In this document: positions 1-64,000 of the stretch, piece after piece
Layout: the number at the start of each line of letters is the position of its first letter
Position numbering within the stretch: position 1 is the first letter of the stretch
From: Sediminicoccus sp. KRV36
Lineage (GTDB): Bacteria > Pseudomonadota > Alphaproteobacteria > Acetobacterales > Acetobacteraceae
Reading direction: 5' to 3'
Length of the DNA stretch: 64,000 nucleotides
NCBI RefSeq assembly: GCF_023243115.1
Contig: NZ_CP085081.1
Coordinates: forward strand, 2,666,001-2,730,000
Notes under the pieces: generated by a model
What the model was told of the DNA's origin: nothing
The model's database searches: none
Seen by the model: the letters and a program-made list of their open reading frames with translations, nothing else
Program-made: the position numbers and the translations under genes

Positions 1-2
1 AC

Positions 3-1151
3 ATCTACATCGCCGCCGTGGCCGAAAGCGGCGGCGGCAAGGATCATGCTCCGGAGGTGATCCGGCGTTGCTTCGACCTGGCCAAGCTGGACCGCTATCT
101 CGGTGGCGAGAACCTGGCCTCCGGCCGCGGGATGCTGTCCGCATTGGAGCAGCATCCTGCCCGACTGTTCCAGATCGACGAATTCGGCCTGTTCCTCGCC
201 ACCGTCACGGGCGGCAGGGCGCCTGCGCACAAAGCCGAAATCTGGTCCGAGCTGATGAAGCTCTACAGCCGGGCGAAGGGCATCTATCGCGGCACCGAAT
301 ACGCCAACAAGAAGGACGCGCCGCGGGTCGACATCCACCAGCCCTGCGTCTGCTTCTTCGGCACCACCACGCCCTCGACGTTCTGGAAAGCGCTGGAAGG
401 CGGCGCGATGATGGACGGCTCGCTCGCACGCTTCCTGGTCTTCGTCACCGACACCGACCGGCCGGAGCGGAACCCGAATGCAGGCATCATCGCCCCGCCA
501 CCCGCCCTGCTCGATGCCCTGAAGGCGATCACCCGCGGCGCAGGCGACCCGCCTCCACCAGGGAACCTGCCGGATGTGCATGTCGTGCCGATGTCGGCCA
601 CCGAGGAGGCGACGCCCCACACCGTGCCGATGACGGCGGCGGCAGAGGCGATTCACGACCGCAAGCTGGCCGAGGAAGACGTTTGGGCGAAGAAGGTGGC
701 CGGCACGCCCCAGGCCGCCATCGTCAACCGCCTGGGCGAGAACGCCAGCAAGCTCGCCTTGATCTGCGCGATCAGCCGCGATCCGGCGCATCCGCAGGTC
801 GCCGTGGCAGACGTGGCCTGGGGCTGGGCGCTGGCCGAGCACTGCACAAGGACCGTGCTGCGTGACGCGCAGCGCTTCCTGGCGGACAGCGAGTTCGAGA
901 AGCGCCTGAACAAGGCCATCAACATCATCGGCAAGCACGGCCCGTGCAGCCGGCGCGACATGTTCCACAAGGGGCTGAAGCTGACCGCGCGGGAATTCGG
1001 CGAGGTGATCGAAGCGCTGGTGACAAACGGCGCAGTCATCGAAACCGCTGCGCCCGCGTCCGGCGGTCCCGGCCGCCCGGCCGGCTCACGCTACGTCCTG
1101 GTGCTGCCGCCAGGCGATACGCCAGCCGAGGAGGCCGCAGGCGATGAATAA
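3..1151 (+). CDS. DUF3987-type phage replication protein (C-terminal part, 5' truncated by window edge)
   Basis: The reading frame is open to the first base of the window, so the start codon lies upstream; a GTG at 18 is internal. The visible 380 or so residues begin with a glycine-rich GGGKD stretch in the place of a P-loop and continue with the ExHPARLFQIDEFG-type core (the aspartate-glutamate pair resembling a Walker B) seen in DUF3987 primase/helicase-like proteins of alphaproteobacterial prophages. The C-terminal 100 residues look like a winged-helix region. The inferred role is DNA replication initiation or unwinding for the prophage. The last codons overlap a possible small ORF at 1144. 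Family assignment is by pattern; the enzymatic function is inferred. Confidence 0.7.
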   Translation: MYIAAVAESGGGKDHAPEVIRRCFDLAKLDRYLGGENLASGRGMLSALEQHPARLFQIDEFGLFLATVTGGRAPAHKAEIWSELMKLYSRAKGIYRGTEYANKKDAPRVDIHQPCVCFFGTTTPSTFWKALEGGAMMDGSLARFLVFVTDTDRPERNPNAGIIAPPPALLDALKAITRGAGDPPPPGNLPDVHVVPMSATEEATPHTVPMTAAAEAIHDRKLAEEDVWAKKVAGTPQAAIVNRLGENASKLALICAISRDPAHPQVAVADVAWGWALAEHCTRTVLRDAQRFLADSEFEKRLNKAINIIGKHGPCSRRDMFHKGLKLTAREFGEVIEALVTNGAVIETAAPASGGPGRPAGSRYVLVLPPGDTPAEEAAGDE

Positions 1152-1356
1152 CAATATCCCGACCGTCCCCGCTAAGCCTCTGAAATCAGGCTTTTGTGGA
1201 TTTTGTTATTTCGTGCGCGGGCACGAAGGGGACACCTCGCCCCATACACGCGTGGGAGCACGACAACACCTCGCAGTACATAATAACAAAAATAACAATA
1301 ATATATATATCAATAGGATAGCTGGGAGTTGTGTGACCGCCGGGGGGATTGTGTAG
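1144..1356 (+). CDS. Small hypothetical ORF, doubtful
   Basis: This 70-codon frame starts at an ATG that overlaps the end of the replication gene, which is typical of coupled phage genes. Its N-terminal part (LKSGFCGFC) resembles short segments found next to DUF3987 genes in related prophages. The second half runs through an A/T-rich stretch and reads as a string of asparagines, which is unlike anything else in the window. It may be a real small protein, a decayed remnant, or simply non-coding DNA carrying the AT-rich site described separately. Confidence 0.25.
   Translation: MNNNIPTVPAKPLKSGFCGFCYFVRGHEGDTSPHTRVGARQHLAVHNNKNNNNIYINRIAGSCVTAGGIV
1280..1320. promoter_or_regulatory. AT-rich patch beside the replication gene
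   Basis: Within 1281-1320 about 35 of 40 bases are A or T, with repeated AATAAC units and an alternating AT run, in a region that is otherwise near 68% GC. Such a patch directly downstream of a replication protein gene could be a DNA-unwinding element of the phage origin or the core of a promoter for the next genes. No iterons are visible inside it, so the role is open. Confidence 0.35.
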
Positions 1357-1587
1357 ATGGCGATCCCTGGCTCCCCCCGCCGGCCGCGCTCCTGCCTCGA
1401 CCGCGGCACCCGCAGCGCCACCACCACGCCCGAGATGGAGACGCTGCGCCGCCGCGTCTGGCAGCAGCAGGGCGTCGTCTCGCTTCACCTCGAGGACATC
1501 ACCGATCCCTGGCTGCGCCAGGCAATTCAGAACGAAGCCGTGCGCCGCTGGGGGCCACGGCAGCAGGAGAAGACTCATGGCCGGTAA
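1357..1587 (+). CDS. Hypothetical small phage protein
   Basis: A 76-residue basic protein with an N-terminal Pro/Arg-rich tail and a helical C-terminal half (about residues 25-68). A purine-rich GGGGGG tract about 10 bases before the ATG can act as ribosome binding site. The last 11 bases overlap the start of the DUF6456-like gene at 1577, which supports coupled translation. I do not recognise a family. Position between replication and methyltransferase genes suggests an early-region accessory or regulatory protein. Confidence 0.5.
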   Translation: MAIPGSPRRPRSCLDRGTRSATTTPEMETLRRRVWQQQGVVSLHLEDITDPWLRQAIQNEAVRRWGPRQQEKTHGR

Positions 1588-2125
1588 GCGGAAGACGAAG
1601 ACCACGAAGCAGAAGGAATCGATGGGCCCTTCGAAGTGGCGGCTCCAGCATGGCGGTTTCGGCGAGCCGATCCGCGACGCGGATCCCGAGACGGGCAGCC
1701 CCGTGCAGCATCGTCGTGCCGTAGACACGTTGGGCATGATGCTGGCCAACGGGACCATCACCCAGCAGATGCACGACGCTGGTGGCTACTTCCGCGCCCT
1801 GTTCCGCAGCGCCGCCCTGGATGGCATGTCGAAGTCGGTGCTGGTCCGCCTGCCAGGCCAGACGGCCGACACCCTCTCCGACCACCACATGGACGCACGC
1901 CGCAAGATCGGTGCAGCCCTGGATGCCCTCGGCGGTCATGACAGCGCCGCTGGCTCCTGCGCGTGGCATGTCATCGGCCTGGAGATGTCCGTCCGCGAAT
2001 GGGCCATGCGCCAGGGATGGGGCGGACGCCCCGTCGCTCCGCCGCAGGCGCAGGGGATGCTGGTCGCCACGCTCAGCGTGCTGGCGGGACACTTCGGGCT
2101 CGTGCCAAGGACGAGGGCGGCATGA
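1577..2125 (+). CDS. DUF6456-like phage protein
   Basis: The 182-residue product has a lysine-rich N-terminus and, from about residue 65 to the end, the layout of DUF6456: an AGGYFRALF-type helix, an ARRKIGAALDALGG segment, then a GSCAWHVIGLEMSVREWA helix and a final helix ending AGHFGL. DUF6456 proteins in alphaproteobacteria are thought to be transcription-associated, often next to helix-turn-helix domains; the biochemical role is not established. The ATG at 1577 was chosen because it overlaps the preceding gene by 11 bases and excludes a low-complexity extension. It is the last gene before a 374-base gene-free interval. Confidence 0.55.
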   Translation: MAGKRKTKTTKQKESMGPSKWRLQHGGFGEPIRDADPETGSPVQHRRAVDTLGMMLANGTITQQMHDAGGYFRALFRSAALDGMSKSVLVRLPGQTADTLSDHHMDARRKIGAALDALGGHDSAAGSCAWHVIGLEMSVREWAMRQGWGGRPVAPPQAQGMLVATLSVLAGHFGLVPRTRAA

Positions 2126-2499
2126 CAATCGACGCGTCGATCAAAGAAAAATCGTCGCAGCGCAATCATGCGTAGCGCAGCGAAAGAATGTCGCGTTGCG
2201 CACCGAAATCCACACGGCCTATCATCTGGACACCTGGAAAGGGTGCGACCGCAGCGCGGCTGACCAGCCACGCTGCGGCTCGATCGAGACAGTGGCTTTC
2301 GAGCCGCAGGGTCCTTCCTGGCCCCGCTGTATGCGGGGGGCGGAAGCGCGCAAGGTCGCTAGCGCCAGGCCGAAAAACAGGGTTGCGGTTTGCAGCCCGT
2401 TCCCCGCGCGATCAAATAGATAGCCCGCAAACCATACCGTGCCAGGTTTGCACTCACGGGCCGCATGGTTTGCACCCACTCCCAGATCCGGATGGCCAG
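2126..2499. promoter_or_regulatory. 374-base gene-free interval upstream of the methyltransferase genes
   Basis: No convincing gene lies here. The right half holds four copies of a GGTTTGC word: 2387-2393, 2445-2451 and 2467-2473 on the + strand and 2427-2433 on the - strand; the three direct copies extend to GGTTTGCA. Spacing is 40, 18 and 22 bases. They sit just before the first ParB/methyltransferase gene, where an operator cluster would be expected. At 2160-2200 there is also a GCGCAA/TTGCGC inverted pair. Binding protein unknown. Confidence 0.4.
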
Positions 2500-3969
2500 A
2501 TGACGCTCCCCTGGATGGCGGCGAAGATCCTGCTGCGTCCGGTGGCGGAGCTGCGCCCGCATGCCGGCAACGCCCGCGTGCACAGCGCCGCGCAGCTGGA
2601 GCAGATCAAGGCCAGCATGCTGGCCTTCGGATTCACCAACCCGCTGCTGGTGGATGAGGACGGCGTGCTGATCGCCGGCCACGGGCGGCTTGAGGCGGCG
2701 TCCGCGCTCGGCATGGCCAAGGTGCCGGTGATCGTTTTGCGGCATCTGTCCGCCGCGCAGAAGGAGGCCCTGCGGCTCGCTGACAATCGCATCGCGGAGA
2801 ACGCCACCTGGGACCAGGCGCTGCTGCGCGATGCGCTGGCCGCGGTGCAGGCGGCGCCGGACCTCGACCTGACGGCACTCGGCTTCTCGGCCGCGGAGCT
2901 CGACGACATCCTCGCGGCGGCTGGAGAGGCCGTGTCCGACGGCGACGCGCCCGAGGCTCTGTCCGCGGATCCCGCCGAGGGGGGCGGTGCGGCAGGCGCG
3001 GCGGTCACCGGGGAGGAAACGGCGGAGGACCCCGCCGATGCCGATCCGGTTCCGCCGCGCCAGGCCGTCACCCGCCCCGGCGATCTCTGGCTGCTCGGCG
3101 AGCACCGCCTGCTCTGCGGCGACAGCACCGACGCCGCCACCGTGGCGCGCGTGGTGGGCGATGATCGCGCCGTGCTGCTGTTCACCAGCCCGCCCTACGG
3201 GAACCAGCGCGACTACTCGACCGGCGGCGGCACGGATTGGGACGCCCTGATGCAGGGCGTGTTCCAGCACCTCGACGCCGCCATGCGGCCCGATGGTCAG
3301 GTGCTGGTGAACCTCGGCCTGATCCATCGCGACAGCGAATGGATCCCGTATCGGGCCGGCTGGCTCGACTGGATGCGCGCCCGCGGTTGGCGTCGCTTCG
3401 GGCTTTACACCTGGGACCAGGGGCCCGGCCTACCGGGCGACTGGAACGGGCGCCTCGCGCCGGCCTTTGAGTTCGTCTTCCACTTCAATCGCCAGGCCCG
3501 GCAGGCAAACAAGATCGTCCCCTGCAAATGGGCCGGCACGCCGAACAAGGGCAGCGGGCTGCGGGCGGCCGATGGAACCATTTCGGAGTACCAGCACGCC
3601 GGCCTGCCGGTGCAGGACTTCCGGATCCCCGACAACGTGCTGCGCCTCACGCGCCACAAGGGGCGCGGCATCGAGACCGAGCATCCCGCGGTGTTCCCCG
3701 TCGCGCTGCCTGACTTCCTGATGCGCGCCTACACGGACGAGGGCGACGTGGTGTTTGAGCCCTTCGGCGGCTCCGGCACCACCATCCTCGCCGCTCAGCG
3801 GACTGGCCGTCAGGTCCGCGCGATCGAGCTGGCACCCGCCTATGTCGACCTGGCCGTGGCGCGGTGGCGGATGCTGCATCCCGATCTGCCGGTGACGCTG
3901 GCCGATGACGGTCGCGACTACGACGCCGTGGCCGCGGCGAGGCAGGAGGTCACCGCCAGTGCAGCCTGA
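2500..3969 (+). CDS. ParB-domain DNA methyltransferase fusion, copy 1
   Basis: The 489-residue protein has a ParB/sulfiredoxin-type N-terminal domain at about residues 8-100 (NARVHS, then GVLIAGHGRLEAA and the LADNRIAENATWD stretch), an acidic linker, and an N4/N6 adenine- or cytosine-type methyltransferase domain from about 185. The catalytic SPPY is at residues 230-233 and the AdoMet-binding FGGSGT at 422-427; motif IV before motif I is the beta-class order. Such fusions are common in prophages and may methylate phage DNA against host restriction. ATG 2500 was chosen over upstream starts because the upstream frame is Arg-rich and lacks domain similarity. It overlaps the second copy by 11 bases. 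Confidence 0.8.
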   Translation: MTLPWMAAKILLRPVAELRPHAGNARVHSAAQLEQIKASMLAFGFTNPLLVDEDGVLIAGHGRLEAASALGMAKVPVIVLRHLSAAQKEALRLADNRIAENATWDQALLRDALAAVQAAPDLDLTALGFSAAELDDILAAAGEAVSDGDAPEALSADPAEGGGAAGAAVTGEETAEDPADADPVPPRQAVTRPGDLWLLGEHRLLCGDSTDAATVARVVGDDRAVLLFTSPPYGNQRDYSTGGGTDWDALMQGVFQHLDAAMRPDGQVLVNLGLIHRDSEWIPYRAGWLDWMRARGWRRFGLYTWDQGPGLPGDWNGRLAPAFEFVFHFNRQARQANKIVPCKWAGTPNKGSGLRAADGTISEYQHAGLPVQDFRIPDNVLRLTRHKGRGIETEHPAVFPVALPDFLMRAYTDEGDVVFEPFGGSGTTILAAQRTGRQVRAIELAPAYVDLAVARWRMLHPDLPVTLADDGRDYDAVAAARQEVTASAA

Positions 3970-5227
3970 TCTCATCGTTTCCGCTCTGCCTGTCGCGTCC
4001 CTCGTGCCCTATGCCGAGAACGCGCGCACGCATTCGCCGACGCAGGTGACGCAGATCGCGGCGTCCATTGCCGAGTTCGGCTTCGTGAACCCGGTGCTGG
4101 TCGACGCCGAGAGCGTGCTCATTGCCGGCCACGGCCGCGTCATGGCTGCGAAGCAGCTCGGACTGGCCACGGTACCGGTGCTGCGGCTCGGCCATCTATC
4201 CCCGGCGCAGGCGCGCGCCCTGCGCCTGGCCGACAACCAGATCGCCCTGAACTCCGGCTGGGACGAAGCGCTGCTTGCCGCCGAGATCGCCCGCATTCGC
4301 GACGAGGCGGTGGTCGACCTGGACGTGCTTGGCTTTTCCGGCATGGAGCTCGACCGGCTGCTGGCCGCGGCCGATGCCGGTCTCGGCGACGATGCCGACG
4401 AAGCACCGCCGCCGCCCGTGGTGCCGGTCAGCCGGACAGGTGATCTGTGGATCTGCGGGGAGCACCGCCTGCTGTGCGGCGATGCGACTAAGCTGGTCGA
4501 CGTGCAGCGTGCGCTCGGTGCTGGCCACCTGGCCGACATGGGCTTCGTCGATCCACCCTATAATGTGGCATATGAAGGCGGCACTGCGGCGAAGATGACG
4601 ATCGCCAATGATGCGCTCGGCGGCGGCTTTCCCGAGTTCCTCCGTCCCGCGCTGGCCAATCTGCTCTCGGTCACCAAGGGCTCCTGCTACGTTTGCATGT
4701 CCTCCTCCGAATGGCCGACGCTGCATCGCGTCTGGCAGGAGGCGGGCGGCAAATGGTCGAGCACGATCATTTGGGCGAAGAACACCTTCGCCCTGGGGCG
4801 CGCCGACTACCATCAGCAGTTCGAGGCGATGCTCTACGGGTGGAAGGCCGGCGCGCAGCATTACTGGTGCGGGGCGCGCGACCAGGGGAATGTCTGGCAC
4901 TTCGACAAGCCGGCCCGCAACGACCTACACCCGACCATGAAGCCGGTTGCGCTGGTGGAGCGCGCCATCCGCAACAGCAGCAAGCCGCGCGACACGGTGC
5001 TCGACTGCTTCGGCGGATCGGGCACGACGATGATCGCGGCGGAGCGGACGGGGCGGCGTGCCGTGCTGCTGGAGATCGATCCCGCGTATGCCGATGTCAT
5101 CGTGCGGCGGTGGCAGGAGACGACCGGCGAAGCCGCCGTGCTGGAGGGCGATGATCGCATTTTCGCCGATGTCGCCGCGGCGCGTGGCATTGTCGATCAT
5201 GATGTGATCCAGACCGCCGAATCATAG
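3959..5227 (+). CDS. ParB-domain DNA methyltransferase fusion, copy 2
   Basis: The 422-residue product repeats the architecture of its neighbour: ParB-like domain (about residues 5-100, NARTHSPTQ, VLIAGHGRVMAA, LADNQIALNSGWD), linker, then a beta-class methyltransferase with catalytic DPPYN at residues 198-202 and FGGSGT at 351-356. A GTG at 3959, overlapping the previous stop by 11 bases, is the likely start because the domain begins directly after it. It retains the usual Asp in DPPY, whereas copy 1 has Ser, so the two may differ in target base (m6A versus m4C). Both are co-transcribed. The second copy is most like the solitary adenine methyltransferases of phages and integrative elements. 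Confidence 0.82.
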   Translation: MQPDLIVSALPVASLVPYAENARTHSPTQVTQIAASIAEFGFVNPVLVDAESVLIAGHGRVMAAKQLGLATVPVLRLGHLSPAQARALRLADNQIALNSGWDEALLAAEIARIRDEAVVDLDVLGFSGMELDRLLAAADAGLGDDADEAPPPPVVPVSRTGDLWICGEHRLLCGDATKLVDVQRALGAGHLADMGFVDPPYNVAYEGGTAAKMTIANDALGGGFPEFLRPALANLLSVTKGSCYVCMSSSEWPTLHRVWQEAGGKWSSTIIWAKNTFALGRADYHQQFEAMLYGWKAGAQHYWCGARDQGNVWHFDKPARNDLHPTMKPVALVERAIRNSSKPRDTVLDCFGGSGTTMIAAERTGRRAVLLEIDPAYADVIVRRWQETTGEAAVLEGDDRIFADVAAARGIVDHDVIQTAES

Positions 5228-5324
5228 CAATCTCACGACGCTGCATCTTGCTTGGCTCGTGCGCGCCACAGCGCGATTGGTCCGTCACACGCAGGGGATG
5301 CCCTGCACCACGACGGAGACCACC

Positions 5325-5561
5325 ATGAACGACCGCACCGCCCGCGCTGCCCGCAACCAGGAACGCAGCCTGGCCGCCTTCCTGGCGAAGAAGGCCGAAT
5401 TCGATGCCCTCCTTGCGGAACTCACCCAGGCCAGCGCGGACCACTTCGGCGCGGATCCGGAGACGGTGCTCTGGGGCGAGGCCGCCTGGCTTTCGGACGC
5501 CACCGCGAAGCTGAAGGACATCGCGGACCAGCATTTCCGCCGCGGCGAATACGAAGCCTGA
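5325..5561 (+). CDS. Hypothetical small phage protein
   Basis: A 78-residue, mostly helical, charged protein beginning MNDRTARAARNQERS. A GGAGAC purine tract precedes the ATG at 5325; another in-frame ATG at 5298 is possible but lacks as good a binding site. No recognised domain. It follows the methyltransferase pair and precedes a hairpin and the DUF3489 gene, so it belongs to the early accessory block. Confidence 0.6.
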   Translation: MNDRTARAARNQERSLAAFLAKKAEFDALLAELTQASADHFGADPETVLWGEAAWLSDATAKLKDIADQHFRRGEYEA

Positions 5562-5580
5562 CGCGGGCCACTTCCGCACC

Positions 5581-5606
5581 GCCCCGACCGGCAGAGCCGG
5601 CGGGGC
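5581..5606 (+). terminator. Hairpin after the small gene at 5325
   Basis: A GC-rich stem (GCCCC then CCGGC, loop AGA, then GCCGG and GGGGC with a small bulge) starts 20 bases after the stop codon. No T-run follows, so it may be an attenuator or RNA-stability element rather than a full intrinsic terminator. Confidence 0.4.
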
Positions 5607-5656
5607 TCCCGGCAGTAGGGGCCGATGACCGGCACCCGGAACCGGAGACCACCACG

Positions 5657-6514
5657 ATGACGAAGCTTTCCGACAGCCAGCGCGTGATCCTGAGCGCCGC
5701 CGCACAGCACGAGATGGGCCTCGCCCGCGCGCCGAAGACCCTGCCCGCCGCTGCGCGCAACGCGGTGTTCCGCAGCCTGATCAAGAACAATCTGCTCACC
5801 GAGATCAACGCGCCGCGGGAGCATGTCGGGCTGGGCTGGCGCCAGGATGACGATGGGACCTGGATCGTGGCGCGCATCACCGACGAGGGGCTGCGCGCCA
5901 TCGGCATCGACCCGAACGAGGGCGACGAGGTGGCCGGCGAGCCCGACTGCTCGGGCATCGAGGGCAGCGTGCCCGACACGGCGCCCACGGTGGCGCCCGG
6001 CACCACGCCGGGGGAAAGCCCCGCGCCCGCCGCCGAGCCCGCCCAGGCCGCGCCCCTGACGGAGGAGATCGCCATGCTCGACCAGGCCCTCGCGGCACCC
6101 GCTGCTACGCCACGCGCCAACCTGCGAGACGCCGCCGCGGCGATCCTCGCCGCCTGGGATGACGAAGCCAACCGCGAGGGCGACATGATCGGCGCCCTGG
6201 ACGCGCCGATGTCGGCATTGCGCACCCTGCTCGCCGGCAAGCCCGCCCGGATCGCCCGCGAACCCGGCGCGCCGCGCAAGCCGCGCGAGGGCACGAAGCA
6301 GGAGCAGGTGCTGGCGATGCTGCGCCGGCCCGAGGGGGCGACAGTGGCGCAGATCGCCGAGGCGACAGGCTGGGCGCAGCACACGGTGCGGGGCTTCTTC
6401 GCGGGGCTGAAGAAGAAGGGCCACGCGGTCGAGGTGATGGAGCGGGTCCGCCAGGTCGGCCCGAATAAGGAGGGTGCCCGCGGGAGCTTCACGGTCTATC
6501 GCATCGCCATCTGA
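5657..6514 (+). CDS. DUF3489 domain-containing protein
   Basis: The 285-residue protein has an N-terminal region (about 1-90) that resembles a small winged-helix domain (MTKLSDSQRVILSAAAQ, ITDEGLRAIG), a Pro/Ala-rich linker, and a C-terminal DUF3489 domain (about 205-285): GTKQEQVLAMLRRPEGATVAQIAEATGW followed by HTVRGFFAGLKKKG. DUF3489 is a winged helix-turn-helix found in alphaproteobacterial phages and elements, presumably DNA-binding. A GGAGACC box lies before the ATG. It closes the early block; a perfect 10-bp hairpin follows at 6528. Confidence 0.8.
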   Translation: MTKLSDSQRVILSAAAQHEMGLARAPKTLPAAARNAVFRSLIKNNLLTEINAPREHVGLGWRQDDDGTWIVARITDEGLRAIGIDPNEGDEVAGEPDCSGIEGSVPDTAPTVAPGTTPGESPAPAAEPAQAAPLTEEIAMLDQALAAPAATPRANLRDAAAAILAAWDDEANREGDMIGALDAPMSALRTLLAGKPARIAREPGAPRKPREGTKQEQVLAMLRRPEGATVAQIAEATGWAQHTVRGFFAGLKKKGHAVEVMERVRQVGPNKEGARGSFTVYRIAI

Positions 6515-6527
6515 TGCACCTTGGCGA

Positions 6528-6560
6528 TCCACCCGGGGCATGGCACGGCTCCCGGGTGGA
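6528..6560 (+). terminator. Perfect 10-bp hairpin after the DUF3489 gene
   Basis: TCCACCCGGG at 6528-6537 and CCCGGGTGGA at 6551-6560 are exact reverse complements, with a 13-base loop. It begins 13 bases after the DUF3489 stop and ends 32 bases before the YkvA start. No T-run follows. It probably ends or attenuates the early transcript and argues against starting the next gene at 6521. Confidence 0.5.
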
Positions 6561-6592
6561 ACGTTATTGCGAACGATCAGGGAGTGCGGGCG

Positions 6593-6973
6593 ATGTGGGA
6601 GCGGCTGAAGGCTTGGGCACGCACAATGAAACGCGAAGTCCACGCCCTCTGGCTCTCCGCCCGCGACCGCCGCACACCCTGGTACGCAAAAGCGATCGCG
6701 TTGGCGATCGCTGCATATGCCTTATCACCGATCGATCTCATTCCCGACTTCATCCCCGTTCTTGGCTATCTCGATGAGGTGATGCTGCTGCCCATCGCGA
6801 TCATGCTGGCCGTTCGTCTCGTGCCGAAGGAGGTTCTGGCCGAGCATCGGGCGACAGCACTGCGGGCCGAGGCGCGTCCGGTCAGCCGTGTCGGAGCAGC
6901 GGTCATCGTGAGCATCTGGTGTGCTACAGCAGCCCTCCTGGTCTGGTGGTTGTGGCCAGGCCTCGCTTTTTAG
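6593..6973 (+). CDS. YkvA (DUF1232) family membrane protein
   Basis: The 126-residue product carries the DUF1232 signature at about residues 25-60: WYAKAIALAIAAYALSPIDLIPDFIPVLGYLDE, compressed here to its hallmark SPIDLIPDFIP core, plus a C-terminal hydrophobic segment (about 100-123) ending WWLWPGLAF. YkvA proteins are small inner-membrane proteins of unknown biochemical role. ATG 6593 is preceded by AGGGAG; a longer frame from 6521 would run through the hairpin. It is an unusual gene for this position, between early genes and the terminase, and looks like an acquired accessory (moron) gene. Confidence 0.75.
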   Translation: MWERLKAWARTMKREVHALWLSARDRRTPWYAKAIALAIAAYALSPIDLIPDFIPVLGYLDEVMLLPIAIMLAVRLVPKEVLAEHRATALRAEARPVSRVGAAVIVSIWCATAALLVWWLWPGLAF

Positions 6974-7117
6974 CTCAGCTTGGGCGCCGCGGTGCAGACG
7001 CTTGCCGATGGCGTCACGCTGCATTGGCCCGCCGCCTTCGAAGCCGCCCGCCAGCGCGCCCTTCGTCCCCTCTGACAAGGCCGGCATCGCCATCACGCGC
7101 GGCGGGAGGTCGCCGCC

Positions 7118-7633
7118 ATGCCCGAGCTGACCGCCTCCACGCGCGAGGCCGCGCGGCGCCTCGGCGTCAGCGACACCGCCATCCACAAGGCCGAACGGTC
7201 GGGCCGCATCGCCCGTGAGCCGGACGGCCAGTGGGATATCGATAAGACCCGCCGCCGCCTTACCGAGACCGCCGACCCCGCCCGCTCGCCGCTGGCCAAT
7301 GGCGCCGGCGCCGAGGGCACACCCTTCGCCCGACTGAAGATCGCGCAGCTCGCGCTGAAGGTGGAGGCGCAGCGCCTCTCGCTGGACGAAACCAAGCGCC
7401 GCCTGGTCGACGTCACCGAGGCCAATGCCGCGCTCGATGAGATCGGCAGCACCATGCGCGACGCGCTGCTGAATTGGCCGGCGCGTGTTTCGGGCCTGAT
7501 CGCCGCCGAGATCAGCGTCGATCCGCATCTGCTGCAGACCATCCTGCAGAGCCACATCAACGACCTGCTGACGGAGGCGGCCGATCGCTTCGATCCAGCA
7601 GGCCTCGGAGGGGACCGGTCTTCGCAGCCGTGA
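7118..7633 (+). CDS. Phage terminase small subunit (Nu1-like)
   Basis: The 171-residue protein opens with a winged-helix DNA-binding domain of the Nu1/MerR-like kind (about residues 5-50: STREAARRLGVSDTAIHKAERSGR), followed by a long helical region that would mediate oligomerisation and contact with the large subunit. GGGAGG precedes the ATG. It lies four bases upstream of the terminase large subunit, the standard order. It would recognise the packaging site and load the motor. Confidence comes from domain layout plus context. Confidence 0.82.
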   Translation: MPELTASTREAARRLGVSDTAIHKAERSGRIAREPDGQWDIDKTRRRLTETADPARSPLANGAGAEGTPFARLKIAQLALKVEAQRLSLDETKRRLVDVTEANAALDEIGSTMRDALLNWPARVSGLIAAEISVDPHLLQTILQSHINDLLTEAADRFDPAGLGGDRSSQP

Positions 7634-7637
7634 GCAT

Positions 7638-9563
7638 GTGCGCCGTCGCGTGGGCGCCATGTTGCGCCCGCCGCCGCAGCTCACCGTCTCGGAATGGGCC
7701 GAGCGGCACCGCATGCTCGGCAGCCGCGCATCTGCCGAGCCAGGCCCCTGGCGCACCAGCCGCACGCCCTACCTGAAGGACGTGATGGACGCGCTGTCGG
7801 CGGTGCATCCGGCACGGCGCGTCGTCTTCATGAAGGGCGCACAGGTCGGCGCCACGGAAAGCGGCAACAATTGGCTCGGCTACATCATGCACCACGTGCC
7901 GGCGCCCGCGCTGGCGGTGCAGCCGACCGTGGAACTGGCCAAGCGCTTCTCGCGCCAGCGCATCGACCCGCTGCTGGAGGAGACTCCGGCGCTACGGGAG
8001 CGCGTCGCCCCGGCCCGCGCGCGCGACAGCGGCAACACCATGCTGTCGAAGGAATTCCCTGGCGGCATCCTGGTGCTGACGGGCGCCAACAGCGCGGTCG
8101 GGCTGCGCTCGATGACGGCGCGGTTCCTGTTCCTCGACGAGGTGGACGCCTATCCCGGCGACGTTGCCGGCGAGGGTGACCCGATTGCCCTGGCCGAGGC
8201 GCGCGCTCGAACCTTCGGGTGGCGGCGCAAGGCCTTCCTGGTCAGCACGCCGACCATCGCCGGCCGCAGCCGGATCGAGCGGGAATACCTGGCCTCCGAC
8301 CAGCGGCGGTTCTTTGTGCCGTGCCAAGCCTGCGGCGAGATGCAGTGGCTGCGCTTCGAACGGCTGGTCTGGGAGAAGGCAGCGCCCGAGACAGCGCGGT
8401 ATCATTGCACCGCCTGCGACCACCCCATGCAGGAGCACGACAAGACGGCGATGCTCGGCGGCGGTGAGTGGCGCGCGACGGCCGAGGGCCAGGATCCGCA
8501 TACCATCGGCTTCCACATCTCGGCGCTGTACTCGCCGGTGGGCTGGCTCTCCTGGGAGCAGATCGCCCGGGATTGGGATGCCGCCCAGGGCAAGCCCGAG
8601 GACATCAAGACCTTCAAGAACACGGTTCTGGGCGAGACCTGGCAGGAGCAGGGCGAGGCGCCGGATTGGGAGCGGCTCGTGGAGCGCCGCGAGGATTTCG
8701 CGATGGGCGTGGTGCCGCCCGGGGCGCTCGTGCTGACCGCCGGCGTCGACGTCCAGGACGATCGCCTGGAATGCGACGTCTGGGGCTGGGCGGAGGGCTT
8801 CTCGTCCTGGCTGGTGGATCACGTCGTGATCCAGGGCAGTCCGCGGGATCGCGAACCCTGGGACGAACTGGCCCGGGTGCTGGCGCGCGACTGGCGCCGC
8901 CAGGGTGGCGGCGCGATGCGCATCGCCCGGCTCTGCGTCGACACCGGCGGCCGGGACACCGCCGCCGTCTATGGCCACCTGCGGCGCCTGCGGGATCCGA
9001 GGATCGCGCCCACCAAGGGCATCGACGGCTGGAACAGGGCGCAGCCCGTGCAGGGCCCGACGCCGGTGGATGCGCTGGTCAACGGCCAGAAGCTCCGGCG
9101 TGGCCTCAAGCTCTGGACCGTCTCCGTCTCGACCTGGAAGGCCGACCTGTATCGCCGGCTCTGGCTCGGCCGCGGCGACGCGGAGGAATGGCCGCCCGGC
9201 TGGGTGCATCTGCCGCGCGCGATCGAGGTGGAATGGGTCAAGCAACTGGTCGCGGAGCAGCTGCGCACCACGAAGGATCGGCGCGGCTTTGCCCGGCAGG
9301 AATGGGCCAAGCTGCGGGAACGGAACGAGGCGCTGGACTGCGCCGTGCTCGCCCGTGCGGCGCTCTGGCTACTGGGTGCCGACCGCTACGGCGATCGGTT
9401 CTGGCAGCAGCTGCGCGACCAGATCGCCGATGCCCCGCTCCGGGCGAGCGAAATTCCCGCCGCCGGGAATGTCGCTCTTCAGTCGCCACCACCTGCGCCA
9501 GCCGCATCCGACACCCAGCGCCCGCGTGGCTGGCTCGCGCCGCGGAATGGCTGGCTTCGCTGA
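7638..9563 (+). CDS. Phage terminase large subunit (GpA family)
   Basis: At 641 residues it matches the GpA/lambda-type large subunit. The ATPase half carries a Walker A-like KGAQVGATE at residues 66-74 and a Walker B FLFLDEVDAY with D167-E168. A zinc-ribbon-like CxxC pair of pairs (CQACGEMQW and CTACDHPM) lies at about 224-260, and the C-terminal nuclease half includes TAGVDVQDDRLE and the CVDTGG segment. The protein cuts concatemeric DNA and drives it into the prohead. GTG 7638 is the likely start, since the conserved PPPQLTVSEWAERHR begins about ten residues in; ATG 7659 would be too close to it. Confidence 0.93.
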   Translation: MRRRVGAMLRPPPQLTVSEWAERHRMLGSRASAEPGPWRTSRTPYLKDVMDALSAVHPARRVVFMKGAQVGATESGNNWLGYIMHHVPAPALAVQPTVELAKRFSRQRIDPLLEETPALRERVAPARARDSGNTMLSKEFPGGILVLTGANSAVGLRSMTARFLFLDEVDAYPGDVAGEGDPIALAEARARTFGWRRKAFLVSTPTIAGRSRIEREYLASDQRRFFVPCQACGEMQWLRFERLVWEKAAPETARYHCTACDHPMQEHDKTAMLGGGEWRATAEGQDPHTIGFHISALYSPVGWLSWEQIARDWDAAQGKPEDIKTFKNTVLGETWQEQGEAPDWERLVERREDFAMGVVPPGALVLTAGVDVQDDRLECDVWGWAEGFSSWLVDHVVIQGSPRDREPWDELARVLARDWRRQGGGAMRIARLCVDTGGRDTAAVYGHLRRLRDPRIAPTKGIDGWNRAQPVQGPTPVDALVNGQKLRRGLKLWTVSVSTWKADLYRRLWLGRGDAEEWPPGWVHLPRAIEVEWVKQLVAEQLRTTKDRRGFARQEWAKLRERNEALDCAVLARAALWLLGADRYGDRFWQQLRDQIADAPLRASEIPAAGNVALQSPPPAPAASDTQRPRGWLAPRNGWLR

Positions 9564-9576
9564 GAGGAGGACGACC

Positions 9577-9813
9577 ATGGACCCAACCGTCCTCGCCTGG
9601 GCGCTGGCACAGCCGGCCGGCACCCGCGCCGCCGTCCTGGCCGCGGCCTTCACCGGCGGCACCACGCGCGTCACCTTCGATGGCCGCACCGTGGAGTACC
9701 GATCCCTGGACGAACTCGGCCGGGCTCTATCGGTCCTGCACGCCGCCGAGAACGCTGCCGCGCGCCGCTCCAACGTCACCTTCGCCAGCTTCTCGCGCGA
9801 GGGAACCAGGTGA
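9577..9813 (+). CDS. gpW-like head-tail joining protein
   Basis: A 78-residue protein between terminase and portal, the classic location of lambda gpW homologues. It begins MDPTVLAWALAQ and has the short beta segment TRVTFDGRTVEYRSLDEL typical of this family, which plugs the portal after packaging. A strong GAGAGGAGG ribosome binding site precedes the ATG, and its TGA overlaps the portal ATG (TGATG). Confidence 0.75.
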   Translation: MDPTVLAWALAQPAGTRAAVLAAAFTGGTTRVTFDGRTVEYRSLDELGRALSVLHAAENAAARRSNVTFASFSREGTR

Positions 9814-11303
9814 TGGGCCGGATCCGCGATGCCTGGCACGCCCTTCGTGGCTATGCCGCGGCGCAGGACAGCCGCGCCTCGAGCTGGGCGGCATCGGGAG
9901 GCAGTGCCACGGCAGAGGTCGGCGCGGCCGCACCCACCGTGGCGCGCCGGGCCCGCGACGCCGTGCGCAACGACCCCTACGCTGCCCGCATCGTCGATCT
10001 CTGGACCGGCAACGCTGTCGGTGCCGGCATCACCACCCGCTGGCCGGACAAGCCGCACGCCGAGGCCTGGCGCCGCTGGTCCGACAGCACGGCCTGCGAT
10101 GCCGAGGGCCGGCTCGACCTGTATGGCCTGCAGGCCCTGGTCATGCGCGCCGTCGTCGAGAGCGGGGAATGCTTCGTCCGCCTGCTGCCGGCCGACGTCA
10201 CGCCGGCCAATCCGATCGGACTGCGGCTCCAGGTGCTGGAGAGCGACCACCTCGACACGGCGCGGCAGGGAGTCCTTGAGGGCGTCCCCACCCTGCAGGG
10301 CATCGGCCTCGGCGAGGCGGGGGAGCCGGTCGGCTATTGGCTGCATCGCGTGCACCCCGGCGCGTCCTGGGTGCTGCCGGGCGGCGCCACCTGGTTGAGC
10401 AGCCAGCGCGTGCCGGCGCGCGACGTGCTGCACATCTATCGCAAGCGCCGGCCGGGCCAGCTGCGCGACGTCTCCTGGCTCGCCCCGGTGCTGACCCGGC
10501 TGCGCGATCTCGGCGACTACGAGGCCGCGCTGCTGATGAAGGCCAAGATCGAGGCCTGCCTGGCCGCGGTCGTCTCCGAGGATGGCGACGACGCCATGAC
10601 CGGCCCGGCGTCGGGCCTGCTCCGCGACGCGCAGGGCCGCACGGTGGAGAGCTTCGAACCCGGCATGATCCTGTATCGCCGCGGCATGGGCAGCGTGGAG
10701 GTAGTGAATCCCTCCGGTGGTGGATCGCACGCGGCCTTCGCACGGCGCGCGCTGGAAGCTTCCGCCGTCGGTGCCGGCCTGACCTACGACCAGGTCGCCG
10801 GCGATCTCACCCAGGCGAACTACTCCTCGCTGCGGGCCGGCAAGATCGAGTTTCGCCGGCTCTGCGAGCAGGTCCAGTACGGCATGCTGATCCCGATGCT
10901 GGTGCGGCCGATCGCGGATCGCTTCCACGCGCAGGGCGCGCTGCTCGGGCTGTGGGGTGCCGAGGTTCCGGACGGCCTGTCGCACGTCCCGCCCGCGCAC
11001 GAGATGATCGACCCGCTCAAGGACACCACGGCGCTGATCGCGCAGGTCCGCGCGGGCTTCGTGCCGCAGCCCGAGGCCGTCGGCGCCTTCGGCTACGACT
11101 TCCGCCAGGTGGTCGAGATGATCCGCGAGGCCAATGCCCTGCTCGACGAGGCTGGCCTATCGCTCGACAGCGATCCGCGCCGCGTCGCCAAATCCGGCGC
11201 CGCGCAGGACGCAGCCCAGCTCGCCGCCATCGAGATTGCCGCCACCGGTGCCGCCTCGCCCCGCGCCGAGCCGCCCACCACTTCCCCAGGAGCCACACCA
11301 TGA
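9813..11303 (+). CDS. Lambda-family phage portal protein
   Basis: The 497-residue product shows the lambda portal pattern: ARRARDAVRNDPYAARIVDLWTGNAVG near residue 45, LQVLESDHLDT near 140, VLHIYRKRRPGQLRDVSWLAPV near 205, and the central DQVAGDLTQANYSS motif near 330. Twelve copies would form the DNA-entry vertex. It is translationally coupled upstream (TGATG) and downstream (ATGA overlap at 11300). The Ala/Pro-rich C-terminus is variable in the family. A GTG immediately before the ATG is an equivalent start. Confidence 0.92.
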   Translation: MGRIRDAWHALRGYAAAQDSRASSWAASGGSATAEVGAAAPTVARRARDAVRNDPYAARIVDLWTGNAVGAGITTRWPDKPHAEAWRRWSDSTACDAEGRLDLYGLQALVMRAVVESGECFVRLLPADVTPANPIGLRLQVLESDHLDTARQGVLEGVPTLQGIGLGEAGEPVGYWLHRVHPGASWVLPGGATWLSSQRVPARDVLHIYRKRRPGQLRDVSWLAPVLTRLRDLGDYEAALLMKAKIEACLAAVVSEDGDDAMTGPASGLLRDAQGRTVESFEPGMILYRRGMGSVEVVNPSGGGSHAAFARRALEASAVGAGLTYDQVAGDLTQANYSSLRAGKIEFRRLCEQVQYGMLIPMLVRPIADRFHAQGALLGLWGAEVPDGLSHVPPAHEMIDPLKDTTALIAQVRAGFVPQPEAVGAFGYDFRQVVEMIREANALLDEAGLSLDSDPRRVAKSGAAQDAAQLAAIEIAATGAASPRAEPPTTSPGATP

Positions 11304-12787
11304 TCCCAGGCGGCTATGACTGGGCCGACGATATGCTCAAGATCAAAAGCATGCGCCGGCGCTTCCGCGACAATTTTGGCGGCGACACCATCAACCCGAC
11401 ACGCTGGGAGGTGCTCGCCACCGGCAGCGGCATGCTCCTCACCATCGCAAATGGCAGCGCGCAGATCTCCACTGGCACCACGCTGGATGATGAGCTGGTC
11501 CTGCTCAGCCGGCAGAGCTTCATGCTGCCGCTGCGCGCGATGGTCGCGCTCAACCTCAGCCAGCGCATCGCCGGCCAGACCGCCTGGCTGGAACTCGTCA
11601 GCGTCACCCCCGAGACCAGCCAGCCCGACGAGCGCAACATCGTCGGCTGGCGCCTGGATGGCATCAGCGCCACGCTCGCGAACTACGAGGTCGGCAGCGA
11701 CGGCGCCCCGCGGCTCGGCACCGCCTCGGGCGTCACCATTCCCACCACCGCCCCGGCCGGCTGGTCGGTGCTGGAACTCGAGCCCAACAGCGACGAATGC
11801 TACTTCCACGGCCGCGCGCTGGACGGCACCGGCCTGCGCGCCAATTCCTACGCCCGCCAGCAGCAGCTGCCCGACCCGGCCGCGCTGTACCGCTTTCGGG
11901 TGCGCGTGCGGAACCGGCAGGTCTTCCACGGCATCTCGGCGGTGGCGAACAACGGCAGCAGCGCGGTCCGCATCACCCGCGCCGCCCATGGCTACGCGAC
12001 CTCGGATTCCGTGACGGTGGCCAATGTCGCCGGCGTGCCGGGGGCCAATGGCACTTTCACCATCACGGTGATCGATGCGAACAACTTCGACCTGGTCGGG
12101 TCGAGTTTCACTGGCGCCTATGTGAACACCGGCTGGGCGACGATCAGCCGCAACCTGGCGCCGGCCAGCAACACCGATCTGCGGCTGCAATTCGTCTCGA
12201 TCTCGGACTACGCCGAACTCACCACCGCGATCACCGCCGGCCGCGCCAATGCGGTCGCCGGCCAGGGGATCGGGGTGAACGTGCTGAGCGCCGCGGCTCC
12301 CGCGCTGAGCGTGGTCGGCGGCCAGGCGCGCAACACGGTCGGCGCCGTGCCGGTTCTGGCCGCGACCGGCTATGCCGCGAATCCCGTGGCGGTCACCACG
12401 GCGCGCGGTGTCGACCTGTTGGCGACGCTGATCGGCGCGATCGTCACCAAGCCCTATGCCATCCCCGAGGCGGACTGGACCTATGCGGGGCCGCTGGCCG
12501 GCATCGCCACCGGCAGCGACACCGCGGTGCAGGCCGCAGGCGGCGCCGGCATCCGCCGCTACGTGACGGGGATGCAGGTGCAGAACGCCAGCGCCACGGC
12601 GACGGAGTTCCAGGTCCGCGACGGCACCACGCCGATCTGGCGCGCGCTGCTGCCGGCGAACCTTGGGCCGACCAACATCGACTTCCCGACCCCGCTGCGC
12701 ACCACGGCCAACGCCGCGCTGAACATCCAGGCGCTGACGGCGGGGGCGGTGGTGATCGCCAACCTCCAGGGCTTCACGGCGCCCTAA
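11300..12787 (+). CDS. Phage structural protein with FCCH-type domain
   Basis: The 495-residue protein begins MIPGGYDWADDMLKIKS and consists of beta-rich segments. Around residues 220-285 it carries a short repeat (ITRAAHGYATSDSVTVANV, then NGTFTITVIDANNFDLVG) that matches the domain databases call 'ubiquitin-activating E1 FCCH', a beta-barrel often found in phage structural proteins with no link to ubiquitin. The C-terminal third, including the ATEFQVRDGTTPIWRA segment, looks like a virion attachment or decoration fold. Insertion between portal and protease is unusual. Likely a virion surface or neck-associated protein; the exact role is unknown. Starts with an ATGA overlap. Confidence 0.6.
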   Translation: MIPGGYDWADDMLKIKSMRRRFRDNFGGDTINPTRWEVLATGSGMLLTIANGSAQISTGTTLDDELVLLSRQSFMLPLRAMVALNLSQRIAGQTAWLELVSVTPETSQPDERNIVGWRLDGISATLANYEVGSDGAPRLGTASGVTIPTTAPAGWSVLELEPNSDECYFHGRALDGTGLRANSYARQQQLPDPAALYRFRVRVRNRQVFHGISAVANNGSSAVRITRAAHGYATSDSVTVANVAGVPGANGTFTITVIDANNFDLVGSSFTGAYVNTGWATISRNLAPASNTDLRLQFVSISDYAELTTAITAGRANAVAGQGIGVNVLSAAAPALSVVGGQARNTVGAVPVLAATGYAANPVAVTTARGVDLLATLIGAIVTKPYAIPEADWTYAGPLAGIATGSDTAVQAAGGAGIRRYVTGMQVQNASATATEFQVRDGTTPIWRALLPANLGPTNIDFPTPLRTTANAALNIQALTAGAVVIANLQGFTAP

Positions 12788-12804
12788 GCCCAGGATTTTC
12801 GCAC

Positions 12805-14913
12805 ATGACCGAACCGATCGAACCGGGCGGGGGCACCCTCGCGCCGGATCGAATGCCCGACGCTGGGCAGTCGATCGTGGCCTGCCGCGCCTTGGCAGCC
12901 CCCGTCACTGTCAACCGCGCCACCCGCACCGTCGAGGTGGTGTGGAGCACGGGCGCCCGGGCCCGCAACTTCGTCCCGCCGCTCGGCCCCATCATCGAGG
13001 AACTCGACATGCGGCCGGAGGCGGTGCGCATGGACGCGCTCCGCTCCGGCCGGGCGCCCGTGCTCGACACCCACCGACGTGCGGGCACGCGCGACGTGCT
13101 GGGCCGCGTCACTGCGGCACGCCTCGAGGCCGGCCGCGGCTACGCCACCTTGCAATTCAGCGGCGCCGATGACGTGGAGCCGGTCTGGCAGCGCATCGCC
13201 GACGGCACGCTGCAGTCGGTGAGTGTCGGCTATCGCGTGCATCGCTATGAGCCGCGGCCCGACGCGGCCACCGGCCAGACCATCCACCGTGCGGTGGATT
13301 GGGAGCCCTACGAGATCTCGATCGTGCCCGTCCCAGTGGACGGCTTCGCCGTGATCCGTGGCGAGGAGCCGCAGGGCGCTCCCGCCATCGCCATCGAACC
13401 CGCCCTGACGGAGGAACCACCCATGAACGAGACGACGCCGGAGACTCCGGCTGCTCCTTCGGCGCCGCCCGCTGCGTCGCCGCCCACCATCCCGCACCAG
13501 GAGGTCCCCGTGACCACGACGCCCACCAGCACCCCGACCACCGCTCCGCACGAGCCGACCCGTGCCGCGCCGCCGGCGCCCGACCTGGACGCGATCCGCG
13601 CCGAGGCGGACCGCGCTGCCGTCGAGCGCATCGCCGCCTACGAGCCGGTGCTGGCCGCCGCCCGCGGCCTGGTCACCCCCGACATGCTCGACGCCATGCG
13701 CGAGGCCGCCATCCGCGACCGCATCTCGCCCGAGGTCCTGCGCGGCCGGCTGTGGGACGCCTTTGCCCAGAGCGCCCCACGCCCCTCCCTTCCAGCCCGC
13801 CCCGAGACCGGTCCCGGCCAGGACGATCCGGCCAGCCTGCTCGACGCCATGGCCGAGGCGCTCGCCGCCCGCTCCATGCCCGGCTACCAGGCGCCCAGCA
13901 CGGGCCCCGGCGCCGGCCGCCACGTCGAATTCATGGGCTGGCGTCCGTCCGACATGATGGGCGAACTGCTCCGCGCCCGCGGCGAGCGGAACATCCCCCG
14001 CAACCCGACCATCCTCGCCGAGCGTGCCTTCCACACTACCTCCGACTTCCCGGCGCTGCTCTCGGCCGCGGCCAACAAGATGCTGCTGGCGGCCTATGCG
14101 CCCGCGCAGCCGACCTACCGGACGCTGTTCCTCCGCCGCGACTTCCGGGACTTCAAGCCGCACCGCCACCTCCGTGTGGGCGATTTCCCGAACCTCGTGG
14201 CGCTGTCGGAGAACGGCGAGATCCAGGCCGGCACCATGTCGGAAAGCCAGGAGCTGGTGTTCCTGCAGACCTTCGCGCGACGCATCCGTGTCACCCGGCA
14301 GATGCTGGTGAACGACGACCTCGGCGCCTTCACCGACTTCGCCTCCATGATCGGCCGGCGCGTGGCCGATTTCGAGAACGCCACGGCCTATGCGCTGGTG
14401 AACAGCGCCACAGGCGACGGCCCCACGCTGGTCACCGGCGCGGCACCGGTCTTTGCCACCGGCGCCGCACGGCTGAACAAGGCCACCGCCGGCACGCTGC
14501 TCGACCTGGGCAATCTTGCGCTGGGGCGTGCGGCGGTGATGCGCCAGCGGACGCTGGACGGGCTGCCCATCGCGGTGGGGTCGCAGATGCGCCTGCTGGT
14601 CGGACCGAACCAGGAGCTCGCCGCCAGGCAGCTCACGGTCTCGGTCCAGGCGACCCAGACCAGCAACGCCAATGTCTATGCCGGCTTCGTCCAGCCGCTG
14701 GTGGAGCCGCTGATTCCGAACAACCGCTGGTACCTGTTCTCCGATCCCTTCGCCGCACCGGTCTACGTCTACGGCTATCTCAACGGCGCCGAGGGGCCGC
14801 AGGTCACCACCGGCAATGTCCAGGGCGTGGATGGCGTCGAGGTCTCGGTGATCTTCGACTTCGGCGTCGGCGCCATCGACTGGCGCGGCGCCTGGTTCAA
14901 CCCGGGCATCTGA
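12805..14913 (+). CDS. Fused prohead protease / HK97-fold major capsid protein
   Basis: One uninterrupted 702-codon frame joins two normally separate functions. Residues about 20-185 form an HK97-type prohead protease: the LDTHRR histidine (H90), the SVSVGY serine (S138 or S140) and the WEPYEISIVPVPVD strand are in the family order. A Pro/Thr-rich linker and helical scaffold-like segment follow (about 205-340), and from about 340 there is an HK97-fold major capsid protein ending in VDGVEVSVIFDFGVGAIDWRGAW. The protease would release mature capsid protein by cutting after the delta-like region. Fusions of this kind are known in some phages. No internal frameshift is needed; an internal ATG at about 13423 could also yield separate capsid chains. 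Confidence 0.88.
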   Translation: MTEPIEPGGGTLAPDRMPDAGQSIVACRALAAPVTVNRATRTVEVVWSTGARARNFVPPLGPIIEELDMRPEAVRMDALRSGRAPVLDTHRRAGTRDVLGRVTAARLEAGRGYATLQFSGADDVEPVWQRIADGTLQSVSVGYRVHRYEPRPDAATGQTIHRAVDWEPYEISIVPVPVDGFAVIRGEEPQGAPAIAIEPALTEEPPMNETTPETPAAPSAPPAASPPTIPHQEVPVTTTPTSTPTTAPHEPTRAAPPAPDLDAIRAEADRAAVERIAAYEPVLAAARGLVTPDMLDAMREAAIRDRISPEVLRGRLWDAFAQSAPRPSLPARPETGPGQDDPASLLDAMAEALAARSMPGYQAPSTGPGAGRHVEFMGWRPSDMMGELLRARGERNIPRNPTILAERAFHTTSDFPALLSAAANKMLLAAYAPAQPTYRTLFLRRDFRDFKPHRHLRVGDFPNLVALSENGEIQAGTMSESQELVFLQTFARRIRVTRQMLVNDDLGAFTDFASMIGRRVADFENATAYALVNSATGDGPTLVTGAAPVFATGAARLNKATAGTLLDLGNLALGRAAVMRQRTLDGLPIAVGSQMRLLVGPNQELAARQLTVSVQATQTSNANVYAGFVQPLVEPLIPNNRWYLFSDPFAAPVYVYGYLNGAEGPQVTTGNVQGVDGVEVSVIFDFGVGAIDWRGAWFNPGI

Positions 14914-14941
14914 TCCCGGCTTTCTTCCCACAACCATGACG

Positions 14942-14979
14942 ACACGCGGGGCGCCCCATCGGGCGCCCTTCGTGTTTCT
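14942..14979 (+). terminator. Intrinsic terminator-like hairpin after the capsid gene
   Basis: ACACG plus GGCGCCC pair with GGGCGCC plus CGTGT around a CATC loop, followed by TTTCT. It lies 29 bases after the capsid stop and just before the decoration gene, where partial termination would keep capsid transcripts most abundant. Confidence 0.65.
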
Positions 14980-14996
14980 GAGGAGCTCCCATCCCC

Positions 14997-15344
14997 ATGC
15001 GCAACTACGTCCAGCCGGGCAACAGCCTGGCCATCGCCGTCCCCTATGCGGGCGGTATCCTCTCCGGCCAGGGCGTCCTGGTCGGTGCGCTGTTCGGCGT
15101 GGCCGCCGTCGATGGCGCGCAAAACGCCGTCATCGAGGCCGCCACCCAGGGCGTGTTCGACATCACGAAGGAACCGGCGCTCGCCATCACCGCCGGCGCC
15201 CGCGTCTTCTGGGACAACACCAACCGGCGCATCACCACCACCGCGGCCGGCAATTTCCAGGTCGGCATCGCCAGCCTGGCGGCGCTGGCCGCGGACACCA
15301 CGGTCCGGGTGTGGCTCAACCGCGTGCCGGCGATCGGCACGTGA
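14997..15344 (+). CDS. DUF2190 family capsid decoration/stabilisation protein
   Basis: The 115-residue protein begins MRNYVQPGNSLAIAVPY and contains the LVGALFGVAA and ITAGARVFWDNTNRRITTTA pattern characteristic of DUF2190, a small beta-rich protein usually coded next to the major capsid protein and thought to trim or stabilise the shell. AGGAG lies seven bases before the ATG. Its TGA overlaps a GTG that probably starts the next gene. Confidence 0.8.
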   Translation: MRNYVQPGNSLAIAVPYAGGILSGQGVLVGALFGVAAVDGAQNAVIEAATQGVFDITKEPALAITAGARVFWDNTNRRITTTAAGNFQVGIASLAALAADTTVRVWLNRVPAIGT

Positions 15345-15994
15345 GCCCGGGCCCCAAGGCGATGGATCCGAAGGCCACGCGGGGCTATCGCAACCGCAAT
15401 CCGGGCAACATCGAGCACGTCCCCGCCAACAAATGGCAGGGGCTGGCTGATCCAGCCTCGGACGGGCGCTTCTGCCGCTTCACCAGCCATGAATTCGGCA
15501 TTCGCGCGCTCGCAGCCCTGCTGGTCACCTACCAGGACCGGCACAAGCTGCGCACGCCACGCGCGATCATCGAGCGGTGGGCGCCCAAGGTGGAGAACGA
15601 CACCGCGGCCTATGTCGCCGTGGTGGCGCGGCGGATCGGGGTCGGGCCGGACGATGCGATCGACCTGCATCGGCACAATCACCTCCGCCCGCTGGTCGAG
15701 GCGATCATCCACCACGAATGCGCCGGGCTGAGCTATCCGGCCGGCGTCATCGATCGGGCGCTCACCCTGGCCGGGGTACCGCCCGCGCCGCCGGTGACGC
15801 TTCGCGAGGTCGCCGCCATCACCGGCACCGGGCGTGGTGCCGTGCTGGTGGGTGCAGCCGGCATTGCCACCGCGGTCGCGCAGGCGGCCCCGGCCATCCA
15901 GGCGCTCGGCACGCTGGCGCCGGCCGTCGCCATCGCGGTCATCGTCGCCGCGGTGGTGGGCGTGCTCGCCTGGCGACTGCGACGACCAGCATGA
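15341..15994 (+). CDS. P5-like structural/muralytic protein with C-terminal membrane segment
   Basis: From residue 10 to about 135 the 217-residue product matches the family annotated as 'structural protein P5': RGYRNRNPGNIE, then KWQGL, RFCRFTSHEFGIRAL, and YVAVVARRIGVGPDDAIDL. These resemble lysozyme-like domains and are probably peptidoglycan-degrading. The last 55 residues are Ala/Val-rich with one clear transmembrane helix ending AWRLRRPA, so the enzyme may be membrane-anchored or act as a combined endolysin/spanin-like protein. GTG 15341 (GTGA overlap with the previous stop) or ATG 15362 may be used. Its place among head genes, rather than at the operon end, is notable. Confidence 0.65.
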   Translation: MSPGPKAMDPKATRGYRNRNPGNIEHVPANKWQGLADPASDGRFCRFTSHEFGIRALAALLVTYQDRHKLRTPRAIIERWAPKVENDTAAYVAVVARRIGVGPDDAIDLHRHNHLRPLVEAIIHHECAGLSYPAGVIDRALTLAGVPPAPPVTLREVAAITGTGRGAVLVGAAGIATAVAQAAPAIQALGTLAPAVAIAVIVAAVVGVLAWRLRRPA

Positions 15995-16299
15995 ACGCCT
16001 TCGCCGCGGCCATGGATGCGTTGGCCGCGGATCCGAACATCGGTGCGGATGCACTCTACCGGGCCGGTGGCACGGGCGCGCCAGTTCCCCTGCGTGTGGT
16101 CAGCTCGGCACCGGACCGGCTCGGCGATGCCTTCGGCACCAGCGTGATCCAGGCCAGCGACGTGCTGACCGTCGCCATCGCCGTGCTGCCAACCGTGGAC
16201 GCCGACGACACCTTCACCCTCGGCGCCGACACCCTGATCGTCCAGCACGCCGAGCGTGATGCCGCCGGCATCGCCTGGCGCGTCTTCTGCCGCCGATAG
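15991..16299 (+). CDS. Head-tail joining (stopper/adaptor-like) protein
   Basis: A 102-residue protein starting by ATGA overlap. The beta-rich sequence (PLRVVSSAPDRLGDAFG, DVLTVAIAVLPTVDADDTFTLGADTL shortened to its core VDADDTFTLG) fits small head-tail connector proteins such as the lambda FII or Gifsy-2 family, coded between capsid and tail genes. It would bridge portal and tail. Assignment rests on size, order and pattern. Confidence 0.6.
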   Translation: MNAFAAAMDALAADPNIGADALYRAGGTGAPVPLRVVSSAPDRLGDAFGTSVIQASDVLTVAIAVLPTVDADDTFTLGADTLIVQHAERDAAGIAWRVFCRR

Positions 16300-16309
16300 G
16301 AGCACCGCC

Positions 16310-16609
16310 ATGATCGATCCGGAGCGCATCGGCAGCATCATCGGCGAGGCGCTGCTCGCCGGCGCGCTCGGTGCGCTCGGCGCCGTCGCGCGGCTGACGT
16401 CGACCGGCCGGCCGATGCTGAGCGGGGCCTTCCTGCTGCATACGCTGGCCGGCGGCAGCCTCGGCACGGGCGCCTGGCTGGTGGCCCGGGCGCTGGAACT
16501 GGACGGCTGGTGGCTGTTCGCTGTCGCCTGGATGGCCGGCACGCTGGGCTATGCCGCGCTGCACGACCTCCTGCTGCGCGTCATAAATCGCCGGCTGGGC
16601 GGGCCGTAA
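16310..16609 (+). CDS. Holin-like small membrane protein
   Basis: The 99-residue product has three predicted hydrophobic helices (about residues 10-30, 38-62 and 66-90) and a short positively charged C-terminus (RVINRRLGGP), the layout of class I/LydA-like holins. AGGAG precedes the ATG. It lies three genes after the P5-like muralytic protein, which supports a lysis role, though a virion membrane function cannot be excluded. Confidence 0.6.
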   Translation: MIDPERIGSIIGEALLAGALGALGAVARLTSTGRPMLSGAFLLHTLAGGSLGTGAWLVARALELDGWWLFAVAWMAGTLGYAALHDLLLRVINRRLGGP

Positions 16610-16612
16610 CCC

Positions 16613-17338
16613 ATGCGGCTCGGCGCCAATATCGTCGGCGACCTCCGGAAGATGCTTGCCGACGAGGTGCGCGCCGGCGAGCGCGCGGCCATGACCGCCA
16701 TCCGCGCCGAGACCGAGCAGGTAAAGGCCGAGCTGCGCCGGCAGGTTACGACGGCCTTCTCCGGCAACGCGCGCGGCATCGCCAATGCCTGGCGGTCGAT
16801 GATCTTCCCGCGCTCCGGGCAGTCGCTGCGGCCGGCGGGGCTGGTCTTCACCAAGGTGCCGAACGTCATCGACGCCTTCGAACGGGGCGCCCTGATCCGC
16901 GCCAAGGGTGGCGGGAAGTTCCTGGCCATCCCGACCGGCTTCAATGCGGCGCGGGGACGCCGGGGGCGCGGCGAGAAGGGCATGCGCGTGACGCCGGCCC
17001 AGATGGTCGCTTCCGGCCAAGCCTTCCTGCGGCCGTTCAAGTCAGGCCGTGGCTTCGTGTGGTGCCTGCCGCTGCGCCAGGGCGAGCAGACCGGGCGGCG
17101 GCGCAGGACTCGTCTGGTCGCGGGCGGTGTCACCGAGGTCGGCACGGCCAACCGCAAGGGGCGTGAGGCCTGGGCGCGGGGTCTGCTGGAACAAGGAATG
17201 GTGCCGATGTTCCTGCTGCTCCCCCAGGTGAAGCTCGCCAAGCGGCTCGACGTGCGCGGCGCCGCCGAGCGCGGGCTGCGACGGCTTCCGGCACGGTTCG
17301 TGACGGCCTGGGAACGCGAGAGCGGGAGAACGGCATGA
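16613..17338 (+). CDS. DUF6441 family phage protein (putative tail completion/neck)
   Basis: The 241-residue basic protein has an N-terminal helical segment (RLGANIVGDLRKMLADEVRAGER shortened to its core DLRKMLADEV) and a middle FPRSGQSLRPAGLVFTK and FLAIPT region that fit DUF6441, a family found between head-tail joining proteins and the tail terminator in alphaproteobacterial siphoviruses. By position it resembles gpZ-like tail completion proteins. Its TGA overlaps the start of a 42-codon membrane protein gene. Confidence 0.6.
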   Translation: MRLGANIVGDLRKMLADEVRAGERAAMTAIRAETEQVKAELRRQVTTAFSGNARGIANAWRSMIFPRSGQSLRPAGLVFTKVPNVIDAFERGALIRAKGGGKFLAIPTGFNAARGRRGRGEKGMRVTPAQMVASGQAFLRPFKSGRGFVWCLPLRQGEQTGRRRRTRLVAGGVTEVGTANRKGREAWARGLLEQGMVPMFLLLPQVKLAKRLDVRGAAERGLRRLPARFVTAWERESGRTA

Positions 17339-17463
17339 CCATGCGCGCGCGCTTCCTCCTGCTGCTGGTGCTGGTTGTGCTGTCCTGGGCTGCCGTCCCC
17401 ATCGGCCTCGCGCTCACCTGGGTCGCCGGCCGTTTCTTCGCATCGATGCTGGGGTGGGCATGA
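17335..17463 (+). CDS. 42-residue membrane protein
   Basis: This short frame is bounded on both sides by ATGA overlaps: its ATG overlaps the TGA of the DUF6441 gene, and its TGA overlaps the ATG of the tail terminator-like gene. The product starts MTMRARFLLLLVLVVLSW and has one or two hydrophobic helices. The tight coupling is strong evidence that it is translated. It could be a spanin-like or other lysis accessory, or a tail-assembly membrane factor. Confidence 0.65.
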   Translation: MTMRARFLLLLVLVVLSWAAVPIGLALTWVAGRFFASMLGWA

Positions 17464-17906
17464 GCACGCGCGAGACCGCGATCGACGCGCTGCACAGCCG
17501 GCTGGTCACGTTGCTGGCGGTGCGGAACCCGGCACCGCTGGTGCTCCGCGGCGAGACCATCCCGCAGCGCATCCCGGCCGGTGGCTTGGTCTTGGTCCGC
17601 GATGGCGAGACGGTGGAGGAGACGCCCATCCTCTCCCCACTCGCCTGGCAGATCGAGCATCGCGCCGAGGTCGAGATCACCGTCGCCGGCGCAACACCCG
17701 CCGCGCGCAACACTCTGCTCGACGCGCTGCTGGTCGATGTCGCCGCGGCGATCACCGCCAACCGCACCCTCGGCGGCGCTGTGGAATGGGCGCAGCCCGG
17801 CAGCGCCGCCTTCGAGGATGTCGAGTTCGAGGGTGCTGCCGCAGCCCGCGCCGCCGCCATCTCCGTCACCCTCTGGTTCACCGTCGCCGGCTCGCCGCTG
17901 GCCTGA
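17460..17906 (+). CDS. Tail terminator-like protein
   Basis: A 148-residue protein with an N-terminal helix (ETAIDALHSRLVTLLA) and a sheet region EHRAEVEITVAGA followed by a helical DALLVDVAAAI segment, the alpha/beta layout of gpU-type tail terminators. It sits directly before the tail tube gene, the usual position. It would cap the tail tube at the correct length. Starts by ATGA overlap. Confidence 0.6.
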   Translation: MSTRETAIDALHSRLVTLLAVRNPAPLVLRGETIPQRIPAGGLVLVRDGETVEETPILSPLAWQIEHRAEVEITVAGATPAARNTLLDALLVDVAAAITANRTLGGAVEWAQPGSAAFEDVEFEGAAAARAAAISVTLWFTVAGSPLA

Positions 17907-17927
17907 TCCCTCTTCAGGAGAACGCCC

Positions 17928-18881
17928 ATGCCCCGTGCCATCGGTGCGAACTGCCGCCTGCTCATGGTGCCCGAAACCGTCTACGGCACCGCGCCTGGTA
18001 GTAACTGGCGGCGCATGCCGTTCCTGTCCTGCGACCTCGGCGCCGAGCAGCCACTGCTGGATGCCGACGTCATCGGCGTGGGCAGCAACCGGGACCCCGC
18101 CGCGCCCTTTCTCGACACGGTGACGGTCGCCGGCCAGGCGGTGGTGCCGGTCGACCTGATCAACATCGGGCACTGGCTGCGGCTTCTGCTCGGCGCGCCG
18201 ACCACCACCGGCTCCACCAACTTCATCCACACCTTCGGCTCGGGTGCGGCCTCGCTGCCCAGCAACGCGATGGAGATCGGCTATCCCGATGTGCCGTCCT
18301 TCGACGTCTGCACCGGGGTGCGCGCCGACACGCTGGAGATGGACTTCACGCCGACCGGCGCGGCGACGGCCACGTTCGGCCTGCTGGGCCAGGGCTCGGC
18401 GCGCACCGGCGCGACGTCAGGCGGCACGCCGACCAGCGCGGCCTACACCGCCTTCAACAAGGCCCAAGGATCCATCACGCGGAGCGCAGCGGCGCTGGCG
18501 CAGGTTACCGGCGCGCGGCTCACCTACGCCAACGGGATGGAGGCGGTGCGCACCATCCGCGCCGATCGCCGCGTCGAGGGCGTGGACCCCGGCATCGCGC
18601 GCTGCACCGGCCAGATCACCGTGCGCTTCGAGAACACCACGCTGCTCGCCCAGGCGCAGGCCGGCACCTCGGCGGAGTTCGCCATGGCCTTCACCATCGA
18701 CTCCAACCGCAGCCTGACCATCACGCTGCACGAGGTCTATCTGGCGCTGGCCAAAACGCCGATCGAGGGGCCGGCCGGCGTGGAAGCCAGCTTTGACTTC
18801 AGGGCCGCGTTCAACGCGACCGCAACGCGCATGATGACCGCAGTGCTGCGGAACCAGCAGGCGGGGACGGAGTATGCGTGA
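17928..18881 (+). CDS. Phage tail tube protein
   Basis: The 317-residue protein starts MPRAIGANCRLLMVPETVYGT, with an early VPETVYGTAPG motif typical of tail tube proteins of this type, then a beta-rich middle and a C-terminal immunoglobulin-like region. AGGAGAA precedes the ATG. It follows the terminator-like gene, and its natural downstream partner, the tail assembly chaperone, is displaced to 23439 by an antisense two-gene insertion. Confidence 0.8.
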   Translation: MPRAIGANCRLLMVPETVYGTAPGSNWRRMPFLSCDLGAEQPLLDADVIGVGSNRDPAAPFLDTVTVAGQAVVPVDLINIGHWLRLLLGAPTTTGSTNFIHTFGSGAASLPSNAMEIGYPDVPSFDVCTGVRADTLEMDFTPTGAATATFGLLGQGSARTGATSGGTPTSAAYTAFNKAQGSITRSAAALAQVTGARLTYANGMEAVRTIRADRRVEGVDPGIARCTGQITVRFENTTLLAQAQAGTSAEFAMAFTIDSNRSLTITLHEVYLALAKTPIEGPAGVEASFDFRAAFNATATRMMTAVLRNQQAGTEYA

Positions 18882-18891
18882 GACACACACT

Positions 18892-18910
18892 CGGCCGGCT
18901 TGGCTGGCCG
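18892..18910. terminator. GC-rich hairpin between tail tube and antisense cassette
   Basis: CGGCCGGC, loop TTG, GCTGGCCG forms an 8-bp stem with one G-T pair in the 69-base gap between the converging tail tube gene and the PLD-like gene. No T-run is present, so it could act in either direction but weakly. Confidence 0.35.
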
Positions 18911-18950
18911 CGCGGGAAGCGGCCCTTATGCCTTCGGCCGCACCGGTGGC

Positions 18951-21569
18951 TTAGGAGACTCTTGCCTCGGTGTCGCGCCGCGGGAGTGAAGAAGTGTCGA
19001 GCACGGTGGCCGACGCCACGAGCACTCTCTTTTCCGCCCCCTGCATACCCGCAGGCTCAGTCAGAGACATCTTGGTGCCGCTGACCGAAGCGACCACCCA
19101 GGGTAGGTCGCGCTCACCCGCCCAGAGAACGATATCGCCTACAACGGGATTCCGCGCAGATACCGCTCGGGGCTGACCCCGCAAGCGTTGCAGCAGCGAG
19201 CCATAGGCCAACTGACGGTCAGTCCAGTCGTCGGTGGGAGACACGGCGTCGTCCCAGAGCCCCAACCAAGGGTCTCGCTGGACCGCCCAAGCTTCGAGGG
19301 TCTTATAGGCCGCGGCCGACATGGCTACCGGTCCCAGGTCGGCACGCGCTTGAAGGTATCCGGCATCGACCAGCTCGCGCGACTGGCGCGAACAATCGGC
19401 ACCGATTTCCCGGGCGAACCATAGCAGGAGATTGTCGATCAGACGCCGCTCTTCTGCGGCCCGCGTGCCGGGCGTTGATTCTAGTTTAAGCGCGACCTTG
19501 CTGGGTCCATAGAGCGCATGAACGGCGAGGCTGAAGGCGACGCGGAGCTGGCTTGTGCTCACAAGGCTGGCAGGCCGCACACGCCCATTGAGGGCGTCGC
19601 GAGTTTGCGGTGGATGCCCCCTCAGCCGATGGAGTAGCGAAAGAACGACCACCAGACGGCCGAGCGCCCAGCTCGGCGGATGGCCTGCAGCCGTCGCCTC
19701 GTCTAGACGGGCTTCCAACCGCTTGAGCATGACGGTCAGGCGCTTGCGACAAGCCGTGACCAGCCGCGGCCAGTCGATTGCCGGCACGTCTACGCCGGCA
19801 TCAAGGTTGCGGGCGAGGTCATCGGAGGACGGCCCATCGGCCGCATCGCCCTCGTCCAAGTCAGGAGCGTCACCATCCGTTGTCGGCGCAGGCGGCGGTG
19901 CGCCAAGCGCCCGGATGAGAGCGGCAATAATGTCGGCGATCAGTCCATCACTCAGCCGGGGCCGCCGGAGTCCAAGCTCGGCCTCGGCGGGCAAGCTCAC
20001 CCCGCGGGGTCCGAAGGGGACCTCGCTATTCTCCACGCTCTCGGTTTGGGCCGCCGTGCTGGGTGCGTGGCTCGCCCCGATCGCGCCATCCGCCGGAGCC
20101 AGAACGTGCTTATTGAGCAAATCCAACAGGTCGGTGAAGCCTGCGCCGCTCTCCAGAGACCCTAGGTGGTCCAAGATCCGCACACCGTCGCGCGGCAGAG
20201 CGGCGGCTCTCAGGGCCTGGGCATCGTTCAGAAGAACGAAGGCGATCGTCGTGTGACCCGAATGAAATTCATAGAGTCCGCAACCAACGCGATGGTCGCC
20301 GAACGCGACAAGACTTCCCCCCTCTATCGCCTTGAGGGTGCAAGCCCTGCTGACACCGCTCGCTTCGACCCAGGCGAACGGCCCTTCATCGGAAGCCTCG
20401 AAATCCTTCAGGAAGAATCCACCGGCGACTACCTGAGCCGAGATAAGCGGCGGTCCCGATGCCTCGGCCGTCGCCTGCTCTTGGCTCCGCACCGCCTGGC
20501 TTCGGTCGGCGATCTCGACCAGTTGCGACGCCGCAAGCGCTGGCGCCTCAGTGAGTCGGTCGAGGCCGAGCGCCGCGAACGCCGCAGCCGCGGCTTTGCC
20601 GGTCAGACAGAGATTGGCTTCTGCGTTCCAACGTTTCTGCGCGAGCCATGCTGCGCCCGTAGGATTGGCACTGCCCAAGCTCACTACCAGGCCGCCTTCG
20701 CCCTCGACGGCCAAAGCCTTTCCATGAGCGAAGCCGACCTCATCGGCTTTCGACCAGAAGGCCTGGAGGTCTGAGGCATCAACGAAACGCGCGGTCTTCG
20801 GCGCGAGGTCAGGTCGCGGCAGTACGGCGCTCGCGGGTTGGATAGCGATGATGATTTCACGCGGCGCCATCTCGCGTTCGACTGCCTTCAAGAAATCCAT
20901 TCGCGCGTCGAAGTACGGTCCAACAACCGTCACGCGGCGGACAGGGCCGACAACACTCGATTTTAGCTGGGTCCATAGGGGTTCCTCCGCGGACGAGACC
21001 ATTAGGCCTGCCTCGTCGTTCGCGGCCGCAGGCGCCGGCGGCAACAGACCGCGGAGCCGGCCCGTGATCTCCGCCAGCACACCGGCGGGGATCGAGTCAG
21101 CGGCCTCCAGCCACTGCAGCGCATAGTCGACTGCGGCCCTCAAAACTCCCGGCGGGGCAGGGTTCGCGGCACCCCAGAAGGCCGTAACTTCCTCGTTGTG
21201 CGAGAACCCGGCGTCCGTGACATTGTGGCTGCCAAGCGCCAGAATCGGCTGGCGCTCCGACAACAACGTGACGAGCTTTGGGTGGAAGGCTCCAACATGA
21301 GAGATGGGCGCCAGGAGGTAGTCGAGCCCGGCGCGGCTCGGACGCCGAAGCGGGTCAGAAAGGCTTTCTGTAAGTTGCCCGGCGTCGGCCAGGACAATAT
21401 TGAGGCGAGAGCCCGCGCGCTCAAACGCCCGCAAGAGCACTTCTTCGTAGAAGAGGCCGTTGAAGGCGTAGGTGGTGACAATCGAGGCGTCCAGCTTCGC
21501 CCCGGACTTGGCAAGATCCTTGAGGGTCTTGAGCAGCGGCAAACGTGACGTACGATCCTCCCCGCTCAT
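18951..21569 (-). CDS. PLD-superfamily protein, second gene of antisense cassette
   Basis: The 872-residue product has two half-sites of the phospholipase D/HKD superfamily. The first is H96-x-K98 with G113-S114-x-N116-x-T118 and E126/E127; the second is H282-x-K284 with G299-S300-x-N302-x-T304 and E317. The Asp of the full HxKxxxxD motif is missing, as in PLD-type nucleases such as the BfiI group, so nuclease activity is more likely than lipid cleavage. Residues about 340-872 are unrecognised; a long acidic stretch (GDAPDLDEGDAADG) lies near 590. It is coupled (ATGA) to the gene at 21566-23176 and is less GC-rich than the flanking tail genes, suggesting acquisition. Probably a prophage-borne defence or superinfection-exclusion effector; function is inferred. 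Confidence 0.75.
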   Translation of the reverse strand: MSGEDRTSRLPLLKTLKDLAKSGAKLDASIVTTYAFNGLFYEEVLLRAFERAGSRLNIVLADAGQLTESLSDPLRRPSRAGLDYLLAPISHVGAFHPKLVTLLSERQPILALGSHNVTDAGFSHNEEVTAFWGAANPAPPGVLRAAVDYALQWLEAADSIPAGVLAEITGRLRGLLPPAPAAANDEAGLMVSSAEEPLWTQLKSSVVGPVRRVTVVGPYFDARMDFLKAVEREMAPREIIIAIQPASAVLPRPDLAPKTARFVDASDLQAFWSKADEVGFAHGKALAVEGEGGLVVSLGSANPTGAAWLAQKRWNAEANLCLTGKAAAAAFAALGLDRLTEAPALAASQLVEIADRSQAVRSQEQATAEASGPPLISAQVVAGGFFLKDFEASDEGPFAWVEASGVSRACTLKAIEGGSLVAFGDHRVGCGLYEFHSGHTTIAFVLLNDAQALRAAALPRDGVRILDHLGSLESGAGFTDLLDLLNKHVLAPADGAIGASHAPSTAAQTESVENSEVPFGPRGVSLPAEAELGLRRPRLSDGLIADIIAALIRALGAPPPAPTTDGDAPDLDEGDAADGPSSDDLARNLDAGVDVPAIDWPRLVTACRKRLTVMLKRLEARLDEATAAGHPPSWALGRLVVVLSLLHRLRGHPPQTRDALNGRVRPASLVSTSQLRVAFSLAVHALYGPSKVALKLESTPGTRAAEERRLIDNLLLWFAREIGADCSRQSRELVDAGYLQARADLGPVAMSAAAYKTLEAWAVQRDPWLGLWDDAVSPTDDWTDRQLAYGSLLQRLRGQPRAVSARNPVVGDIVLWAGERDLPWVVASVSGTKMSLTEPAGMQGAEKRVLVASATVLDTSSLPRRDTEARVS

Positions 21570-23176
21570 CCAACCAGTTCCTGTAACGCCTGGTCGCCAA
21601 GCGCCGTCGGATGCGGCAAATGCTCAGTTTCGTGTGTGGTCAGGCCTAGGTCGCGAAGGATCTGGAAGGCCTGCCGAAGGCGCGGCTGGGTTTCAACGAT
21701 CCGCTCAAGGTCGCGGTGAACGAAGAATCCGAGGTCGCCAGAGCGGAACATCAAGGTGTCCTCGCCCGACTGTCCCATCTTGCGGATCGCGATCCGTTGA
21801 TGGGTGACGAGCACATCACTGACAAGGACCCTGAACCAGCCGTCAGCGGCCAGCCCGGCCCAGCGGGTTGTCGCCATGGCTCGTAGACTGTTTAGCGTCA
21901 GCGGGTACCCGGACAGCGTGCCCGGCGGGAGATTCAGTTCTCGATAGGCATCAGAAGGCTCGTCAAGCCAGCGGCGATAGAGACGCACCAACAGGCGGGC
22001 GGCTTCGCCGGGCGACGGCGGATTGGCCGCGAGCAATGCCCGCCACATGGCCAGTTCGTGCTCCGGATGGGCGATGGCGTCGAGCGCCGGCGCATTGGCA
22101 AAATCCGCTGCGACCAGGTCATTGAAGGTTGCGGCCGGACGGTCTTGGAAAGCCGGTGTCGTGACCAGCCATGCTGCCAACGCGTCGATGTTGGCGAACG
22201 GTTTGGGGTGGCCGTCGAGCGCGTCGAGGGCATTCTTGAAGAGGGCCGACCAAGCCAAACTCAGCATCTCGTTGCGCGCATAGAGCGCCCAGCCGCGGCG
22301 CGCTTGGAGCAAGCGCTCAGGCGTCGCCCACGGGCCCTCCGGCAAGGCCTCGGTGTAGCAACTGGCGAGGAAATCTTTGATTGGGTCGTCCGTCGGTGCC
22401 CCGTTCCGCTGCTTCAGGTAGTCGAGCACGAGTGCTAACGATGACGCCCGCGCGACGCCGTGCGGCGAACGATCTCGGAGGAACAGCGAGATCAACGCGG
22501 TTTGTGCCGGCTTGCGTGCTGCAAACTGAAGACTGCAGGGACAGAAGATCGCCAGATCGTCGAGGTCGCCCAGCGTCACGGCGCCAGCTTCGAGTGCAGC
22601 GAAGAACAAGTCGCCGTCGAGACCAGCGCCGTAGGCGTCGGCCAAGGGCGCCCCCCGCTCGAGCCAGTAGCCGATGCCTTTGCGCGGATCGCCGTGGAGC
22701 ACCGTGTACTCGTCACGCAATACCCCAAGATAATACTGGCCGAGACCCCCTAGCGGATTTTTGAAATACCGAGTGGGATTGCTTTCGCTGCGGTCGGCAT
22801 AGCGCCCTAGTTCGACTGTCTGGCCGGGCTGAAGGTCGCGGGCGACCGGGCCCAGTGTAAGGCGCCCGGGACAGGTCGCGCTGTGACGGGCGATGTCTTC
22901 ACCGCACGCTATGGCGTGGCGTTCGGCCACGAGAGTCATCAGGCAATCTGCCAGCCTTAACGTCTCACGAAACTGGGTCTCGGACGCTTCGGGGTGACGT
23001 GCCTCGAAAGCCCGAATGAACCAGGGATAGAACCCGAAATAGGCGGCCCGATCAGTGACGTTCGTGATCCCAGGTAGAAGCCGCGTGTAGATCGTTACAC
23101 AGGGCTGCTGCGCCCCGAGATTATCGAGGCCAATCTTTTTGAGAGGCCGTTCGAGCCAACCGATCGTTTCCTGCAT
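21566..23176 (-). CDS. Unrecognised 536-residue partner of the PLD-like gene
   Basis: First gene of the leftward cassette. The protein begins MQETIGWLERPLKKIGLDNLG, with a PGITNVTDRAAYFGFYPWFIRAFE segment (core GITNVTDRA) near residue 35 that looks like a conserved family signature. Most of the rest is helical; no catalytic motif or membrane segment is visible. A cysteine-bearing FCPCSLQFAARKP stretch lies near 220. I cannot assign a function. Its stop overlaps the PLD gene start by ATGA, so the two are almost certainly produced together. It could be a sensor, adaptor or inhibitor of the nuclease-like protein. Confidence 0.75.
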   Translation of the reverse strand: MQETIGWLERPLKKIGLDNLGAQQPCVTIYTRLLPGITNVTDRAAYFGFYPWFIRAFEARHPEASETQFRETLRLADCLMTLVAERHAIACGEDIARHSATCPGRLTLGPVARDLQPGQTVELGRYADRSESNPTRYFKNPLGGLGQYYLGVLRDEYTVLHGDPRKGIGYWLERGAPLADAYGAGLDGDLFFAALEAGAVTLGDLDDLAIFCPCSLQFAARKPAQTALISLFLRDRSPHGVARASSLALVLDYLKQRNGAPTDDPIKDFLASCYTEALPEGPWATPERLLQARRGWALYARNEMLSLAWSALFKNALDALDGHPKPFANIDALAAWLVTTPAFQDRPAATFNDLVAADFANAPALDAIAHPEHELAMWRALLAANPPSPGEAARLLVRLYRRWLDEPSDAYRELNLPPGTLSGYPLTLNSLRAMATTRWAGLAADGWFRVLVSDVLVTHQRIAIRKMGQSGEDTLMFRSGDLGFFVHRDLERIVETQPRLRQAFQILRDLGLTTHETEHLPHPTALGDQALQELVG

Positions 23177-23438
23177 TGTGCGCCCCCCAACCCATTGCTG
23201 TTCCGGCCCTTCCCCATGAAGAAGACAAGCGCGCTGATTCTACCGTAAGCCTGATCAAACTCGAACCCGTGCCGACGACCGCCTTGGGTCGAGTACGGCT
23301 GTAGCGTTCAACGCCAAGTCTGCCATCTCGACGCGCCGCCTCATCGCGCGAGCCTCGCTGGTGAGGCTGGCCGCTATCCTGAGCGCCGCGCAGGGCTCTT
23401 CTGATCCGGATTGCCCGCCTACCTGAACGGAGAACCCC
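23177..23438. promoter_or_regulatory. Divergent intergenic region between antisense cassette and tail chaperone
   Basis: This 262-base gap must hold the cassette promoter on the - strand. A possible -10 (TAGAAT, reverse complement of 23237-23242) with a poor -35 (TTCGAG) 17 bases upstream is the best candidate. On the + strand only the ribosome binding site GGAGAA before 23439 stands out. I see no gene here. Confidence 0.35.
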
Positions 23439-23816
23439 ATGCTCACCCTCGACCTCCCGGTCGAGCCGTACTGGCTCGACCTCCCGCGCGGCGTCCGCGT
23501 GGAGATCCGCCCCGTCACCACCGCTGTGATGGCCGCCGCCCAGGCCGGCTCCGCCCGCCGCCTCGGCGTGCTGCGCGCAGCCGAGGCCGACCTCGACCCC
23601 GACATGGCGCGCGGCCTGGCCTTCGCCTTCCTGGTCAAGGCGCTCGCGCGGCATGCCGTCACCGCCTGGGATGGCGTGGGCGACGCCGCCGGCAAGCCGC
23701 TGCCGCTCTCGCCCGAGGCGGTCGAGCGGCTGATGGACATGGACGAGATGGCCGCCGCCTTCTGGGACCGCGCCACCGGCCCCGTCGCCGCCGTGACGCT
23801 GGAGGGAAACGGCTGA
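23439..23816 (+). CDS. Tail assembly chaperone (gpG-like)
   Basis: The 125-residue protein begins MLTLDLPVEPYWLDLPRG, with the mixed alpha/beta N-terminus and helical C-terminus (VERLMDMDEMAAAFWDRA) typical of tail assembly chaperones coded just before the tape measure gene. It would bind the tape measure protein before tube polymerisation. The 3' end carries a canonical slippery heptamer (23804-23810) two codons before the stop, allowing an extended G-T product to 24133. Confidence 0.78.
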   Translation: MLTLDLPVEPYWLDLPRGVRVEIRPVTTAVMAAAQAGSARRLGVLRAAEADLDPDMARGLAFAFLVKALARHAVTAWDGVGDAAGKPLPLSPEAVERLMDMDEMAAAFWDRATGPVAAVTLEGNG

Positions 23817-24133
23817 GGGCCCGGGCCGAATGGCACTTCGGCCAGGGCCCTGACTACTGCCGCGGCTGCGCGGCCCTCGATCGCGACTGCGGCCTGGCCT
23901 GTCCCTACGCCGCCCACGCGCCCGCCAGCGTCGAGGGCGCCGCAGCCTGGGCCGCCGGCACCACCTGCGCCACAGCGACGATGACCGGTCTCGACTTCGA
24001 CATGCCGGCCGCGCTCGCCACCTCCCGCGAGATGGGCGCCTCCGGCTGGGCCGCAGCGGAACTGCTGCTGGCCATGCGCATGGGCCTCGCCGCCGGCAGC
24101 GCCGCGCGCCGCACCGACCCCCCTGGGCCCTGA
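23439..24133 (+). CDS. Tail assembly chaperone -1 frameshift product (gpGT-like, 231 residues)
   Basis: Ribosomes that slip back one base at 23804-23810 leave the G frame and read CGG CTG AGG onward to a TGA at 24131-24133, giving 124 G residues plus 107 T residues. The T part (GQGPDYCRGC, DCGLACPYAAHAP) has four cysteines in a possible metal-binding cluster. The T frame has no good start codon before 23981, so a frameshift is the natural way to make it. It ends 29 bases before the tape measure ATG, matching lambda G/GT order. Expression as a fusion is inferred from this architecture. Confidence 0.75.
23804..23810 (+). promoter_or_regulatory. -1 programmed frameshift slippery site
   Basis: The heptamer G GGA AAC, read in frame as GAG GGA AAC GGC TGA, fits the X XXY YYZ rule and differs from the lambda G/GT site (GGGAAAG) only at the last base. 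The T frame is in the -1 register and opens directly after it. Confidence 0.8.
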
Positions 24134-24162
24134 CCACTCCACTGACGCAGGAGGCGTGACGC

Positions 24163-26319
24163 ATGGCGGATAGCACACGCCGCGTCTCGGTCCGCCTGTC
24201 GCTGGATGACGCTGCCCGGGTCAAGCAGGAGCTGCGCGAGGTCGGCGAGACCGGCCAGCGCAGCCTGGAGCGCATCCAGGGCGGCGCCGATCGTGCCTCC
24301 CGCGCGCTGGACCTGCTCGATGTCGCCGTACGTGGCGTGCAGATCGCCGGCCTCGCCGCCGGCCTGCGCGCCGTGGTCGTCGCCGGCGATGCGCTCACCC
24401 AGTCCATGGGCAGGCTGAACACCGCGCTCGGCTCCGTCGAACGCGCCGGTGAGATCTACGACCGGCTGTATCGCGACAGCCTGCAGACCGGCGTCGCCGT
24501 CCGCGAGAGCGTCGACGCCTTCGCCCGCTTCTCGATCGCCGCCCGCGAGATCGGCGCCACCTCCGACCAGGTCGCCACGCTCGTCGGCGGCCTGCAGCGC
24601 ATCGCCATTGCGTCGGGTGCCTCGCAGCAGGAGATCGCCTCCTCAACCCAGCAGCTCGCCCAGGCGCTGGCGTCGGGCACGCTGCAGGGCGACGAACTGC
24701 GGAGCATCCTCGAAGGCCTGCCCACCCTGGCGCAGGCGCTGGCCCGCGAGCTCGGCGTCTCCATCGGCGAGCTCCGCAAGCTCGGCTCCGAGGGCAAGCT
24801 CACCGCCGACACGGTGTTCCCAGCGCTGCTGCGCGCCGTCGAACGGCTGAATGGCGAGTTCGAGCGGGCGCCGCTTTCCGTCGGCCGCGCCTTCGGCCAG
24901 CTCACCGCCGCCGCCGACCAGTTCCTCGCCCGTCTCGACCAGGCTATCGGTCTCTCCAACGCCCTGGCCCGCGCCCTGTCCGGCGCCGCCCGTGTGCTGG
25001 ACGGGGTGCGCCGCGGCTCGGGCCTGCTGCTGCCTTCCGAACAGGAGGCCGACCGCCGTGCCCAGGCTGAGGCCCTGCGTGCCCAGATCGCCCGCCTCGA
25101 GGCGGAGAATGACGGCCGCGACAGCCTGCGCTCCCAGCCGCGCCGCGGTTCGATCCAGGGCGGCTTGGTCGGCACCGCGCAGCAGCAGGCGGGCGTCGAT
25201 CGCGCCGCGCGGTTGGAGGAGCTGCGCCGGCAGTATGCCGAGCTTCAGGAGGAGATCACCCGCGGCGAGCAGGCCGCCGGCGAGCGCCAGCGCACCGAGC
25301 AGGAGGCCGCCGCCGGCCAGGCCGCCGAGGCCCGTCGTCGCCGCACCGCTGCGGACGCCGAGGAACTGCGCAAGGCGCTGGACGATCGCTTTCGGATCAA
25401 CAGCGAATACGACGACCGCGTCCGTCGCCTGCGCGAGGCCGAGGCCGCGGGCGGCATCACCGCCGCCGACCGCACCCGCCTCGAGACCCTGGCGCTGCGC
25501 GAGCGCGACGAGGCGCTGCGCCGCATCGAGGGCACCACCCGCCGCGTGGCCGCCATCCCGCGCCCGGACCGCGAGGCCGAGCGCGAGATCAACGACATCA
25601 TCCGCGAGCGCGAGCGGCTGATCCAGAACAACGAGAACGCCCAGGAGCGCTACACCCGCCGCCTGGAAACCCTCGGCCGGCTGGTGGAACGCGCCGAGCG
25701 CATCGGCCAGCCCATCCCCGACGAGACCGTCTCCCGCGAGGCCAATGCTGCGCTGGAGGAGCTGGAGCGCAGCCAGCAGCGCGTCCAGCAGGCGACAGAG
25801 CGCACCAGCAACACGGCGCGCGAACTCGGCCTGACCTTCTCCTCGGCCTTCGAGGACGCGATCATCAAGGGCGAGAGTTTCTCGAAGGTGCTGCAGGGCA
25901 TCCTGCAGGACATCGCCCGCATCGTCGTCCGCCGCACCATCACCGAGCCGCTGGGCACGGCGGTGACCTCCAGCCTGGCGGGCTTTGACTTCGGCTCGAT
26001 CTTTTCTGGCATCGGCTCGGCGCTGGGCGGGCTTTTCCGCGCCGAGGGCGGGCCGGTGGCGGGCGGCCAGCCCTACATCGTGGGTGAGCGCGGCCCCGAA
26101 TGGTTCGTGCCAAACCGCAGCGGCACGGTGTTGCCCAACGGCATGGCGCCCGGTGGGCCGGTGATCAACCAGAGCATCACCATCGACGCTCGCGGCGCCG
26201 ATGCGGGTGTCGAGGCGCGGTTGCGCGTGCTCTCGGCGCAGATCGTCCGCCAGGCCAGTGCGGCGACGCTCGACGCCATCCGCCGCGGCGGCAGCGCCAC
26301 CTCCATCGTGCGGGGATAG
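24163..26319 (+). CDS. Phage tail tape measure protein
   Basis: The 718-residue protein has the tape measure domain at about residues 65-260 (LDLLDVAVRGVQIAGLAAGLR, then the FARFSIAAREIGATSDQ and SQQEIASSTQQLAQALASG core), long Glu/Arg-rich coiled-coil segments (about 300-540), and the C-terminal signature AEGGPVAGGQPYIVGERGPEWF. It sets tail length and reaches the host membrane at ejection. At 718 residues it predicts a tail near 100 nm by the usual 0.15 nm per residue rule. It follows the G/GT frame as expected. Confidence 0.92.
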   Translation: MADSTRRVSVRLSLDDAARVKQELREVGETGQRSLERIQGGADRASRALDLLDVAVRGVQIAGLAAGLRAVVVAGDALTQSMGRLNTALGSVERAGEIYDRLYRDSLQTGVAVRESVDAFARFSIAAREIGATSDQVATLVGGLQRIAIASGASQQEIASSTQQLAQALASGTLQGDELRSILEGLPTLAQALARELGVSIGELRKLGSEGKLTADTVFPALLRAVERLNGEFERAPLSVGRAFGQLTAAADQFLARLDQAIGLSNALARALSGAARVLDGVRRGSGLLLPSEQEADRRAQAEALRAQIARLEAENDGRDSLRSQPRRGSIQGGLVGTAQQQAGVDRAARLEELRRQYAELQEEITRGEQAAGERQRTEQEAAAGQAAEARRRRTAADAEELRKALDDRFRINSEYDDRVRRLREAEAAGGITAADRTRLETLALRERDEALRRIEGTTRRVAAIPRPDREAEREINDIIRERERLIQNNENAQERYTRRLETLGRLVERAERIGQPIPDETVSREANAALEELERSQQRVQQATERTSNTARELGLTFSSAFEDAIIKGESFSKVLQGILQDIARIVVRRTITEPLGTAVTSSLAGFDFGSIFSGIGSALGGLFRAEGGPVAGGQPYIVGERGPEWFVPNRSGTVLPNGMAPGGPVINQSITIDARGADAGVEARLRVLSAQIVRQASAATLDAIRRGGSATSIVRG

Positions 26320-26324
26320 GGCAG

Positions 26325-27011
26325 ATGACCGAATACGCCTGGCCAGCCGTACTGCGCCCGAGCCGCCTCAGCTTCTACCTGCAGCACAACACCCTGCGCT
26401 TTGTCTCGCCCGTCACCCGCGCCACGCAGGTGCTCCGGCGCGAGGGCGCGCGCTGGGTGGCGGAGGCGAGCTTTGAGCCGCTGGGCCGCGTGCAGGCCGG
26501 CGTGATGGATGGGCTGCTGGCGGGACTCGCCGGCTCCGCCAACACCGTGCGGATCTGGGACTGGCGGCGCGAATACCGCACCGGCGATCCGCGCAGCCAG
26601 GGCGATGTGCCGACCGGGCCCTACAGCTTCTCGGACGCGACGATCTTCACGGACGGCACCGGGCTGGTGGTGGGGTCCGGCAATCCCTCGCTGGCGGCCG
26701 GCGCGCCGCGTGGCGCGCTGTCGATTGTCACGCAGGGCTGGTGGCCCAGCACGGTCGCCGTCGGCGCCGGCGACTACATCGGGCTGGGCGGGCGGCTCTA
26801 CATCGCCACCGCCGCGGTCGCCGCCTCTGGGGCCGGCACCGCCACCATCGCCATCGCGCCGCCGCTGCGCGCCGCGGTGGTGGTGGGCGAGCCGCTCATC
26901 CTGTCCCTGCCGAGCGTGCCGATGCGGCTGGTCTCGGATGACGAGGCGGCGAACCCGACGCGGCCTGGTCCCTTCGCCGCCGTGACCATCCGCCTCGAGG
27001 AGGCTTTGTGA
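26325..27011 (+). CDS. Distal tail/tip protein, unrecognised family
   Basis: A 228-residue beta-rich protein (MTEYAWPAVLRPSRLSFYLQ, WVAEASFEPLG, TVRIWDWRREYRTGDPRS) located directly after the tape measure gene, the position of distal tail or hub components. No catalytic motif is visible. Its stop overlaps the next ATG (TGATG), and the following three genes are similarly coupled, so it belongs to a tail-tip module. Confidence 0.65.
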   Translation: MTEYAWPAVLRPSRLSFYLQHNTLRFVSPVTRATQVLRREGARWVAEASFEPLGRVQAGVMDGLLAGLAGSANTVRIWDWRREYRTGDPRSQGDVPTGPYSFSDATIFTDGTGLVVGSGNPSLAAGAPRGALSIVTQGWWPSTVAVGAGDYIGLGGRLYIATAAVAASGAGTATIAIAPPLRAAVVVGEPLILSLPSVPMRLVSDDEAANPTRPGPFAAVTIRLEEAL

Positions 27012-27577
27012 TGTCCGGCACCCCACGCCTCAGCAATCAGGCCGCGGCGGCCGCCACCGCGCCGATCGCCACGCCGGTGGTGCTGGTGGAACTCGACTTC
27101 GCCACCGGCCCCTTTCGCGTCTGGACCGGGCTCGGGCCGCTCGACTGGGCGGGGAAGGTGTTCGAGGGTGCCGGCAGCATCGGCGCCATCTCGGATGTCG
27201 AGGAGACGGTGGAGCTGCGCGCCGTCCGCCTAACCCTCGCGCTGTCGCCTGTGCCGCAGGAGGTGGTGGATATCGCGCTGGCCGAGCGCAGCTATCGCCT
27301 GCGGCCGGTCACGCTGTGGGGCGCGCTGCTGGATGCCCAAGGGTCATTCGTGGCGGACCCGTTCCCACTCTGGGCGGGGCTGATGGACACGATGGAGGTG
27401 ACGGACGGCGCCGAGCCCTCCGTGGCGCTGGCCTGCGAGAGCCGGCTGGTGGACCTCGAGCGGGCCGAGGTGCGGCGCTACACGGATGCTGACCAGCAGG
27501 CCGAGTATCCGGGCGATCGGTTCTTCGAGTTCGTGCCGGCGCTCCAGGAGGCGGAGATCCGGCTGCCGATCCAGTGA
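27011..27577 (+). CDS. Tail tip/baseplate protein, unrecognised family
   Basis: The 188-residue protein contains VVLVELDFATGPFRVWTG near residue 25, then a beta-sandwich-like middle (AISDVEETVELRAVRLTL) and a YTDADQQAEYPGDRFFEFVPAL C-terminus. This pattern is common in tail-tip proteins of alphaproteobacterial siphoviruses and sits between the distal tail protein and a DUF6950/NlpC-like protein. It overlaps the next gene by GTGA. Confidence 0.65.
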   Translation: MSGTPRLSNQAAAAATAPIATPVVLVELDFATGPFRVWTGLGPLDWAGKVFEGAGSIGAISDVEETVELRAVRLTLALSPVPQEVVDIALAERSYRLRPVTLWGALLDAQGSFVADPFPLWAGLMDTMEVTDGAEPSVALACESRLVDLERAEVRRYTDADQQAEYPGDRFFEFVPALQEAEIRLPIQ

Positions 27578-27927
27578 CCCGGCTGCCCGATTGGCCGGAA
27601 CGGCTCGCGGCCCTGATCACCGCCGCCGAGCATCGGCCCTTCGACGCGACGCGCTGGAACTGCGGGCGCTTCGCCATGGCCGCGGTGGTGGCATGCACGG
27701 GCTACCGGCCCTTGTGGCAGCACCGCCCGACCCTCGCCGCGATGGCGGACACCGCAGGCTTCCCGCGCGTGCCGGTGCCCTTCGCCCGAGCCGGCGACGT
27801 GGTGCTGGCCACCGACCCGGATCGCCTCGGCGTGGTCCTGGATGCCGGTCGCGCCGCCTTCGTCGGGCCCGCGGGCCTGCTCCGCCTCCACATCACCGCC
27901 TGCACCATCGCCTGGAGGGTTGGCTGA
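27574..27927 (+). CDS. DUF6950-like (possible NlpC/P60-type) tail protein
   Basis: The 117-residue product has an RWNCGRFAMAAVVACTGY helix with a cysteine at about residue 30 and later LGVVLDAGRAAFV followed by a histidine-containing strand (LLRLHITACTIAWRVG), the cysteine-then-histidine order of the NlpC/P60 papain-like fold. It is annotated in related phages as DUF6950 and lies where lambda gpK-like peptidases are coded. It may cut peptidoglycan during DNA injection. Start is a GTG with GTGA overlap. Confidence 0.65.
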   Translation: MTRLPDWPERLAALITAAEHRPFDATRWNCGRFAMAAVVACTGYRPLWQHRPTLAAMADTAGFPRVPVPFARAGDVVLATDPDRLGVVLDAGRAAFVGPAGLLRLHITACTIAWRVG

Positions 27928-29948
27928 TGCCCGTCGCCATCCCCTTCATCGCCGCCGCGGCGGGAGCCGCCGCCTCGGCCGTCATTGGTGGCGGCGTCCT
28001 GGGCGCCGTGGCGGCCGCCGGCGCCGCCCTGGTGGTCTCCGCCGTAGGGGCCGCGGTCTTCCGCCCCAAGTCGCCCTCCGCCGCCCGCAGCGCCAACGTC
28101 ACGCCAGGGACCGACACTGGGCCGGGCTCCGGCTTCGATCCGCGCACGCCAGGCGCCGGCCGCACCCAGTCCTTCCGCCAGCCCATCACCGAGCACCAGA
28201 TCGTCTTTGGCCGCTGCCGCACCTCGGGCCCCGTCGTGTTCCTGCATTCCGCCACCGATGACGAGGGCCGCGCCGACGGCTTCCTGCATGTCGTCGTGGT
28301 GCTGGCGGCGCATCGCGTGCGCGCCATAGGCGAGGTCTTCCTCAACGGCACCGCCTCCACCGACGCGAAGTTCGCCGGCCTGCTGCGCATCGACCGCGCG
28401 CTGGGCGATCCCGGCCAGGCCGCCAACGCCAACCTCGTCGCGGACACAGGGGGCCAATGGACCGCCGCCCATCGTGGTCAGGGTCGGGCCTACCTCGCCG
28501 TGCGCCTCAAGCTGCGGCCCGAGGCCTTCCCCTCCGGCGCGCCCAGCCTGTCCGCCATCGTCGAGGGCGCCGACACCATCCTCGATCCGCGCACCGGCAT
28601 CACCGGCTGGTCCGACAATCCCGCGCTCTGCCTGGCCTGGTATCTGACCTCGCCCTTCGGGTGGCGCGCGGCCTGGGCCGATATCGACCTGCCGGCGCTC
28701 ATGGCCGCGGCCAATATCTGCGACGAGATCATGGGCCGCCGCGATGGCACCGCAGAGCGGCGCTACACCGTCAACGGCGCTGTCACTCTGGGTGAGGGCA
28801 AGATCGCCATCACCCGCAAGCTGGTCGCCGCCATGGCCGGCGCGCTCGTGGTGTCGGGCGGGCGCTTCTACATCCATGCGGGTGCGCCAGCGCTGCCGGC
28901 TGCGACGCTCACCTCCGACGATCTGCGCGGCGACGTCACCATCGTCGGCTCGCGTCCGCGACGCGATCTCTTCAACGGGGTGCGTGCCGTCTATGTCGAG
29001 CCGGCCGCCGCTTGGCAGCCGACCGATGCGCCGCCGCTGCTGGCCAGCAACTACGTCACCGAGGATGGCGGCGAGGCGATCTACCGGGACATGGAGTTCC
29101 CACTCACCACCTCGGCGGCGACCGTCCAGCGCCTGATGAAAATCGAGCTCGAGCGCAACCGCCGCCAGCGCGAGGTGGCGATGCAGGCGAACCTCGCGGC
29201 GCTGCGGCTGCGGCCCTGGGATGGGGTCACCGTGGCGCTGGAGCGCCTCACGCCGTTCCCGGCCCGCGTGACGGGCTGGGCGCTGGCGCCGGATGGCGGG
29301 GTGAACCTGCAACTGGCCGAGGAGGATCCCGCCGTCTGGGCGTGGAACCCGGCAGTCGACGAACGGGCGACAGGCCAGAACCCATCCGTGGTGCTGCCCA
29401 ACCCGGGCGTGATCGCGGCGCCGGCTGCCATCCTGGTCGAGACGCCGGTGGCGGCGAGCTTCACCGCGATCGCGGTGTCCTGGTCGGCGGTGGGCTCGGC
29501 CTATCTCGCCGGCTACGAGATCGAGTTCCGCCCCACCTCGGTCGCCGTGTGGCAGGGCTATGCCGGTGGCTTCGGTGCCACCGCCGTCGCCATTCCCACT
29601 GCTGAGCCGACTGCCTTTCGGGTGCAGGCGCAGGCGCGCAGCGGCGCGGTGTCAGGCTGGCGCGAGGCGCTGGTCCCGGCCGCAGCGTCAGGTCTGGCGG
29701 CAACGGGCATCGCCGGCGGCGTGCGGCTGTCGGGCGGCTTTCCCGCGGACGGGGTGCGGCTCCAGGTGTTCGAGGCCAGCAGCTCCAGCCTTGCCGCCGC
29801 GACCAAGCTGGCCAGCGAGCCGAGCGCGCTGCCCTGGGACCGCACTGGCCTCACCACCGGCCAGACCCGCTGGTACTGGCTGCGCAGCGTCTCGGCCGAA
29901 GGCAACGTCTCCGCCTTCGCCGGCCCGGTCACCGCCACCGCCCTCTGA
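27927..29948 (+). CDS. Host-specificity (gpJ/TipJ-like) tail tip protein
   Basis: The 673-residue protein has an Ala/Gly-rich hydrophobic N-terminus (about 5-50), a central attachment domain (RQPITEHQIVFGRCRTSGPVVF, GEVFLNGT, and the GWSDNPALCLAWYLTSPFG motif typical of tail hub proteins), and fibronectin type III-like segments near the C-terminus (about 500-670: VSWSAVGSAYLAGYEIEFRP cut to its core AGYEIEFR). It would form the tail tip that contacts the host receptor. TGATG coupling upstream; the tailspike gene follows after 12 bases. Confidence 0.85.
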   Translation: MPVAIPFIAAAAGAAASAVIGGGVLGAVAAAGAALVVSAVGAAVFRPKSPSAARSANVTPGTDTGPGSGFDPRTPGAGRTQSFRQPITEHQIVFGRCRTSGPVVFLHSATDDEGRADGFLHVVVVLAAHRVRAIGEVFLNGTASTDAKFAGLLRIDRALGDPGQAANANLVADTGGQWTAAHRGQGRAYLAVRLKLRPEAFPSGAPSLSAIVEGADTILDPRTGITGWSDNPALCLAWYLTSPFGWRAAWADIDLPALMAAANICDEIMGRRDGTAERRYTVNGAVTLGEGKIAITRKLVAAMAGALVVSGGRFYIHAGAPALPAATLTSDDLRGDVTIVGSRPRRDLFNGVRAVYVEPAAAWQPTDAPPLLASNYVTEDGGEAIYRDMEFPLTTSAATVQRLMKIELERNRRQREVAMQANLAALRLRPWDGVTVALERLTPFPARVTGWALAPDGGVNLQLAEEDPAVWAWNPAVDERATGQNPSVVLPNPGVIAAPAAILVETPVAASFTAIAVSWSAVGSAYLAGYEIEFRPTSVAVWQGYAGGFGATAVAIPTAEPTAFRVQAQARSGAVSGWREALVPAAASGLAATGIAGGVRLSGGFPADGVRLQVFEASSSSLAAATKLASEPSALPWDRTGLTTGQTRWYWLRSVSAEGNVSAFAGPVTATAL

Positions 29949-29960
29949 TCGGAGAACGCC

Positions 29961-31802
29961 ATGCCGGCGCGCATCGACGACCTGCTGGTCCTCAACGCCA
30001 ACCTCAACAAGACCGACTTCGCGAAGTACCTGCGCGACCGCGAGGCGGTGCTGCCCAATGACTTCGGCGGGCTCGGTGATGGCGTGGCCGATGATCGCAC
30101 CGCCATCCAGGCGGCCTTTGATCGGGCAGGCGCGGACCAGAAATTCGCCATGATCCCGCCAGGCACCTGGAACGTCTCCGGCACCGTCACGCTGCCGGGC
30201 GGGGCGCGCGGCCTGATCATGCAGGGCACCATCCGCTACACCGGCACCGCGCCCACCTCCGTGCTGGTGCTGGGCGATGGCGGGACCATCCGCAACGCCG
30301 AGAAGCTCTACACCGGGCTGAACGTCATTCGGCAGACGATCTCCGACTGGTCCTCCGAGGCCGATATCGGCATCACCGTGCGCAACGTCGATGCCAGCCA
30401 GATTGAGTTGCGGCGGGTGGAAGGCTTCACCATCGGCATGCGCACGCTGGGCGATGGCCGCGGCATGGAGGACAGCACCTTCACGCTGGGCCGCATCGTC
30501 AACAACCGCATCGGCCTCGACATCTGGTGCGCCACTGCCACCGCCTGGAACACTTCGATCCGCTACTACGGTGGGCACTTCGCCCAGGCGACGGGGGTGA
30601 ATGCCACGCAGGACCGCTTCGGCGTGCGCTTCGGGAATGAGGCCGGCGCCTACACCAACCACAACCGCCACGTCTTTGACGCGCCGAACTTCGAACTGCG
30701 CCAGGCCGGCAGCAACATCGCCATCCCCTTCCTGAACCAGACCTCGGGCAGCGCCATCATCGCCCGCAATATGCGCATGGAGGCCTGCTCGCCGCTGGCG
30801 GCGCGACACACCGCCGGGGCTCAGGATTGCGAATACGACATCGCCTGGACCAACACCTACCTGGTCGGCATCGACTACACGGCCACAGCGAACCGCTGCG
30901 GCAATGCGGTAATCAACCGGCACCGCGCGCCGGCGTCGCGGTTCCAGCGCTTTCTCGCCGGCGTGCCGAACACCCGCGCCGCGGCGTTCCGGCAGTCGGC
31001 GACCGAGGTGGGCGTCGAGGGGCTGATCACTATCGCCACCTCCACCACCACTGCGACCTTCATGGCGGATTTCTGCTTCAACGGGCTGACCGACCTGACG
31101 CCGACCGATCGCGCGGTGACGCTGGCGGCGAACCGTGGGCTGGGGTGGATGCTGGATACCTCCCAGGCGAAGGAATTCGCTCTGGCGCATTGGCTGACGA
31201 GCGGCGCCTCGGGCGGGCGGTTGTTCGTGCGCGTGTTCGATGGCGCAGGGAACGTGCGGGAGGACATCGCGGGCGATGTGCTGGCCTCCATCACCACCAT
31301 GCAATGGAACGGGCCGGCCAAGGGGTGGAATGCCGGCGCGCCGATGGACGACGCGAACTTCAATCGGCGGCAGACCATTCGCGTTGGCGCGGCGGTGGCC
31401 TATGCGCAGGTGGGTGTGATTGGCTTCGATGGACCGATCGATTTGCAGTCTCTGCGGCTCTACGGGCTGCCGGAGGCCGCGCCGGCAGTGCTGAACGGCA
31501 CGCCGCTGTTGACGGGGGCGCTCTTCGGCTCAGGGCGGCGGGAGTTCGCGGCGGAGGTGTCCTGGGACCTGCCGAGCCTCGCGCCGGCGGCGACCGCGCT
31601 GCTCGATGTCACGGTGAACGGGGCGCGGGCGGGCGACCTGGCAACGGCATCGCTGGTGTCGTCGACGCGGTTCATCGAGCTTGACGCGGCGGTGTGGTCG
31701 AACAACACGGTGCGGGTGATGGCGCGGAACATCTCCGCGGCGACGTTCGATTTGGCGGCGGCGACGCTGTCGGTGGCAGTGGCGAAGCGACGAGTGCCGT
31801 GA
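29961..31802 (+). CDS. Tailspike/tail fibre with pectate lyase-like beta-helix
   Basis: The 613-residue protein has an N-terminal capping segment and then FGGLGDGVADDRTAIQAAF (about residues 35-55), the hallmark of the pectate lyase superfamily beta-helix fold used by tailspikes. The central part (about 60-330) is rich in short beta repeats; the C-terminal 250 residues look like trimerisation or receptor-binding sandwich domains. It probably binds or degrades surface polysaccharide. GGAGAA precedes the ATG. It is the last gene of the late operon, followed by a terminator. Confidence 0.85.
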   Translation: MPARIDDLLVLNANLNKTDFAKYLRDREAVLPNDFGGLGDGVADDRTAIQAAFDRAGADQKFAMIPPGTWNVSGTVTLPGGARGLIMQGTIRYTGTAPTSVLVLGDGGTIRNAEKLYTGLNVIRQTISDWSSEADIGITVRNVDASQIELRRVEGFTIGMRTLGDGRGMEDSTFTLGRIVNNRIGLDIWCATATAWNTSIRYYGGHFAQATGVNATQDRFGVRFGNEAGAYTNHNRHVFDAPNFELRQAGSNIAIPFLNQTSGSAIIARNMRMEACSPLAARHTAGAQDCEYDIAWTNTYLVGIDYTATANRCGNAVINRHRAPASRFQRFLAGVPNTRAAAFRQSATEVGVEGLITIATSTTTATFMADFCFNGLTDLTPTDRAVTLAANRGLGWMLDTSQAKEFALAHWLTSGASGGRLFVRVFDGAGNVREDIAGDVLASITTMQWNGPAKGWNAGAPMDDANFNRRQTIRVGAAVAYAQVGVIGFDGPIDLQSLRLYGLPEAAPAVLNGTPLLTGALFGSGRREFAAEVSWDLPSLAPAATALLDVTVNGARAGDLATASLVSSTRFIELDAAVWSNNTVRVMARNISAATFDLAAATLSVAVAKRRVP

Positions 31803-31830
31803 CTTCCTTCATCGATGGACATCCACACAG

Positions 31831-31874
31831 GGAGGGAGCGCGCTGCGCGACAGCGCGCCCCCTCCGCCTCTTTT
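31831..31874 (+). terminator. Strong rho-independent terminator of the late operon
   Basis: A 15-bp stem with a single mismatch (31831-31845 with 31851-31865, loop CGCGA) is followed by GCCTCTTTTC. It lies 28 bases after the tailspike stop and ends the rightward phage transcription. Confidence 0.85.
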
Positions 31875-32046
31875 CCCGGCAAGCCGGGCAACGTCTGGCC
31901 GGCCCTATGGCGGCCGGCCTGGTGGGCTCCAGACGGGTTCGCCGCCATCCCCACCACCGCCCTCGATCTGCCCCTCGTGCAGCGTCTCCAGCGGTCCCCG
32001 CGCTTTCGGGTCCGGGTCCCCATCCAAATTTCGTGGCCGAGCCGGA

Positions 32047-32952
32047 CTAAGCTGCCATGGTGTCGATCTCCGCAATGCGGCGAAACTCCGTGAGGAACTC
32101 CGGTCGCTGCTGCGTCAGAAACCGAACAATGCGTGGATTTTCGAGCAGGCGTGCGAGATACCCGCGCGCGACAACCAGCATCAGATGGTCTGCCCCATAG
32201 GCCGAATGAGCCAGCTTGACCTCGCGGTCGAGTTGGGCCGACTCGCGCTCCATCAGAATTTTCTGGTCTTCAGTCAGCCCCTTGGTGGCCTTCGGCTTGG
32301 CCTCGGAAATAATCTGCGTCTGCGGTGTGGCCGCCAACAATGCCCGCGCATACCCGTCAGTGTAGCGGTTCATCGTCACCATCAATTCCGCCACCTCGAT
32401 TTGCCGCAATGGCCGCATGTTCCGCAGCACGCCGAACACCTTCGCGTTGACAGGCTTGTCCTTCAGAAATTCCACTGCTTCCGGGCAGATGCCGACCAGC
32501 ATGCGCTTCTTGATCTGGAGCGTGTTGACGTCGATGTTGAGGGACCGCGCGATGCGGGATTCCGGGACCTTCTTCTCGACCAGCTTCAGAATCATCCGGT
32601 GCTCCTGGATGGCCGCCAGTCGACTGATCCGCTTGTTGTATGTGAAGGCCTCATCATCTGTGGCCAGCAGGCAGGAGATGCTGTCGCGGCCCTGGCTACG
32701 CAAAATGTCGATGCGTAGGTGACCGTCGAGCAGCAGATAGCGACCAGGCATGGCCGGATGATGCGCCACCACCGGCGGCTCGATGAGACCGACCTCGCTG
32801 ATCGATGCTGCGATCTGTGCGTATTTGGTGGACTGCTTGATCTTCGGCGTGACCTCACGCAGCGCGTCGATGTCACTGAAGCGCAGCGAAATCACCGTTC
32901 GATGGAAGGCCGAAGCCACTGCCATGACCGGCTTTGCAGGTTCGGGCTTCAT
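32047..32952 (-). CDS. ParB-domain protein with RepB-type C-terminal region
   Basis: The 301-residue product has a ParB-like N-terminal domain (about 15-110: ITVISLRFSDIDALREV-like opening, then LIEPPVVAHHP and YLLLDGHLRIDILRSQG) and a C-terminal region of the RepB plasmid-partition family (about 130-280: IPESRIARSLNIDVNTLQIKKRML core SRIARSLNIDVNTL as a helix-turn-helix). It is the last gene of a leftward triad with a second ParB-like protein and a serine recombinase, all joined by ATGA overlaps. The role may be in partition, regulation or guiding the recombinase; no ParA is present, so classical plasmid partition is unlikely. Confidence 0.8.
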   Translation of the reverse strand: MKPEPAKPVMAVASAFHRTVISLRFSDIDALREVTPKIKQSTKYAQIAASISEVGLIEPPVVAHHPAMPGRYLLLDGHLRIDILRSQGRDSISCLLATDDEAFTYNKRISRLAAIQEHRMILKLVEKKVPESRIARSLNIDVNTLQIKKRMLVGICPEAVEFLKDKPVNAKVFGVLRNMRPLRQIEVAELMVTMNRYTDGYARALLAATPQTQIISEAKPKATKGLTEDQKILMERESAQLDREVKLAHSAYGADHLMLVVARGYLARLLENPRIVRFLTQQRPEFLTEFRRIAEIDTMAA

Positions 32953-33827
32953 CTGTTTGCTTCGCCACGGATTCGCTCGTCCATGCCGCGCGGCAAGGTG
33001 TGCAATGCCTCTGCGCGCGCCAGGTTCACGAAGCCCTCGTCAGCGAACAGCTCGCGCAATGCCTCGGTGATGAAGAGCAATCTGCTGCGGGCGGCTTCAG
33101 CACGTCGCACCAGCACGCGCTTCTTGTCGACATCCTGCTGGTAGGTGCGCAGCAGGGCGTCCACGGACATCGGGCGCGCCGACGTGCGATCACGCGTTTT
33201 CGCCTTTTTGCCACGACGCTGGCGGTTCTCAACCAGCCGCTTCGCGGCCAGCAGGCTGTGCCCGCGCAGAAGCTTGCGCTCATAGGCCTCCTGCAGCACG
33301 CGTTGCGTGTCAGCCTCCTCGGCTTCTGCGATGTCAACAGCAACACTGACCGGAATTTGTCCAATCTCAACCGCTTTGAGGAGCCGCGTCTCACCCTTGT
33401 TGATCAGCCGCAGCACACCGCGGGCATATTCCAGGCTCAGACCTGTCTTGCGGGCGATATCGACATCCGAGTGGCCCCGCTGCTCCATGCCGCCGATATC
33501 ATGAAAAAGCTCCAGCGACTGATGCTGGCGGCGCGCGATATTTTCGACCAACCCCATGACGAGGCAGTCCTCACTTTCAGCCTCGATGATCACCGCCGGG
33601 ATTGAAGATTGGCCCAGCTCCCGGAAGGCCTCGAGCCGGCCCTGGCCGCACACCAGGTCATACCGCTCCCCGCGGCGCGCCACCGTGATCGGCCGCTTGA
33701 GGCCGACCTTGGCAATGCTATCCATCATCTCTTGGAAGACGCGCCTGTTCCGGGCCCTGGGATTGACCACATCGATCAAGTCGATCGGGATGGAAACGAT
33801 CGCCATAGTGGTGTCTGGCGCGCTCAT
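32949..33827 (-). CDS. ParB/RepB-like partition-type protein
   Basis: The 292-residue product shows a fuller ParB signature: IPIDLIDVVNPRARN, GLKRPITVARRG, YDLVCGQGRLEAFRELG and VMGLVENIARRQ (box II-like GLVENIAR), followed by a helix-turn-helix (DVDIARKTGLSLEYARGVLRL core VDIARKTGLSLEYARG). The C-terminal 100 residues are helical and basic. It is middle gene of the triad and coupled on both sides. ParB proteins are CTP-dependent clamps; whether this one retains the activity is unknown. Confidence 0.82.
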   Translation of the reverse strand: MSAPDTTMAIVSIPIDLIDVVNPRARNRRVFQEMMDSIAKVGLKRPITVARRGERYDLVCGQGRLEAFRELGQSSIPAVIIEAESEDCLVMGLVENIARRQHQSLELFHDIGGMEQRGHSDVDIARKTGLSLEYARGVLRLINKGETRLLKAVEIGQIPVSVAVDIAEAEEADTQRVLQEAYERKLLRGHSLLAAKRLVENRQRRGKKAKTRDRTSARPMSVDALLRTYQQDVDKKRVLVRRAEAARSRLLFITEALRELFADEGFVNLARAEALHTLPRGMDERIRGEANR

Positions 33828-35392
33828 GCAGCGGCATCCAGGATCGAGCTGCGGGCCGTGAGATCAAAGAAGCCATCCAGGCTTTCAAAGCGGTAGGCAT
33901 CCAGAGCGAGCCCGTTGTGTTCACCGAGCTTCAGCTTGGCCAAGCTGACATCGATGCGAGGCAGCAGGTAGTAGTCGAGCACGTCGGCATTACCCGCAGC
34001 CATGCGCACGGCCACGGTGATATCGGGCGCGAGGCCAGCATCCAGCCGGATATGCCAACGTAGGCTGCCGGCTCCCGTTACCTGGCAGCGGGCCAGCACG
34101 ATCGAGGCATTGAACTCGGCGTTGATGGTCAGGAGGTCGGTCTTGGGATCCTGCTCAACCTCGCCGCCGGCCTGCCGAATGCCGTCGACCGCCGCGGCGA
34201 CGATGTTGGGATGCATGGCGCGAAGTGCCCGGTTGACCTCGAGGTAGCGGAAATCGCGATCCGGACTGAAGCCAACAAGCTGGTAGGCCCTGAGCAAGCC
34301 GCCAAAGCGCGACTGATAGGCGCTGCTGGACGCTCCATCCTCGGCTTCGTCGATGATGAAGCCCGAGAGGTAGCCGTGCTTGGCCAGCAGGCGACGCAGT
34401 GCTTCCAGCATCGCATCGTCAGTGAGGCGATGCGACCGCTCGCGGATGATCGTCTGTGCTGCGGCGAAGACCAGCCGATCGACCAGCGGCTCGAACGCAT
34501 TCTCGCGCCGAATCCACATGTCGGGGCCATTGCGCACACGCTTGCCATGCAGCTTGGAGGAGACACGGTTCCAGACATTGTCGCCCGTGTATTTCTCGTT
34601 GATCAGCATTTGGTGAATGGTGGCGCGCGTCCACGGGCGGCCCAGATCGCTCAGCGATCCCCGAGCATTCAGCGTGTCCGCGATGTCGCGCTCGGGGCGG
34701 CCTTCTTCGACAAAGGTGCGGTAGACCCAGCGCACCGTTTCCACCTCGTCGATGGGGCCTGGCATCAACACCACCCGATCGGTCTGGATACTCTTCTGCT
34801 CGCCTCGGGCCAGTTCGCCCTTGGCCAGGCCGCCGCCGTCGATAAGGCGGCGCCGCAGGCCGTACCCAGCCGGCCCTCCTTGGCGAAAGCCCAACTCGAT
34901 CAGGCGGCATTGGCCAGCGAAGACCTTGGTGGAAAGCTCGCGGCTGTATTCACCGGCCATGGCGCGTTTGACGCCCTTGACGATGGTCGAGATCGGGCTG
35001 CCGTCATTCTCGAATTGCTCAGCGCAATACTGCACTCGGATGCCAGCGCGCCGGCAGACATACTCGTAGTAGGCACTCTCGTCGGCATCCTGGAAGCGAC
35101 CCCAGCGGCTGACGTCATAAACCAGGATGGTGCTGAAGTCGGCACGGCCTTCGCGGACGTCGTCCAGCATCAGCTGAAGGGCATCACGGCCGGCCATGCT
35201 GAGGCCGCTCTTCCCGTGATCGGCATAGGTGCGGACGATGGTGAGGCCGCGCTGCTTGGCGTAGTCGCGGATCGCGTCCGCCTGGTTCTCTGTCGAATAG
35301 CGCTGATGGTCAGTCGACATTCGAACGTACTCGGCCGCGCGCACGGCAGCCGCCACTACCGCTTCGCCCTCAAAATCCGATCGCTGAACCAC
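33824..35392 (-). CDS. Large serine recombinase
   Basis: The 522-residue protein begins with the resolvase catalytic domain: YVRMSTDHQ with the nucleophilic serine at about residue 26, then LVYDVSRWGRFQDADE and the GEYSRELSTKV helix. A recombinase domain (about 165-270, PAGYGLRR, VRWVYRTFVEEGRPERDIA), a short DNA-contact region (WTRATIHQMLINEKYTG) and a C-terminal half of unknown function follow. Large serine recombinases integrate and excise mobile elements at short att sites. GTG 35392 is preceded by AGAGGA with good spacing and is favoured over the TTG at 35407. It is the first gene of the leftward triad and may serve a mobile unit distinct from the prophage. Confidence 0.88.
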   Translation of the reverse strand: MVQRSDFEGEAVVAAAVRAAEYVRMSTDHQRYSTENQADAIRDYAKQRGLTIVRTYADHGKSGLSMAGRDALQLMLDDVREGRADFSTILVYDVSRWGRFQDADESAYYEYVCRRAGIRVQYCAEQFENDGSPISTIVKGVKRAMAGEYSRELSTKVFAGQCRLIELGFRQGGPAGYGLRRRLIDGGGLAKGELARGEQKSIQTDRVVLMPGPIDEVETVRWVYRTFVEEGRPERDIADTLNARGSLSDLGRPWTRATIHQMLINEKYTGDNVWNRVSSKLHGKRVRNGPDMWIRRENAFEPLVDRLVFAAAQTIIRERSHRLTDDAMLEALRRLLAKHGYLSGFIIDEAEDGASSSAYQSRFGGLLRAYQLVGFSPDRDFRYLEVNRALRAMHPNIVAAAVDGIRQAGGEVEQDPKTDLLTINAEFNASIVLARCQVTGAGSLRWHIRLDAGLAPDITVAVRMAAGNADVLDYYLLPRIDVSLAKLKLGEHNGLALDAYRFESLDGFFDLTARSSILDAAA

Positions 35393-35489
35393 ATCAGATC
35401 CTCTCAAGCTCAGGCCTTGCCGCGCCGTGGCAACGTCACGCGCTGCCGCGGTCGTGCCACCGCGTCAGCATCGGCGAGCGCGTTTGACT

Positions 35490-35515
35490 TTCGCTCCAAC
35501 AATATCAGGAGCGAA
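35490..35515. repeat. 8-bp inverted repeat between recombinase and regulator genes
   Basis: TTCGCTCC (35490-35497) and GGAGCGAA (35508-35515) are exact reverse complements around a 10-base AT-rich spacer. It lies about 100 bases upstream of the recombinase start and 8 bases before the GTG of the small regulator, so it could be an operator or part of a recombination site. Confidence 0.45.
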
Positions 35516-35522
35516 TCGGGCT

Positions 35523-35900
35523 GTGCGGACGAAAAAGGGCAATCAGTTGCACTCGAAGGGCAACAAGTTGCCCTTTTTCGAGAATGCAGAGGAGGCGCGA
35601 GAGTGCTACGCGCGCGAGATCGGCAATGCGCTGCGAGGCGAGATCGCGGCCACGGGTCGCTCCGCGAAGGACATCATGCGCTGGACGCGGGCGAGCGAAC
35701 GCGCGGTAAAGGGATGGATCAGCGGAAAGCGAGGGCCGAGTGGTGAGCACCTCATCCCGCTGATGGCATGCTCCGACGCCGTGTTTGCCGCGGTGCTCAG
35801 GGTGACGGGACGGGAGCGGTCATCGCGGGGCGGGCCGGTTGCCGAGGTCAGGCGCCTTCTCCACGAGGCCGTGGAAGCGCTGGATGAGGTAGACCGGTGA
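35523..35900 (+). CDS. Small putative DNA-binding regulator
   Basis: The 125-residue product (GTG start; a longer frame to 35427 exists) contains KLPFFENAEEARECYAREIGNALR and MRWTRASERAVKGWISGKRGPSGEHL, a helix-turn-helix-like arrangement seen in a family of alphaproteobacterial proteins with unknown targets. Two similar half-palindromes, GGGCAATCAGTTGC (35537-35550) and GGGCAACAAGTTGCCC (35558-35573), lie inside the first codons and could be its own operator. It is divergent from the recombinase. Confidence 0.55.
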   Translation: MRTKKGNQLHSKGNKLPFFENAEEARECYAREIGNALRGEIAATGRSAKDIMRWTRASERAVKGWISGKRGPSGEHLIPLMACSDAVFAAVLRVTGRERSSRGGPVAEVRRLLHEAVEALDEVDR

Positions 35901-35996
35901 GGCGGGCCAGGGGGCGCGGCGCGCGAACCGACATCTTGACCAAGTGGGATCAAATGATGCACCCCACGGGTTCATCAATCTTGAATTTCCCGATTC

Positions 35997-36317
35997 GTGG
36001 ATATATCTTTTGCCTCGAAGAAGCTTGCTAAGCTCTGTACGGACCCCCGCGAGGCCACCAAGGCGCTCGGGGCTGACAGCGCTCGAAAGCTTCGGTCCCG
36101 CCTCGCGGATCTCCAGGCCGCCGATACGGTGGCTGAGTTGGTCGTGGGCCGGCCGCATCCACTGAGCGGGTCCCGCACGGGTCAGTTCGCGCTGGACCTG
36201 GCTGGTGGACAGCGGTTGGTCTTCCGGGCGGCACGTCAGGAAGCGTCGACAACCGGCGCTGATTGGAAACGGGTCACTGCAATCGAGATCGTGTTTATTG
36301 GGGATTACCATGACTGA
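35997..36317 (+). CDS. higB: HigB/RelE-ParE type toxin
   Basis: The 106-residue protein (GTG start) has the RelE/ParE fold pattern: an N-terminal helix (FASKKLAKLCTDPREATKALG), ARKLRSRLADLQAADTVAEL, then the conserved GRPHPLSGSRTGQFALDLAGGQRLVF strand region and a final VTAIEIVFIGDYHD. HigB toxins are ribosome-dependent mRNA nucleases. The stop overlaps the antitoxin gene by 8 bases, the usual toxin-first order of higBA modules. Confidence 0.8.
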   Translation: MDISFASKKLAKLCTDPREATKALGADSARKLRSRLADLQAADTVAELVVGRPHPLSGSRTGQFALDLAGGQRLVFRAARQEASTTGADWKRVTAIEIVFIGDYHD

Positions 36318-37413
36318 GACCGCCTTCGCCCCGGACTGGGTCTCCCCTCCTGGTGAGACCATCGCCGATGTCCTCGACGAGCGCGGTTGGACGCAGGCTG
36401 AGCTGGCAGATCGACTGGGCTTCACGCGCAAGCACGTCAACGACCTTATCCAGGGCCGTTCGGCCATGACGCCGGACGCAGCAGAGCGTCTGGCTACTGT
36501 GCTCGGTTCGACCATAGGGTTCTGGCTCCGGAGGGAGGCGCAGTATCGCGCGGCCCAGGAAGCGCTTCGGGCTCGTGAAGAACGGAAGGCACAGACGGAG
36601 TGGCTCGGTGAGTTGCCGCTGCGCGACATGGTCGGCTTCGGTTGGGTGCCGAAGGTCAAGGACCGGGTGGACCAACTGTCCGAGTGCCTGCGCTTCTTTG
36701 GGGTGGCGTCTGTCGATGCGTGGCGACAGCATTACGCAACGCCGGCTGCAGCGTTTCGTGCGGCCAAATCGCAATCCATGACCGTCGGGGCTGTGGCCGC
36801 ATGGTTGCGGCAGGGGGAGCGGGCAGCAGAGGCGCTGGCCTGCCGGCCATTCAACGAAGCGAGCTTTCGAGCTATTCTTGGTGAGTTTCGCGCGCTGACG
36901 ACCGAACCGCCCGAACGCTTCGTTGATGCATTGGTCAGCCGCTCTGCTGCCTGCGGTGTCGCGGTGGTCTTCGCGCCAGCACCAAAGGGCTGTCCCGCGA
37001 GTGGCGCGACGCGTTGGCTGGCGCCCGATAGGGCTTTGCTGATGCTGAGCCTCCGCTATCGCACAAATGACCATCTCTGGTTCACGTTCTTTCACGAGGC
37101 TGCTCACATCCTGCTGCACGGCAAGCGGATGCAGTTCATCGAGGGTGTCGAGCCGCTAGATCCGAATAGTGAAATCGAAGCTGATGCCTTTGCGAGAGAT
37201 TGGCTCGTGCCTCCGGCTCAGGCTCGCAAGCTGCAGGCGCTTGCAAAAGAAGGCGTTGTATCGGCTACGCGAGTGACGGCGCTTGCCAAGGAAATCGGCG
37301 TCGCGCCGGGGATAGTTGTGGGGCGGATGCAAAAAGAGAAGTGGCTTCCTTGGACCCACCTCAACGGGCTCAAGGTATCGTATACCTGGGCGAAAGACCG
37401 TTCAGCTGCCTGA
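36310..37413 (+). CDS. HigA-type antitoxin fused to ImmA/IrrE metallopeptidase
   Basis: The 367-residue protein has a HigA/XRE helix-turn-helix (about 15-75: SPPGETIADVLDERGWTQAELADRLG, KHVNDLIQGRSAMTPDAAERLA) and a C-terminal ImmA/IrrE domain with zinc motif HEAAH at residues 262-266 and a downstream EIEADAFARDWLVP glutamate. It should repress the operon, neutralise the toxin and may switch expression by proteolysis. The longer form with the peptidase is less common than plain HigA. A hairpin (37422-37439) follows. Confidence 0.85.
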   Translation: MTETAFAPDWVSPPGETIADVLDERGWTQAELADRLGFTRKHVNDLIQGRSAMTPDAAERLATVLGSTIGFWLRREAQYRAAQEALRAREERKAQTEWLGELPLRDMVGFGWVPKVKDRVDQLSECLRFFGVASVDAWRQHYATPAAAFRAAKSQSMTVGAVAAWLRQGERAAEALACRPFNEASFRAILGEFRALTTEPPERFVDALVSRSAACGVAVVFAPAPKGCPASGATRWLAPDRALLMLSLRYRTNDHLWFTFFHEAAHILLHGKRMQFIEGVEPLDPNSEIEADAFARDWLVPPAQARKLQALAKEGVVSATRVTALAKEIGVAPGIVVGRMQKEKWLPWTHLNGLKVSYTWAKDRSAA

Positions 37414-37421
37414 AAGGCCAA

Positions 37422-37439
37422 TTCGGCACTTGCGCCGAA
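37422..37439 (+). terminator. Short hairpin after the toxin-antitoxin operon
   Basis: TTCGGC, six-base loop, GCCGAA lies nine bases after the stop codon. There is no T-run. It overlaps the left 34-bp inverted repeat described next. Confidence 0.35.
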
Positions 37440-37460
37440 GCGGTCGTTCGCGTGAAGCCG
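37427..37460 (+). repeat. Left arm of 34-bp inverted repeat flanking the BLUF gene
   Basis: The sequence starting CACTTGCGCCG and ending GAAGCCG matches the reverse complement of 38136-38169 at 30 of 34 positions. The two arms point inward around the BLUF gene. Confidence 0.7.
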
Positions 37461-37572
37461 GGACCTGGATGGAACTCCAGTGCTTCCTTACCCAAATCGG
37501 AAAGATGCGGTAGCATTACGCTGGCTCACCGGATGCCACGGCCTGCCCGGCAAAGACAAAGCGAGCTGACCC

Positions 37573-38091
37573 ATGTTCGACGAATTCGGTTTTCCACGCG
37601 ACGCTGACTCGGACTACGGCGCGCCCATTCTTGGGACTTTCGTATATTGCAGTCGTGCCGCCGAAGGCGTCGACGACGTCGAGGTCGGCCGCATCATCGA
37701 GCGGTCTCAGCGCCGCAATGTCGCCCGCGATATCACCGGGGTGCTGGTTTTCGGCAGCGGCGTCTTCTTCCAATGGATCGAGGGGCCGCCCGCCCAAGTA
37801 GAGAACTTGATCGCGAGCCTTCATGGCGATCCGCGCCATCACGACATCGTCACGCTGGACCGGAGTGTGGAGAAGCGCGCGCGTCTGTATCCGAATTGGG
37901 AGATGGAACTGGTCGGAGCCGACGACATCCGCGCGGTGCTGCAGGAGGCGTTCGAGAGCGCCGAAGACGAAAACAACATCGCAGCACTGAGGCGTATTCT
38001 CGGGCACCTGGATTCGGGTCCGGTTGATACGCTCCACCCTTCTGCCACGAAGCGGAAGGACACCGAAAAATCCAAGCCGGGGGCTCGCTAG
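37573..38091 (+). CDS. BLUF-domain blue-light photoreceptor
   Basis: The 172-residue protein has a BLUF domain at about residues 20-115. Flavin-contacting Y25, N49 and Q67 have exactly the 24- and 18-residue spacing of Y21, N45 and Q63 in AppA, with W109 and M111 in the C-terminal strand (PNWEME). After the domain there is only a short charged tail, so it is a short BLUF protein that acts through a partner. BLUF proteins sense blue light through FAD. The flanking 34-bp inverted repeats suggest mobility or a repeat-rich site. No effector domain is linked. Confidence 0.88.
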   Translation: MFDEFGFPRDADSDYGAPILGTFVYCSRAAEGVDDVEVGRIIERSQRRNVARDITGVLVFGSGVFFQWIEGPPAQVENLIASLHGDPRHHDIVTLDRSVEKRARLYPNWEMELVGADDIRAVLQEAFESAEDENNIAALRRILGHLDSGPVDTLHPSATKRKDTEKSKPGAR

Positions 38092-38135
38092 GGGTCCACA
38101 GCAAGATGTCGAGTACAGGAAATGTTGGGGTGGGG

Positions 38136-38169
38136 CGGTTTCGCGCGACCGACCGCTGCGGCGCAAGTG
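38136..38169 (-). repeat. Right arm of 34-bp inverted repeat flanking the BLUF gene
   Basis: Reverse complement of the left arm with four mismatches, giving a segment of about 740 bp from arm to arm that contains only the BLUF gene. Confidence 0.7.
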
Positions 38170-38441
38170 CTGAGTGAACGCCGCGCTCTCCAAGGCTCCA
38201 GCCTTGAGACCGTTCGTATCCGGTCGCACCTCCTCCGCCAGTTCGCACAATTTCGCTCCGCTACGCCGCTTTTCGCCCCGGTTCGCGCCGCGCCCCAAAG
38301 GCACTATCTTCGGCAAGGTCAAAGCTGCCGGGGATCACGTGCCGCTCCAACCCATCCGCTACGGCAACAAGGGTAGGCCTAGGGTCTCGCGGCAGGGCTT
38401 TCCCCGCGGTTCTCAATCCTCAAGCAGTTGCCACTTTGTTC

Positions 38442-38481
38442 TTGACGAGCCTCGAGACATCAGTTAGGCTTTACGTCCTAA
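38442..38481 (+). promoter_or_regulatory. Sigma70-type promoter with overlapping inverted repeat
   Basis: TTGACG (38442-38447) and TAGGCT (38465-38470) are 17 bases apart. TTAGG (38464-38468) and CCTAA (38477-38481), an inverted pair, overlap the -10 and could bind a repressor. The following ATG of the muralytic-like gene is at 38498. Confidence 0.55.
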
Positions 38482-38497
38482 TGTCGAATGGTTTGTC

Positions 38498-39355
38498 ATG
38501 GCTGCCCTTTCTTCTTCCGCAGTACCGAGCCGCGAGGCGCTCCGTGCCTTCGCGCGGGACTACCGAACGGCTAGCGGCAGCCGGGACATGGCAGCCCGCG
38601 CTGACAAAGCTGATTGTGTCGTGACCGTCGGCGCTTACAGCCGCACGCGAAACGGCAATCCGGAACAGGTCAGCGGATATCAGCGCAGCAATCCGAACTG
38701 TGGTGATGGCACCCCAGAGGACGCGGTGGTGCTTGCTCGGGATGGTGTGGCACCGCGTCCTTTGCCATCCGACAGACGGCCAGCGACGCTGGCGCGCGCC
38801 TGGGAAGGTCAGCCAAACCAGTCTTGGCGCCAGCAGATCGCCGCCGAGGAAACTCGCCGTAGTGACGGTGATTTCGGATATGGTATGTGCGGTCAGCCGG
38901 GTTCCAGTGCGCTCGGGCGATATCAGCTTCTCCGCCGTCCCCTGGTAGATGCTGGTTGGCGTGACCCGGCAACGGGGGCCTGGACACCCCGGGCGCGTGC
39001 GGTAGGCGTGAATAGCGATGCCGATTTCCTGGCCAATCCCACGGCCCAGGAAGCCGCAATGAACGACGTCATGCGGCGGAACGAAGAACAGCTCAGGGCG
39101 AACGGCGCCTTGCGCTTCGCCGGCCAGCAGATGCCAGGATTAAGCGGTGGTCCGGTCACGATCACCGAGTCCGGCCTCGCTGCCGCAGCTCACCGCGAGG
39201 GTGCTGGGGCTGTCAGGCGCTATCTCGACCACCGGGCTGCAAACTCACCACCACCATCTTCTGTGAGGGGACGCGGCGACCTCTCGAGCTTCAACGAGAT
39301 CGAACGACGAATACGAGCTTTTGCAGACGCGCCTTACCAGAGCGTGCGGCGATGA
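38498..39355 (+). CDS. Putative lysozyme-like/peptidoglycan hydrolase
   Basis: The 285-residue protein has from about residue 125 the pattern SALGRYQLLRRPLVDAGW, then VNSDADFLANPTAQEAAMNDVM and, near 225, ITESGLAAAAHREGAGAVRRYL. These blocks recur in alphaproteobacterial phage-like and effector proteins that resemble lysozymes or lytic transglycosylases. The catalytic Glu is not certain. The N-terminal 120 residues look unstructured and lack a clear signal peptide, so the enzyme may be a phage remnant or exported by a non-Sec route. Its stop overlaps the ATG of a secreted protein gene. Confidence 0.6.
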   Translation: MAALSSSAVPSREALRAFARDYRTASGSRDMAARADKADCVVTVGAYSRTRNGNPEQVSGYQRSNPNCGDGTPEDAVVLARDGVAPRPLPSDRRPATLARAWEGQPNQSWRQQIAAEETRRSDGDFGYGMCGQPGSSALGRYQLLRRPLVDAGWRDPATGAWTPRARAVGVNSDADFLANPTAQEAAMNDVMRRNEEQLRANGALRFAGQQMPGLSGGPVTITESGLAAAAHREGAGAVRRYLDHRAANSPPPSSVRGRGDLSSFNEIERRIRAFADAPYQSVRR

Positions 39356-39927
39356 GGCGCCTGGTAGCCACCGCACTCTGTCTGCTGATGACTTCTTCGC
39401 TCGCAGCACAGCCCGCCGATCGGCGATTACCATGGGTGAGCATGCCTCCAGCGGTAAGTGAAGCCCTGCACGCATTGCGGCAGACAGAGCACTGGCTGGC
39501 TGTTGCGATGACCGAGAATTTAGACGGCAGTCGCCAGGGTCGGGACACGGATGCGGGCCGATCCTACAATTTCGATCCGTCGCGCCATCTACTATATACA
39601 ATGCGTGATCTCAATGGTGATCTGCGGCCCGAGGTGTTCATGCTCTTCCCGTGGCCGTATGTGCGCGGCAACCAGCAAGCGGCTGGGGTTGTCATGGTTC
39701 GTGACGGTCACGACGGCTGGCGCATAGGCTGCGAGATTAGCGATTGGGGCGACGAGAGCGCGCGGGGCGGCGTCCGCTTGCTCGCCACTCGCAGTCACGG
39801 CTGGAGGAATTTTCGTACGAGCAATGCGTTCTACGCCTGGCGCCCAGTACCAGGTCAGGCAGGCTTCCGCGAATGTTGGCCTACTCGAGCAGTCGGTCTG
39901 CAGCGGCATCGCACCAACATGCCGTAA
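39352..39927 (+). CDS. Secreted/periplasmic hypothetical protein coupled to the muralytic-like gene
   Basis: The 191-residue product starts with a Sec signal peptide (MRRLVATALCLLMTSSLAAQ, cleavage near AQP), followed by a beta-rich mature part (DLNGDLRPEVFMLFPWPYVRG, GVVMVRDGHDGWRIGCEISDWG). Translation is coupled to the previous gene through ATGA. A periplasmic protein made together with a cell-wall enzyme fits an immunity protein, but a co-secreted helper is equally possible. No family recognised. Confidence 0.6.
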   Translation: MRRLVATALCLLMTSSLAAQPADRRLPWVSMPPAVSEALHALRQTEHWLAVAMTENLDGSRQGRDTDAGRSYNFDPSRHLLYTMRDLNGDLRPEVFMLFPWPYVRGNQQAAGVVMVRDGHDGWRIGCEISDWGDESARGGVRLLATRSHGWRNFRTSNAFYAWRPVPGQAGFRECWPTRAVGLQRHRTNMP

Positions 39928-40138
39928 CCTGCGACCGCAGAGACCGTTCATTCCCAGTGAACTGCGCCCCGCCAGTTCTCACCCAAGCAGCATCGCCCCG
40001 GCCGCCCGGCTTGCCCCATTGGGTCACAATCAGGCCTGATTGCCGCCTTGCCCCGCCATGAGTATGACCGTGAGATTGTTTCGCTTCCCGCGAAGGCAGC
40101 GCGCATGCTGATGCGAGCAGCACGCCCAAGGGTCCTCG

Positions 40139-41233
40139 ATGACATCAAATGACGAAGTGCCAAAGCCGCTGACCGACCTGCTTGGCAGCCCGGACCTCGC
40201 CGGGGCGCTGGATAGCGACCGATTCAAGCAATTCCTGGACCATATCCCCTTCGCGATCGCCGTCGCGGAGTTGCAGCCAAAGGAACGCGTCACCTACGTC
40301 AACCTGGAGTTTGAGCGGCTTTCAGGCCAACCAGCCGCTGAATTGCTGGATCACTCCTGGAGCGAGTTGAAGGCCATCGCCAGCGCTGAAGGCGATGACC
40401 GCCAGCTGAGTGATGCCATTCCCGCCGGCGAGGATCACATCGGCAGCTTCAGGATGGGCGCGGAGGGGGCCGAAGGCGGCATTACCGTGGATGCATGGTC
40501 CAACGTCATCCAGGACGAAACCGGTGCCGCGATCTTTCGCCTGGTGGCCCTGGCCGCGGTAAATCCATCCCGGCAAAGCGATGCAGAAGCGATGCAGAAG
40601 CGCTTCAACGAAAAGGACATCCTGCTGCGGGAATTGCAGCACCGCGTGAAGAATAATCTCCAACTCGTCACCTCCCTCATCCGGCTGGAGAGCCGCAACG
40701 CGGCCTATGATGATGCGGGCGAATCCTTCGACCGCCTGGCCGGCCGCGTCAGCGCCCTGGCCTTGCTGTACCGCACGCTCTCCGAGGAGGAGATCGGCGA
40801 CAGCATTGATCTGGGCACCTATCTCAGCCAGATCGCCTCGGCCGTGATGAGCGCCCACGCCGTGGAAGGCATCCGCCTTGACCTCAAGGTGGATACCTGG
40901 CCGGTCTCGATCAATGTGGCGATGCCAACGGGGTTGGTGGTGAATGAGGTGCTGACCAATGCGCTGAAGCACGCCTTCGTGGGGCGAGAGGGCGGCACCA
41001 TCACGCTGCACAGCCTGGTGGACGCCGAAGGCTGCCAGGTGGTGGTTGCCGATGACGGAGTGGGCCTGCCGGCCGATACGCACTGGCCCACCTCGGGCCG
41101 CCTGGGCGCGCTGATTGTGCAATCGCTGCGGCAGAATGCCGGGGCCACGCTGAAGGTGACGTCCTCTCCGGGCCAGGGCCTGCGCGTGACGATCCGCTTC
41201 GCGCGCGCGGATGCGGCGCCTGCTGGCGCTTAG
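40139..41233 (+). CDS. PAS-HWE/HisKA_2 sensor histidine kinase
   Basis: The 364-residue protein has an N-terminal PAS domain (about 25-140: FLDHIPFAIAVAEL, YVNLEFERLSGQPAAEL), then the HisKA_2 phosphoacceptor box LRELQHRVKNNLQ with H168, and an ATPase domain with N-box VNEVLTNALKHAF and G-box VADDGVGLP. It lacks transmembrane segments and should be cytoplasmic. Kinases of this type usually phosphorylate single-domain or PhyR-like regulators in the alphaproteobacterial general stress response; no response regulator is adjacent. The PAS ligand is unknown; no LOV cysteine (GRNCRFLQ) is present. Confidence 0.85.
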   Translation: MTSNDEVPKPLTDLLGSPDLAGALDSDRFKQFLDHIPFAIAVAELQPKERVTYVNLEFERLSGQPAAELLDHSWSELKAIASAEGDDRQLSDAIPAGEDHIGSFRMGAEGAEGGITVDAWSNVIQDETGAAIFRLVALAAVNPSRQSDAEAMQKRFNEKDILLRELQHRVKNNLQLVTSLIRLESRNAAYDDAGESFDRLAGRVSALALLYRTLSEEEIGDSIDLGTYLSQIASAVMSAHAVEGIRLDLKVDTWPVSINVAMPTGLVVNEVLTNALKHAFVGREGGTITLHSLVDAEGCQVVVADDGVGLPADTHWPTSGRLGALIVQSLRQNAGATLKVTSSPGQGLRVTIRFARADAAPAGA

Positions 41234-41250
41234 CGCTGTTTGAGTTTTCT

Positions 41251-41376
41251 GGGCCTCCGGCGGCTGGGGCCGTTGGCCCCAGACCCCGTTCCTTGGTGCT
41301 GGTCCGGCATGCGTATCATCAGGGCTGAAACATGTTGCTGGGGTCTGGGGCCAATGGCCCCAGCCGCCGGAGGCCC
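41251..41376. repeat. 37-bp nested inverted repeat between convergent genes
   Basis: The arms 41251-41287 and 41340-41376 are reverse complements at 36 of 37 positions, with a 52-base loop. Each arm itself contains a palindrome (CTGGGGCC, three bases, GGCCCCAG at 41264-41282 and 41345-41363). The structure could fold as a cloverleaf and end transcription from both sides, and it has the look of a dispersed repeat. Confidence 0.75.
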
Positions 41377-41442
41377 CTTGAAAGCACCACACCAGCCATC
41401 ACGCGCGCCCAGGATCGCCTCCGGGGCTTCGAGCAAGCCCCG

Positions 41443-42285
41443 CTAAACGCTCATCCGTCGCGTCAGACCCACCGCCCGATCCATCACCAGCAACAGCGCG
41501 AAAGCCGCTGTCACCAGCACGCCTGAAGCGGCTGCGACACGCACATCCAGCGCCGTCTCCATCATCCCCCAAAGCCGGATCGGCAGCATGTCCGTATGCG
41601 CCGAGGAGAGGAACAGCGACACCGGCACATTGTCGAGCGAGGAGACGAAAGCGAGGAATGCGCCCGCCGCCACCCCAGGCAGGATCAAGGGCAGCACCAC
41701 GCGCCGGAAGGTCCGCCAGGGCGATGCGCCCAGCGCGGCACTGCTCTCCAGCAAGGCTGGATCAAGCCCGGCGGCACTGGCGCCCACGGTACGCAGCGCG
41801 AAGGGAGCCGCGATCATCGAATGCCCCGCCACCAGCAGCCAGAGCGAAGGCGGGGTCCGCAGCCAGGAGAAGAACATGAGCGCGGCAAGCCCGAAGGCGA
41901 TGCCCGGCAGCACCAGCGGCGCCATGAAGGCGCCCTCGGCGAAGCGCGCCCAGGTGGCACGCGTCCGCGCGACGGCCAGCGCAGCCCCGGTGGCCAAGGC
42001 GGTCGCCACGATCGCGGTCAGTGTCGCCACCAGCAGGCTATTCCCCGCCGCGCGGTGAATCTGCGCCGAGCGCACCGGATCGAACAGCGCCTCATACCAG
42101 CGGAAGGTCAGCCCCGGCGGCGGGAATTTCAGCGCCTGGGAGGTGGTGAAAGACGTGATGAGGACGATCAGCACGGGCCCGATCAGGATCAGCACGCCGA
42201 TCATTGCCAGCAGCAGGATCGCCAGCGCCAGCAGCCGGTCACCCCCGGAGAGCCCCCCACCTGAAAACCTAGGCATGCCGCGCAT
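41443..42285 (-). CDS. ABC transporter permease (PotC-like)
   Basis: The 280-residue inner-membrane protein has six hydrophobic segments and the binding-protein-dependent permease EAA loop near residues 170-190 (ESSAALGASPWRTFRRVVLPLILPG). It pairs with the PotB-like permease, whose 3' end it overlaps by 17 bases, to form the channel of the importer. Last gene of the leftward operon; ATG 42276 is an alternative start. Confidence 0.85.
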   Translation of the reverse strand: MRGMPRFSGGGLSGGDRLLALAILLLAMIGVLILIGPVLIVLITSFTTSQALKFPPPGLTFRWYEALFDPVRSAQIHRAAGNSLLVATLTAIVATALATGAALAVARTRATWARFAEGAFMAPLVLPGIAFGLAALMFFSWLRTPPSLWLLVAGHSMIAAPFALRTVGASAAGLDPALLESSAALGASPWRTFRRVVLPLILPGVAAGAFLAFVSSLDNVPVSLFLSSAHTDMLPIRLWGMMETALDVRVAAASGVLVTAAFALLLVMDRAVGLTRRMSV

Positions 42286-43099
42286 TCCTCCCGAGCAGGT
42301 TCAGGGCCCCTACCACCATCAGCACCGAGCCCATGAGCGTCAGCGCCATGGCGGCGGCCAACGGCCAGTCGAACACCACCATCGCCTGCTGCCAGACCAG
42401 CGCCGGCAGGTAGTTCAACCGCCCGCCACCAATCACGGATTGCGAGATGAAGGCGGTGGCGGCACTCGCGAAGACCAGCGTCGCCCCCGCGATCAGCCCG
42501 GGCAGCGCCAATGGCAGCACGACGCGCCGCAGCGTGCGCCACAGCGAGGCACCGAGCGAAGTCGAGGCATCCAGCAGGGCCGGATCAATCCGCGCCGTGG
42601 CCGCGATCAGCGGCAGCAGCATCAGCGGCATCTCGATCTGCGTCAGGGCCAGGATCAGCCCCGGCTCGGTTTGCAGCAGCGCGGCCGGCGCGGTGGCGAG
42701 GCCCGTGGCGATCAATGTGGAGTTGATCACCCCTTCCCGCCCCAGGATCACGATCCAGGAGAAGGTGCGCACCACGACCGAGGTCAGCAGCGGCAACACA
42801 GCGACGATCAGGATCAGCCGCTTCAACCGCGGCCCAGCGGCCATGTGCACCAGCGCCAGCGGTACGGCCAGCAGCATGGTGGCCAATACCGTCAGCGCAC
42901 CCAGTCGCAGCGTGTTCAGCACCGACTGGATGTGGAAGGAATCCCCCAACACCTCATGCCAGGCGCGCAGGCTGAACTGGCTGAGGTTCTCGTCGGTCGC
43001 GAGCGACGTGCTGAGCAGGATCAGCAGCGGGGCCGCGAAGAACATCAACTGGGCGAGGCCCAGCGGCAGGGCCAGCCGCCAGACGCCCGCCCCGTTCAC
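42269..43099 (-). CDS. ABC transporter permease (PotB-like)
   Basis: The 276-residue protein begins with a GTG overlapping the binding-protein stop (GTGA). It has the PotB-type N-terminal helix (LPLGLAQLMFFAAPLLILLST) and an EAA loop (DASTSLGASLWRTLRRVVLPLALPG). It forms the second half of the translocation pore for a polyamine- or related-substrate importer. Confidence 0.85.
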   Translation of the reverse strand: MNGAGVWRLALPLGLAQLMFFAAPLLILLSTSLATDENLSQFSLRAWHEVLGDSFHIQSVLNTLRLGALTVLATMLLAVPLALVHMAAGPRLKRLILIVAVLPLLTSVVVRTFSWIVILGREGVINSTLIATGLATAPAALLQTEPGLILALTQIEMPLMLLPLIAATARIDPALLDASTSLGASLWRTLRRVVLPLALPGLIAGATLVFASAATAFISQSVIGGGRLNYLPALVWQQAMVVFDWPLAAAMALTLMGSVLMVVGALNLLGRNARHA

Positions 43100-44124
43100 C
43101 CCGCCATCTCGCGGTTGAAGCGCGAAATCCAGCCGGCGCGCAGCGGATTGATCTTCGCCCAGTCATGCGTCACGAAATTCGTGATCTCGCTGATCGAGCG
43201 CATCGGCACATCGGCACCCGGCGTCACCTCCTTGTTCACGGGAACGAAGAAATACGGCTCCAGCGCCAGCGCGCTCTGAACCGGCGTGCTGATCATGGTG
43301 TCGATGTATTGGTAGGCGGCCGCGATGTTCCGGCTGCCCTTGGCGATGTGCATAGTGGTGACGAAGGCCGCCGCCCCGCTCTCCGGCACGGCGAAGGCGA
43401 TGGGCACGCCGCGTGAGCGCAGCAGCGTGACGGTATAGGTGTTGGTGTACATCACATCGATCTGGCCCTGCTGGAACAGGCCAGGCATGGCAGCCGGCGC
43501 GGCCACGGCGGCGACGGAGGGCTTGATGCGGCGGAGTTCCGCAAACAGCGGGTCCATGTTGGTCTCGGAGCCGCCCAAAGCCTTGGCCATCTCGATCAGC
43601 GAGATCGTGCCGAAGGTGGTGCCGAAGCCGGTGAGGCCGAGCTTCGAGGCATATTGCGGCTGGAACAGATCGCGCCAGCCGGCGGGCTTTGGTACCTTCT
43701 GCGGGTTGTAGGCGATGCCCACCACCTGGGCGGCGACGGCAGCCCCTACCGGATCGGCATAGCCTTCGGGCAGAACGGCGCGGCTGGGCAGGCGCGCGGG
43801 ATCGAAGGCTTCGAACAGGCCAAGATCAACGCCACTGACGCGCGGCCCGGGGTCGAGCACGAAGACATCAAAGGGCGGCGTGCCACGCGCGGCCCGCGCC
43901 TTGGCGATCTGGTCCACGGCGAAGAGCGGATCGAAGGAGACGCCGACATTGTGCCGCGCCAGCAGACGGGGGGCGAGTACGGCGCGCAACGCTTCATCCC
44001 AGCCGCCCGGATAGACGGCAGCCGTCATCTGCGTCGTCTGCGCTTTTGCACCAAGGGCCGGCAGGGCAAGGCCGGTAGCCAGCAGGCTTCGGCCCAGGAC
44101 GCGGCGACCAATCATCAGGCTCAT
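43096..44124 (-). CDS. ABC transporter substrate-binding protein (PotD-like)
   Basis: The 342-residue protein starts MSLMIGRRVLGRSLLATGLALPALGA, a signal peptide of Tat/Sec type, followed by a PotD-like fold (AAVYPGGWDEALRAVLAP, then FDVFVLDPGPRVSG, VVGIAYNPQKVPKP). It captures substrate in the periplasm and delivers it to the two permeases. Substrate cannot be read from the sequence; spermidine/putrescine or an opine-like compound is typical. It overlaps the ATPase stop by ATGA. Confidence 0.85.
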   Translation of the reverse strand: MSLMIGRRVLGRSLLATGLALPALGAKAQTTQMTAAVYPGGWDEALRAVLAPRLLARHNVGVSFDPLFAVDQIAKARAARGTPPFDVFVLDPGPRVSGVDLGLFEAFDPARLPSRAVLPEGYADPVGAAVAAQVVGIAYNPQKVPKPAGWRDLFQPQYASKLGLTGFGTTFGTISLIEMAKALGGSETNMDPLFAELRRIKPSVAAVAAPAAMPGLFQQGQIDVMYTNTYTVTLLRSRGVPIAFAVPESGAAAFVTTMHIAKGSRNIAAAYQYIDTMISTPVQSALALEPYFFVPVNKEVTPGADVPMRSISEITNFVTHDWAKINPLRAGWISRFNREMAG

Positions 44125-45266
44125 GCGGAATCTCCTTCAGGGAACAGGCTCGGCGTGGCGCCGGGCAGGATGGCGATGCGAACGGGGCCAGGTGGTGGCG
44201 GCGCGCCATGGCGCGGCTGCTGGATCTTCACCTCCGCCGAGCCTGCCTCCAGGTCATGGATCAAGGCGGGGCCCAGCGGCAGGGAAAGCCGCAGCCGGGC
44301 AGGAAAAGCGTCCGGCCGGGTATCCTCGACCGGCAGCAAGGTGAGCTGCTCGGGCCGCGCGCAAAGCATCACCCGCTCGGCCAGCGCGAAGCCGCGCGGG
44401 CTTTCCACATGGACCGTGGCGCCGGCATCAAGCCGCACGGCATAGCCCGCACCCTCCCGCGCCTCGATCCGCCCGTGCAGCCGGTTGGTGGTGCCGACGA
44501 AGCCGGCGACGAAGGCGGTGGCCGGGTTGTCGTAAAGTTCCGTGGGCGGGCCGACCTGCTCCACCACGCCAGAGCGCATCACGGCCATGCGGTCCGCCAT
44601 GCTCATCGCCTCATCCTGGTCATGCGTGACCAGTACGCAGGTGACGCCGAAGCGGCGCTGGATGCGCTTGATCTCCAGTTGCAGATCCAGCCGCAGCGAA
44701 CGGTCGAGCGCGGCGAAGGGCTCATCCAGCAGCAGGATGGCGGGCTCGATCGCCAGGGCGCGGGCCAGGGCCACACGCTGTTGCTGACCACCCGACAGGG
44801 CGGCCGGGCGCCGCGCGCCGAAGCTTTCCATCCGCACGGCGGCCAGTGCCGATTCCACGCGGCGGATGATCTCGGCCTTGGGCATGCCGCGCGCTTCCAG
44901 CCCATAGGCCACATTCTGCGCGGCGGTCATGTGCGGAAACAGCGCATAGGATTGAAACACAATGCCCACGCCGCGCTTGCCGGGTGGCAGACCGTCAATC
45001 GCGCGGCCATCCACCAGAACCTGGCCCGCCTCGGCCTGGATGAAGCCCGCGACCGTGCGCAGCAGCGTCGTCTTGCCGCAGCCCGAGGGGCCGAGCAGCG
45101 CCAGGATTTCGCCCGGCGCCACGCTCAGCGTCACATCGCGCACCGCCAGCGTCTGGCCGTAGCGCACCCGCACGCCGTCCATGTCGAGGCGATGGCCCAA
45201 TTCCATTGGCGTGGCATCCAGCATGGCCAAAGACGCAGCAAGACTTGTGCCGCGCGGCCTGGCCAT
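44121..45266 (-). CDS. ABC transporter ATP-binding protein (PotA-like)
   Basis: The 381-residue protein has Walker A GPSGCGKTT at about residue 59, Q-loop FQSYALFPHMTA, signature LSGGQQQRVALARALA, Walker B ILLLDEP and H-loop VTHDQDEA, and a C-terminal TOBE-like domain (about 290-381). It energises the importer. It is first in the operon; ATG 45266 is used here but ATG 45224 or 45206 would also preserve the whole domain. A 99-base divergent gap separates it from the deacetylase gene. Confidence 0.88.
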   Translation of the reverse strand: MARPRGTSLAASLAMLDATPMELGHRLDMDGVRVRYGQTLAVRDVTLSVAPGEILALLGPSGCGKTTLLRTVAGFIQAEAGQVLVDGRAIDGLPPGKRGVGIVFQSYALFPHMTAAQNVAYGLEARGMPKAEIIRRVESALAAVRMESFGARRPAALSGGQQQRVALARALAIEPAILLLDEPFAALDRSLRLDLQLEIKRIQRRFGVTCVLVTHDQDEAMSMADRMAVMRSGVVEQVGPPTELYDNPATAFVAGFVGTTNRLHGRIEAREGAGYAVRLDAGATVHVESPRGFALAERVMLCARPEQLTLLPVEDTRPDAFPARLRLSLPLGPALIHDLEAGSAEVKIQQPRHGAPPPPGPVRIAILPGATPSLFPEGDSA

Positions 45267-45365
45267 GGCGGATGCCCGCGCGGCGTCCGAGCCTGCGCAA
45301 CTTCAGGGCAGTTTGTCCCTGATCCTGCACCATGCTTGGCTGCCCCCTCCCGCAGGAGCTTCCCC

Positions 45366-46247
45366 ATGACACGCGATCTGATCGGCACGGCCGGAACCTG
45401 GCCGGATATCCGCTGGCCGAACGGCGCGCGCCTGGCCGTCTCCGTCGTCGTGAATTTCGAGGAGGGCGCCGAGCAGCAGGTCGGTGATGGTGACCCGCAA
45501 TCCGAACGCATGGGCGAGGTGCTGAGCGTCGTCGCCCCCGGCACGCGTGACATGGGGCAGGAGCAGATCTTCGCCTATGGGATGCGCGCCGGCCTCTGGC
45601 GCATGCTGGATGCGCTGGACCGGCACGGGCAGCGCGCCACCTTCCTGATGTGCGGCCGCGCCGTCGAACGCGCGCCCAGCCTCGCCGCCGAAATCGCCGC
45701 GCGCGGGCATGAGGCGGCGGCGCATGGCTGGCTCTGGCGGCCGCATTCCGACTACGCGACGCGCGAGGAGGAGGCACGCGACCTCGACCGCAACATCGCC
45801 GTGATCGAGCGCGCCTGCGGCACGAAGCCGCGTGGCTTCTTCTGCCGCGGCTCCGAGAGTGCCTGGACGCGCGGCCTATTGGCCGAGCGCGGCTTCGCCT
45901 ATGCCTCCAACGCCTTTGACGATGACATCCCCTACGCCGATCCCGATCATCCGGGCCTGCTGGTGCTGCCCTATGCGCTCGACACGAATGACATGAAGTT
46001 CTTCCACCCCAATGGCTTCGTGCGGGCCACGGAGATGGTCGAATATGTGGATGACGCGCTGGAGGTGCTGCTGGCCGAGGCGGCGGCCGGCAAGCCGCGC
46101 CTGCTCAACATTGGCTACCATCTGCGCATCGTGGGCCGCCCGGCGCGCTTTCCGGCATTCGAGCGCGTGCTGGCGCGCCTGGCGGGGCTGGGTGACCAGG
46201 TCTGGGTGGCGCGGCGCGATGAGATCGCCGCTGCCTGGACCCCCTGA
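45366..46247 (+). CDS. Polysaccharide deacetylase/PuuE allantoinase-like protein 1
   Basis: The 293-residue protein is of the CE4/NodB fold: RLAVSVVVNFEEGAEQQ, FAYGMRAGLWRMLDALDRHGQRATFLMCG and HEAAAHGWLWRPHSDY, with a shortened metal site. It resembles PuuE-type allantoinases and peptidoglycan/polysaccharide deacetylases; the substrate cannot be decided. It is divergent from the ABC operon and convergent with a second, related gene at 46260-47177. Confidence 0.78.
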   Translation: MTRDLIGTAGTWPDIRWPNGARLAVSVVVNFEEGAEQQVGDGDPQSERMGEVLSVVAPGTRDMGQEQIFAYGMRAGLWRMLDALDRHGQRATFLMCGRAVERAPSLAAEIAARGHEAAAHGWLWRPHSDYATREEEARDLDRNIAVIERACGTKPRGFFCRGSESAWTRGLLAERGFAYASNAFDDDIPYADPDHPGLLVLPYALDTNDMKFFHPNGFVRATEMVEYVDDALEVLLAEAAAGKPRLLNIGYHLRIVGRPARFPAFERVLARLAGLGDQVWVARRDEIAAAWTP

Positions 46248-46259
46248 AACCCGCGTGGG

Positions 46260-47177
46260 TCACCCCTTCGGCGAATACGGGTGCGTGGCCATCCAGTGTT
46301 TCGCGATATCCACCCGCCGCGTGATCCACACATCCTTGCGACTGGCGATGTGGTCCAGCACCCGCCGCAAGCCCATGGCGCGCGCCGGATGCCCGATCAG
46401 CCGCATGTGCAGCCCGATGGACATCATCTTCGGCTGGCCCTTGGCCCCTTCCTCATACAGCATGTCGAAAGCGTCGCGGATGTAGGAGAACCACTGGTCC
46501 GAGGTGCCCATCCAGCCGGCGTATTTGCCGTCATTATTGGTGAGCGAATACGGCACGACGAGGTGCGGCTTGCCCAGGACGGTTTTCCAGATCGGCAATT
46601 CCTCGCCGTAATAGTCGCTGTCGTAGAGAAAGCCGCCCTCCTCCACGACAAGCCGGCGCGTGTTCACGCTGGGCCCATAGCGGCAATACCAGCCATCCGG
46701 CCGGTGCCCGACCGTCTTTTCCAGGCTGGCGACGGCCAGGCGGATATGCTCCCGCTCCTCCGCCTCGCTCAGCTCGAAATGCTTGATCCAGCGCCAGCCA
46801 TGCGAGCAGACATCGAAGCCGCTTTCGCGGATCGCCGCCGCCGCTTCGGGATTGCGCTCCAGGGCCAGCGCGCAGCCGAACACCGTCATCGGCAGGCCGC
46901 GCTCCTGAAACAGGCGCATCAAGCGCCAGAAGCCGACGCGGCTGCCATATTCGAACATGCCCTCGGCCGCGAGGTCCCGGCCGGATTTCACCTGGTTGAG
47001 GCCGGAGGCCTCGGTCAGGCCCGTCTCGGTGAAGCCTTCGCCATCCTGGACCGAGGGTTCGGAGCCCTCCTCGTAATTCATGACGAAGTTGACGGCGATC
47101 TTGGCGCCGCCCGGCCATTGCGGATCAGGCGGGTTCTTGCCGTAGCCGATGAAATCGCGCTCAACCTGATACGTCAT
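46260..47177 (-). CDS. puuE: PuuE-type allantoinase (polysaccharide deacetylase family) 2
   Basis: The 305-residue protein has the PuuE hallmarks: IAVNFVMNYEEGSEPSVQDG, EYGSRVGFWRLMRLFQERGLPMTVF, VCSHGWRWIKHFELS and a GPSVNTRRLVVEEGGFLYDSD stretch, and is more canonical than the neighbour copy. PuuE-type enzymes open allantoin to allantoate in purine catabolism. The two genes end 13 bases apart in convergent orientation, and the PotABCD-like importer next door could supply a ureide. That link is inferred. Confidence 0.8.
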   Translation of the reverse strand: MTYQVERDFIGYGKNPPDPQWPGGAKIAVNFVMNYEEGSEPSVQDGEGFTETGLTEASGLNQVKSGRDLAAEGMFEYGSRVGFWRLMRLFQERGLPMTVFGCALALERNPEAAAAIRESGFDVCSHGWRWIKHFELSEAEEREHIRLAVASLEKTVGHRPDGWYCRYGPSVNTRRLVVEEGGFLYDSDYYGEELPIWKTVLGKPHLVVPYSLTNNDGKYAGWMGTSDQWFSYIRDAFDMLYEEGAKGQPKMMSIGLHMRLIGHPARAMGLRRVLDHIASRKDVWITRRVDIAKHWMATHPYSPKG

Positions 47178-47244
47178 GGGACCTCGTTCCGCTCATTCCG
47201 CGAGAGGGACGAGCATGTTCCGTGCCAGCGCCGGGCGCAACGTC

Positions 47245-48435
47245 TCAGGCGGCCTCGCCCGCGGCCCAGCCACTCGCCCAGGCCCATTGGAAATTGTAGC
47301 CGCCCAGCCAGCCGGTCACGTCCACCGCCTCACCGATCACGAACAGGCCGGGGACGGATTTCGCCATCAGGTTCTGCTGCGAAAGCGCCTCCGTATCCAC
47401 GCCGCCCAGCGTGACCTCGGCCTTGGCGTAGCCCTCGGTCGTGCTGGGCGTGAGCGTCCAGCATTTCAGCAGGGTGGCGAGGTTGGTCAGCGCGCGGTCC
47501 GGCAAATCGGCCATGCGGCTGCCCGGCAGGTTGCGCTCGGCCAGTGCCTGGGCGAGGCGTGTGGGCAGGAATTCTCCCAGCACCGTGCGCGGCTCGGCCT
47601 TGGGGCGTGCCCGCTTGGCGGCCAGCAACAAGGAGACGGCATCCTGGCCAGGCAGCAGATCGAGCGAAATCGCCTCGCCCTGATGCCAGTAGGAGCTGAT
47701 CTGCAGGATGGCGGGGCCGGACAGGCCCCGATGCGTGAACAGCATCGCCTCCGGGAATTTCGCGCGCCCGGCCTTCGCCACCACCGGCAAGGCAACACCC
47801 GCCAGCGGCTGCATCAGCGCCAGATCATCCCCGCCAAAGGCGAAGGGCACGAGGCCGGGGCGGCGCTCCACAAGGTTGAGGCCAAAGCGCTTCGCCGCAT
47901 CATAGGCAAAGCCCGTCGCCCCCATCTTGGGGATGGAGAGCCCGCCCGTCGCCAACACGAGCGATGATGCGGTGAAGACGCCGCGATCCGTCGTCACGGT
48001 GAAATCCACGCCGCGGGTGATGTCGGTGACGCGCGTCTCCAGCCGCAATTCGACGCCCACGGCCTGCGCCTCGGCCAGCAGCATCGCCACCACCTGGCGC
48101 GCCGAGCCATCGCAGAACAATTGCCCCAGCGTCTTCTCGTGCCAGGTGATGCGGTGTTTTTCGATCAGGCCCAGGAAATCCCGCGCCGTGTAGCGCGCCA
48201 GGGCCGAGCGTGCGAAGGCCGGATTGGCCGAGAGAAACCGCTCCGGCCGAATGTCGCGGTTGGTGAAATTGCAGCGCCCGCCACCGGAAATCAGGATCTT
48301 CTTGCCCGCCGCCTCGGCATGATCGAGCAGCAAGACGCGGCGGCCGCGCTGGCCCGCGCGGATGGCGCACATCAGCCCGGCCGCGCCGGCGCCGATGATG
48401 AGGACGTCATGGGTGTTGATGGCAAAAATCCTCAA
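47245..48435 (-). CDS. BaiN/HI0933-like FAD-dependent oxidoreductase
   Basis: The 396-residue protein starts (TTG) with a dinucleotide-binding GAGAAGLMCAIRAGQRG motif, then SGGGRCNFTN, the HI0933 family signature, and a C-terminal GYNFQWAWASGWAAG FAD-contact motif. The family binds FAD; cellular role in most bacteria is unknown. The stop is followed by no clear terminator. It lies downstream of shc in the same direction, but a 143-base gap with two hairpins separates them. Confidence 0.82.
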   Translation of the reverse strand: MRIFAINTHDVLIIGAGAAGLMCAIRAGQRGRRVLLLDHAEAAGKKILISGGGRCNFTNRDIRPERFLSANPAFARSALARYTARDFLGLIEKHRITWHEKTLGQLFCDGSARQVVAMLLAEAQAVGVELRLETRVTDITRGVDFTVTTDRGVFTASSLVLATGGLSIPKMGATGFAYDAAKRFGLNLVERRPGLVPFAFGGDDLALMQPLAGVALPVVAKAGRAKFPEAMLFTHRGLSGPAILQISSYWHQGEAISLDLLPGQDAVSLLLAAKRARPKAEPRTVLGEFLPTRLAQALAERNLPGSRMADLPDRALTNLATLLKCWTLTPSTTEGYAKAEVTLGGVDTEALSQQNLMAKSVPGLFVIGEAVDVTGWLGGYNFQWAWASGWAAGEAA

Positions 48436-48492
48436 GAACGAAGGGCTTGGCCCTTCAACCCACCAGGCTGAAAACCGGCGTGGCCTCCAAGC

Positions 48493-48533
48493 TTTCCTGG
48501 ACCTTCGTCTGAAACAGCAGAAGGTGCAGGAAA
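48493..48533. repeat. Imperfect hairpin between shc and the flavoprotein gene
   Basis: Arms 48493-48511 and 48515-48533 (TTTCCTG...CAGGAAA outer part) pair with a few mismatches around an AAA loop. No T-run on either strand; possibly a repeat or attenuator. Confidence 0.4.
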
Positions 48534-48554
48534 CGAGTGTCCTGCCGGGGAGCT

Positions 48555-48573
48555 TGAGGGGCAGTGCCCCTCA
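48555..48573 (-). terminator. Hairpin just after the shc stop
   Basis: TGAGGGGCA and TGCCCCTCA are perfect complements with one base between. It lies six bases beyond the shc stop on the - strand and probably marks the end of the hopanoid operon, though no T-run is seen. Confidence 0.5.
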
Positions 48574-48578
48574 TTCCC

Positions 48579-50588
48579 TCACAACCCGTAAGCCACGCGC
48601 TTCGTGTTCGAGGCTCGCAAATTCCGCAGCCGCGCCAGCGCCCAGAGCGGGAAAATCCGGCGATAGCCGTGATACCGCAGGTAGAAGACCCGCGGAAAAC
48701 CAGTGCCGGTATAGTCATCCTCCGGCCAGTCGCCATCCGCCTTCTGGCGCGCCATCAGCCATTCGGCGGCGCGTTGCACCGCTTCATGGCCGGCCTCGCC
48801 ACAGGCCATCAGCGCCAGCATGCCCCAGGCCGTCTGGCTGGCCGAGGATGGCGCGTGCTGGCGGGGATCAGGCCGGGTGCCGCCGCGCGCCGGATAGCTC
48901 ATGCCATCCTCGCCCCAGCCGCCATCCTCGTTCTGGTGCTTCAGCAACCAGGTGACGGCGCGGCGCATCGCGTCATGCTCGGGCGGCAGGCCGGCGGCGT
49001 TCAGCGCCGTCACGGCCGACCAGGTGCCATAGATATAGTTCACGCCCCAGCGGCCATACCAGGCGCCATCCGCCTCCTGCTCCCGCAGCAGGTATTCGAT
49101 GGCGGCTTGCGACGCCGCCTCATCGCCCCGCCCGAGCTGCGCGAGCATGGCGAGGCAACGCCCCGAGACATCGGCCGTTGGCGGGTCCAGCAGCGCGCCG
49201 TGATCGGCGAAGGGAATGTGGTTCAGGTAATGGAAGGTGTTGTCGGCATCGAAGGCGCCCCAGCCGCCGCCACGCGACTGCATGCCCAACGTCCAGTCCG
49301 TGGCGCGCTGGATGGCGCCATCCAGCCCGGCATCGCCGGGCAGCGTGCCGCGGAACCGGTCCATCGCCAGCACCACCACGGCCGTGTCATCCACATCCGG
49401 GTAATGCGCGTTCTCGTATTGGAACGCCCAGCCGCCGGGCTGAAGATCGGGGCGGTTCCAGCTCCAGTCGCCGCGCACCTCGCGGATTTCACGGCCCAGC
49501 AGCCATTCGAGGCCGCGCGCCACCGCCTGCTGTTCGGCCGCACCGCCCGCCTCCATCAGCGCGTGGCTCACCAGCGCCGTATCCCAGATCGGCGAGAGGC
49601 AGGGCTGGACATAGGTTTCGTCCTCGCGCTCCTCGACCAGCTTTTCGATGGCGGCCCAGGCGGTGACCATGCGCGGATCATCCTGCGCGACGCCGAGGCA
49701 ATGATACATCAGCACCGCATTGGCCATGGCGGGGTAGATCGCGCCCAGGCCATCCTCGCCATTCAGCCGCTCGGTCACGAAGCGTTCGCAGGCTTCCTCG
49801 GCGCGGGCGCGGTGGGTGCGGGGGAAGAGCATGCGCGCGCGATGCAGCGCGCCATCCAGGCCCTTGAACAGGGAAGCCCAGGGCTCGGCCTGATGGGCGC
49901 CGCCGGGCCAGTCCTTCACCTGCTCGGGCGGGGTGCCGAACAGCTCGTCGATCGTGACGCCCTTGGGGTTCTGGGCGGCAGGCCGGCGGGCCATGACCAC
50001 CGTCAGCGGCACCAGCACGGTGCGCGCCCAATAGCTGATCTTGCTGACATGGAAGGGGAACCAGCGCGGCAGCAGCATGATCTCGGGCGGCATCATCGGC
50101 ACGGCCCGCCAGGGCACGGCGCCGAACAGCGCAAGGGCAGCGCGGGTGAAGACATTGCTGCGCTCCGCCCCGCCGGCGGCCAGGATGGCGTGGCGGGCTG
50201 CGGCCATGTGCGGCGCATCCGGCGCATCGCCGATCAGGCGCAGCGCCAGATAGGCCTTCACCGAGCAGGAGATATCCAGCGGCCCGCCATGAAACAGCGG
50301 CCAGCCGCCGCCGGTATTGGCCGCCTGCTCCTGCTGGATGCGCCGCAGATACCGGCCGATCCGCGCTTCCTTCTCCGGCTGAACATGGCCGAAGAAGTGA
50401 TGCAGCATGAGGTATTCGGAAGGGATGGTCGCATCCGCTTCCAACTCAAAGACCCAATGCCCATCCGGGCGCTGGCGTTCCAGCAGATGGCGGGCGGCAG
50501 CGGCGACCGCCTGTCCCAGCGGGTCGTTCTGTTCACCGTCATGCCCTGCATGCGGCGCCCTTTCGGGCAGCGCCGTCAGGTTCGGCAT
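48579..50588 (-). CDS. shc: Squalene-hopene cyclase
   Basis: The 669-residue protein has the catalytic DVDD of the DxDD motif at about residue 398-401 and several QW repeats (for example RQRPDGHWVFELEAD near the N-terminus and GDWPEDDYTGTGFPRVFYL near the C-terminus). It cyclises squalene to hopene at the inner membrane, the first committed step of hopanoid synthesis. An upstream in-frame ATG at 50657 exists; ATG 50588 gives a length nearer the family. It follows hpnA and hpnB in the same operon. Confidence 0.92.
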   Translation of the reverse strand: MPNLTALPERAPHAGHDGEQNDPLGQAVAAAARHLLERQRPDGHWVFELEADATIPSEYLMLHHFFGHVQPEKEARIGRYLRRIQQEQAANTGGGWPLFHGGPLDISCSVKAYLALRLIGDAPDAPHMAAARHAILAAGGAERSNVFTRAALALFGAVPWRAVPMMPPEIMLLPRWFPFHVSKISYWARTVLVPLTVVMARRPAAQNPKGVTIDELFGTPPEQVKDWPGGAHQAEPWASLFKGLDGALHRARMLFPRTHRARAEEACERFVTERLNGEDGLGAIYPAMANAVLMYHCLGVAQDDPRMVTAWAAIEKLVEEREDETYVQPCLSPIWDTALVSHALMEAGGAAEQQAVARGLEWLLGREIREVRGDWSWNRPDLQPGGWAFQYENAHYPDVDDTAVVVLAMDRFRGTLPGDAGLDGAIQRATDWTLGMQSRGGGWGAFDADNTFHYLNHIPFADHGALLDPPTADVSGRCLAMLAQLGRGDEAASQAAIEYLLREQEADGAWYGRWGVNYIYGTWSAVTALNAAGLPPEHDAMRRAVTWLLKHQNEDGGWGEDGMSYPARGGTRPDPRQHAPSSASQTAWGMLALMACGEAGHEAVQRAAEWLMARQKADGDWPEDDYTGTGFPRVFYLRYHGYRRIFPLWALARLRNLRASNTKRVAYGL

Positions 50589-50703
50589 GATGTTCAAAAC
50601 GCGATACCCCTTGCCCCTGCTTCGGAGTCGAACCCCGCAAACCTTCCGATAGGCCATTTCCTGCCCAGGCCGGAAGGGTGAAGACGCCTCTGTTGCCTCG
50701 ACT

Positions 50704-51840
50704 TCATTCGCGCGACAAGGCCTCGCCCTTCCAGAAGCCGCCCCGCCCGCGCCATTCAGCCATGGCGGAATCGAGGGTCAGCATGAGGTAGGTGCACGCG
50801 ATGAGTGGCAGGAAGATGGCCCGCTCGGCCGCCAGGCCGAAGCGCCGCAGCATGGGCGCATAGGCCACCACCATGGCGCACCAGGCCAGCGCGCCCAGGA
50901 GTTTCGCCCAGGCTTCGCCGAACAGCGCCAGCAGCGGAGGTGCGAGGAAGACCAACGCCATGGCAAGGACGGTCCCGGCCAGAAGAAGCGGGTTGTAGCG
51001 CAGCTGCGCATAGGCCGTCCGCGCCACCATGGCCCGGATGCTGCCAAAGCCGGGATAGGCGCGGCGCGAATGCACGCGCTCGGTCAGCCCGGTCCAGATG
51101 CGGCCGGGCGGGCCATTCGGAGCCGCCGCCTTCATCAGTCCGGCCAGGGCGCAATCATCAATGATCTTGCCACGGATCGACCAGAGCCCGCCCCGCGCCT
51201 CGAAGGCCGACCGGCGCAGCAGCACGCAGCCCCCGGCCGCGGCCGCCGCTCGCGCGCCAGGAGCATTGGACCAGCGAAAGGGAAACAGCATCTGGAAGAA
51301 GAAGACGAAGGCCGGGATCATCCAGCGCTCGGCGGCACTCTCGCAGCGCAGCCGCGCCATGAGCGAGACGAGATCCAGGCGATCCGCCTCGGCCCGCTGC
51401 ACCAGGCGGCGCAAGCTGTCCGGCGCATGGGTGATATCGGCATCGGTAAAGAGCAACAAAGCGTGATCGCGCCCGGCCACGGCATCCAGCCCCTGCTGCA
51501 GGGCATACAGCTTGCCGGACCAGCCGGCCGCCCTGCCCTGCCCGGTCAGGACCTCGGCGCCAGCCGCCCGCGCCAATGCGCCGGTCTGGTCGGTGCTGCG
51601 GTCATCCACCACCAGGATCCGGAAGCTGCCCGGGTAATCCTGCGCGGCAAGGCTGCGCAACGTGGCGCCAATGGTCTCCGCCTCATCCCGCGCGGGGATG
51701 ATCACCTGCACCGCAGGCCAATGGGACGGCTCGGGCAGGCAGGTGGCACCGCGGTCATCATCCCGCGCCCGCCAGAACATCCCCCGCCCCAGCAGCAGCA
51801 CCCCCCAGGCGAGGCAGGCGGCGAGGCCCAGCCAGATCAC
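50704..51840 (-). CDS. hpnB: Hopanoid-associated glycosyltransferase HpnB
   Basis: The 378-residue protein has an N-terminal membrane helix, a GT2 fold (VIIPARDEAETIGATLRSLAAQ, VVDDRSTDQTG, LFTDADITHAPDSL) and three C-terminal membrane helices (about 280-360). HpnB proteins are encoded with hopanoid genes; the acceptor is not well established. Begins with a GTG that overlaps the hpnA stop (GTGA). The usual hpnC-hpnE squalene genes do not lie between it and shc. Confidence 0.85.
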   Translation of the reverse strand: MIWLGLAACLAWGVLLLGRGMFWRARDDDRGATCLPEPSHWPAVQVIIPARDEAETIGATLRSLAAQDYPGSFRILVVDDRSTDQTGALARAAGAEVLTGQGRAAGWSGKLYALQQGLDAVAGRDHALLLFTDADITHAPDSLRRLVQRAEADRLDLVSLMARLRCESAAERWMIPAFVFFFQMLFPFRWSNAPGARAAAAAGGCVLLRRSAFEARGGLWSIRGKIIDDCALAGLMKAAAPNGPPGRIWTGLTERVHSRRAYPGFGSIRAMVARTAYAQLRYNPLLLAGTVLAMALVFLAPPLLALFGEAWAKLLGALAWCAMVVAYAPMLRRFGLAAERAIFLPLIACTYLMLTLDSAMAEWRGRGGFWKGEALSRE

Positions 51841-52835
51841 GTGCGGAGCATCCCCTCCGCCTCGAACCAGGCGATGGCGTCGCGCACCCCCTCCTGCCAG
51901 GGGCGGGCGTGGAAGCCCAGGACGCGCCGCGCCTTCTCGGCCGAGAAGAACATGTGGTGGCCGGCCATGCGCAGCCCGTCCAGCGTCAGCATCGGCTCGC
52001 GCCCCGTGAATCGGGCGACACTCTCGGCCATCCAGGCCAGCGGGAAGAGCGGCGCGCGCGGCAGCCGGATGGGCGGGCGGTGGCCACGCTCGGCGGCGAT
52101 GAAGCGCAGCATCTCCGCCAGGCTCACATCCTGGCCGCCCAGGATATGCCGCTCACCGGGGATGCCATGATCCAGCGCCGCCACCACGCCCGCCGCGCAA
52201 TCCGCGACATGGACGAGGTTCAGCCCGGTCTCGACATAGGCCGGCACCTTGCCCTGCGCCGCCTCCAGGATCAGCCGCCCGGTGGGGGTGGGACGGCGGT
52301 CATAGGGCCCGATGGGGGTGGAGGGGTTGACGATGACGGCGGGCAATTTGGCACGCTCCACCATCGCCTCCACCACGCGCTCGGCCTCGGTCTTGGTGGT
52401 CTTGTAGGGGCCGATCGCCTCCTCGGGCGTGGCCGGGTCATTTTCCGTGGCCGGGGTGCCATCGGCGCGCGGCCGGAGTGTCGCCACCGAGGAGACATGC
52501 ACGATGCGCGGCACGCCCGCCTCCAGCGCCGCCTGCATGACGGCCGCCGTGCCGATCACATTCGTCTCCCGCATCTGGCCCGGATTGGGCACGAAGATGC
52601 GGTAATCCGCCGCCGCATGGATCACCCCGCCGACGCCGACCATCGCGTAGATCAGGCTTTTCTGATCGGTCACCGTGCCGAGCGCGTAGGAGATGTCGAG
52701 GCCCTCCAGGCCCTGGCGCGGGGCCTGCGGGCGGACCAGGGCGCGCACCGCATGGCCCTGGGCCAGCAGCGCGCGGGCGAGCGAGGCGCCAAGAAACCCG
52801 GTGGCCCCGGTGAGCAGGATCGTGGTGGGAGGCAT
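51837..52835 (-). CDS. hpnA: Hopanoid-associated NAD-dependent epimerase HpnA
   Basis: The 332-residue extended SDR starts ILLTGATGFLGASLARALLAQG, has VIHAAADYRIFVPNP, HVSSVATLRP and the catalytic Y-x-x-x-K (YKTTK), and the hpnA-type CAAGVVAALDHGIPGERHILGG segment. HpnA is annotated as a sugar or dihydroflavonol-type reductase associated with hopanoid side-chain chemistry. First gene of the leftward hopanoid operon; divergent from an hpnM-like gene 53 bases away. Confidence 0.87.
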   Translation of the reverse strand: MPPTTILLTGATGFLGASLARALLAQGHAVRALVRPQAPRQGLEGLDISYALGTVTDQKSLIYAMVGVGGVIHAAADYRIFVPNPGQMRETNVIGTAAVMQAALEAGVPRIVHVSSVATLRPRADGTPATENDPATPEEAIGPYKTTKTEAERVVEAMVERAKLPAVIVNPSTPIGPYDRRPTPTGRLILEAAQGKVPAYVETGLNLVHVADCAAGVVAALDHGIPGERHILGGQDVSLAEMLRFIAAERGHRPPIRLPRAPLFPLAWMAESVARFTGREPMLTLDGLRMAGHHMFFSAEKARRVLGFHARPWQEGVRDAIAWFEAEGMLRT

Positions 52836-52888
52836 GTCGCCTTGTGGCCGAGGTGCCGCCAGCGGTCCAGCCGGGCTATAAGCCGCGC

Positions 52889-53494
52889 ATGATCCCCCGC
52901 CGACTCCTCATCCTCACCGCCCTCGCCCCCCTGCCGGCAGCCGCCCAAAGCCCGGGGGCCGAGGTGGTGGAGCGCTTTCATGCCGCCCTCATCGCCGTGA
53001 TGCGGGACGCGCAGCGCCTGGGCCTGCGTGGCCGGTTTGACCGGCTGGCGCCCATCATGGCGCAAAGCTTCGACCTGGCGGCCATGGCGCGAATCGCTGT
53101 GGGCCCGCCCTGGACCGGCTTTTCCCCAGGCGACCAGGCAGCCCTGACCGAGGCCTTCACCCGCTGGTCCATCGCCACCTATGCTGCCCGCTTCGACGGC
53201 TTCTCGGGCGAGAGCTTCACCACCCTGGCCACCCAGACCCAGCCCAATGGCGACGCGCTGGTGCGCACCACGCTGAACCGCCCGGGGGCCAATCAATCCG
53301 GTGGGCAGGAGCCTGTGGTCCTCTCCTACCTGCTGCGCGGCAACCCGCCACGCATCGTGGATATCTACCTGACCGGCACGATCAGCGAGCTTGCCTCCCG
53401 CCGCGCGGAATTCACGGCCCTGATCCGCGAGGGCGGGGCCGCGCGGGTCATCCAGGAATTGCAGGGGCGCACCGCCCGGCTGATGGGCAGCTGA
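52889..53494 (+). CDS. hpnM: HpnM/MlaC-like periplasmic lipid-binding protein
   Basis: The 201-residue protein has a signal peptide (MIPRRLLILTALAPLPAAAQ) and the MlaC/Ttg2D pattern: FHAALIAVMRDAQRLGLRGRFDRLAPIMAQSFDLAAMARIAVG, then FTRWSIATYAARFDGFSGE. HpnM is the hopanoid-cluster member of this family, thought to ferry lipids across the periplasm. Divergent from hpnA, supporting the hopanoid assignment, although a general Mla role is also possible. Confidence 0.8.
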   Translation: MIPRRLLILTALAPLPAAAQSPGAEVVERFHAALIAVMRDAQRLGLRGRFDRLAPIMAQSFDLAAMARIAVGPPWTGFSPGDQAALTEAFTRWSIATYAARFDGFSGESFTTLATQTQPNGDALVRTTLNRPGANQSGGQEPVVLSYLLRGNPPRIVDIYLTGTISELASRRAEFTALIREGGAARVIQELQGRTARLMGS

Positions 53495-53512
53495 GGCGCG
53501 ACCCGGCCAGAA

Positions 53513-54484
53513 TCAGCCGCCTTCGATCCGCTTGACGCTGCCGCGGCGCACCAGTTCTGCCCAACGCGCCACATCCGCGCGGAAATAGGCGGCAAAGCCG
53601 GCGGCATCCGTGGGGATGGCGATGGCGGAGGTTTGCCGCAGCCGTTCCTGCACGATGGCGGTGGCCATGGCGGCGCGATGGGCCGCCTCCAGCCGTACGA
53701 AGGCATCGGCTGGCGTGCCGGAACGCACGAAGAAGCCCAGCCAGAGCGAGAATTCATAGCCGGGAACCCCCTGCTCCTGGATCGTCGGCACCTCCGGGAA
53801 GATGGGCGATCGCTCCAGCGAGCTGACACCCAGCGCCCGCACCGACCCCGCCCGGACCTGCCCGGCCGAGGAGCCCATGGCATCCATCAGGAAGGTCAGG
53901 CGCTGGCTGATCAGATCGGGATAGACGGCGCCCGAGCCGCGATAGGGCACATGCAGCAATTGCGTGCCGGTGGCCGCCGCCAGCAATTCTCCCGCCAGGT
54001 GGCTGCCGGTGCCAAGGCCGGAGGAGCCGTAGGTGATCTCACCCGGCTTGGCGCGCGCCTCGGCGATCACGGACGTCACCGAGCGATGCGGTGAATCCGG
54101 CGAGACCACCATCATCACCGGCGTGGTGCCGATGCCGCCCAGCGGCGTCAGCCCCTGCACCGGATCATAATTCAGGCTTTGCAGCGAAGGCCCTGTCGCT
54201 TTCGAAACCGAGCCCAGGATGATGGTGTAGCCATCCGCGCGGGCCGAATTGGCGACATAGGCGCCCCCCACATGCCCGCCGGCACCGGGCCGCAATTCCA
54301 CCACCACGGGTTGCCCCAGCAGCCGCGCCATCTCGGGCGCGATGACCCGCGCCATGACATCGGCCGAGCCGCCGGGCGCATAGGGCACGATCATCGTGAC
54401 CGGCCGGTCGGGGAAATTCGCGCGCGCGACATGGGGGACCGCCAGCAGGGGCAGCAAGGGGAGGGCGCGGCGTGTCAGGGCCAT
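53513..54484 (-). CDS. Bug-family tripartite tricarboxylate transporter substrate-binding protein
   Basis: The 323-residue protein has a signal peptide and the Bug fold signatures FPDRPVTMIVPYAPGGSADVMARV, VVVELRPGAGGHVGG and ITYGSSGLGTGSHLAGELLA. These proteins bind small carboxylates in the periplasm; many are orphan, as here with no TctAB genes nearby. It is the last gene of a leftward operon with acyl-CoA-type enzymes, and probably imports a carboxylate that they activate. Confidence 0.85.
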   Translation of the reverse strand: MALTRRALPLLPLLAVPHVARANFPDRPVTMIVPYAPGGSADVMARVIAPEMARLLGQPVVVELRPGAGGHVGGAYVANSARADGYTIILGSVSKATGPSLQSLNYDPVQGLTPLGGIGTTPVMMVVSPDSPHRSVTSVIAEARAKPGEITYGSSGLGTGSHLAGELLAAATGTQLLHVPYRGSGAVYPDLISQRLTFLMDAMGSSAGQVRAGSVRALGVSSLERSPIFPEVPTIQEQGVPGYEFSLWLGFFVRSGTPADAFVRLEAAHRAAMATAIVQERLRQTSAIAIPTDAAGFAAYFRADVARWAELVRRGSVKRIEGG

Positions 54485-54494
54485 GGTGGATTCC

Positions 54495-56000
54495 TCAGAT
54501 GTTGCGCGGTGCTCCGTGTTCCATGGCGATTTCCCTCAGTCGCGTCTTGTCCACCTTGTTCGTGCCCATGAGTGGCAGGCTGGGCAGGAACCAGATGCGG
54601 CGCGGATGCATGTAGGCTGGCGCGTGCTCCAGCGTGAAGGCTTTCAGGGCCGCCTCGTCGCTCGCCCATCCGGCGCGCGGCACCACGAAGGCGACGGGCT
54701 TGGTGCCCTTGATCTCATCGGGCAGCGGCAGGACGGCGGCCTGTTCCACGCCCGGGTGGCGCTCCAGCACGGCTTCGACCTGGCCGGGGAAGATGTTCTC
54801 GCCGCCTGAGATGAACATGTCATCGGCGCGGCCGACGACGAAGAAGAAGCCATCCGCATCGCGGCGCATCACATCGCCGGTCACGTAGAAGCCGTCCTCG
54901 GTGATGGGCGGCTTGAGGTCGGGGCGCGCGTGATAGCCGTTCATGACGCCCGGGGTGCGCTGTTCCAGCACGCCCTCATCGCCCAGCCTGCCATCGGGCG
55001 CGCGCAGACGCAGCTCGACCCCGGGATGGGCGTATCCGACGGAAAGCCTCGGTGTGGGCTTGCCCTCAGGATGCGGGCCGAACACCACGGGGCCGGCCTC
55101 GGTCGTGCCATAGGCGTTGATGAGGCGCGCGGTGGGGAAGGCGCGCAGGATGGCATCGGCCAGCGCCTCGCTCACCGGAGCGGAGCCCAGGCGGATGGAG
55201 CGCACGCTGGAGGTGTCGGTCCGCGCCAGCAGCGCCGTCTCGCGCAGCAGCATGGCGAACATGGGCGGCACGGCGGTCAGCCAGGTGCAACGCTCGGCGC
55301 CGATGGCCTCGATGTAGTCGGCCTCACGGAACTGCGGCAGCAGCACGGTGGTGGCGCCGGCGGCCAGGGCCAGCTGCGCCAGGGCCAGGCCGTTCATGTG
55401 ATATAGGGGGGCGGCGATCAGGAAGACCTCGTCGCGCAACGCGGTCCCCAGGAGCCGTTGCTCGACGATCCAGAGATGCGACTGGTGCGAGAGCACAACG
55501 CCCTTGGGCCGGCCCGTGCTGCCGGAGGTGTAGAGGAAAAGCCCCGGCTCCGCCGCCTCGGGCAGCCGGGTTTCGAAGGGGCCGGGGTCAAGGAAGGCGT
55601 CCCACTCCGCGCCATCGAGCGAGAGCCGCGCGACGCCCGCCGGCAATTGCCCCGCGCGAGGCGCGTCATATGCGACGAGCGCCACGCCGGCATTGTCCAG
55701 CACATAGGCGATGGTCTCGGCCGGGAAGCGCCAATTCACCGGCACCGGCACGAGGCCAGCCCGCTGGGCGCCGCAGAGCAAGGCCATAAAGGCGATGGAG
55801 TTGGCCGCCAGCAGCCCAATCCGCTGCCCGCGCACCAGGCCACGGCGCAGCAGCCCGCGTGCCGCCGCATCGGCCATCGCATCGAAATCGCCATGGCTGA
55901 TGACCGCGCGCTGCCCGGCCGCCCGGAAGATGAAGGCGGGCTTGGCCGGGTCCAGCCCCGGTGGTGCCAGGTCACCGAGGTTGCGCGCGGAAAACGCCAT
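54495..56000 (-). CDS. Class I AMP-forming acyl-CoA ligase
   Basis: The 501-residue protein has the A3 motif LFLYTSGSTGRPKGVV near residue 150, A5 INAYGTTEAGPVVFG, A7 DGFYVTGDVMRRDADG and A10 lysine (GTNKVDKTRLREI near the C-terminus). It activates a carboxylic acid with ATP and CoA. Size and sequence suit benzoate-CoA, cyclohexane- or medium-chain acyl ligases; substrate undetermined. TGATG coupling to the thioesterase gene. Confidence 0.87.
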   Translation of the reverse strand: MAFSARNLGDLAPPGLDPAKPAFIFRAAGQRAVISHGDFDAMADAAARGLLRRGLVRGQRIGLLAANSIAFMALLCGAQRAGLVPVPVNWRFPAETIAYVLDNAGVALVAYDAPRAGQLPAGVARLSLDGAEWDAFLDPGPFETRLPEAAEPGLFLYTSGSTGRPKGVVLSHQSHLWIVEQRLLGTALRDEVFLIAAPLYHMNGLALAQLALAAGATTVLLPQFREADYIEAIGAERCTWLTAVPPMFAMLLRETALLARTDTSSVRSIRLGSAPVSEALADAILRAFPTARLINAYGTTEAGPVVFGPHPEGKPTPRLSVGYAHPGVELRLRAPDGRLGDEGVLEQRTPGVMNGYHARPDLKPPITEDGFYVTGDVMRRDADGFFFVVGRADDMFISGGENIFPGQVEAVLERHPGVEQAAVLPLPDEIKGTKPVAFVVPRAGWASDEAALKAFTLEHAPAYMHPRRIWFLPSLPLMGTNKVDKTRLREIAMEHGAPRNI

Positions 56001-56428
56001 CAGCTCTTGGGGGCTGGGGCTGGCGTGAGATAGACGCCGCGGCCCGAGGCGCAGAGCTTGCCATCGCCGTCAAACACCGAGGCCTCGGCCACCGAGAATT
56101 GCCCGCCGAGCCGGACGACCTTGCCCTTGCAGGTCAGATCCCCCGGCATGGCGGCGCGGTGGTAGTCCACGCGCATGTCAATCGTCGGCACGCCGCGGCC
56201 GGTCGAGGACACCAGCGCCCAATCGGCCGTGAGATCCACAAGGGCCGCGAGGATGCCGCCATGGGTGTAGCGCCGGTCCGGGTTCACCACCCATTCCTCA
56301 CGCCAGGTCGCCTTGATTTCGATGGTGCCTTCGCCGACGGCCAGCACCTTGAGGCCGAGCCACTGGTGATAGGGGCCGCGCAGCAGCATGGCCTCCACTT
56401 CGGCCGGGGTGGGGATCGGGTTGCTCAT
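56000..56428 (-). CDS. PaaI-family hot-dog thioesterase
   Basis: The 142-residue hot-dog protein shows YTHGGILAALVDLTADWALVS (catalytic Asp in the helix) and TIDMRVDYHRAAMPGDLTCKG strands. It would hydrolyse acyl-CoA esters, perhaps a salvage enzyme for the adjacent ligase. Coupled to both neighbours (ATGA and TGATG). Confidence 0.85.
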   Translation of the reverse strand: MSNPIPTPAEVEAMLLRGPYHQWLGLKVLAVGEGTIEIKATWREEWVVNPDRRYTHGGILAALVDLTADWALVSSTGRGVPTIDMRVDYHRAAMPGDLTCKGKVVRLGGQFSVAEASVFDGDGKLCASGRGVYLTPAPAPKS

Positions 56429-57441
56429 GGCGTCACCACCACCTTGCCGAGCACTTTTCGGTCACGGATCAGCGCCAGCCCCTCCGCCGCGCGATCGAGA
56501 GGCAAAACCTCATCCAGCACGGGCTTGATGCGGCCATCCTGGATCATCTCCATGAGTGCTGCGAGGTTGTCATCGTAGAAGGAGTTGGAGCCGATGATCT
56601 GCAACTCGAAGGACCAGACGTAGCGCAGATCCTCCTTCGGATCATGCCCCGCCGTGGCCCCGCAGACGAGGATCTTGCCGCCGCGCTTCACGCAGCGCAG
56701 CGTCGGGCCCCAGGTGTTGCCGCCGGTGAAGTTGATGACGACATCCACCCCACCTTCGTAATTGCGGCGCTGCGGCTTGCCGTATTTCTCGACCGCCCAT
56801 TTCGAGAAATCCACCTCATTGTAGTTGATCGCCTCATCCGCCCCCATGGCGAGCAGCGCTTCGCATTTGGCGGCACTGCCGGCGCAGGCGATGACATGGG
56901 CGCCCAATTGCTTGGCGAGGATCACGCAGCCCGTGCCCACCCCGCCCGAGGCGCCCAGGATCAGCACCTTGTCGCCAGGCTTGATGGTGTTGTGCGTGAT
57001 GATCATCCGGTGCGCCGTGCCATAGGCCACGGGCAACGAAGCCGCCTGCTCGAAGGAGACGCCATCCGGCATGCGGATCAGCTGGTCCGCCGCCACGCGG
57101 CAATATTCCGCCATGCCGCCATCGAGCATTTCGCCCATCAGGCCCTTTTTCTTGTTCAGCGGATTGACCAGCACGCGGTCCCCGACCGACCAGCCGGCCA
57201 CACCCTCGCCGATTTCGGTGATGGTGCCGGCCATGTCGAGGCCGATGACCACCGGCATGGGCACCTTGATGCCCGGCATGCCCTTCACGGTGAAGACATC
57301 ATGGTAATTGAAGGAGGATGCACCGACGCGGATGACGACATGGCCGGCATCGGCCGTCGGCATCGGGTGGTCCTCCACCACCTGCAGCTTATCGAGATCA
57401 CCGTGTTCGCGCAGCACGAGGGCGCGCATTGTCGAAGCCAT
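56425..57441 (-). CDS. Zinc-binding (MDR) alcohol dehydrogenase/quinone reductase-like protein
   Basis: The 338-residue protein has the MDR fold: MRALVLREHGDLDKLQVVE, GLDMAGTITEIGEGVAGWSVGDRVLV, ILGASGGVGTGCVILAKQLGAHVIACAGS (Rossmann) and DKVLILG. Catalytic zinc cysteines are not obvious, so it may be a quinone- or enoyl-type reductase. It is first in the leftward operon. ATG 57441 is used; ATG 57429 is possible. Confidence 0.82.
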   Translation of the reverse strand: MASTMRALVLREHGDLDKLQVVEDHPMPTADAGHVVIRVGASSFNYHDVFTVKGMPGIKVPMPVVIGLDMAGTITEIGEGVAGWSVGDRVLVNPLNKKKGLMGEMLDGGMAEYCRVAADQLIRMPDGVSFEQAASLPVAYGTAHRMIITHNTIKPGDKVLILGASGGVGTGCVILAKQLGAHVIACAGSAAKCEALLAMGADEAINYNEVDFSKWAVEKYGKPQRRNYEGGVDVVINFTGGNTWGPTLRCVKRGGKILVCGATAGHDPKEDLRYVWSFELQIIGSNSFYDDNLAALMEMIQDGRIKPVLDEVLPLDRAAEGLALIRDRKVLGKVVVTP

Positions 57442-57454
57442 GTCCTGGTCCTGA

Positions 57455-57475
57455 TTCCACTGAATACAGCTGGAA
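57455..57475. promoter_or_regulatory. Inverted repeat upstream of the dehydrogenase operon
   Basis: TTCCA-CTG ... CAG-C-TGGAA (57455-57475) is an imperfect palindrome 14 bases upstream of the dehydrogenase start, a likely operator site. The rest of the 57442-57826 gap (385 bases) has no gene. Confidence 0.35.
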
Positions 57476-57728
57476 TGATCCGGCATGGTGGAGGCTTTTG
57501 CAATCCAGGCCCAAGGCCGGCGGTACCGCTCTGGCGGCGCCGCCGTGGTGCGAAGGGGCCATTCCAGCGGCACGCTGCCGCAACACGCATCAGCATACGA
57601 CCAGGCGGGCGGAACAGCCTGGCGCGTGCCTTGGGCATACCACCTCGCTTGCGCTGACCCGGACGGGTGCTGCCATCCCACAGCCGCCACCTGCCGAGGA
57701 GCAGCGCGACGGTCGCGGCGAAGCACGC

Positions 57729-57756
57729 TTGCCAAGCGAGGAAGGATGCGTCTAAT
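57729..57756 (+). promoter_or_regulatory. Promoter of the TonB-dependent receptor gene
   Basis: TTGCCA (57729-57734, 5 of 6 to consensus) and TCTAAT (57751-57756, 5 of 6) are 16 bases apart, inside a locally AT-rich patch (57741-57800). An inverted repeat CTTCAT-TATT-ATGAAG (57778-57793) lies downstream in the leader and could be a repressor or RNA element. Confidence 0.55.
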
Positions 57757-57826
57757 TCTATTTAAGCTGTTGTTTTTCTTCATTATTATGAAGACATCTA
57801 CAGCTTTACCGATGAAGAGGTGAAGA

Positions 57827-59902
57827 GTGGTGCATATATTGGTGTTGGCGTTTCTGCTGCTGCTCCCGCATCTCGCGGCCGCGCAAGTCGCGGAGATCGA
57901 GGATGTGGTCGTCAATTCCACCCGCCAGACCACGGCGCGCGAAAGCATCCCCGCCTCCACCGGCGCCAGCACGACGACGCTGGATCGCGCCGCGATCGAA
58001 CGCATGCCCCAGGGCAGCGCCGCATCGCTCAACCAGATCCTGCTCCAGGCCCCCGGCGTCGTGCAGGAAGCGCAAGGGGACCTGCATGTGCGCGGCGACC
58101 ATCGCAACCTGCAATATCGCATCAATGGCGTGACCCTGCCCGAGGCGATCAGCGGCTTTGGCCAGATGTTCGATGCGCGGGCCCTGCGCTCCGTCTCGCT
58201 GCTGACGGGCGCGCTGCCTGCCCAATTCGGCTATCGCACGGCGGGCATCGTGGATCTGCAACTGCGCTCGGGCGCCACCGATCCGGGTGGCAGCATCGGC
58301 ATCTATGGCGGCAGCTTCGGCCAGGTCCAGCCGGCTGCGGCCTATGGCGCGGCCATCGGCCCCTTCGAGTATTTCCTCACCGGCAATGTCCTGCAAAGCC
58401 AGCGCGGCTTCGAGAACCCGACGCGCGACCGGGACGCCATCAACAATGACACGCAGCAAATTCGCGGCCTGATGAACCTCGGCTACCAGGTGGATGACTT
58501 CACGCGGATCAGCTTCATCGGCGCCACCAACCAGTCGCGCTACCAGGTGCCCAATGTGCCGGGCCAGCCCGCGCAATTCACCGCCTTCGGCCAGGATAGC
58601 TTCGACAGCGCGGCCCTTCGCGCGCGCCAGTGGCAGCGTTCCAGCTTCGGCGTGCTGGCCGTGCAGCACAGCCGCGACACATGGGACCTGCAGGTGGCGG
58701 GCTTCGCGCGGCAGACCTCGTTGAACTACCTGCCTGACCTGGTGGGAGAGATGGTGTTCAACGGTGCCGCGGCCGAGACGCGCAAGCGCAACCTCTCGGC
58801 CGGCTTGCAGGCCGATGCGGTGTGGCGCGTGGCGCCGGCCCACACCATCCGCGCGGGCCTCTTTGCCTCGCGCGATGTCACGCAGAATATCAGCAACTCG
58901 ACCGTGCTGCCGCTCAACGGCGCGGGTGTGCCGCAGGACGCGCCCTTCACCATCCAGGAGCGCGGCCGCATCCATGGCCAGCTCTACGGCGTCTATGTGC
59001 AGGATGAATGGCGCCTGACGGAGCGGCTGACGGCCAATTTCGGCGCCCGCTTCGATGCGATGCGACAGCAGGTGGATGCCACCCAGCTCAGCCCGCGCGC
59101 CAACCTCGTCTGGCGGGTGACGGACAGCACCACCTTCGCCATCGGCTATGCGCGCTACTTCACGCCCCCCCCTTCGGAATTGCTGACCGCCCCTGCCCTC
59201 TTCCGCTATGGCAATACGACCCTGGCGCCCGAGGTTCCGTTGGCCAGCGCGCCACGGCCCGAGCGCACCAACTACTTCAATATCGGCCTGCGCCAGCGCA
59301 TCGGCGAGGGGCTCAACCTCGGCGTGGATGGCTTCTACCGTGACGTGAAGGACATGCAGGATCTCGGCCAGTTCGGCAGCGCCTACATCTTCTCGCCCTA
59401 TAATTACCGCGTCGGCCGCGTCTTCGGCATGGAACTGACGGCAAGCTACCGGCAGGGCCCCTGGCTGACCTATGGCAACCTCACCCTCTCCCGCTCGGAA
59501 GGGCGTGGGCTGGTCTCCAACCAGTATTTCTGGAGTGCCGCGGAGCTGGCGCAGGTGGAGAGCAAATTCGTACGCACCGATCACGATCAGCTCATCACCG
59601 GCTCGGCCGGCGTCAGCTGGCAGGGTTGGGATGGTGGCACGCTGTCCAGCACGCTGGTCTATGGCAGCGGCATGCGGCGCGGCTTCGCCAACAGCCAGTC
59701 CGTGACGCCCTATGCGACCATCAATATCGGCGTCGCACAGGAATTCACGTTGGCGGAGGGCGGGCGCTGGACCGCGCGGCTGGACCTGCTGAACCTGACC
59801 GACCGCAGCTATCAATTGCGCGATGGCACGGGGATCGGCGTCGGCGCGCCGCAATATGGCTTGCGGCGCGGCATCTTCGCGGGGCTCAGCCGCGCCCTGT
59901 GA
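57827..59902 (+). CDS. TonB-dependent outer-membrane receptor
   Basis: The 691-residue protein has a signal peptide (VHILVLAFLLLLPHLAAAQ), a plug domain (about 30-160: RESIPASTGASTTTLDRAAIERMPQG, LNQILLQAPGVVQ, DLHVRGDHRNLQYRINGV) and a 22-strand beta-barrel ending in RAL rather than the usual aromatic residue. Unlike most, the plug begins with a RxxxDVVV-like strand instead of a clear TonB box. The ligand cannot be told; a siderophore, vitamin or oligosaccharide is usual. GTG start, GAAGAGG ribosome binding site. No transcription regulator is adjacent. Confidence 0.85.
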   Translation: MVHILVLAFLLLLPHLAAAQVAEIEDVVVNSTRQTTARESIPASTGASTTTLDRAAIERMPQGSAASLNQILLQAPGVVQEAQGDLHVRGDHRNLQYRINGVTLPEAISGFGQMFDARALRSVSLLTGALPAQFGYRTAGIVDLQLRSGATDPGGSIGIYGGSFGQVQPAAAYGAAIGPFEYFLTGNVLQSQRGFENPTRDRDAINNDTQQIRGLMNLGYQVDDFTRISFIGATNQSRYQVPNVPGQPAQFTAFGQDSFDSAALRARQWQRSSFGVLAVQHSRDTWDLQVAGFARQTSLNYLPDLVGEMVFNGAAAETRKRNLSAGLQADAVWRVAPAHTIRAGLFASRDVTQNISNSTVLPLNGAGVPQDAPFTIQERGRIHGQLYGVYVQDEWRLTERLTANFGARFDAMRQQVDATQLSPRANLVWRVTDSTTFAIGYARYFTPPPSELLTAPALFRYGNTTLAPEVPLASAPRPERTNYFNIGLRQRIGEGLNLGVDGFYRDVKDMQDLGQFGSAYIFSPYNYRVGRVFGMELTASYRQGPWLTYGNLTLSRSEGRGLVSNQYFWSAAELAQVESKFVRTDHDQLITGSAGVSWQGWDGGTLSSTLVYGSGMRRGFANSQSVTPYATINIGVAQEFTLAEGGRWTARLDLLNLTDRSYQLRDGTGIGVGAPQYGLRRGIFAGLSRAL

Positions 59903-59948
59903 GGCGAAGGGTACCGCAGCAGCCGGTAGCCCGACCCACACGCCTTGG

Positions 59949-60824
59949 TCAGGGCCGCGCTGCCTCCAGCACCTGGCGCGCCCAGGCCGGGTCTGTCCGC
60001 GCGGCATTTCCGGCCGGGGGTGCCACCGCGACCACAGGCACCGAAAGGCTGACCGAAGGTGCTGCCCCCGCCCCTGGATCATCCAGCGTGGTCAGTCCCT
60101 CGCCCTCGGCGCTGCTGCGGCCCAACTCGGCATCACGGCGCTGGCGCACCACGCTGCGCAGGCGGGAGTAATAGTCCAGGCTTTCGCCGCGCAGCGCGTC
60201 CAGCGTGTCGATATTCTCGGCCCTGAGATCGAGCCCACCCAGCGCGCCTCGCCCCACGCCGAATAATTGCGCCGTCACGGCCGACATGGTGGCGCTGGTC
60301 AGCAGGCCGACCGGGCTGCCCAGCGCGTCCACGCCATCGCCCACCGCATCGCGCACCGTGGTCGGCCCCAGCAGCGGCAGCATCAGATAGGGGCCATCGG
60401 GCACGCCCCAGGCATGCAGCGTCTGGCCGAAATCACCGGTCCGGCGCTCGATCCCGGCAGGGGTTGCGAGGTCGAAGATCCCAAGCCCGCCGGCGGTGCT
60501 GTTGATGTAGAAGCGCATCAGCGTATGCCCCGCATCCAGCAGGCGCAGCTGCAGGATGTTGTTGGCGAAGATCACCGGCTCATTCAGGTTGCGCAGGAAG
60601 TTGCGCAGCCCGGCGCGCATCGGTGCGGGGATATTGTCCCGATAGGCCTCGGCCGCCGGGCGCAGCACGTTGTCATCCAGCGATGTGTTGAATTCCAGAA
60701 CCGAGCGGTTGCTGGCCTCGAAGGGGTCACTGGGATCGCCGCCAGGGGAACTGCCAGGGGCGCCGCCGGTGGCGCAGCCGGCCAGCAGCCCAGCCAGAAG
60801 CGCCAGGGAAAGGATGGGTTTCAC
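59949..60824 (-). CDS. mlaA: VacJ/MlaA-family outer-membrane lipoprotein
   Basis: The 291-residue protein (GTG start at 60824) has a lipobox LLAGCAT and the MlaA pattern SDPFEASNRSVLEFNTSLDD, NFLRNLNEPVIFANNILQ, FYINSTAGGLGIFDLATPAGIERR and GVPDGPYLMLPLLGPTTVRDAVG. It helps remove phospholipids from the outer leaflet, handing them to MlaC-type carriers such as the HpnM-like protein at 52889. The last 80 residues are a low-complexity tail. Divergent from the hpnI-like gene, 46 bases apart. Confidence 0.88.
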   Translation of the reverse strand: MKPILSLALLAGLLAGCATGGAPGSSPGGDPSDPFEASNRSVLEFNTSLDDNVLRPAAEAYRDNIPAPMRAGLRNFLRNLNEPVIFANNILQLRLLDAGHTLMRFYINSTAGGLGIFDLATPAGIERRTGDFGQTLHAWGVPDGPYLMLPLLGPTTVRDAVGDGVDALGSPVGLLTSATMSAVTAQLFGVGRGALGGLDLRAENIDTLDALRGESLDYYSRLRSVVRQRRDAELGRSSAEGEGLTTLDDPGAGAAPSVSLSVPVVAVAPPAGNAARTDPAWARQVLEAARP

Positions 60825-60870
60825 GCGTGCGATACTACCGCGCCGCGGCCTGCCGCGCGATAGTGCGACG

Positions 60871-62016
60871 GTGACGTTGTATTTCGCATTTCTGCCCATC
60901 CTCCTCGCCTTGGCGGGTGCGGTGCAGGCGCTGTTCGCCCGGCGCGCGCTGCGCGCCCTGGCAGGCACGCCCCCCCCGCCCGTCCCGGCCCTGCCGGCCA
61001 GCCTGCTCAAGCCCCTGCACGGGGCGGAACCGGGCCTGGCGGACAACCTCGCCGCCTGTCTGGCACAGCGGCATGCAGCACCCTTCGAGGTCGTATTCGG
61101 CGCGGCCGATCCCGCCGATGCGGCCCTGCCCCTGGCCGCCGCCGCCATGGCCCCAAGCAGCACGCCGGCGCGCATCATTTCGGGCGGGGCCTTGCTCGGG
61201 GCCAATCGCAAGGTGTCCCAGTTGGTGCATCTGGCGGCCGTGGCGCAGCATCCGGCGCTGGTCATCAGCGATGCCGATATGCGCTGCCCGCCCACCTGGC
61301 TGACCGCCGTGACGGCGCCGCTGGCCGACCCGGCGGTCGGCCTGGTCACCTGCCTCTACCGGGGTGAGCCGGCGGATGATGGGCTTTGCTCGCGCCTCGC
61401 GGCACTCGGCATTGATTGGCATTTCCTGCCCAATGCCGCCCTGGGCGAAGCGCTGGGCCAGGCCCAGGGCTGCTACGGCGCAACCATGGCCCTGCGGCGG
61501 GACACGCTGACCCAGATCGGCGGCTTCGAGCCGCTGTTGCCCCTGCTGGCCGATGACCACGCGCTGGGCGAGGCCGTGCGGGCCGCCGGGCTACGCGTCA
61601 TCGTCTCGCCGGTGATTCCGGCCCATGTCATGAGCGAGAAATCCTTCATAACGCTCTGGCAACATGAACTTCGCTGGGCGCGAACGGTGCGGATGCTCAA
61701 GCCCGGCGGCTTTCTGGGCCTGGCCTTCACGCATCCCGTGGCCTGGGCGCTGCTGGCGCTGGCCTTGTGGCCTGACGCGCTGACGCTGGGTGTGCTCGGC
61801 CTCACCTGTGCGGCGCGGCTTGCCCTGGCGCAGGGCGTGGATGCGGCCCTTGGCGTGCCGGGCGCTTGGCGCCGCTGGGCCTGGCTGCCCCTGCGCGACC
61901 TGCTCTCCGCCGCGATCTGGGCCGCGGCGCTCTGGCCTGGCAGCGTTGTCTGGGGCGCGCATCGCTACCGGCTTGGCGCCGATGGCCGAATGGTGGAAAC
62001 CACCCGCACCCCATGA
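60871..62016 (+). CDS. hpnI: Hopanoid glycosyltransferase HpnI
   Basis: The 381-residue membrane protein (GTG start) has an N-terminal helix, a GT2 domain (SLLKPLHGAEPGLADNL, VISDADMRCPPTWL, GCYGATMALRRDTLTQIGGFEPL, DDHALGEAVRAAGLRV) and C-terminal membrane helices. HpnI transfers N-acetylglucosamine to bacteriohopanetetrol. It overlaps the hpnK gene by ATGA, the known functional pair. Confidence 0.87.
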   Translation: MTLYFAFLPILLALAGAVQALFARRALRALAGTPPPPVPALPASLLKPLHGAEPGLADNLAACLAQRHAAPFEVVFGAADPADAALPLAAAAMAPSSTPARIISGGALLGANRKVSQLVHLAAVAQHPALVISDADMRCPPTWLTAVTAPLADPAVGLVTCLYRGEPADDGLCSRLAALGIDWHFLPNAALGEALGQAQGCYGATMALRRDTLTQIGGFEPLLPLLADDHALGEAVRAAGLRVIVSPVIPAHVMSEKSFITLWQHELRWARTVRMLKPGGFLGLAFTHPVAWALLALALWPDALTLGVLGLTCAARLALAQGVDAALGVPGAWRRWAWLPLRDLLSAAIWAAALWPGSVVWGAHRYRLGADGRMVETTRTP

Positions 62017-62873
62017 AACGCCTGATCTTCACCGCCGATGACCTCGGCCTCGCCCCCGAGACCAATGCGGGTATCGAACGCGCCCATCGCGAGGGCGTGC
62101 TGACCGCTGCCAGCCTGATGGTGGGCGAGGCGGGCTTCGAGGAGGGGCTGCGCGTCGCCCGCGCCAATCCGGGCCTGGCTGTGGGCCTGCACCTGACCCT
62201 CACCGATGGCGTGCCCGTGCTGCCGGCCGCGCAAATCCCGGGGCTGACCCAGAAGAATGGCCGCTTTCGCGATGACATGGCCGGCCTTGGGCTGCTGCTG
62301 GCGCTCTCGCCCATGGCCCGCGCCGAGCTGGCGGCCGAGGTCGCGGCCCAGATCGAGCGCTTCACCGCCACGGGCCTCGTCTGTGACCATGTGAATGCCC
62401 ATAAGCATTACCACCTCCATCCGCTGATCGCGGCCGCGCTGATGCAGGCGGCGGCCGGGGCCGGCGTGCGGTGCATCCGCCTGCCATGGGAGCCGGGTTC
62501 GCTGGTCCGCGCGGTGGATGCGGCAAGCCCCGGCCAGGCGGAATGGGCGCTGAAGCCCTGGTGCGCCACGCTGCGCAAGCGCGCCCTCAACTGGAACCTG
62601 CTGGCGCCGGAGCGTGTCCTGGGCCTCGCCTGGTCGGGCCATTTCGGCGTGGACCGGCTGCTCGGCATCCTGCCCTTGCTGCCCGATGGCGTGACGGAGC
62701 TGTATTTCCACCCGGCCACCCAGGGTGGCTTTGCCGGCAGCGCGCCTGGCTATGCCTATGCCGAGGAGCTGGCCGCCCTCTGCGACCCCCGAGTGGCGGA
62801 GGCCCTGGCCGGCATTCCGCGCGGTGGCTATGCGGCCATGCTCTTGCCGAAACCGCTCCCCCCCCTCAGTTGA
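62013..62873 (+). CDS. hpnK: Hopanoid deacetylase HpnK
   Basis: The 286-residue YdjC/ChbG-type protein starts RLIFTADDLGLAPETNAGIERAHREG with the metal-binding ADD, and has VGLHLTLTDG and HVNAHKHYHLHP histidines. HpnK removes the acetyl group from the HpnI product to give the glucosaminyl hopanoid; HpnJ would then form the cyclitol ether. No hpnJ lies in the window. Confidence 0.88.
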   Translation: MKRLIFTADDLGLAPETNAGIERAHREGVLTAASLMVGEAGFEEGLRVARANPGLAVGLHLTLTDGVPVLPAAQIPGLTQKNGRFRDDMAGLGLLLALSPMARAELAAEVAAQIERFTATGLVCDHVNAHKHYHLHPLIAAALMQAAAGAGVRCIRLPWEPGSLVRAVDAASPGQAEWALKPWCATLRKRALNWNLLAPERVLGLAWSGHFGVDRLLGILPLLPDGVTELYFHPATQGGFAGSAPGYAYAEELAALCDPRVAEALAGIPRGGYAAMLLPKPLPPLS

Positions 62874-62895
62874 GGCGCTGTTCTTCCCGCACGAG

Positions 62896-63678
62896 GTGAT
62901 CTTGCTCCCCATCCGCCAGGATATCCCCCGCCGCGCCCTGGTCACGGGCGGCGCGAAGCGGCTGGGCCGCGCCATCTGCCTGGCGCTGGCCGATGCCGGC
63001 TTTGACATCGCCATCCATTTCAACAGCTCCGCTGCCGAAGCCCAAGCCCTGGCGCGCGAGATCACGGCGCGCGGCCGGCGCAGCGTGACCCTCCAGGCGG
63101 ATCTGATGCATGAGGCGGAGGTGGCCACGCTCATTCCCCGCGCCGTGGAGGCGCTCGGCCCACTCGGTGTGCTGGTCAACAATGCCAGCACCTTCGACCG
63201 TGACGAGTGGGATGATGCCACTCGCGCCAGTTGGGACCATCATATGGAGCCCAACCTGCGCGCGCCCTTCCTGCTGATGCAGGGCTTCGCGGCCGGCCTG
63301 CCCGCGCCGTATCACGGGGTGATCATCAACATGCTGGACCAGCGCGTCATGTCGCTGACACCGCATTTCGTGACCTATACCGTCTCCAAGGCCGGGCTTT
63401 GGGCACTGACCCAGCAAATGGCGCTGGCGCTGGCGCCGCGTATCCGGGTCAACGGCATTGGCCCGGGCCCTGCTTTGCCCAGCCCGCGCCAGAGCCAGGC
63501 CCAGTTCGACCGGCAATGCGCCTCAGTGCCCTTGGCGCGTGGCACCTCGCCGGAGGAGATCGGCGCGGCGGTCATGGCTTTGCTCGGGCTATCCTCGGTG
63601 ACGGGGCAAATCATCAACCTGGATGGCGGCCAGCATCTGCAATGGGCGCCGGCGGGCCACGCCACGCCGGAGGAATGA
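62896..63678 (+). CDS. SDR-family oxidoreductase, pteridine reductase-like
   Basis: The 260-residue protein has a TGGAKRLGRAI cofactor motif (the TGxxxRxG form typical of pteridine reductases and FolM), LVNNAS, and the catalytic YTVSK. It lacks a fatty-acid reductase Y-K-S pattern beyond that. Likely NADPH-dependent reduction of a pterin or related ketone. GTG 62896 is a plausible start 22 bases after hpnK; TTG 62902 is an alternative. A 24-bp tandem array begins 16 bases after its stop. Confidence 0.78.
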   Translation: MILLPIRQDIPRRALVTGGAKRLGRAICLALADAGFDIAIHFNSSAAEAQALAREITARGRRSVTLQADLMHEAEVATLIPRAVEALGPLGVLVNNASTFDRDEWDDATRASWDHHMEPNLRAPFLLMQGFAAGLPAPYHGVIINMLDQRVMSLTPHFVTYTVSKAGLWALTQQMALALAPRIRVNGIGPGPALPSPRQSQAQFDRQCASVPLARGTSPEEIGAAVMALLGLSSVTGQIINLDGGQHLQWAPAGHATPEE

Positions 63679-63694
63679 CGCGCCGGCGCCAAGC

Positions 63695-63947
63695 CGCGCG
63701 TCCCGCGGCACGACATGACGCGCGTCCCGCGGCACGACATGACGCGCGTCCCGCGGCACGACATGACGCGCGTCCCGCGGCACGACATGACGCGCGTCCC
63801 GCGGCACGACATGACGCGCGTCCCACGGCACGACATGACGCGCGTCCCGCGGCACGACATGACGCGCGTCCCGCGGCACGACATGACGCGCGTCCCGCGG
63901 CACGACATGACGCGCGTCCCGCGGCACGACATGACGCGCGTCCCGCG
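63695..63947. repeat. 24-bp tandem repeat (VNTR), ten full copies plus a partial copy
   Basis: Ten consecutive 24-base units start at 63695, 63719, 63743 and so on to 63911, followed by a 13-base partial unit at 63935. The unit begins CGCGCGTCCCGCGG and ends CACGACATGA. Only one unit (starting 63815) has a substitution, G to A at 63825. Each unit contains the perfect palindromes ACGCGCGT (across junctions) and CCGCGG. Since 24 is a multiple of three, several frames remain open through it, but it lies after the SDR stop and before the next ATG. Confidence 0.95.
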
Positions 63948-63985
63948 CGATGCTAACCCGCCGCTACCAAAGATCGGACCCCAAG

Positions 63986-64000
63986 ATGCCCCAGCGGTTA
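63986..64000 (+). CDS. Start of a gene cut by the window end (uncertain)
   Basis: An ATG at 63986 opens ATG CCC CAG CGG TTA (MPQRL) and is still open at the window edge. After a pteridine reductase-like SDR, a folate gene such as folB would be a natural neighbour, but five codons cannot show this. Confidence 0.25.

Follow-up and report, generated by a model that had tools for sequence, protein, structure and literature searches.

The question raised by this locus was what two leftward genes, lodged in the middle of the rightward tail operon of a prophage, might do there. The stretch analysed, hereafter the window, comprises 64,000 nt of Sediminicoccus sp. KRV36 (NZ_CP085081.1, 2,666,001-2,730,000). 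The plus-strand genes around the cassette, coding for a terminase, a portal, a fused head protein/protease, a tail terminator, a tape measure and a J-like tail fibre, constitute a prophage late region. Antisense to the tail genes run gene A (21566..23176, minus strand), the first gene of the operon, encoding a protein of 536 aa, and gene B (18951..21569, minus strand), encoding a predicted PLD-type phosphodiesterase of 872 aa. Both have ATG starts and they overlap by four bases; the coordinates, sizes and ATGA overlap were exactly as given in the preliminary description. The whole insert (18883..23428) extends from the stop codon of the left flanking gene to the RBS and start of the tail assembly chaperone. 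The location claimed for the cassette, between tail tube and tail chaperone, was correct, and so was the name of the right flanking gene (23439..23816, plus strand; 'Tail assembly chaperone' in PHROGs, phrog_313, E 1.2e-12), whereas the left one (17928..18881, plus strand) is a 'minor tail protein' in PHROGs (phrog_290, E 2.9e-50), for which a tail tube function is plausible and probable.

The lower GC content ascribed to the two genes was also borne out. GC3 amounted to 0.72 for B and 0.73 for A vs 0.89-0.96 in the plus-strand tail genes (16613-18881 and 23439-26319), and the GC content of 1-kb windows to 64-66% (19001-23000) vs 69-74% (16001-19000 and 23001-25000). The cassette's own promoter is expected in the right part of the insert, upstream of gene A (23177..23428); a consensus scan of the minus strand between 18700 and 23600, which high-GC promoters may escape, gave no sigma-70-like match. 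The tight operon with A in the first position and the translational overlap would suit an abortive infection or toxin-antitoxin-like device, in which B would be a host-toxic nuclease, held inactive by A until infection and then killing the cell. We consider such a device unlikely.

Protein B scored 38.7 bits against Pfam PLDc_2, above the cut-off of 27. Its PLD part covers approximately residues 2-365 and is followed by a C-terminal region of about 500 residues. In an alignment of 79 rows, both half-sites, H96/K98/N116/E127 and H282/K284/N302/E317, were invariant except for K98 (78 K, 1 R), and the HKD-type Asp position carried no conserved Asp, position 103 being L, V or A and position 289 mostly E. 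The alignment thus confirmed the claim of two PLD-type half-sites lacking the Asp of the full motif. Half-sites of the HxK...N...E kind are those of the Tdp1-type HKN enzymes, and the PLD superfamily acts through a covalent histidine intermediate. The modelled fold of B is bilobal and holds the two HxK...N...E half-sites, which places B in the PLD superfamily and supports its description as a PLD-type enzyme.

Tdp1 and PLD3/PLD4 were among the best structural matches of the model. They favour a reading in which B clears protein-bound or modified DNA ends in the manner of Tdp1/PLD3 and so aids replication or integration of mobile elements, with no part in defence; we give little credence to this end-processing or repair function. 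The PLD fold also includes lipid enzymes, which lends something to another view, that the cassette is a passenger without effect on phages, either because its insertion is neutral or because its enzyme has lipids or some other phosphodiester as substrate. We find it improbable, and the intact reading frames of both genes and the retention of all catalytic residues of B argue against it.

Protein A is helical and bears the N-terminal signature GLDxLG...LLPGITNVTDRxxYYxFYPW. The statement that the 536-residue protein has no recognised domain held for Pfam (DUF6361 included), NCBIfam and PHROGs, where no match reached the accepted score, and failed for PADLOC, in which A gave a weak match to ZacA (E 0.01, 43 residues). 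B matched part of the PADLOC ZacB model (E 5.4e-13). Profile comparison with hhalign related B to ZacB with a probability of 97.5 (E 7e-12, 283 columns) and A to ZacA with a probability of 86.6 (E 4.5e-6, 51 columns), vs probabilities of 0.15 and 0.25 in the crossed controls. The gene-A profile also found ZacA proteins (E 7e-7 in L119, 0.05 in L120). The ZacA and DUF6361 models match the same genes in two genomes (G154 and G187), so ZacA falls in DUF6361, and A would be a distant relative of DUF6361/ZacA. Gene order, A then B, is common to both systems, and A appears to share the N-terminal motif of ZacA. By these profile matches, the nearest named relative of the pair appears to be the PADLOC pair ZacA-ZacB (DUF6361 plus PLD). 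The system is therefore, contrary to what had been proposed, not undescribed in kind, but distant kin of ZacA/ZacB.

It also differs from Zac. ZacA has about 390 aa and ZacB about 620 aa, vs 536 for A and 872 for B, and the third Zac gene, coding for the ZacC helicase, is absent here, the flanks being tail genes. B is a ZacB homologue by these comparisons, and no ZacC homologue was found at the cassette; identity with Zac was consequently rejected. The profile comparisons point to a distantly branching form of the Zac core, with longer proteins and without a helicase gene. DUF6361-PLD-helicase sets were found on plasmids of Bradyrhizobium, Mesorhizobium and the archaeon Halomarina, and DUF6361-PLD on a Rhizobium etli plasmid, with the third gene not listed. 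On an Agrobacterium Ti plasmid (L125, 8157-10013), two hypothetical ORFs occupy the ZacB position between the DUF6361 and helicase genes, and they are possibly a split ZacB. A search of PMC, a scope outside which bioRxiv and most subscription journals lie, returned no paper on DUF6361, none in which ZacB occurs together with phage or defence, and none that brings up Zac, PADLOC and DISARM jointly.

The position of the cassette was then compared with that in related prophages. Among the 60 genomes searched, 14 (the window's own included) matched the tape-measure protein at E <= 1e-20. Of the 20 regions fetched, 17 contain the slot from edge to edge; the remaining three, L099, L110 and L113, stop short of the left edge. 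The slot flanks were homologous to those of the window in all 17 informative regions. The A-B cassette was absent from the slot in every one of the 17, which speaks against a role in end-processing. Another insert, of 663-5449 bp, was present in 16 of the 17 (L094-L098, L100-L105, L107-L109, L111 and L112), and none of these had a blastn match >150 bp to the window's insert. In L106 the slot is empty, and the left gene's stop codon overlaps the chaperone's start as TGATG. On the left, the inserts start at the left gene's stop codon or within a few bases of it; on the right, they end at or just before the RBS and start of the chaperone. The largest ORF of the insert is antisense in six cases (L094, L095, L097, L098, L107 and L108) and sense in four (L096, L101, L102 and L103); in the other six inserts the ORFs are short and occupy either a single strand or both. 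Some inserts are alike, L111 and L112 having the first ORF in common. Several other proteins encoded by the inserts are hypothetical.

The Pfam and PADLOC scans of slot cargo covered ten proteins, which came from nine of the 16 inserts. Five gave PADLOC matches: PDC-M32A and PDC-M32B (L094), a caspase (L098), RmrA (L103) and TmtA (L108, E 0). The remaining five had no PADLOC match, and three of them were DUF3800, DUF4238 and amidohydrolase proteins by Pfam. The amidohydrolase (L096) is not defence-like, a point in favour of the passenger view, whereas the RmrA homologue, together with small genes in the relatives' slot that look antitoxin-like by eye, counts for abortive infection. The RmrA gene of L103 is accompanied by a gene that appears PIN-like by eye. 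A variable insert between conserved phage genes, different or absent in relatives, marks this site as a precise prophage cargo slot, often but not always occupied by defence-type genes; the interpretation of the two genes as foreign antisense cargo of a prophage tail operon is thereby supported. The tape-measure protein had several matches per genome (four in G574 and five in G568, also G567 and G573), which indicates that the prophage family is common in the genus. Other positions of the window also vary in length among the relatives (about 9563-9577, 14916-14995, 15331-15990 and 24112-24162), for example in L105 and L107 near 9570 and in L102 and L110-L112 near 24130, and these may be further cargo slots.

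To what extent A and B occur together elsewhere was read from genome contigs of 84,980 species, scanned by two short peptide patterns. The resulting 61 gene-A loci, a biased sample by virtue of the patterns, came from eight phyla: Pseudomonadota, Acidobacteriota, Myxococcota, Thermodesulfobacteriota, Gemmatimonadota, Nitrospirota, Elusimicrobiota and Bacteroidota. With genes called in the fetched loci as longest ORFs in a greedy manner, B lay directly downstream of A in 54 of the 61, its start falling between -416 and +95 bases from the end of A. Among the seven loci without the pair, L059, L061 and L068 are cut off by the end of the contig, A could not be recognised in L066, and in L053, L056 and L065 A is truncated and B is absent though sequence is present. 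Over 51 pairs in which both proteins are long, pairwise distances of A and B co-varied (rho 0.91; 0/999 permutations as high), a point that also counts for the toxin-antitoxin-like view. The proteins diverge down to about 20% identity and are still paired, which is hard to reconcile with a mere passenger. The A-B pair is a unit, in line with its presentation as one system, and often a neighbour of restriction systems, as set out below. The outcome that would have refuted the preliminary description, homologues never occurring side by side in other genomes, was thus not observed.

Protein searches retrieved at least 53 homologues of B and at least 184 of A. Six plasmid records match A, and in four of the five that were opened (Undibacterium, Sphingobium, Roseovarius and Polaromonas) A is followed by B, the Aminobacter plasmid having a fragment of A only. 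B is matched by 14 plasmid records, five of which also match A and nine of which match part of B only. The several plasmid copies would fit an enzyme assisting mobile elements. Profile search found the family in 4 of the 385 genomes searched from the class, and single-sequence search in 2 of 200 from the phylum, the window's own genome included in both. No homologue of A or B was detected by tblastn in 50,697 phage records, which argues against end-processing, and scans of IMG/VR, weak since they were pattern-based, confirmed no viral contig. All placeable homologues were located in bacterial genome contigs and plasmids. A phage-specific gene couple was rejected on these grounds, and the view of the cassette as a typical phage gene pair had to be abandoned.

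Restriction-modification (RM) genes near the pair were grouped by BLAST and one representative of each cluster was identified by HMM (Pfam, PADLOC), so that the following counts are approximate, and short contigs among the 61 loci can hide such genes: type I RM genes occurred in the fetched stretch of 17 loci (HsdM in 12), DISARM/ARMADA-like genes (DrmMI-cluster methylase, SNF2 helicase or MZB helicase) in nine, and neither in 35, which gives a restriction-type neighbourhood in 26 of 61. From the 236 HsdM_N matches in the 200 genomes of the phylum sample (hand sum), and with a mean genome of about 3.7 Mb assumed, the expectation for the 61 loci (1.05 Mb in all) is approximately 0.3 HsdM, vs 12 observed, the two sets differing in taxonomy. 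In L020, L021, L047, L054 and L060 the pair and hsd genes seem to form one operon, the order being HsdM-HsdS-DUF4357-PIN-A-B-HsdR in L021, HsdR-HsdM-HsdS-A-B in L054 and A-B-HsdM-HsdS-x-HsdR in L060; in L024, L028, L030 and L045 the apparent operon includes a single hsd gene. L046, likewise operon-like, has the order MZB helicase-SNF2-DrmMI-A-B, with a gene that looks Fic-like by eye preceding A. In the Pseudomonas-type loci L016, L020 and L021 (about 8000-9953), a DUF4357 protein and a PIN7-domain protein precede the pair, the DUF4357 protein of L021 being PADLOC PDC-S14.

In a phylogeny of 57 A proteins, in which the long branches L060, L005 and L063 are unsure, the RM label needed at least 11 changes, vs a shuffled mean of 15.5 (4/500 shuffles as low). 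The label is therefore somewhat clustered, yet has been gained or lost many times. Joining RM loci in several branches is more typical of DNA-targeting defence than of abortive infection, and A, large, conserved and helical, is unlike a small labile antitoxin. That 17 of the 61 loci contain restriction systems likewise weighs against end-processing. The branch that the window's copy shares with Mesorhizobium L009 has no RM gene adjoining the pair. Some 35 kb from the cassette, left of the window (L129, 120-3394; G000:C1, ~2646619-2649893), the host has an HsdS and an HsdM gene; the HsdM shares 45% identity with the one encoded in the same operon as A-B in L020. A gene adjoining the host's HsdS and HsdM genes (L129, 4853-6202), a serine recombinase by eye, probably marks the left end of the prophage.

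The cassette was also set against other known systems. Identity with type I RM was rejected, hsdM, hsdS and hsdR being missing beside the cassette; the pair shares hsd operons elsewhere, but the window's copy has no adjoining hsd genes. DISARM links a PLD protein, DrmC, to a methylase and an SNF2 helicase, and DrmD-like and DrmMI-like neighbours occur in some A-B loci. B differs from DrmC in that a single long chain holds two half-sites. No Drm genes lie next to the cassette in the window, where the flanks are tail genes, and DISARM was rejected, with DrmA, DrmB, DrmC and the methylase missing beside the cassette and the PADLOC DrmC model matching B at E 0.021 only. ARMADA Type I has the order MZB helicase, SNF2 helicase, DrmMI-cluster methylase, according to a preprint (PMC12458937). 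The same genes in that order stand upstream of the pair in L046 and L034, their membership of ARMADA being judged by gene order alone; the accessible text makes no mention of the A-B pair, which also occurs without ARMADA genes. Tab, an 83-residue tail-assembly blocker, is a prophage moron located between terminase genes (PMC10884400). Like the cassette, it is an accessory gene in a prophage late operon, but the cassette comprises two genes for an enzyme system and sits in a different slot. The pair is not described in the available parts of PMC12839542, PMC10884400 and PMC12458937.

Altogether, the best reading of the cassette is probably an accessory restriction-type antiviral nuclease module, with predicted activity, target and partner. 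With some reserve, we favour the prediction that the two genes make up a nuclease module directed against invaders, which the prophage carries as cargo. With both half-sites in one chain, a single molecule of B could form a complete active site, and B would most likely cut or trim invader DNA via a covalent histidine intermediate. A would most likely recognise the target, or restrain B and deliver it. The pair occurs in operons with a DNA translocase and a methylase in many bacteria, which suggests that it may act as an added nuclease on DNA marked or moved by type I HsdMSR or by an SNF2 helicase with a DrmMI-like methylase. A translocase (HsdR, SNF2 or ZacC) could feed DNA to B; such a translocase would be dispensable, none being present in the stretch fetched for 35 of the 61 loci. 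In the window's prophage, the pair is solitary, runs antisense to the late operon and would protect the lysogen from other phages. Superinfection exclusion in the sense of an entry block, the other function suggested for the cassette, found no support in the data, and a restriction-type nuclease fits better. On the whole, the preliminary description was accurate in what it observed and, for the greater part, in how it read the cassette.

A wider hypothesis can be put forward only tentatively. The pair may be a plug-in module, consisting of a recogniser A and a two-site PLD nuclease B, that has been added repeatedly to unrelated DNA-translocating defence machines. Just as tentatively, its scope might extend over type I RM, ARMADA/DISARM-like systems, Zac with its own helicase and the solitary copy in the prophage, as one multi-phylum family not described as such. 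If this is true, the PADLOC Zac genes would be linked to a larger helicase-less family, one nuclease module would have come together repeatedly with restriction systems of various kinds, and a prophage would be carrying a defence cassette of the sort found on chromosomes and plasmids. More defence genes of the genus could be sought in the slot bordered by the phrog_290 and tail chaperone genes.

Two other features of the window were recorded. The protein encoded at 3905-5227 matches both ParB-like and DNA methyltransferase phage families, with phrog_498 the best. At 32047-35407, a recombinase gene (phrog_95) lies beside two ParB-like genes; their resemblance to a set on the Sphingobium plasmid (L005, 24368-27709), in which a recombinase accompanies two RepB C-terminal proteins, suggests a similar small mobile unit.
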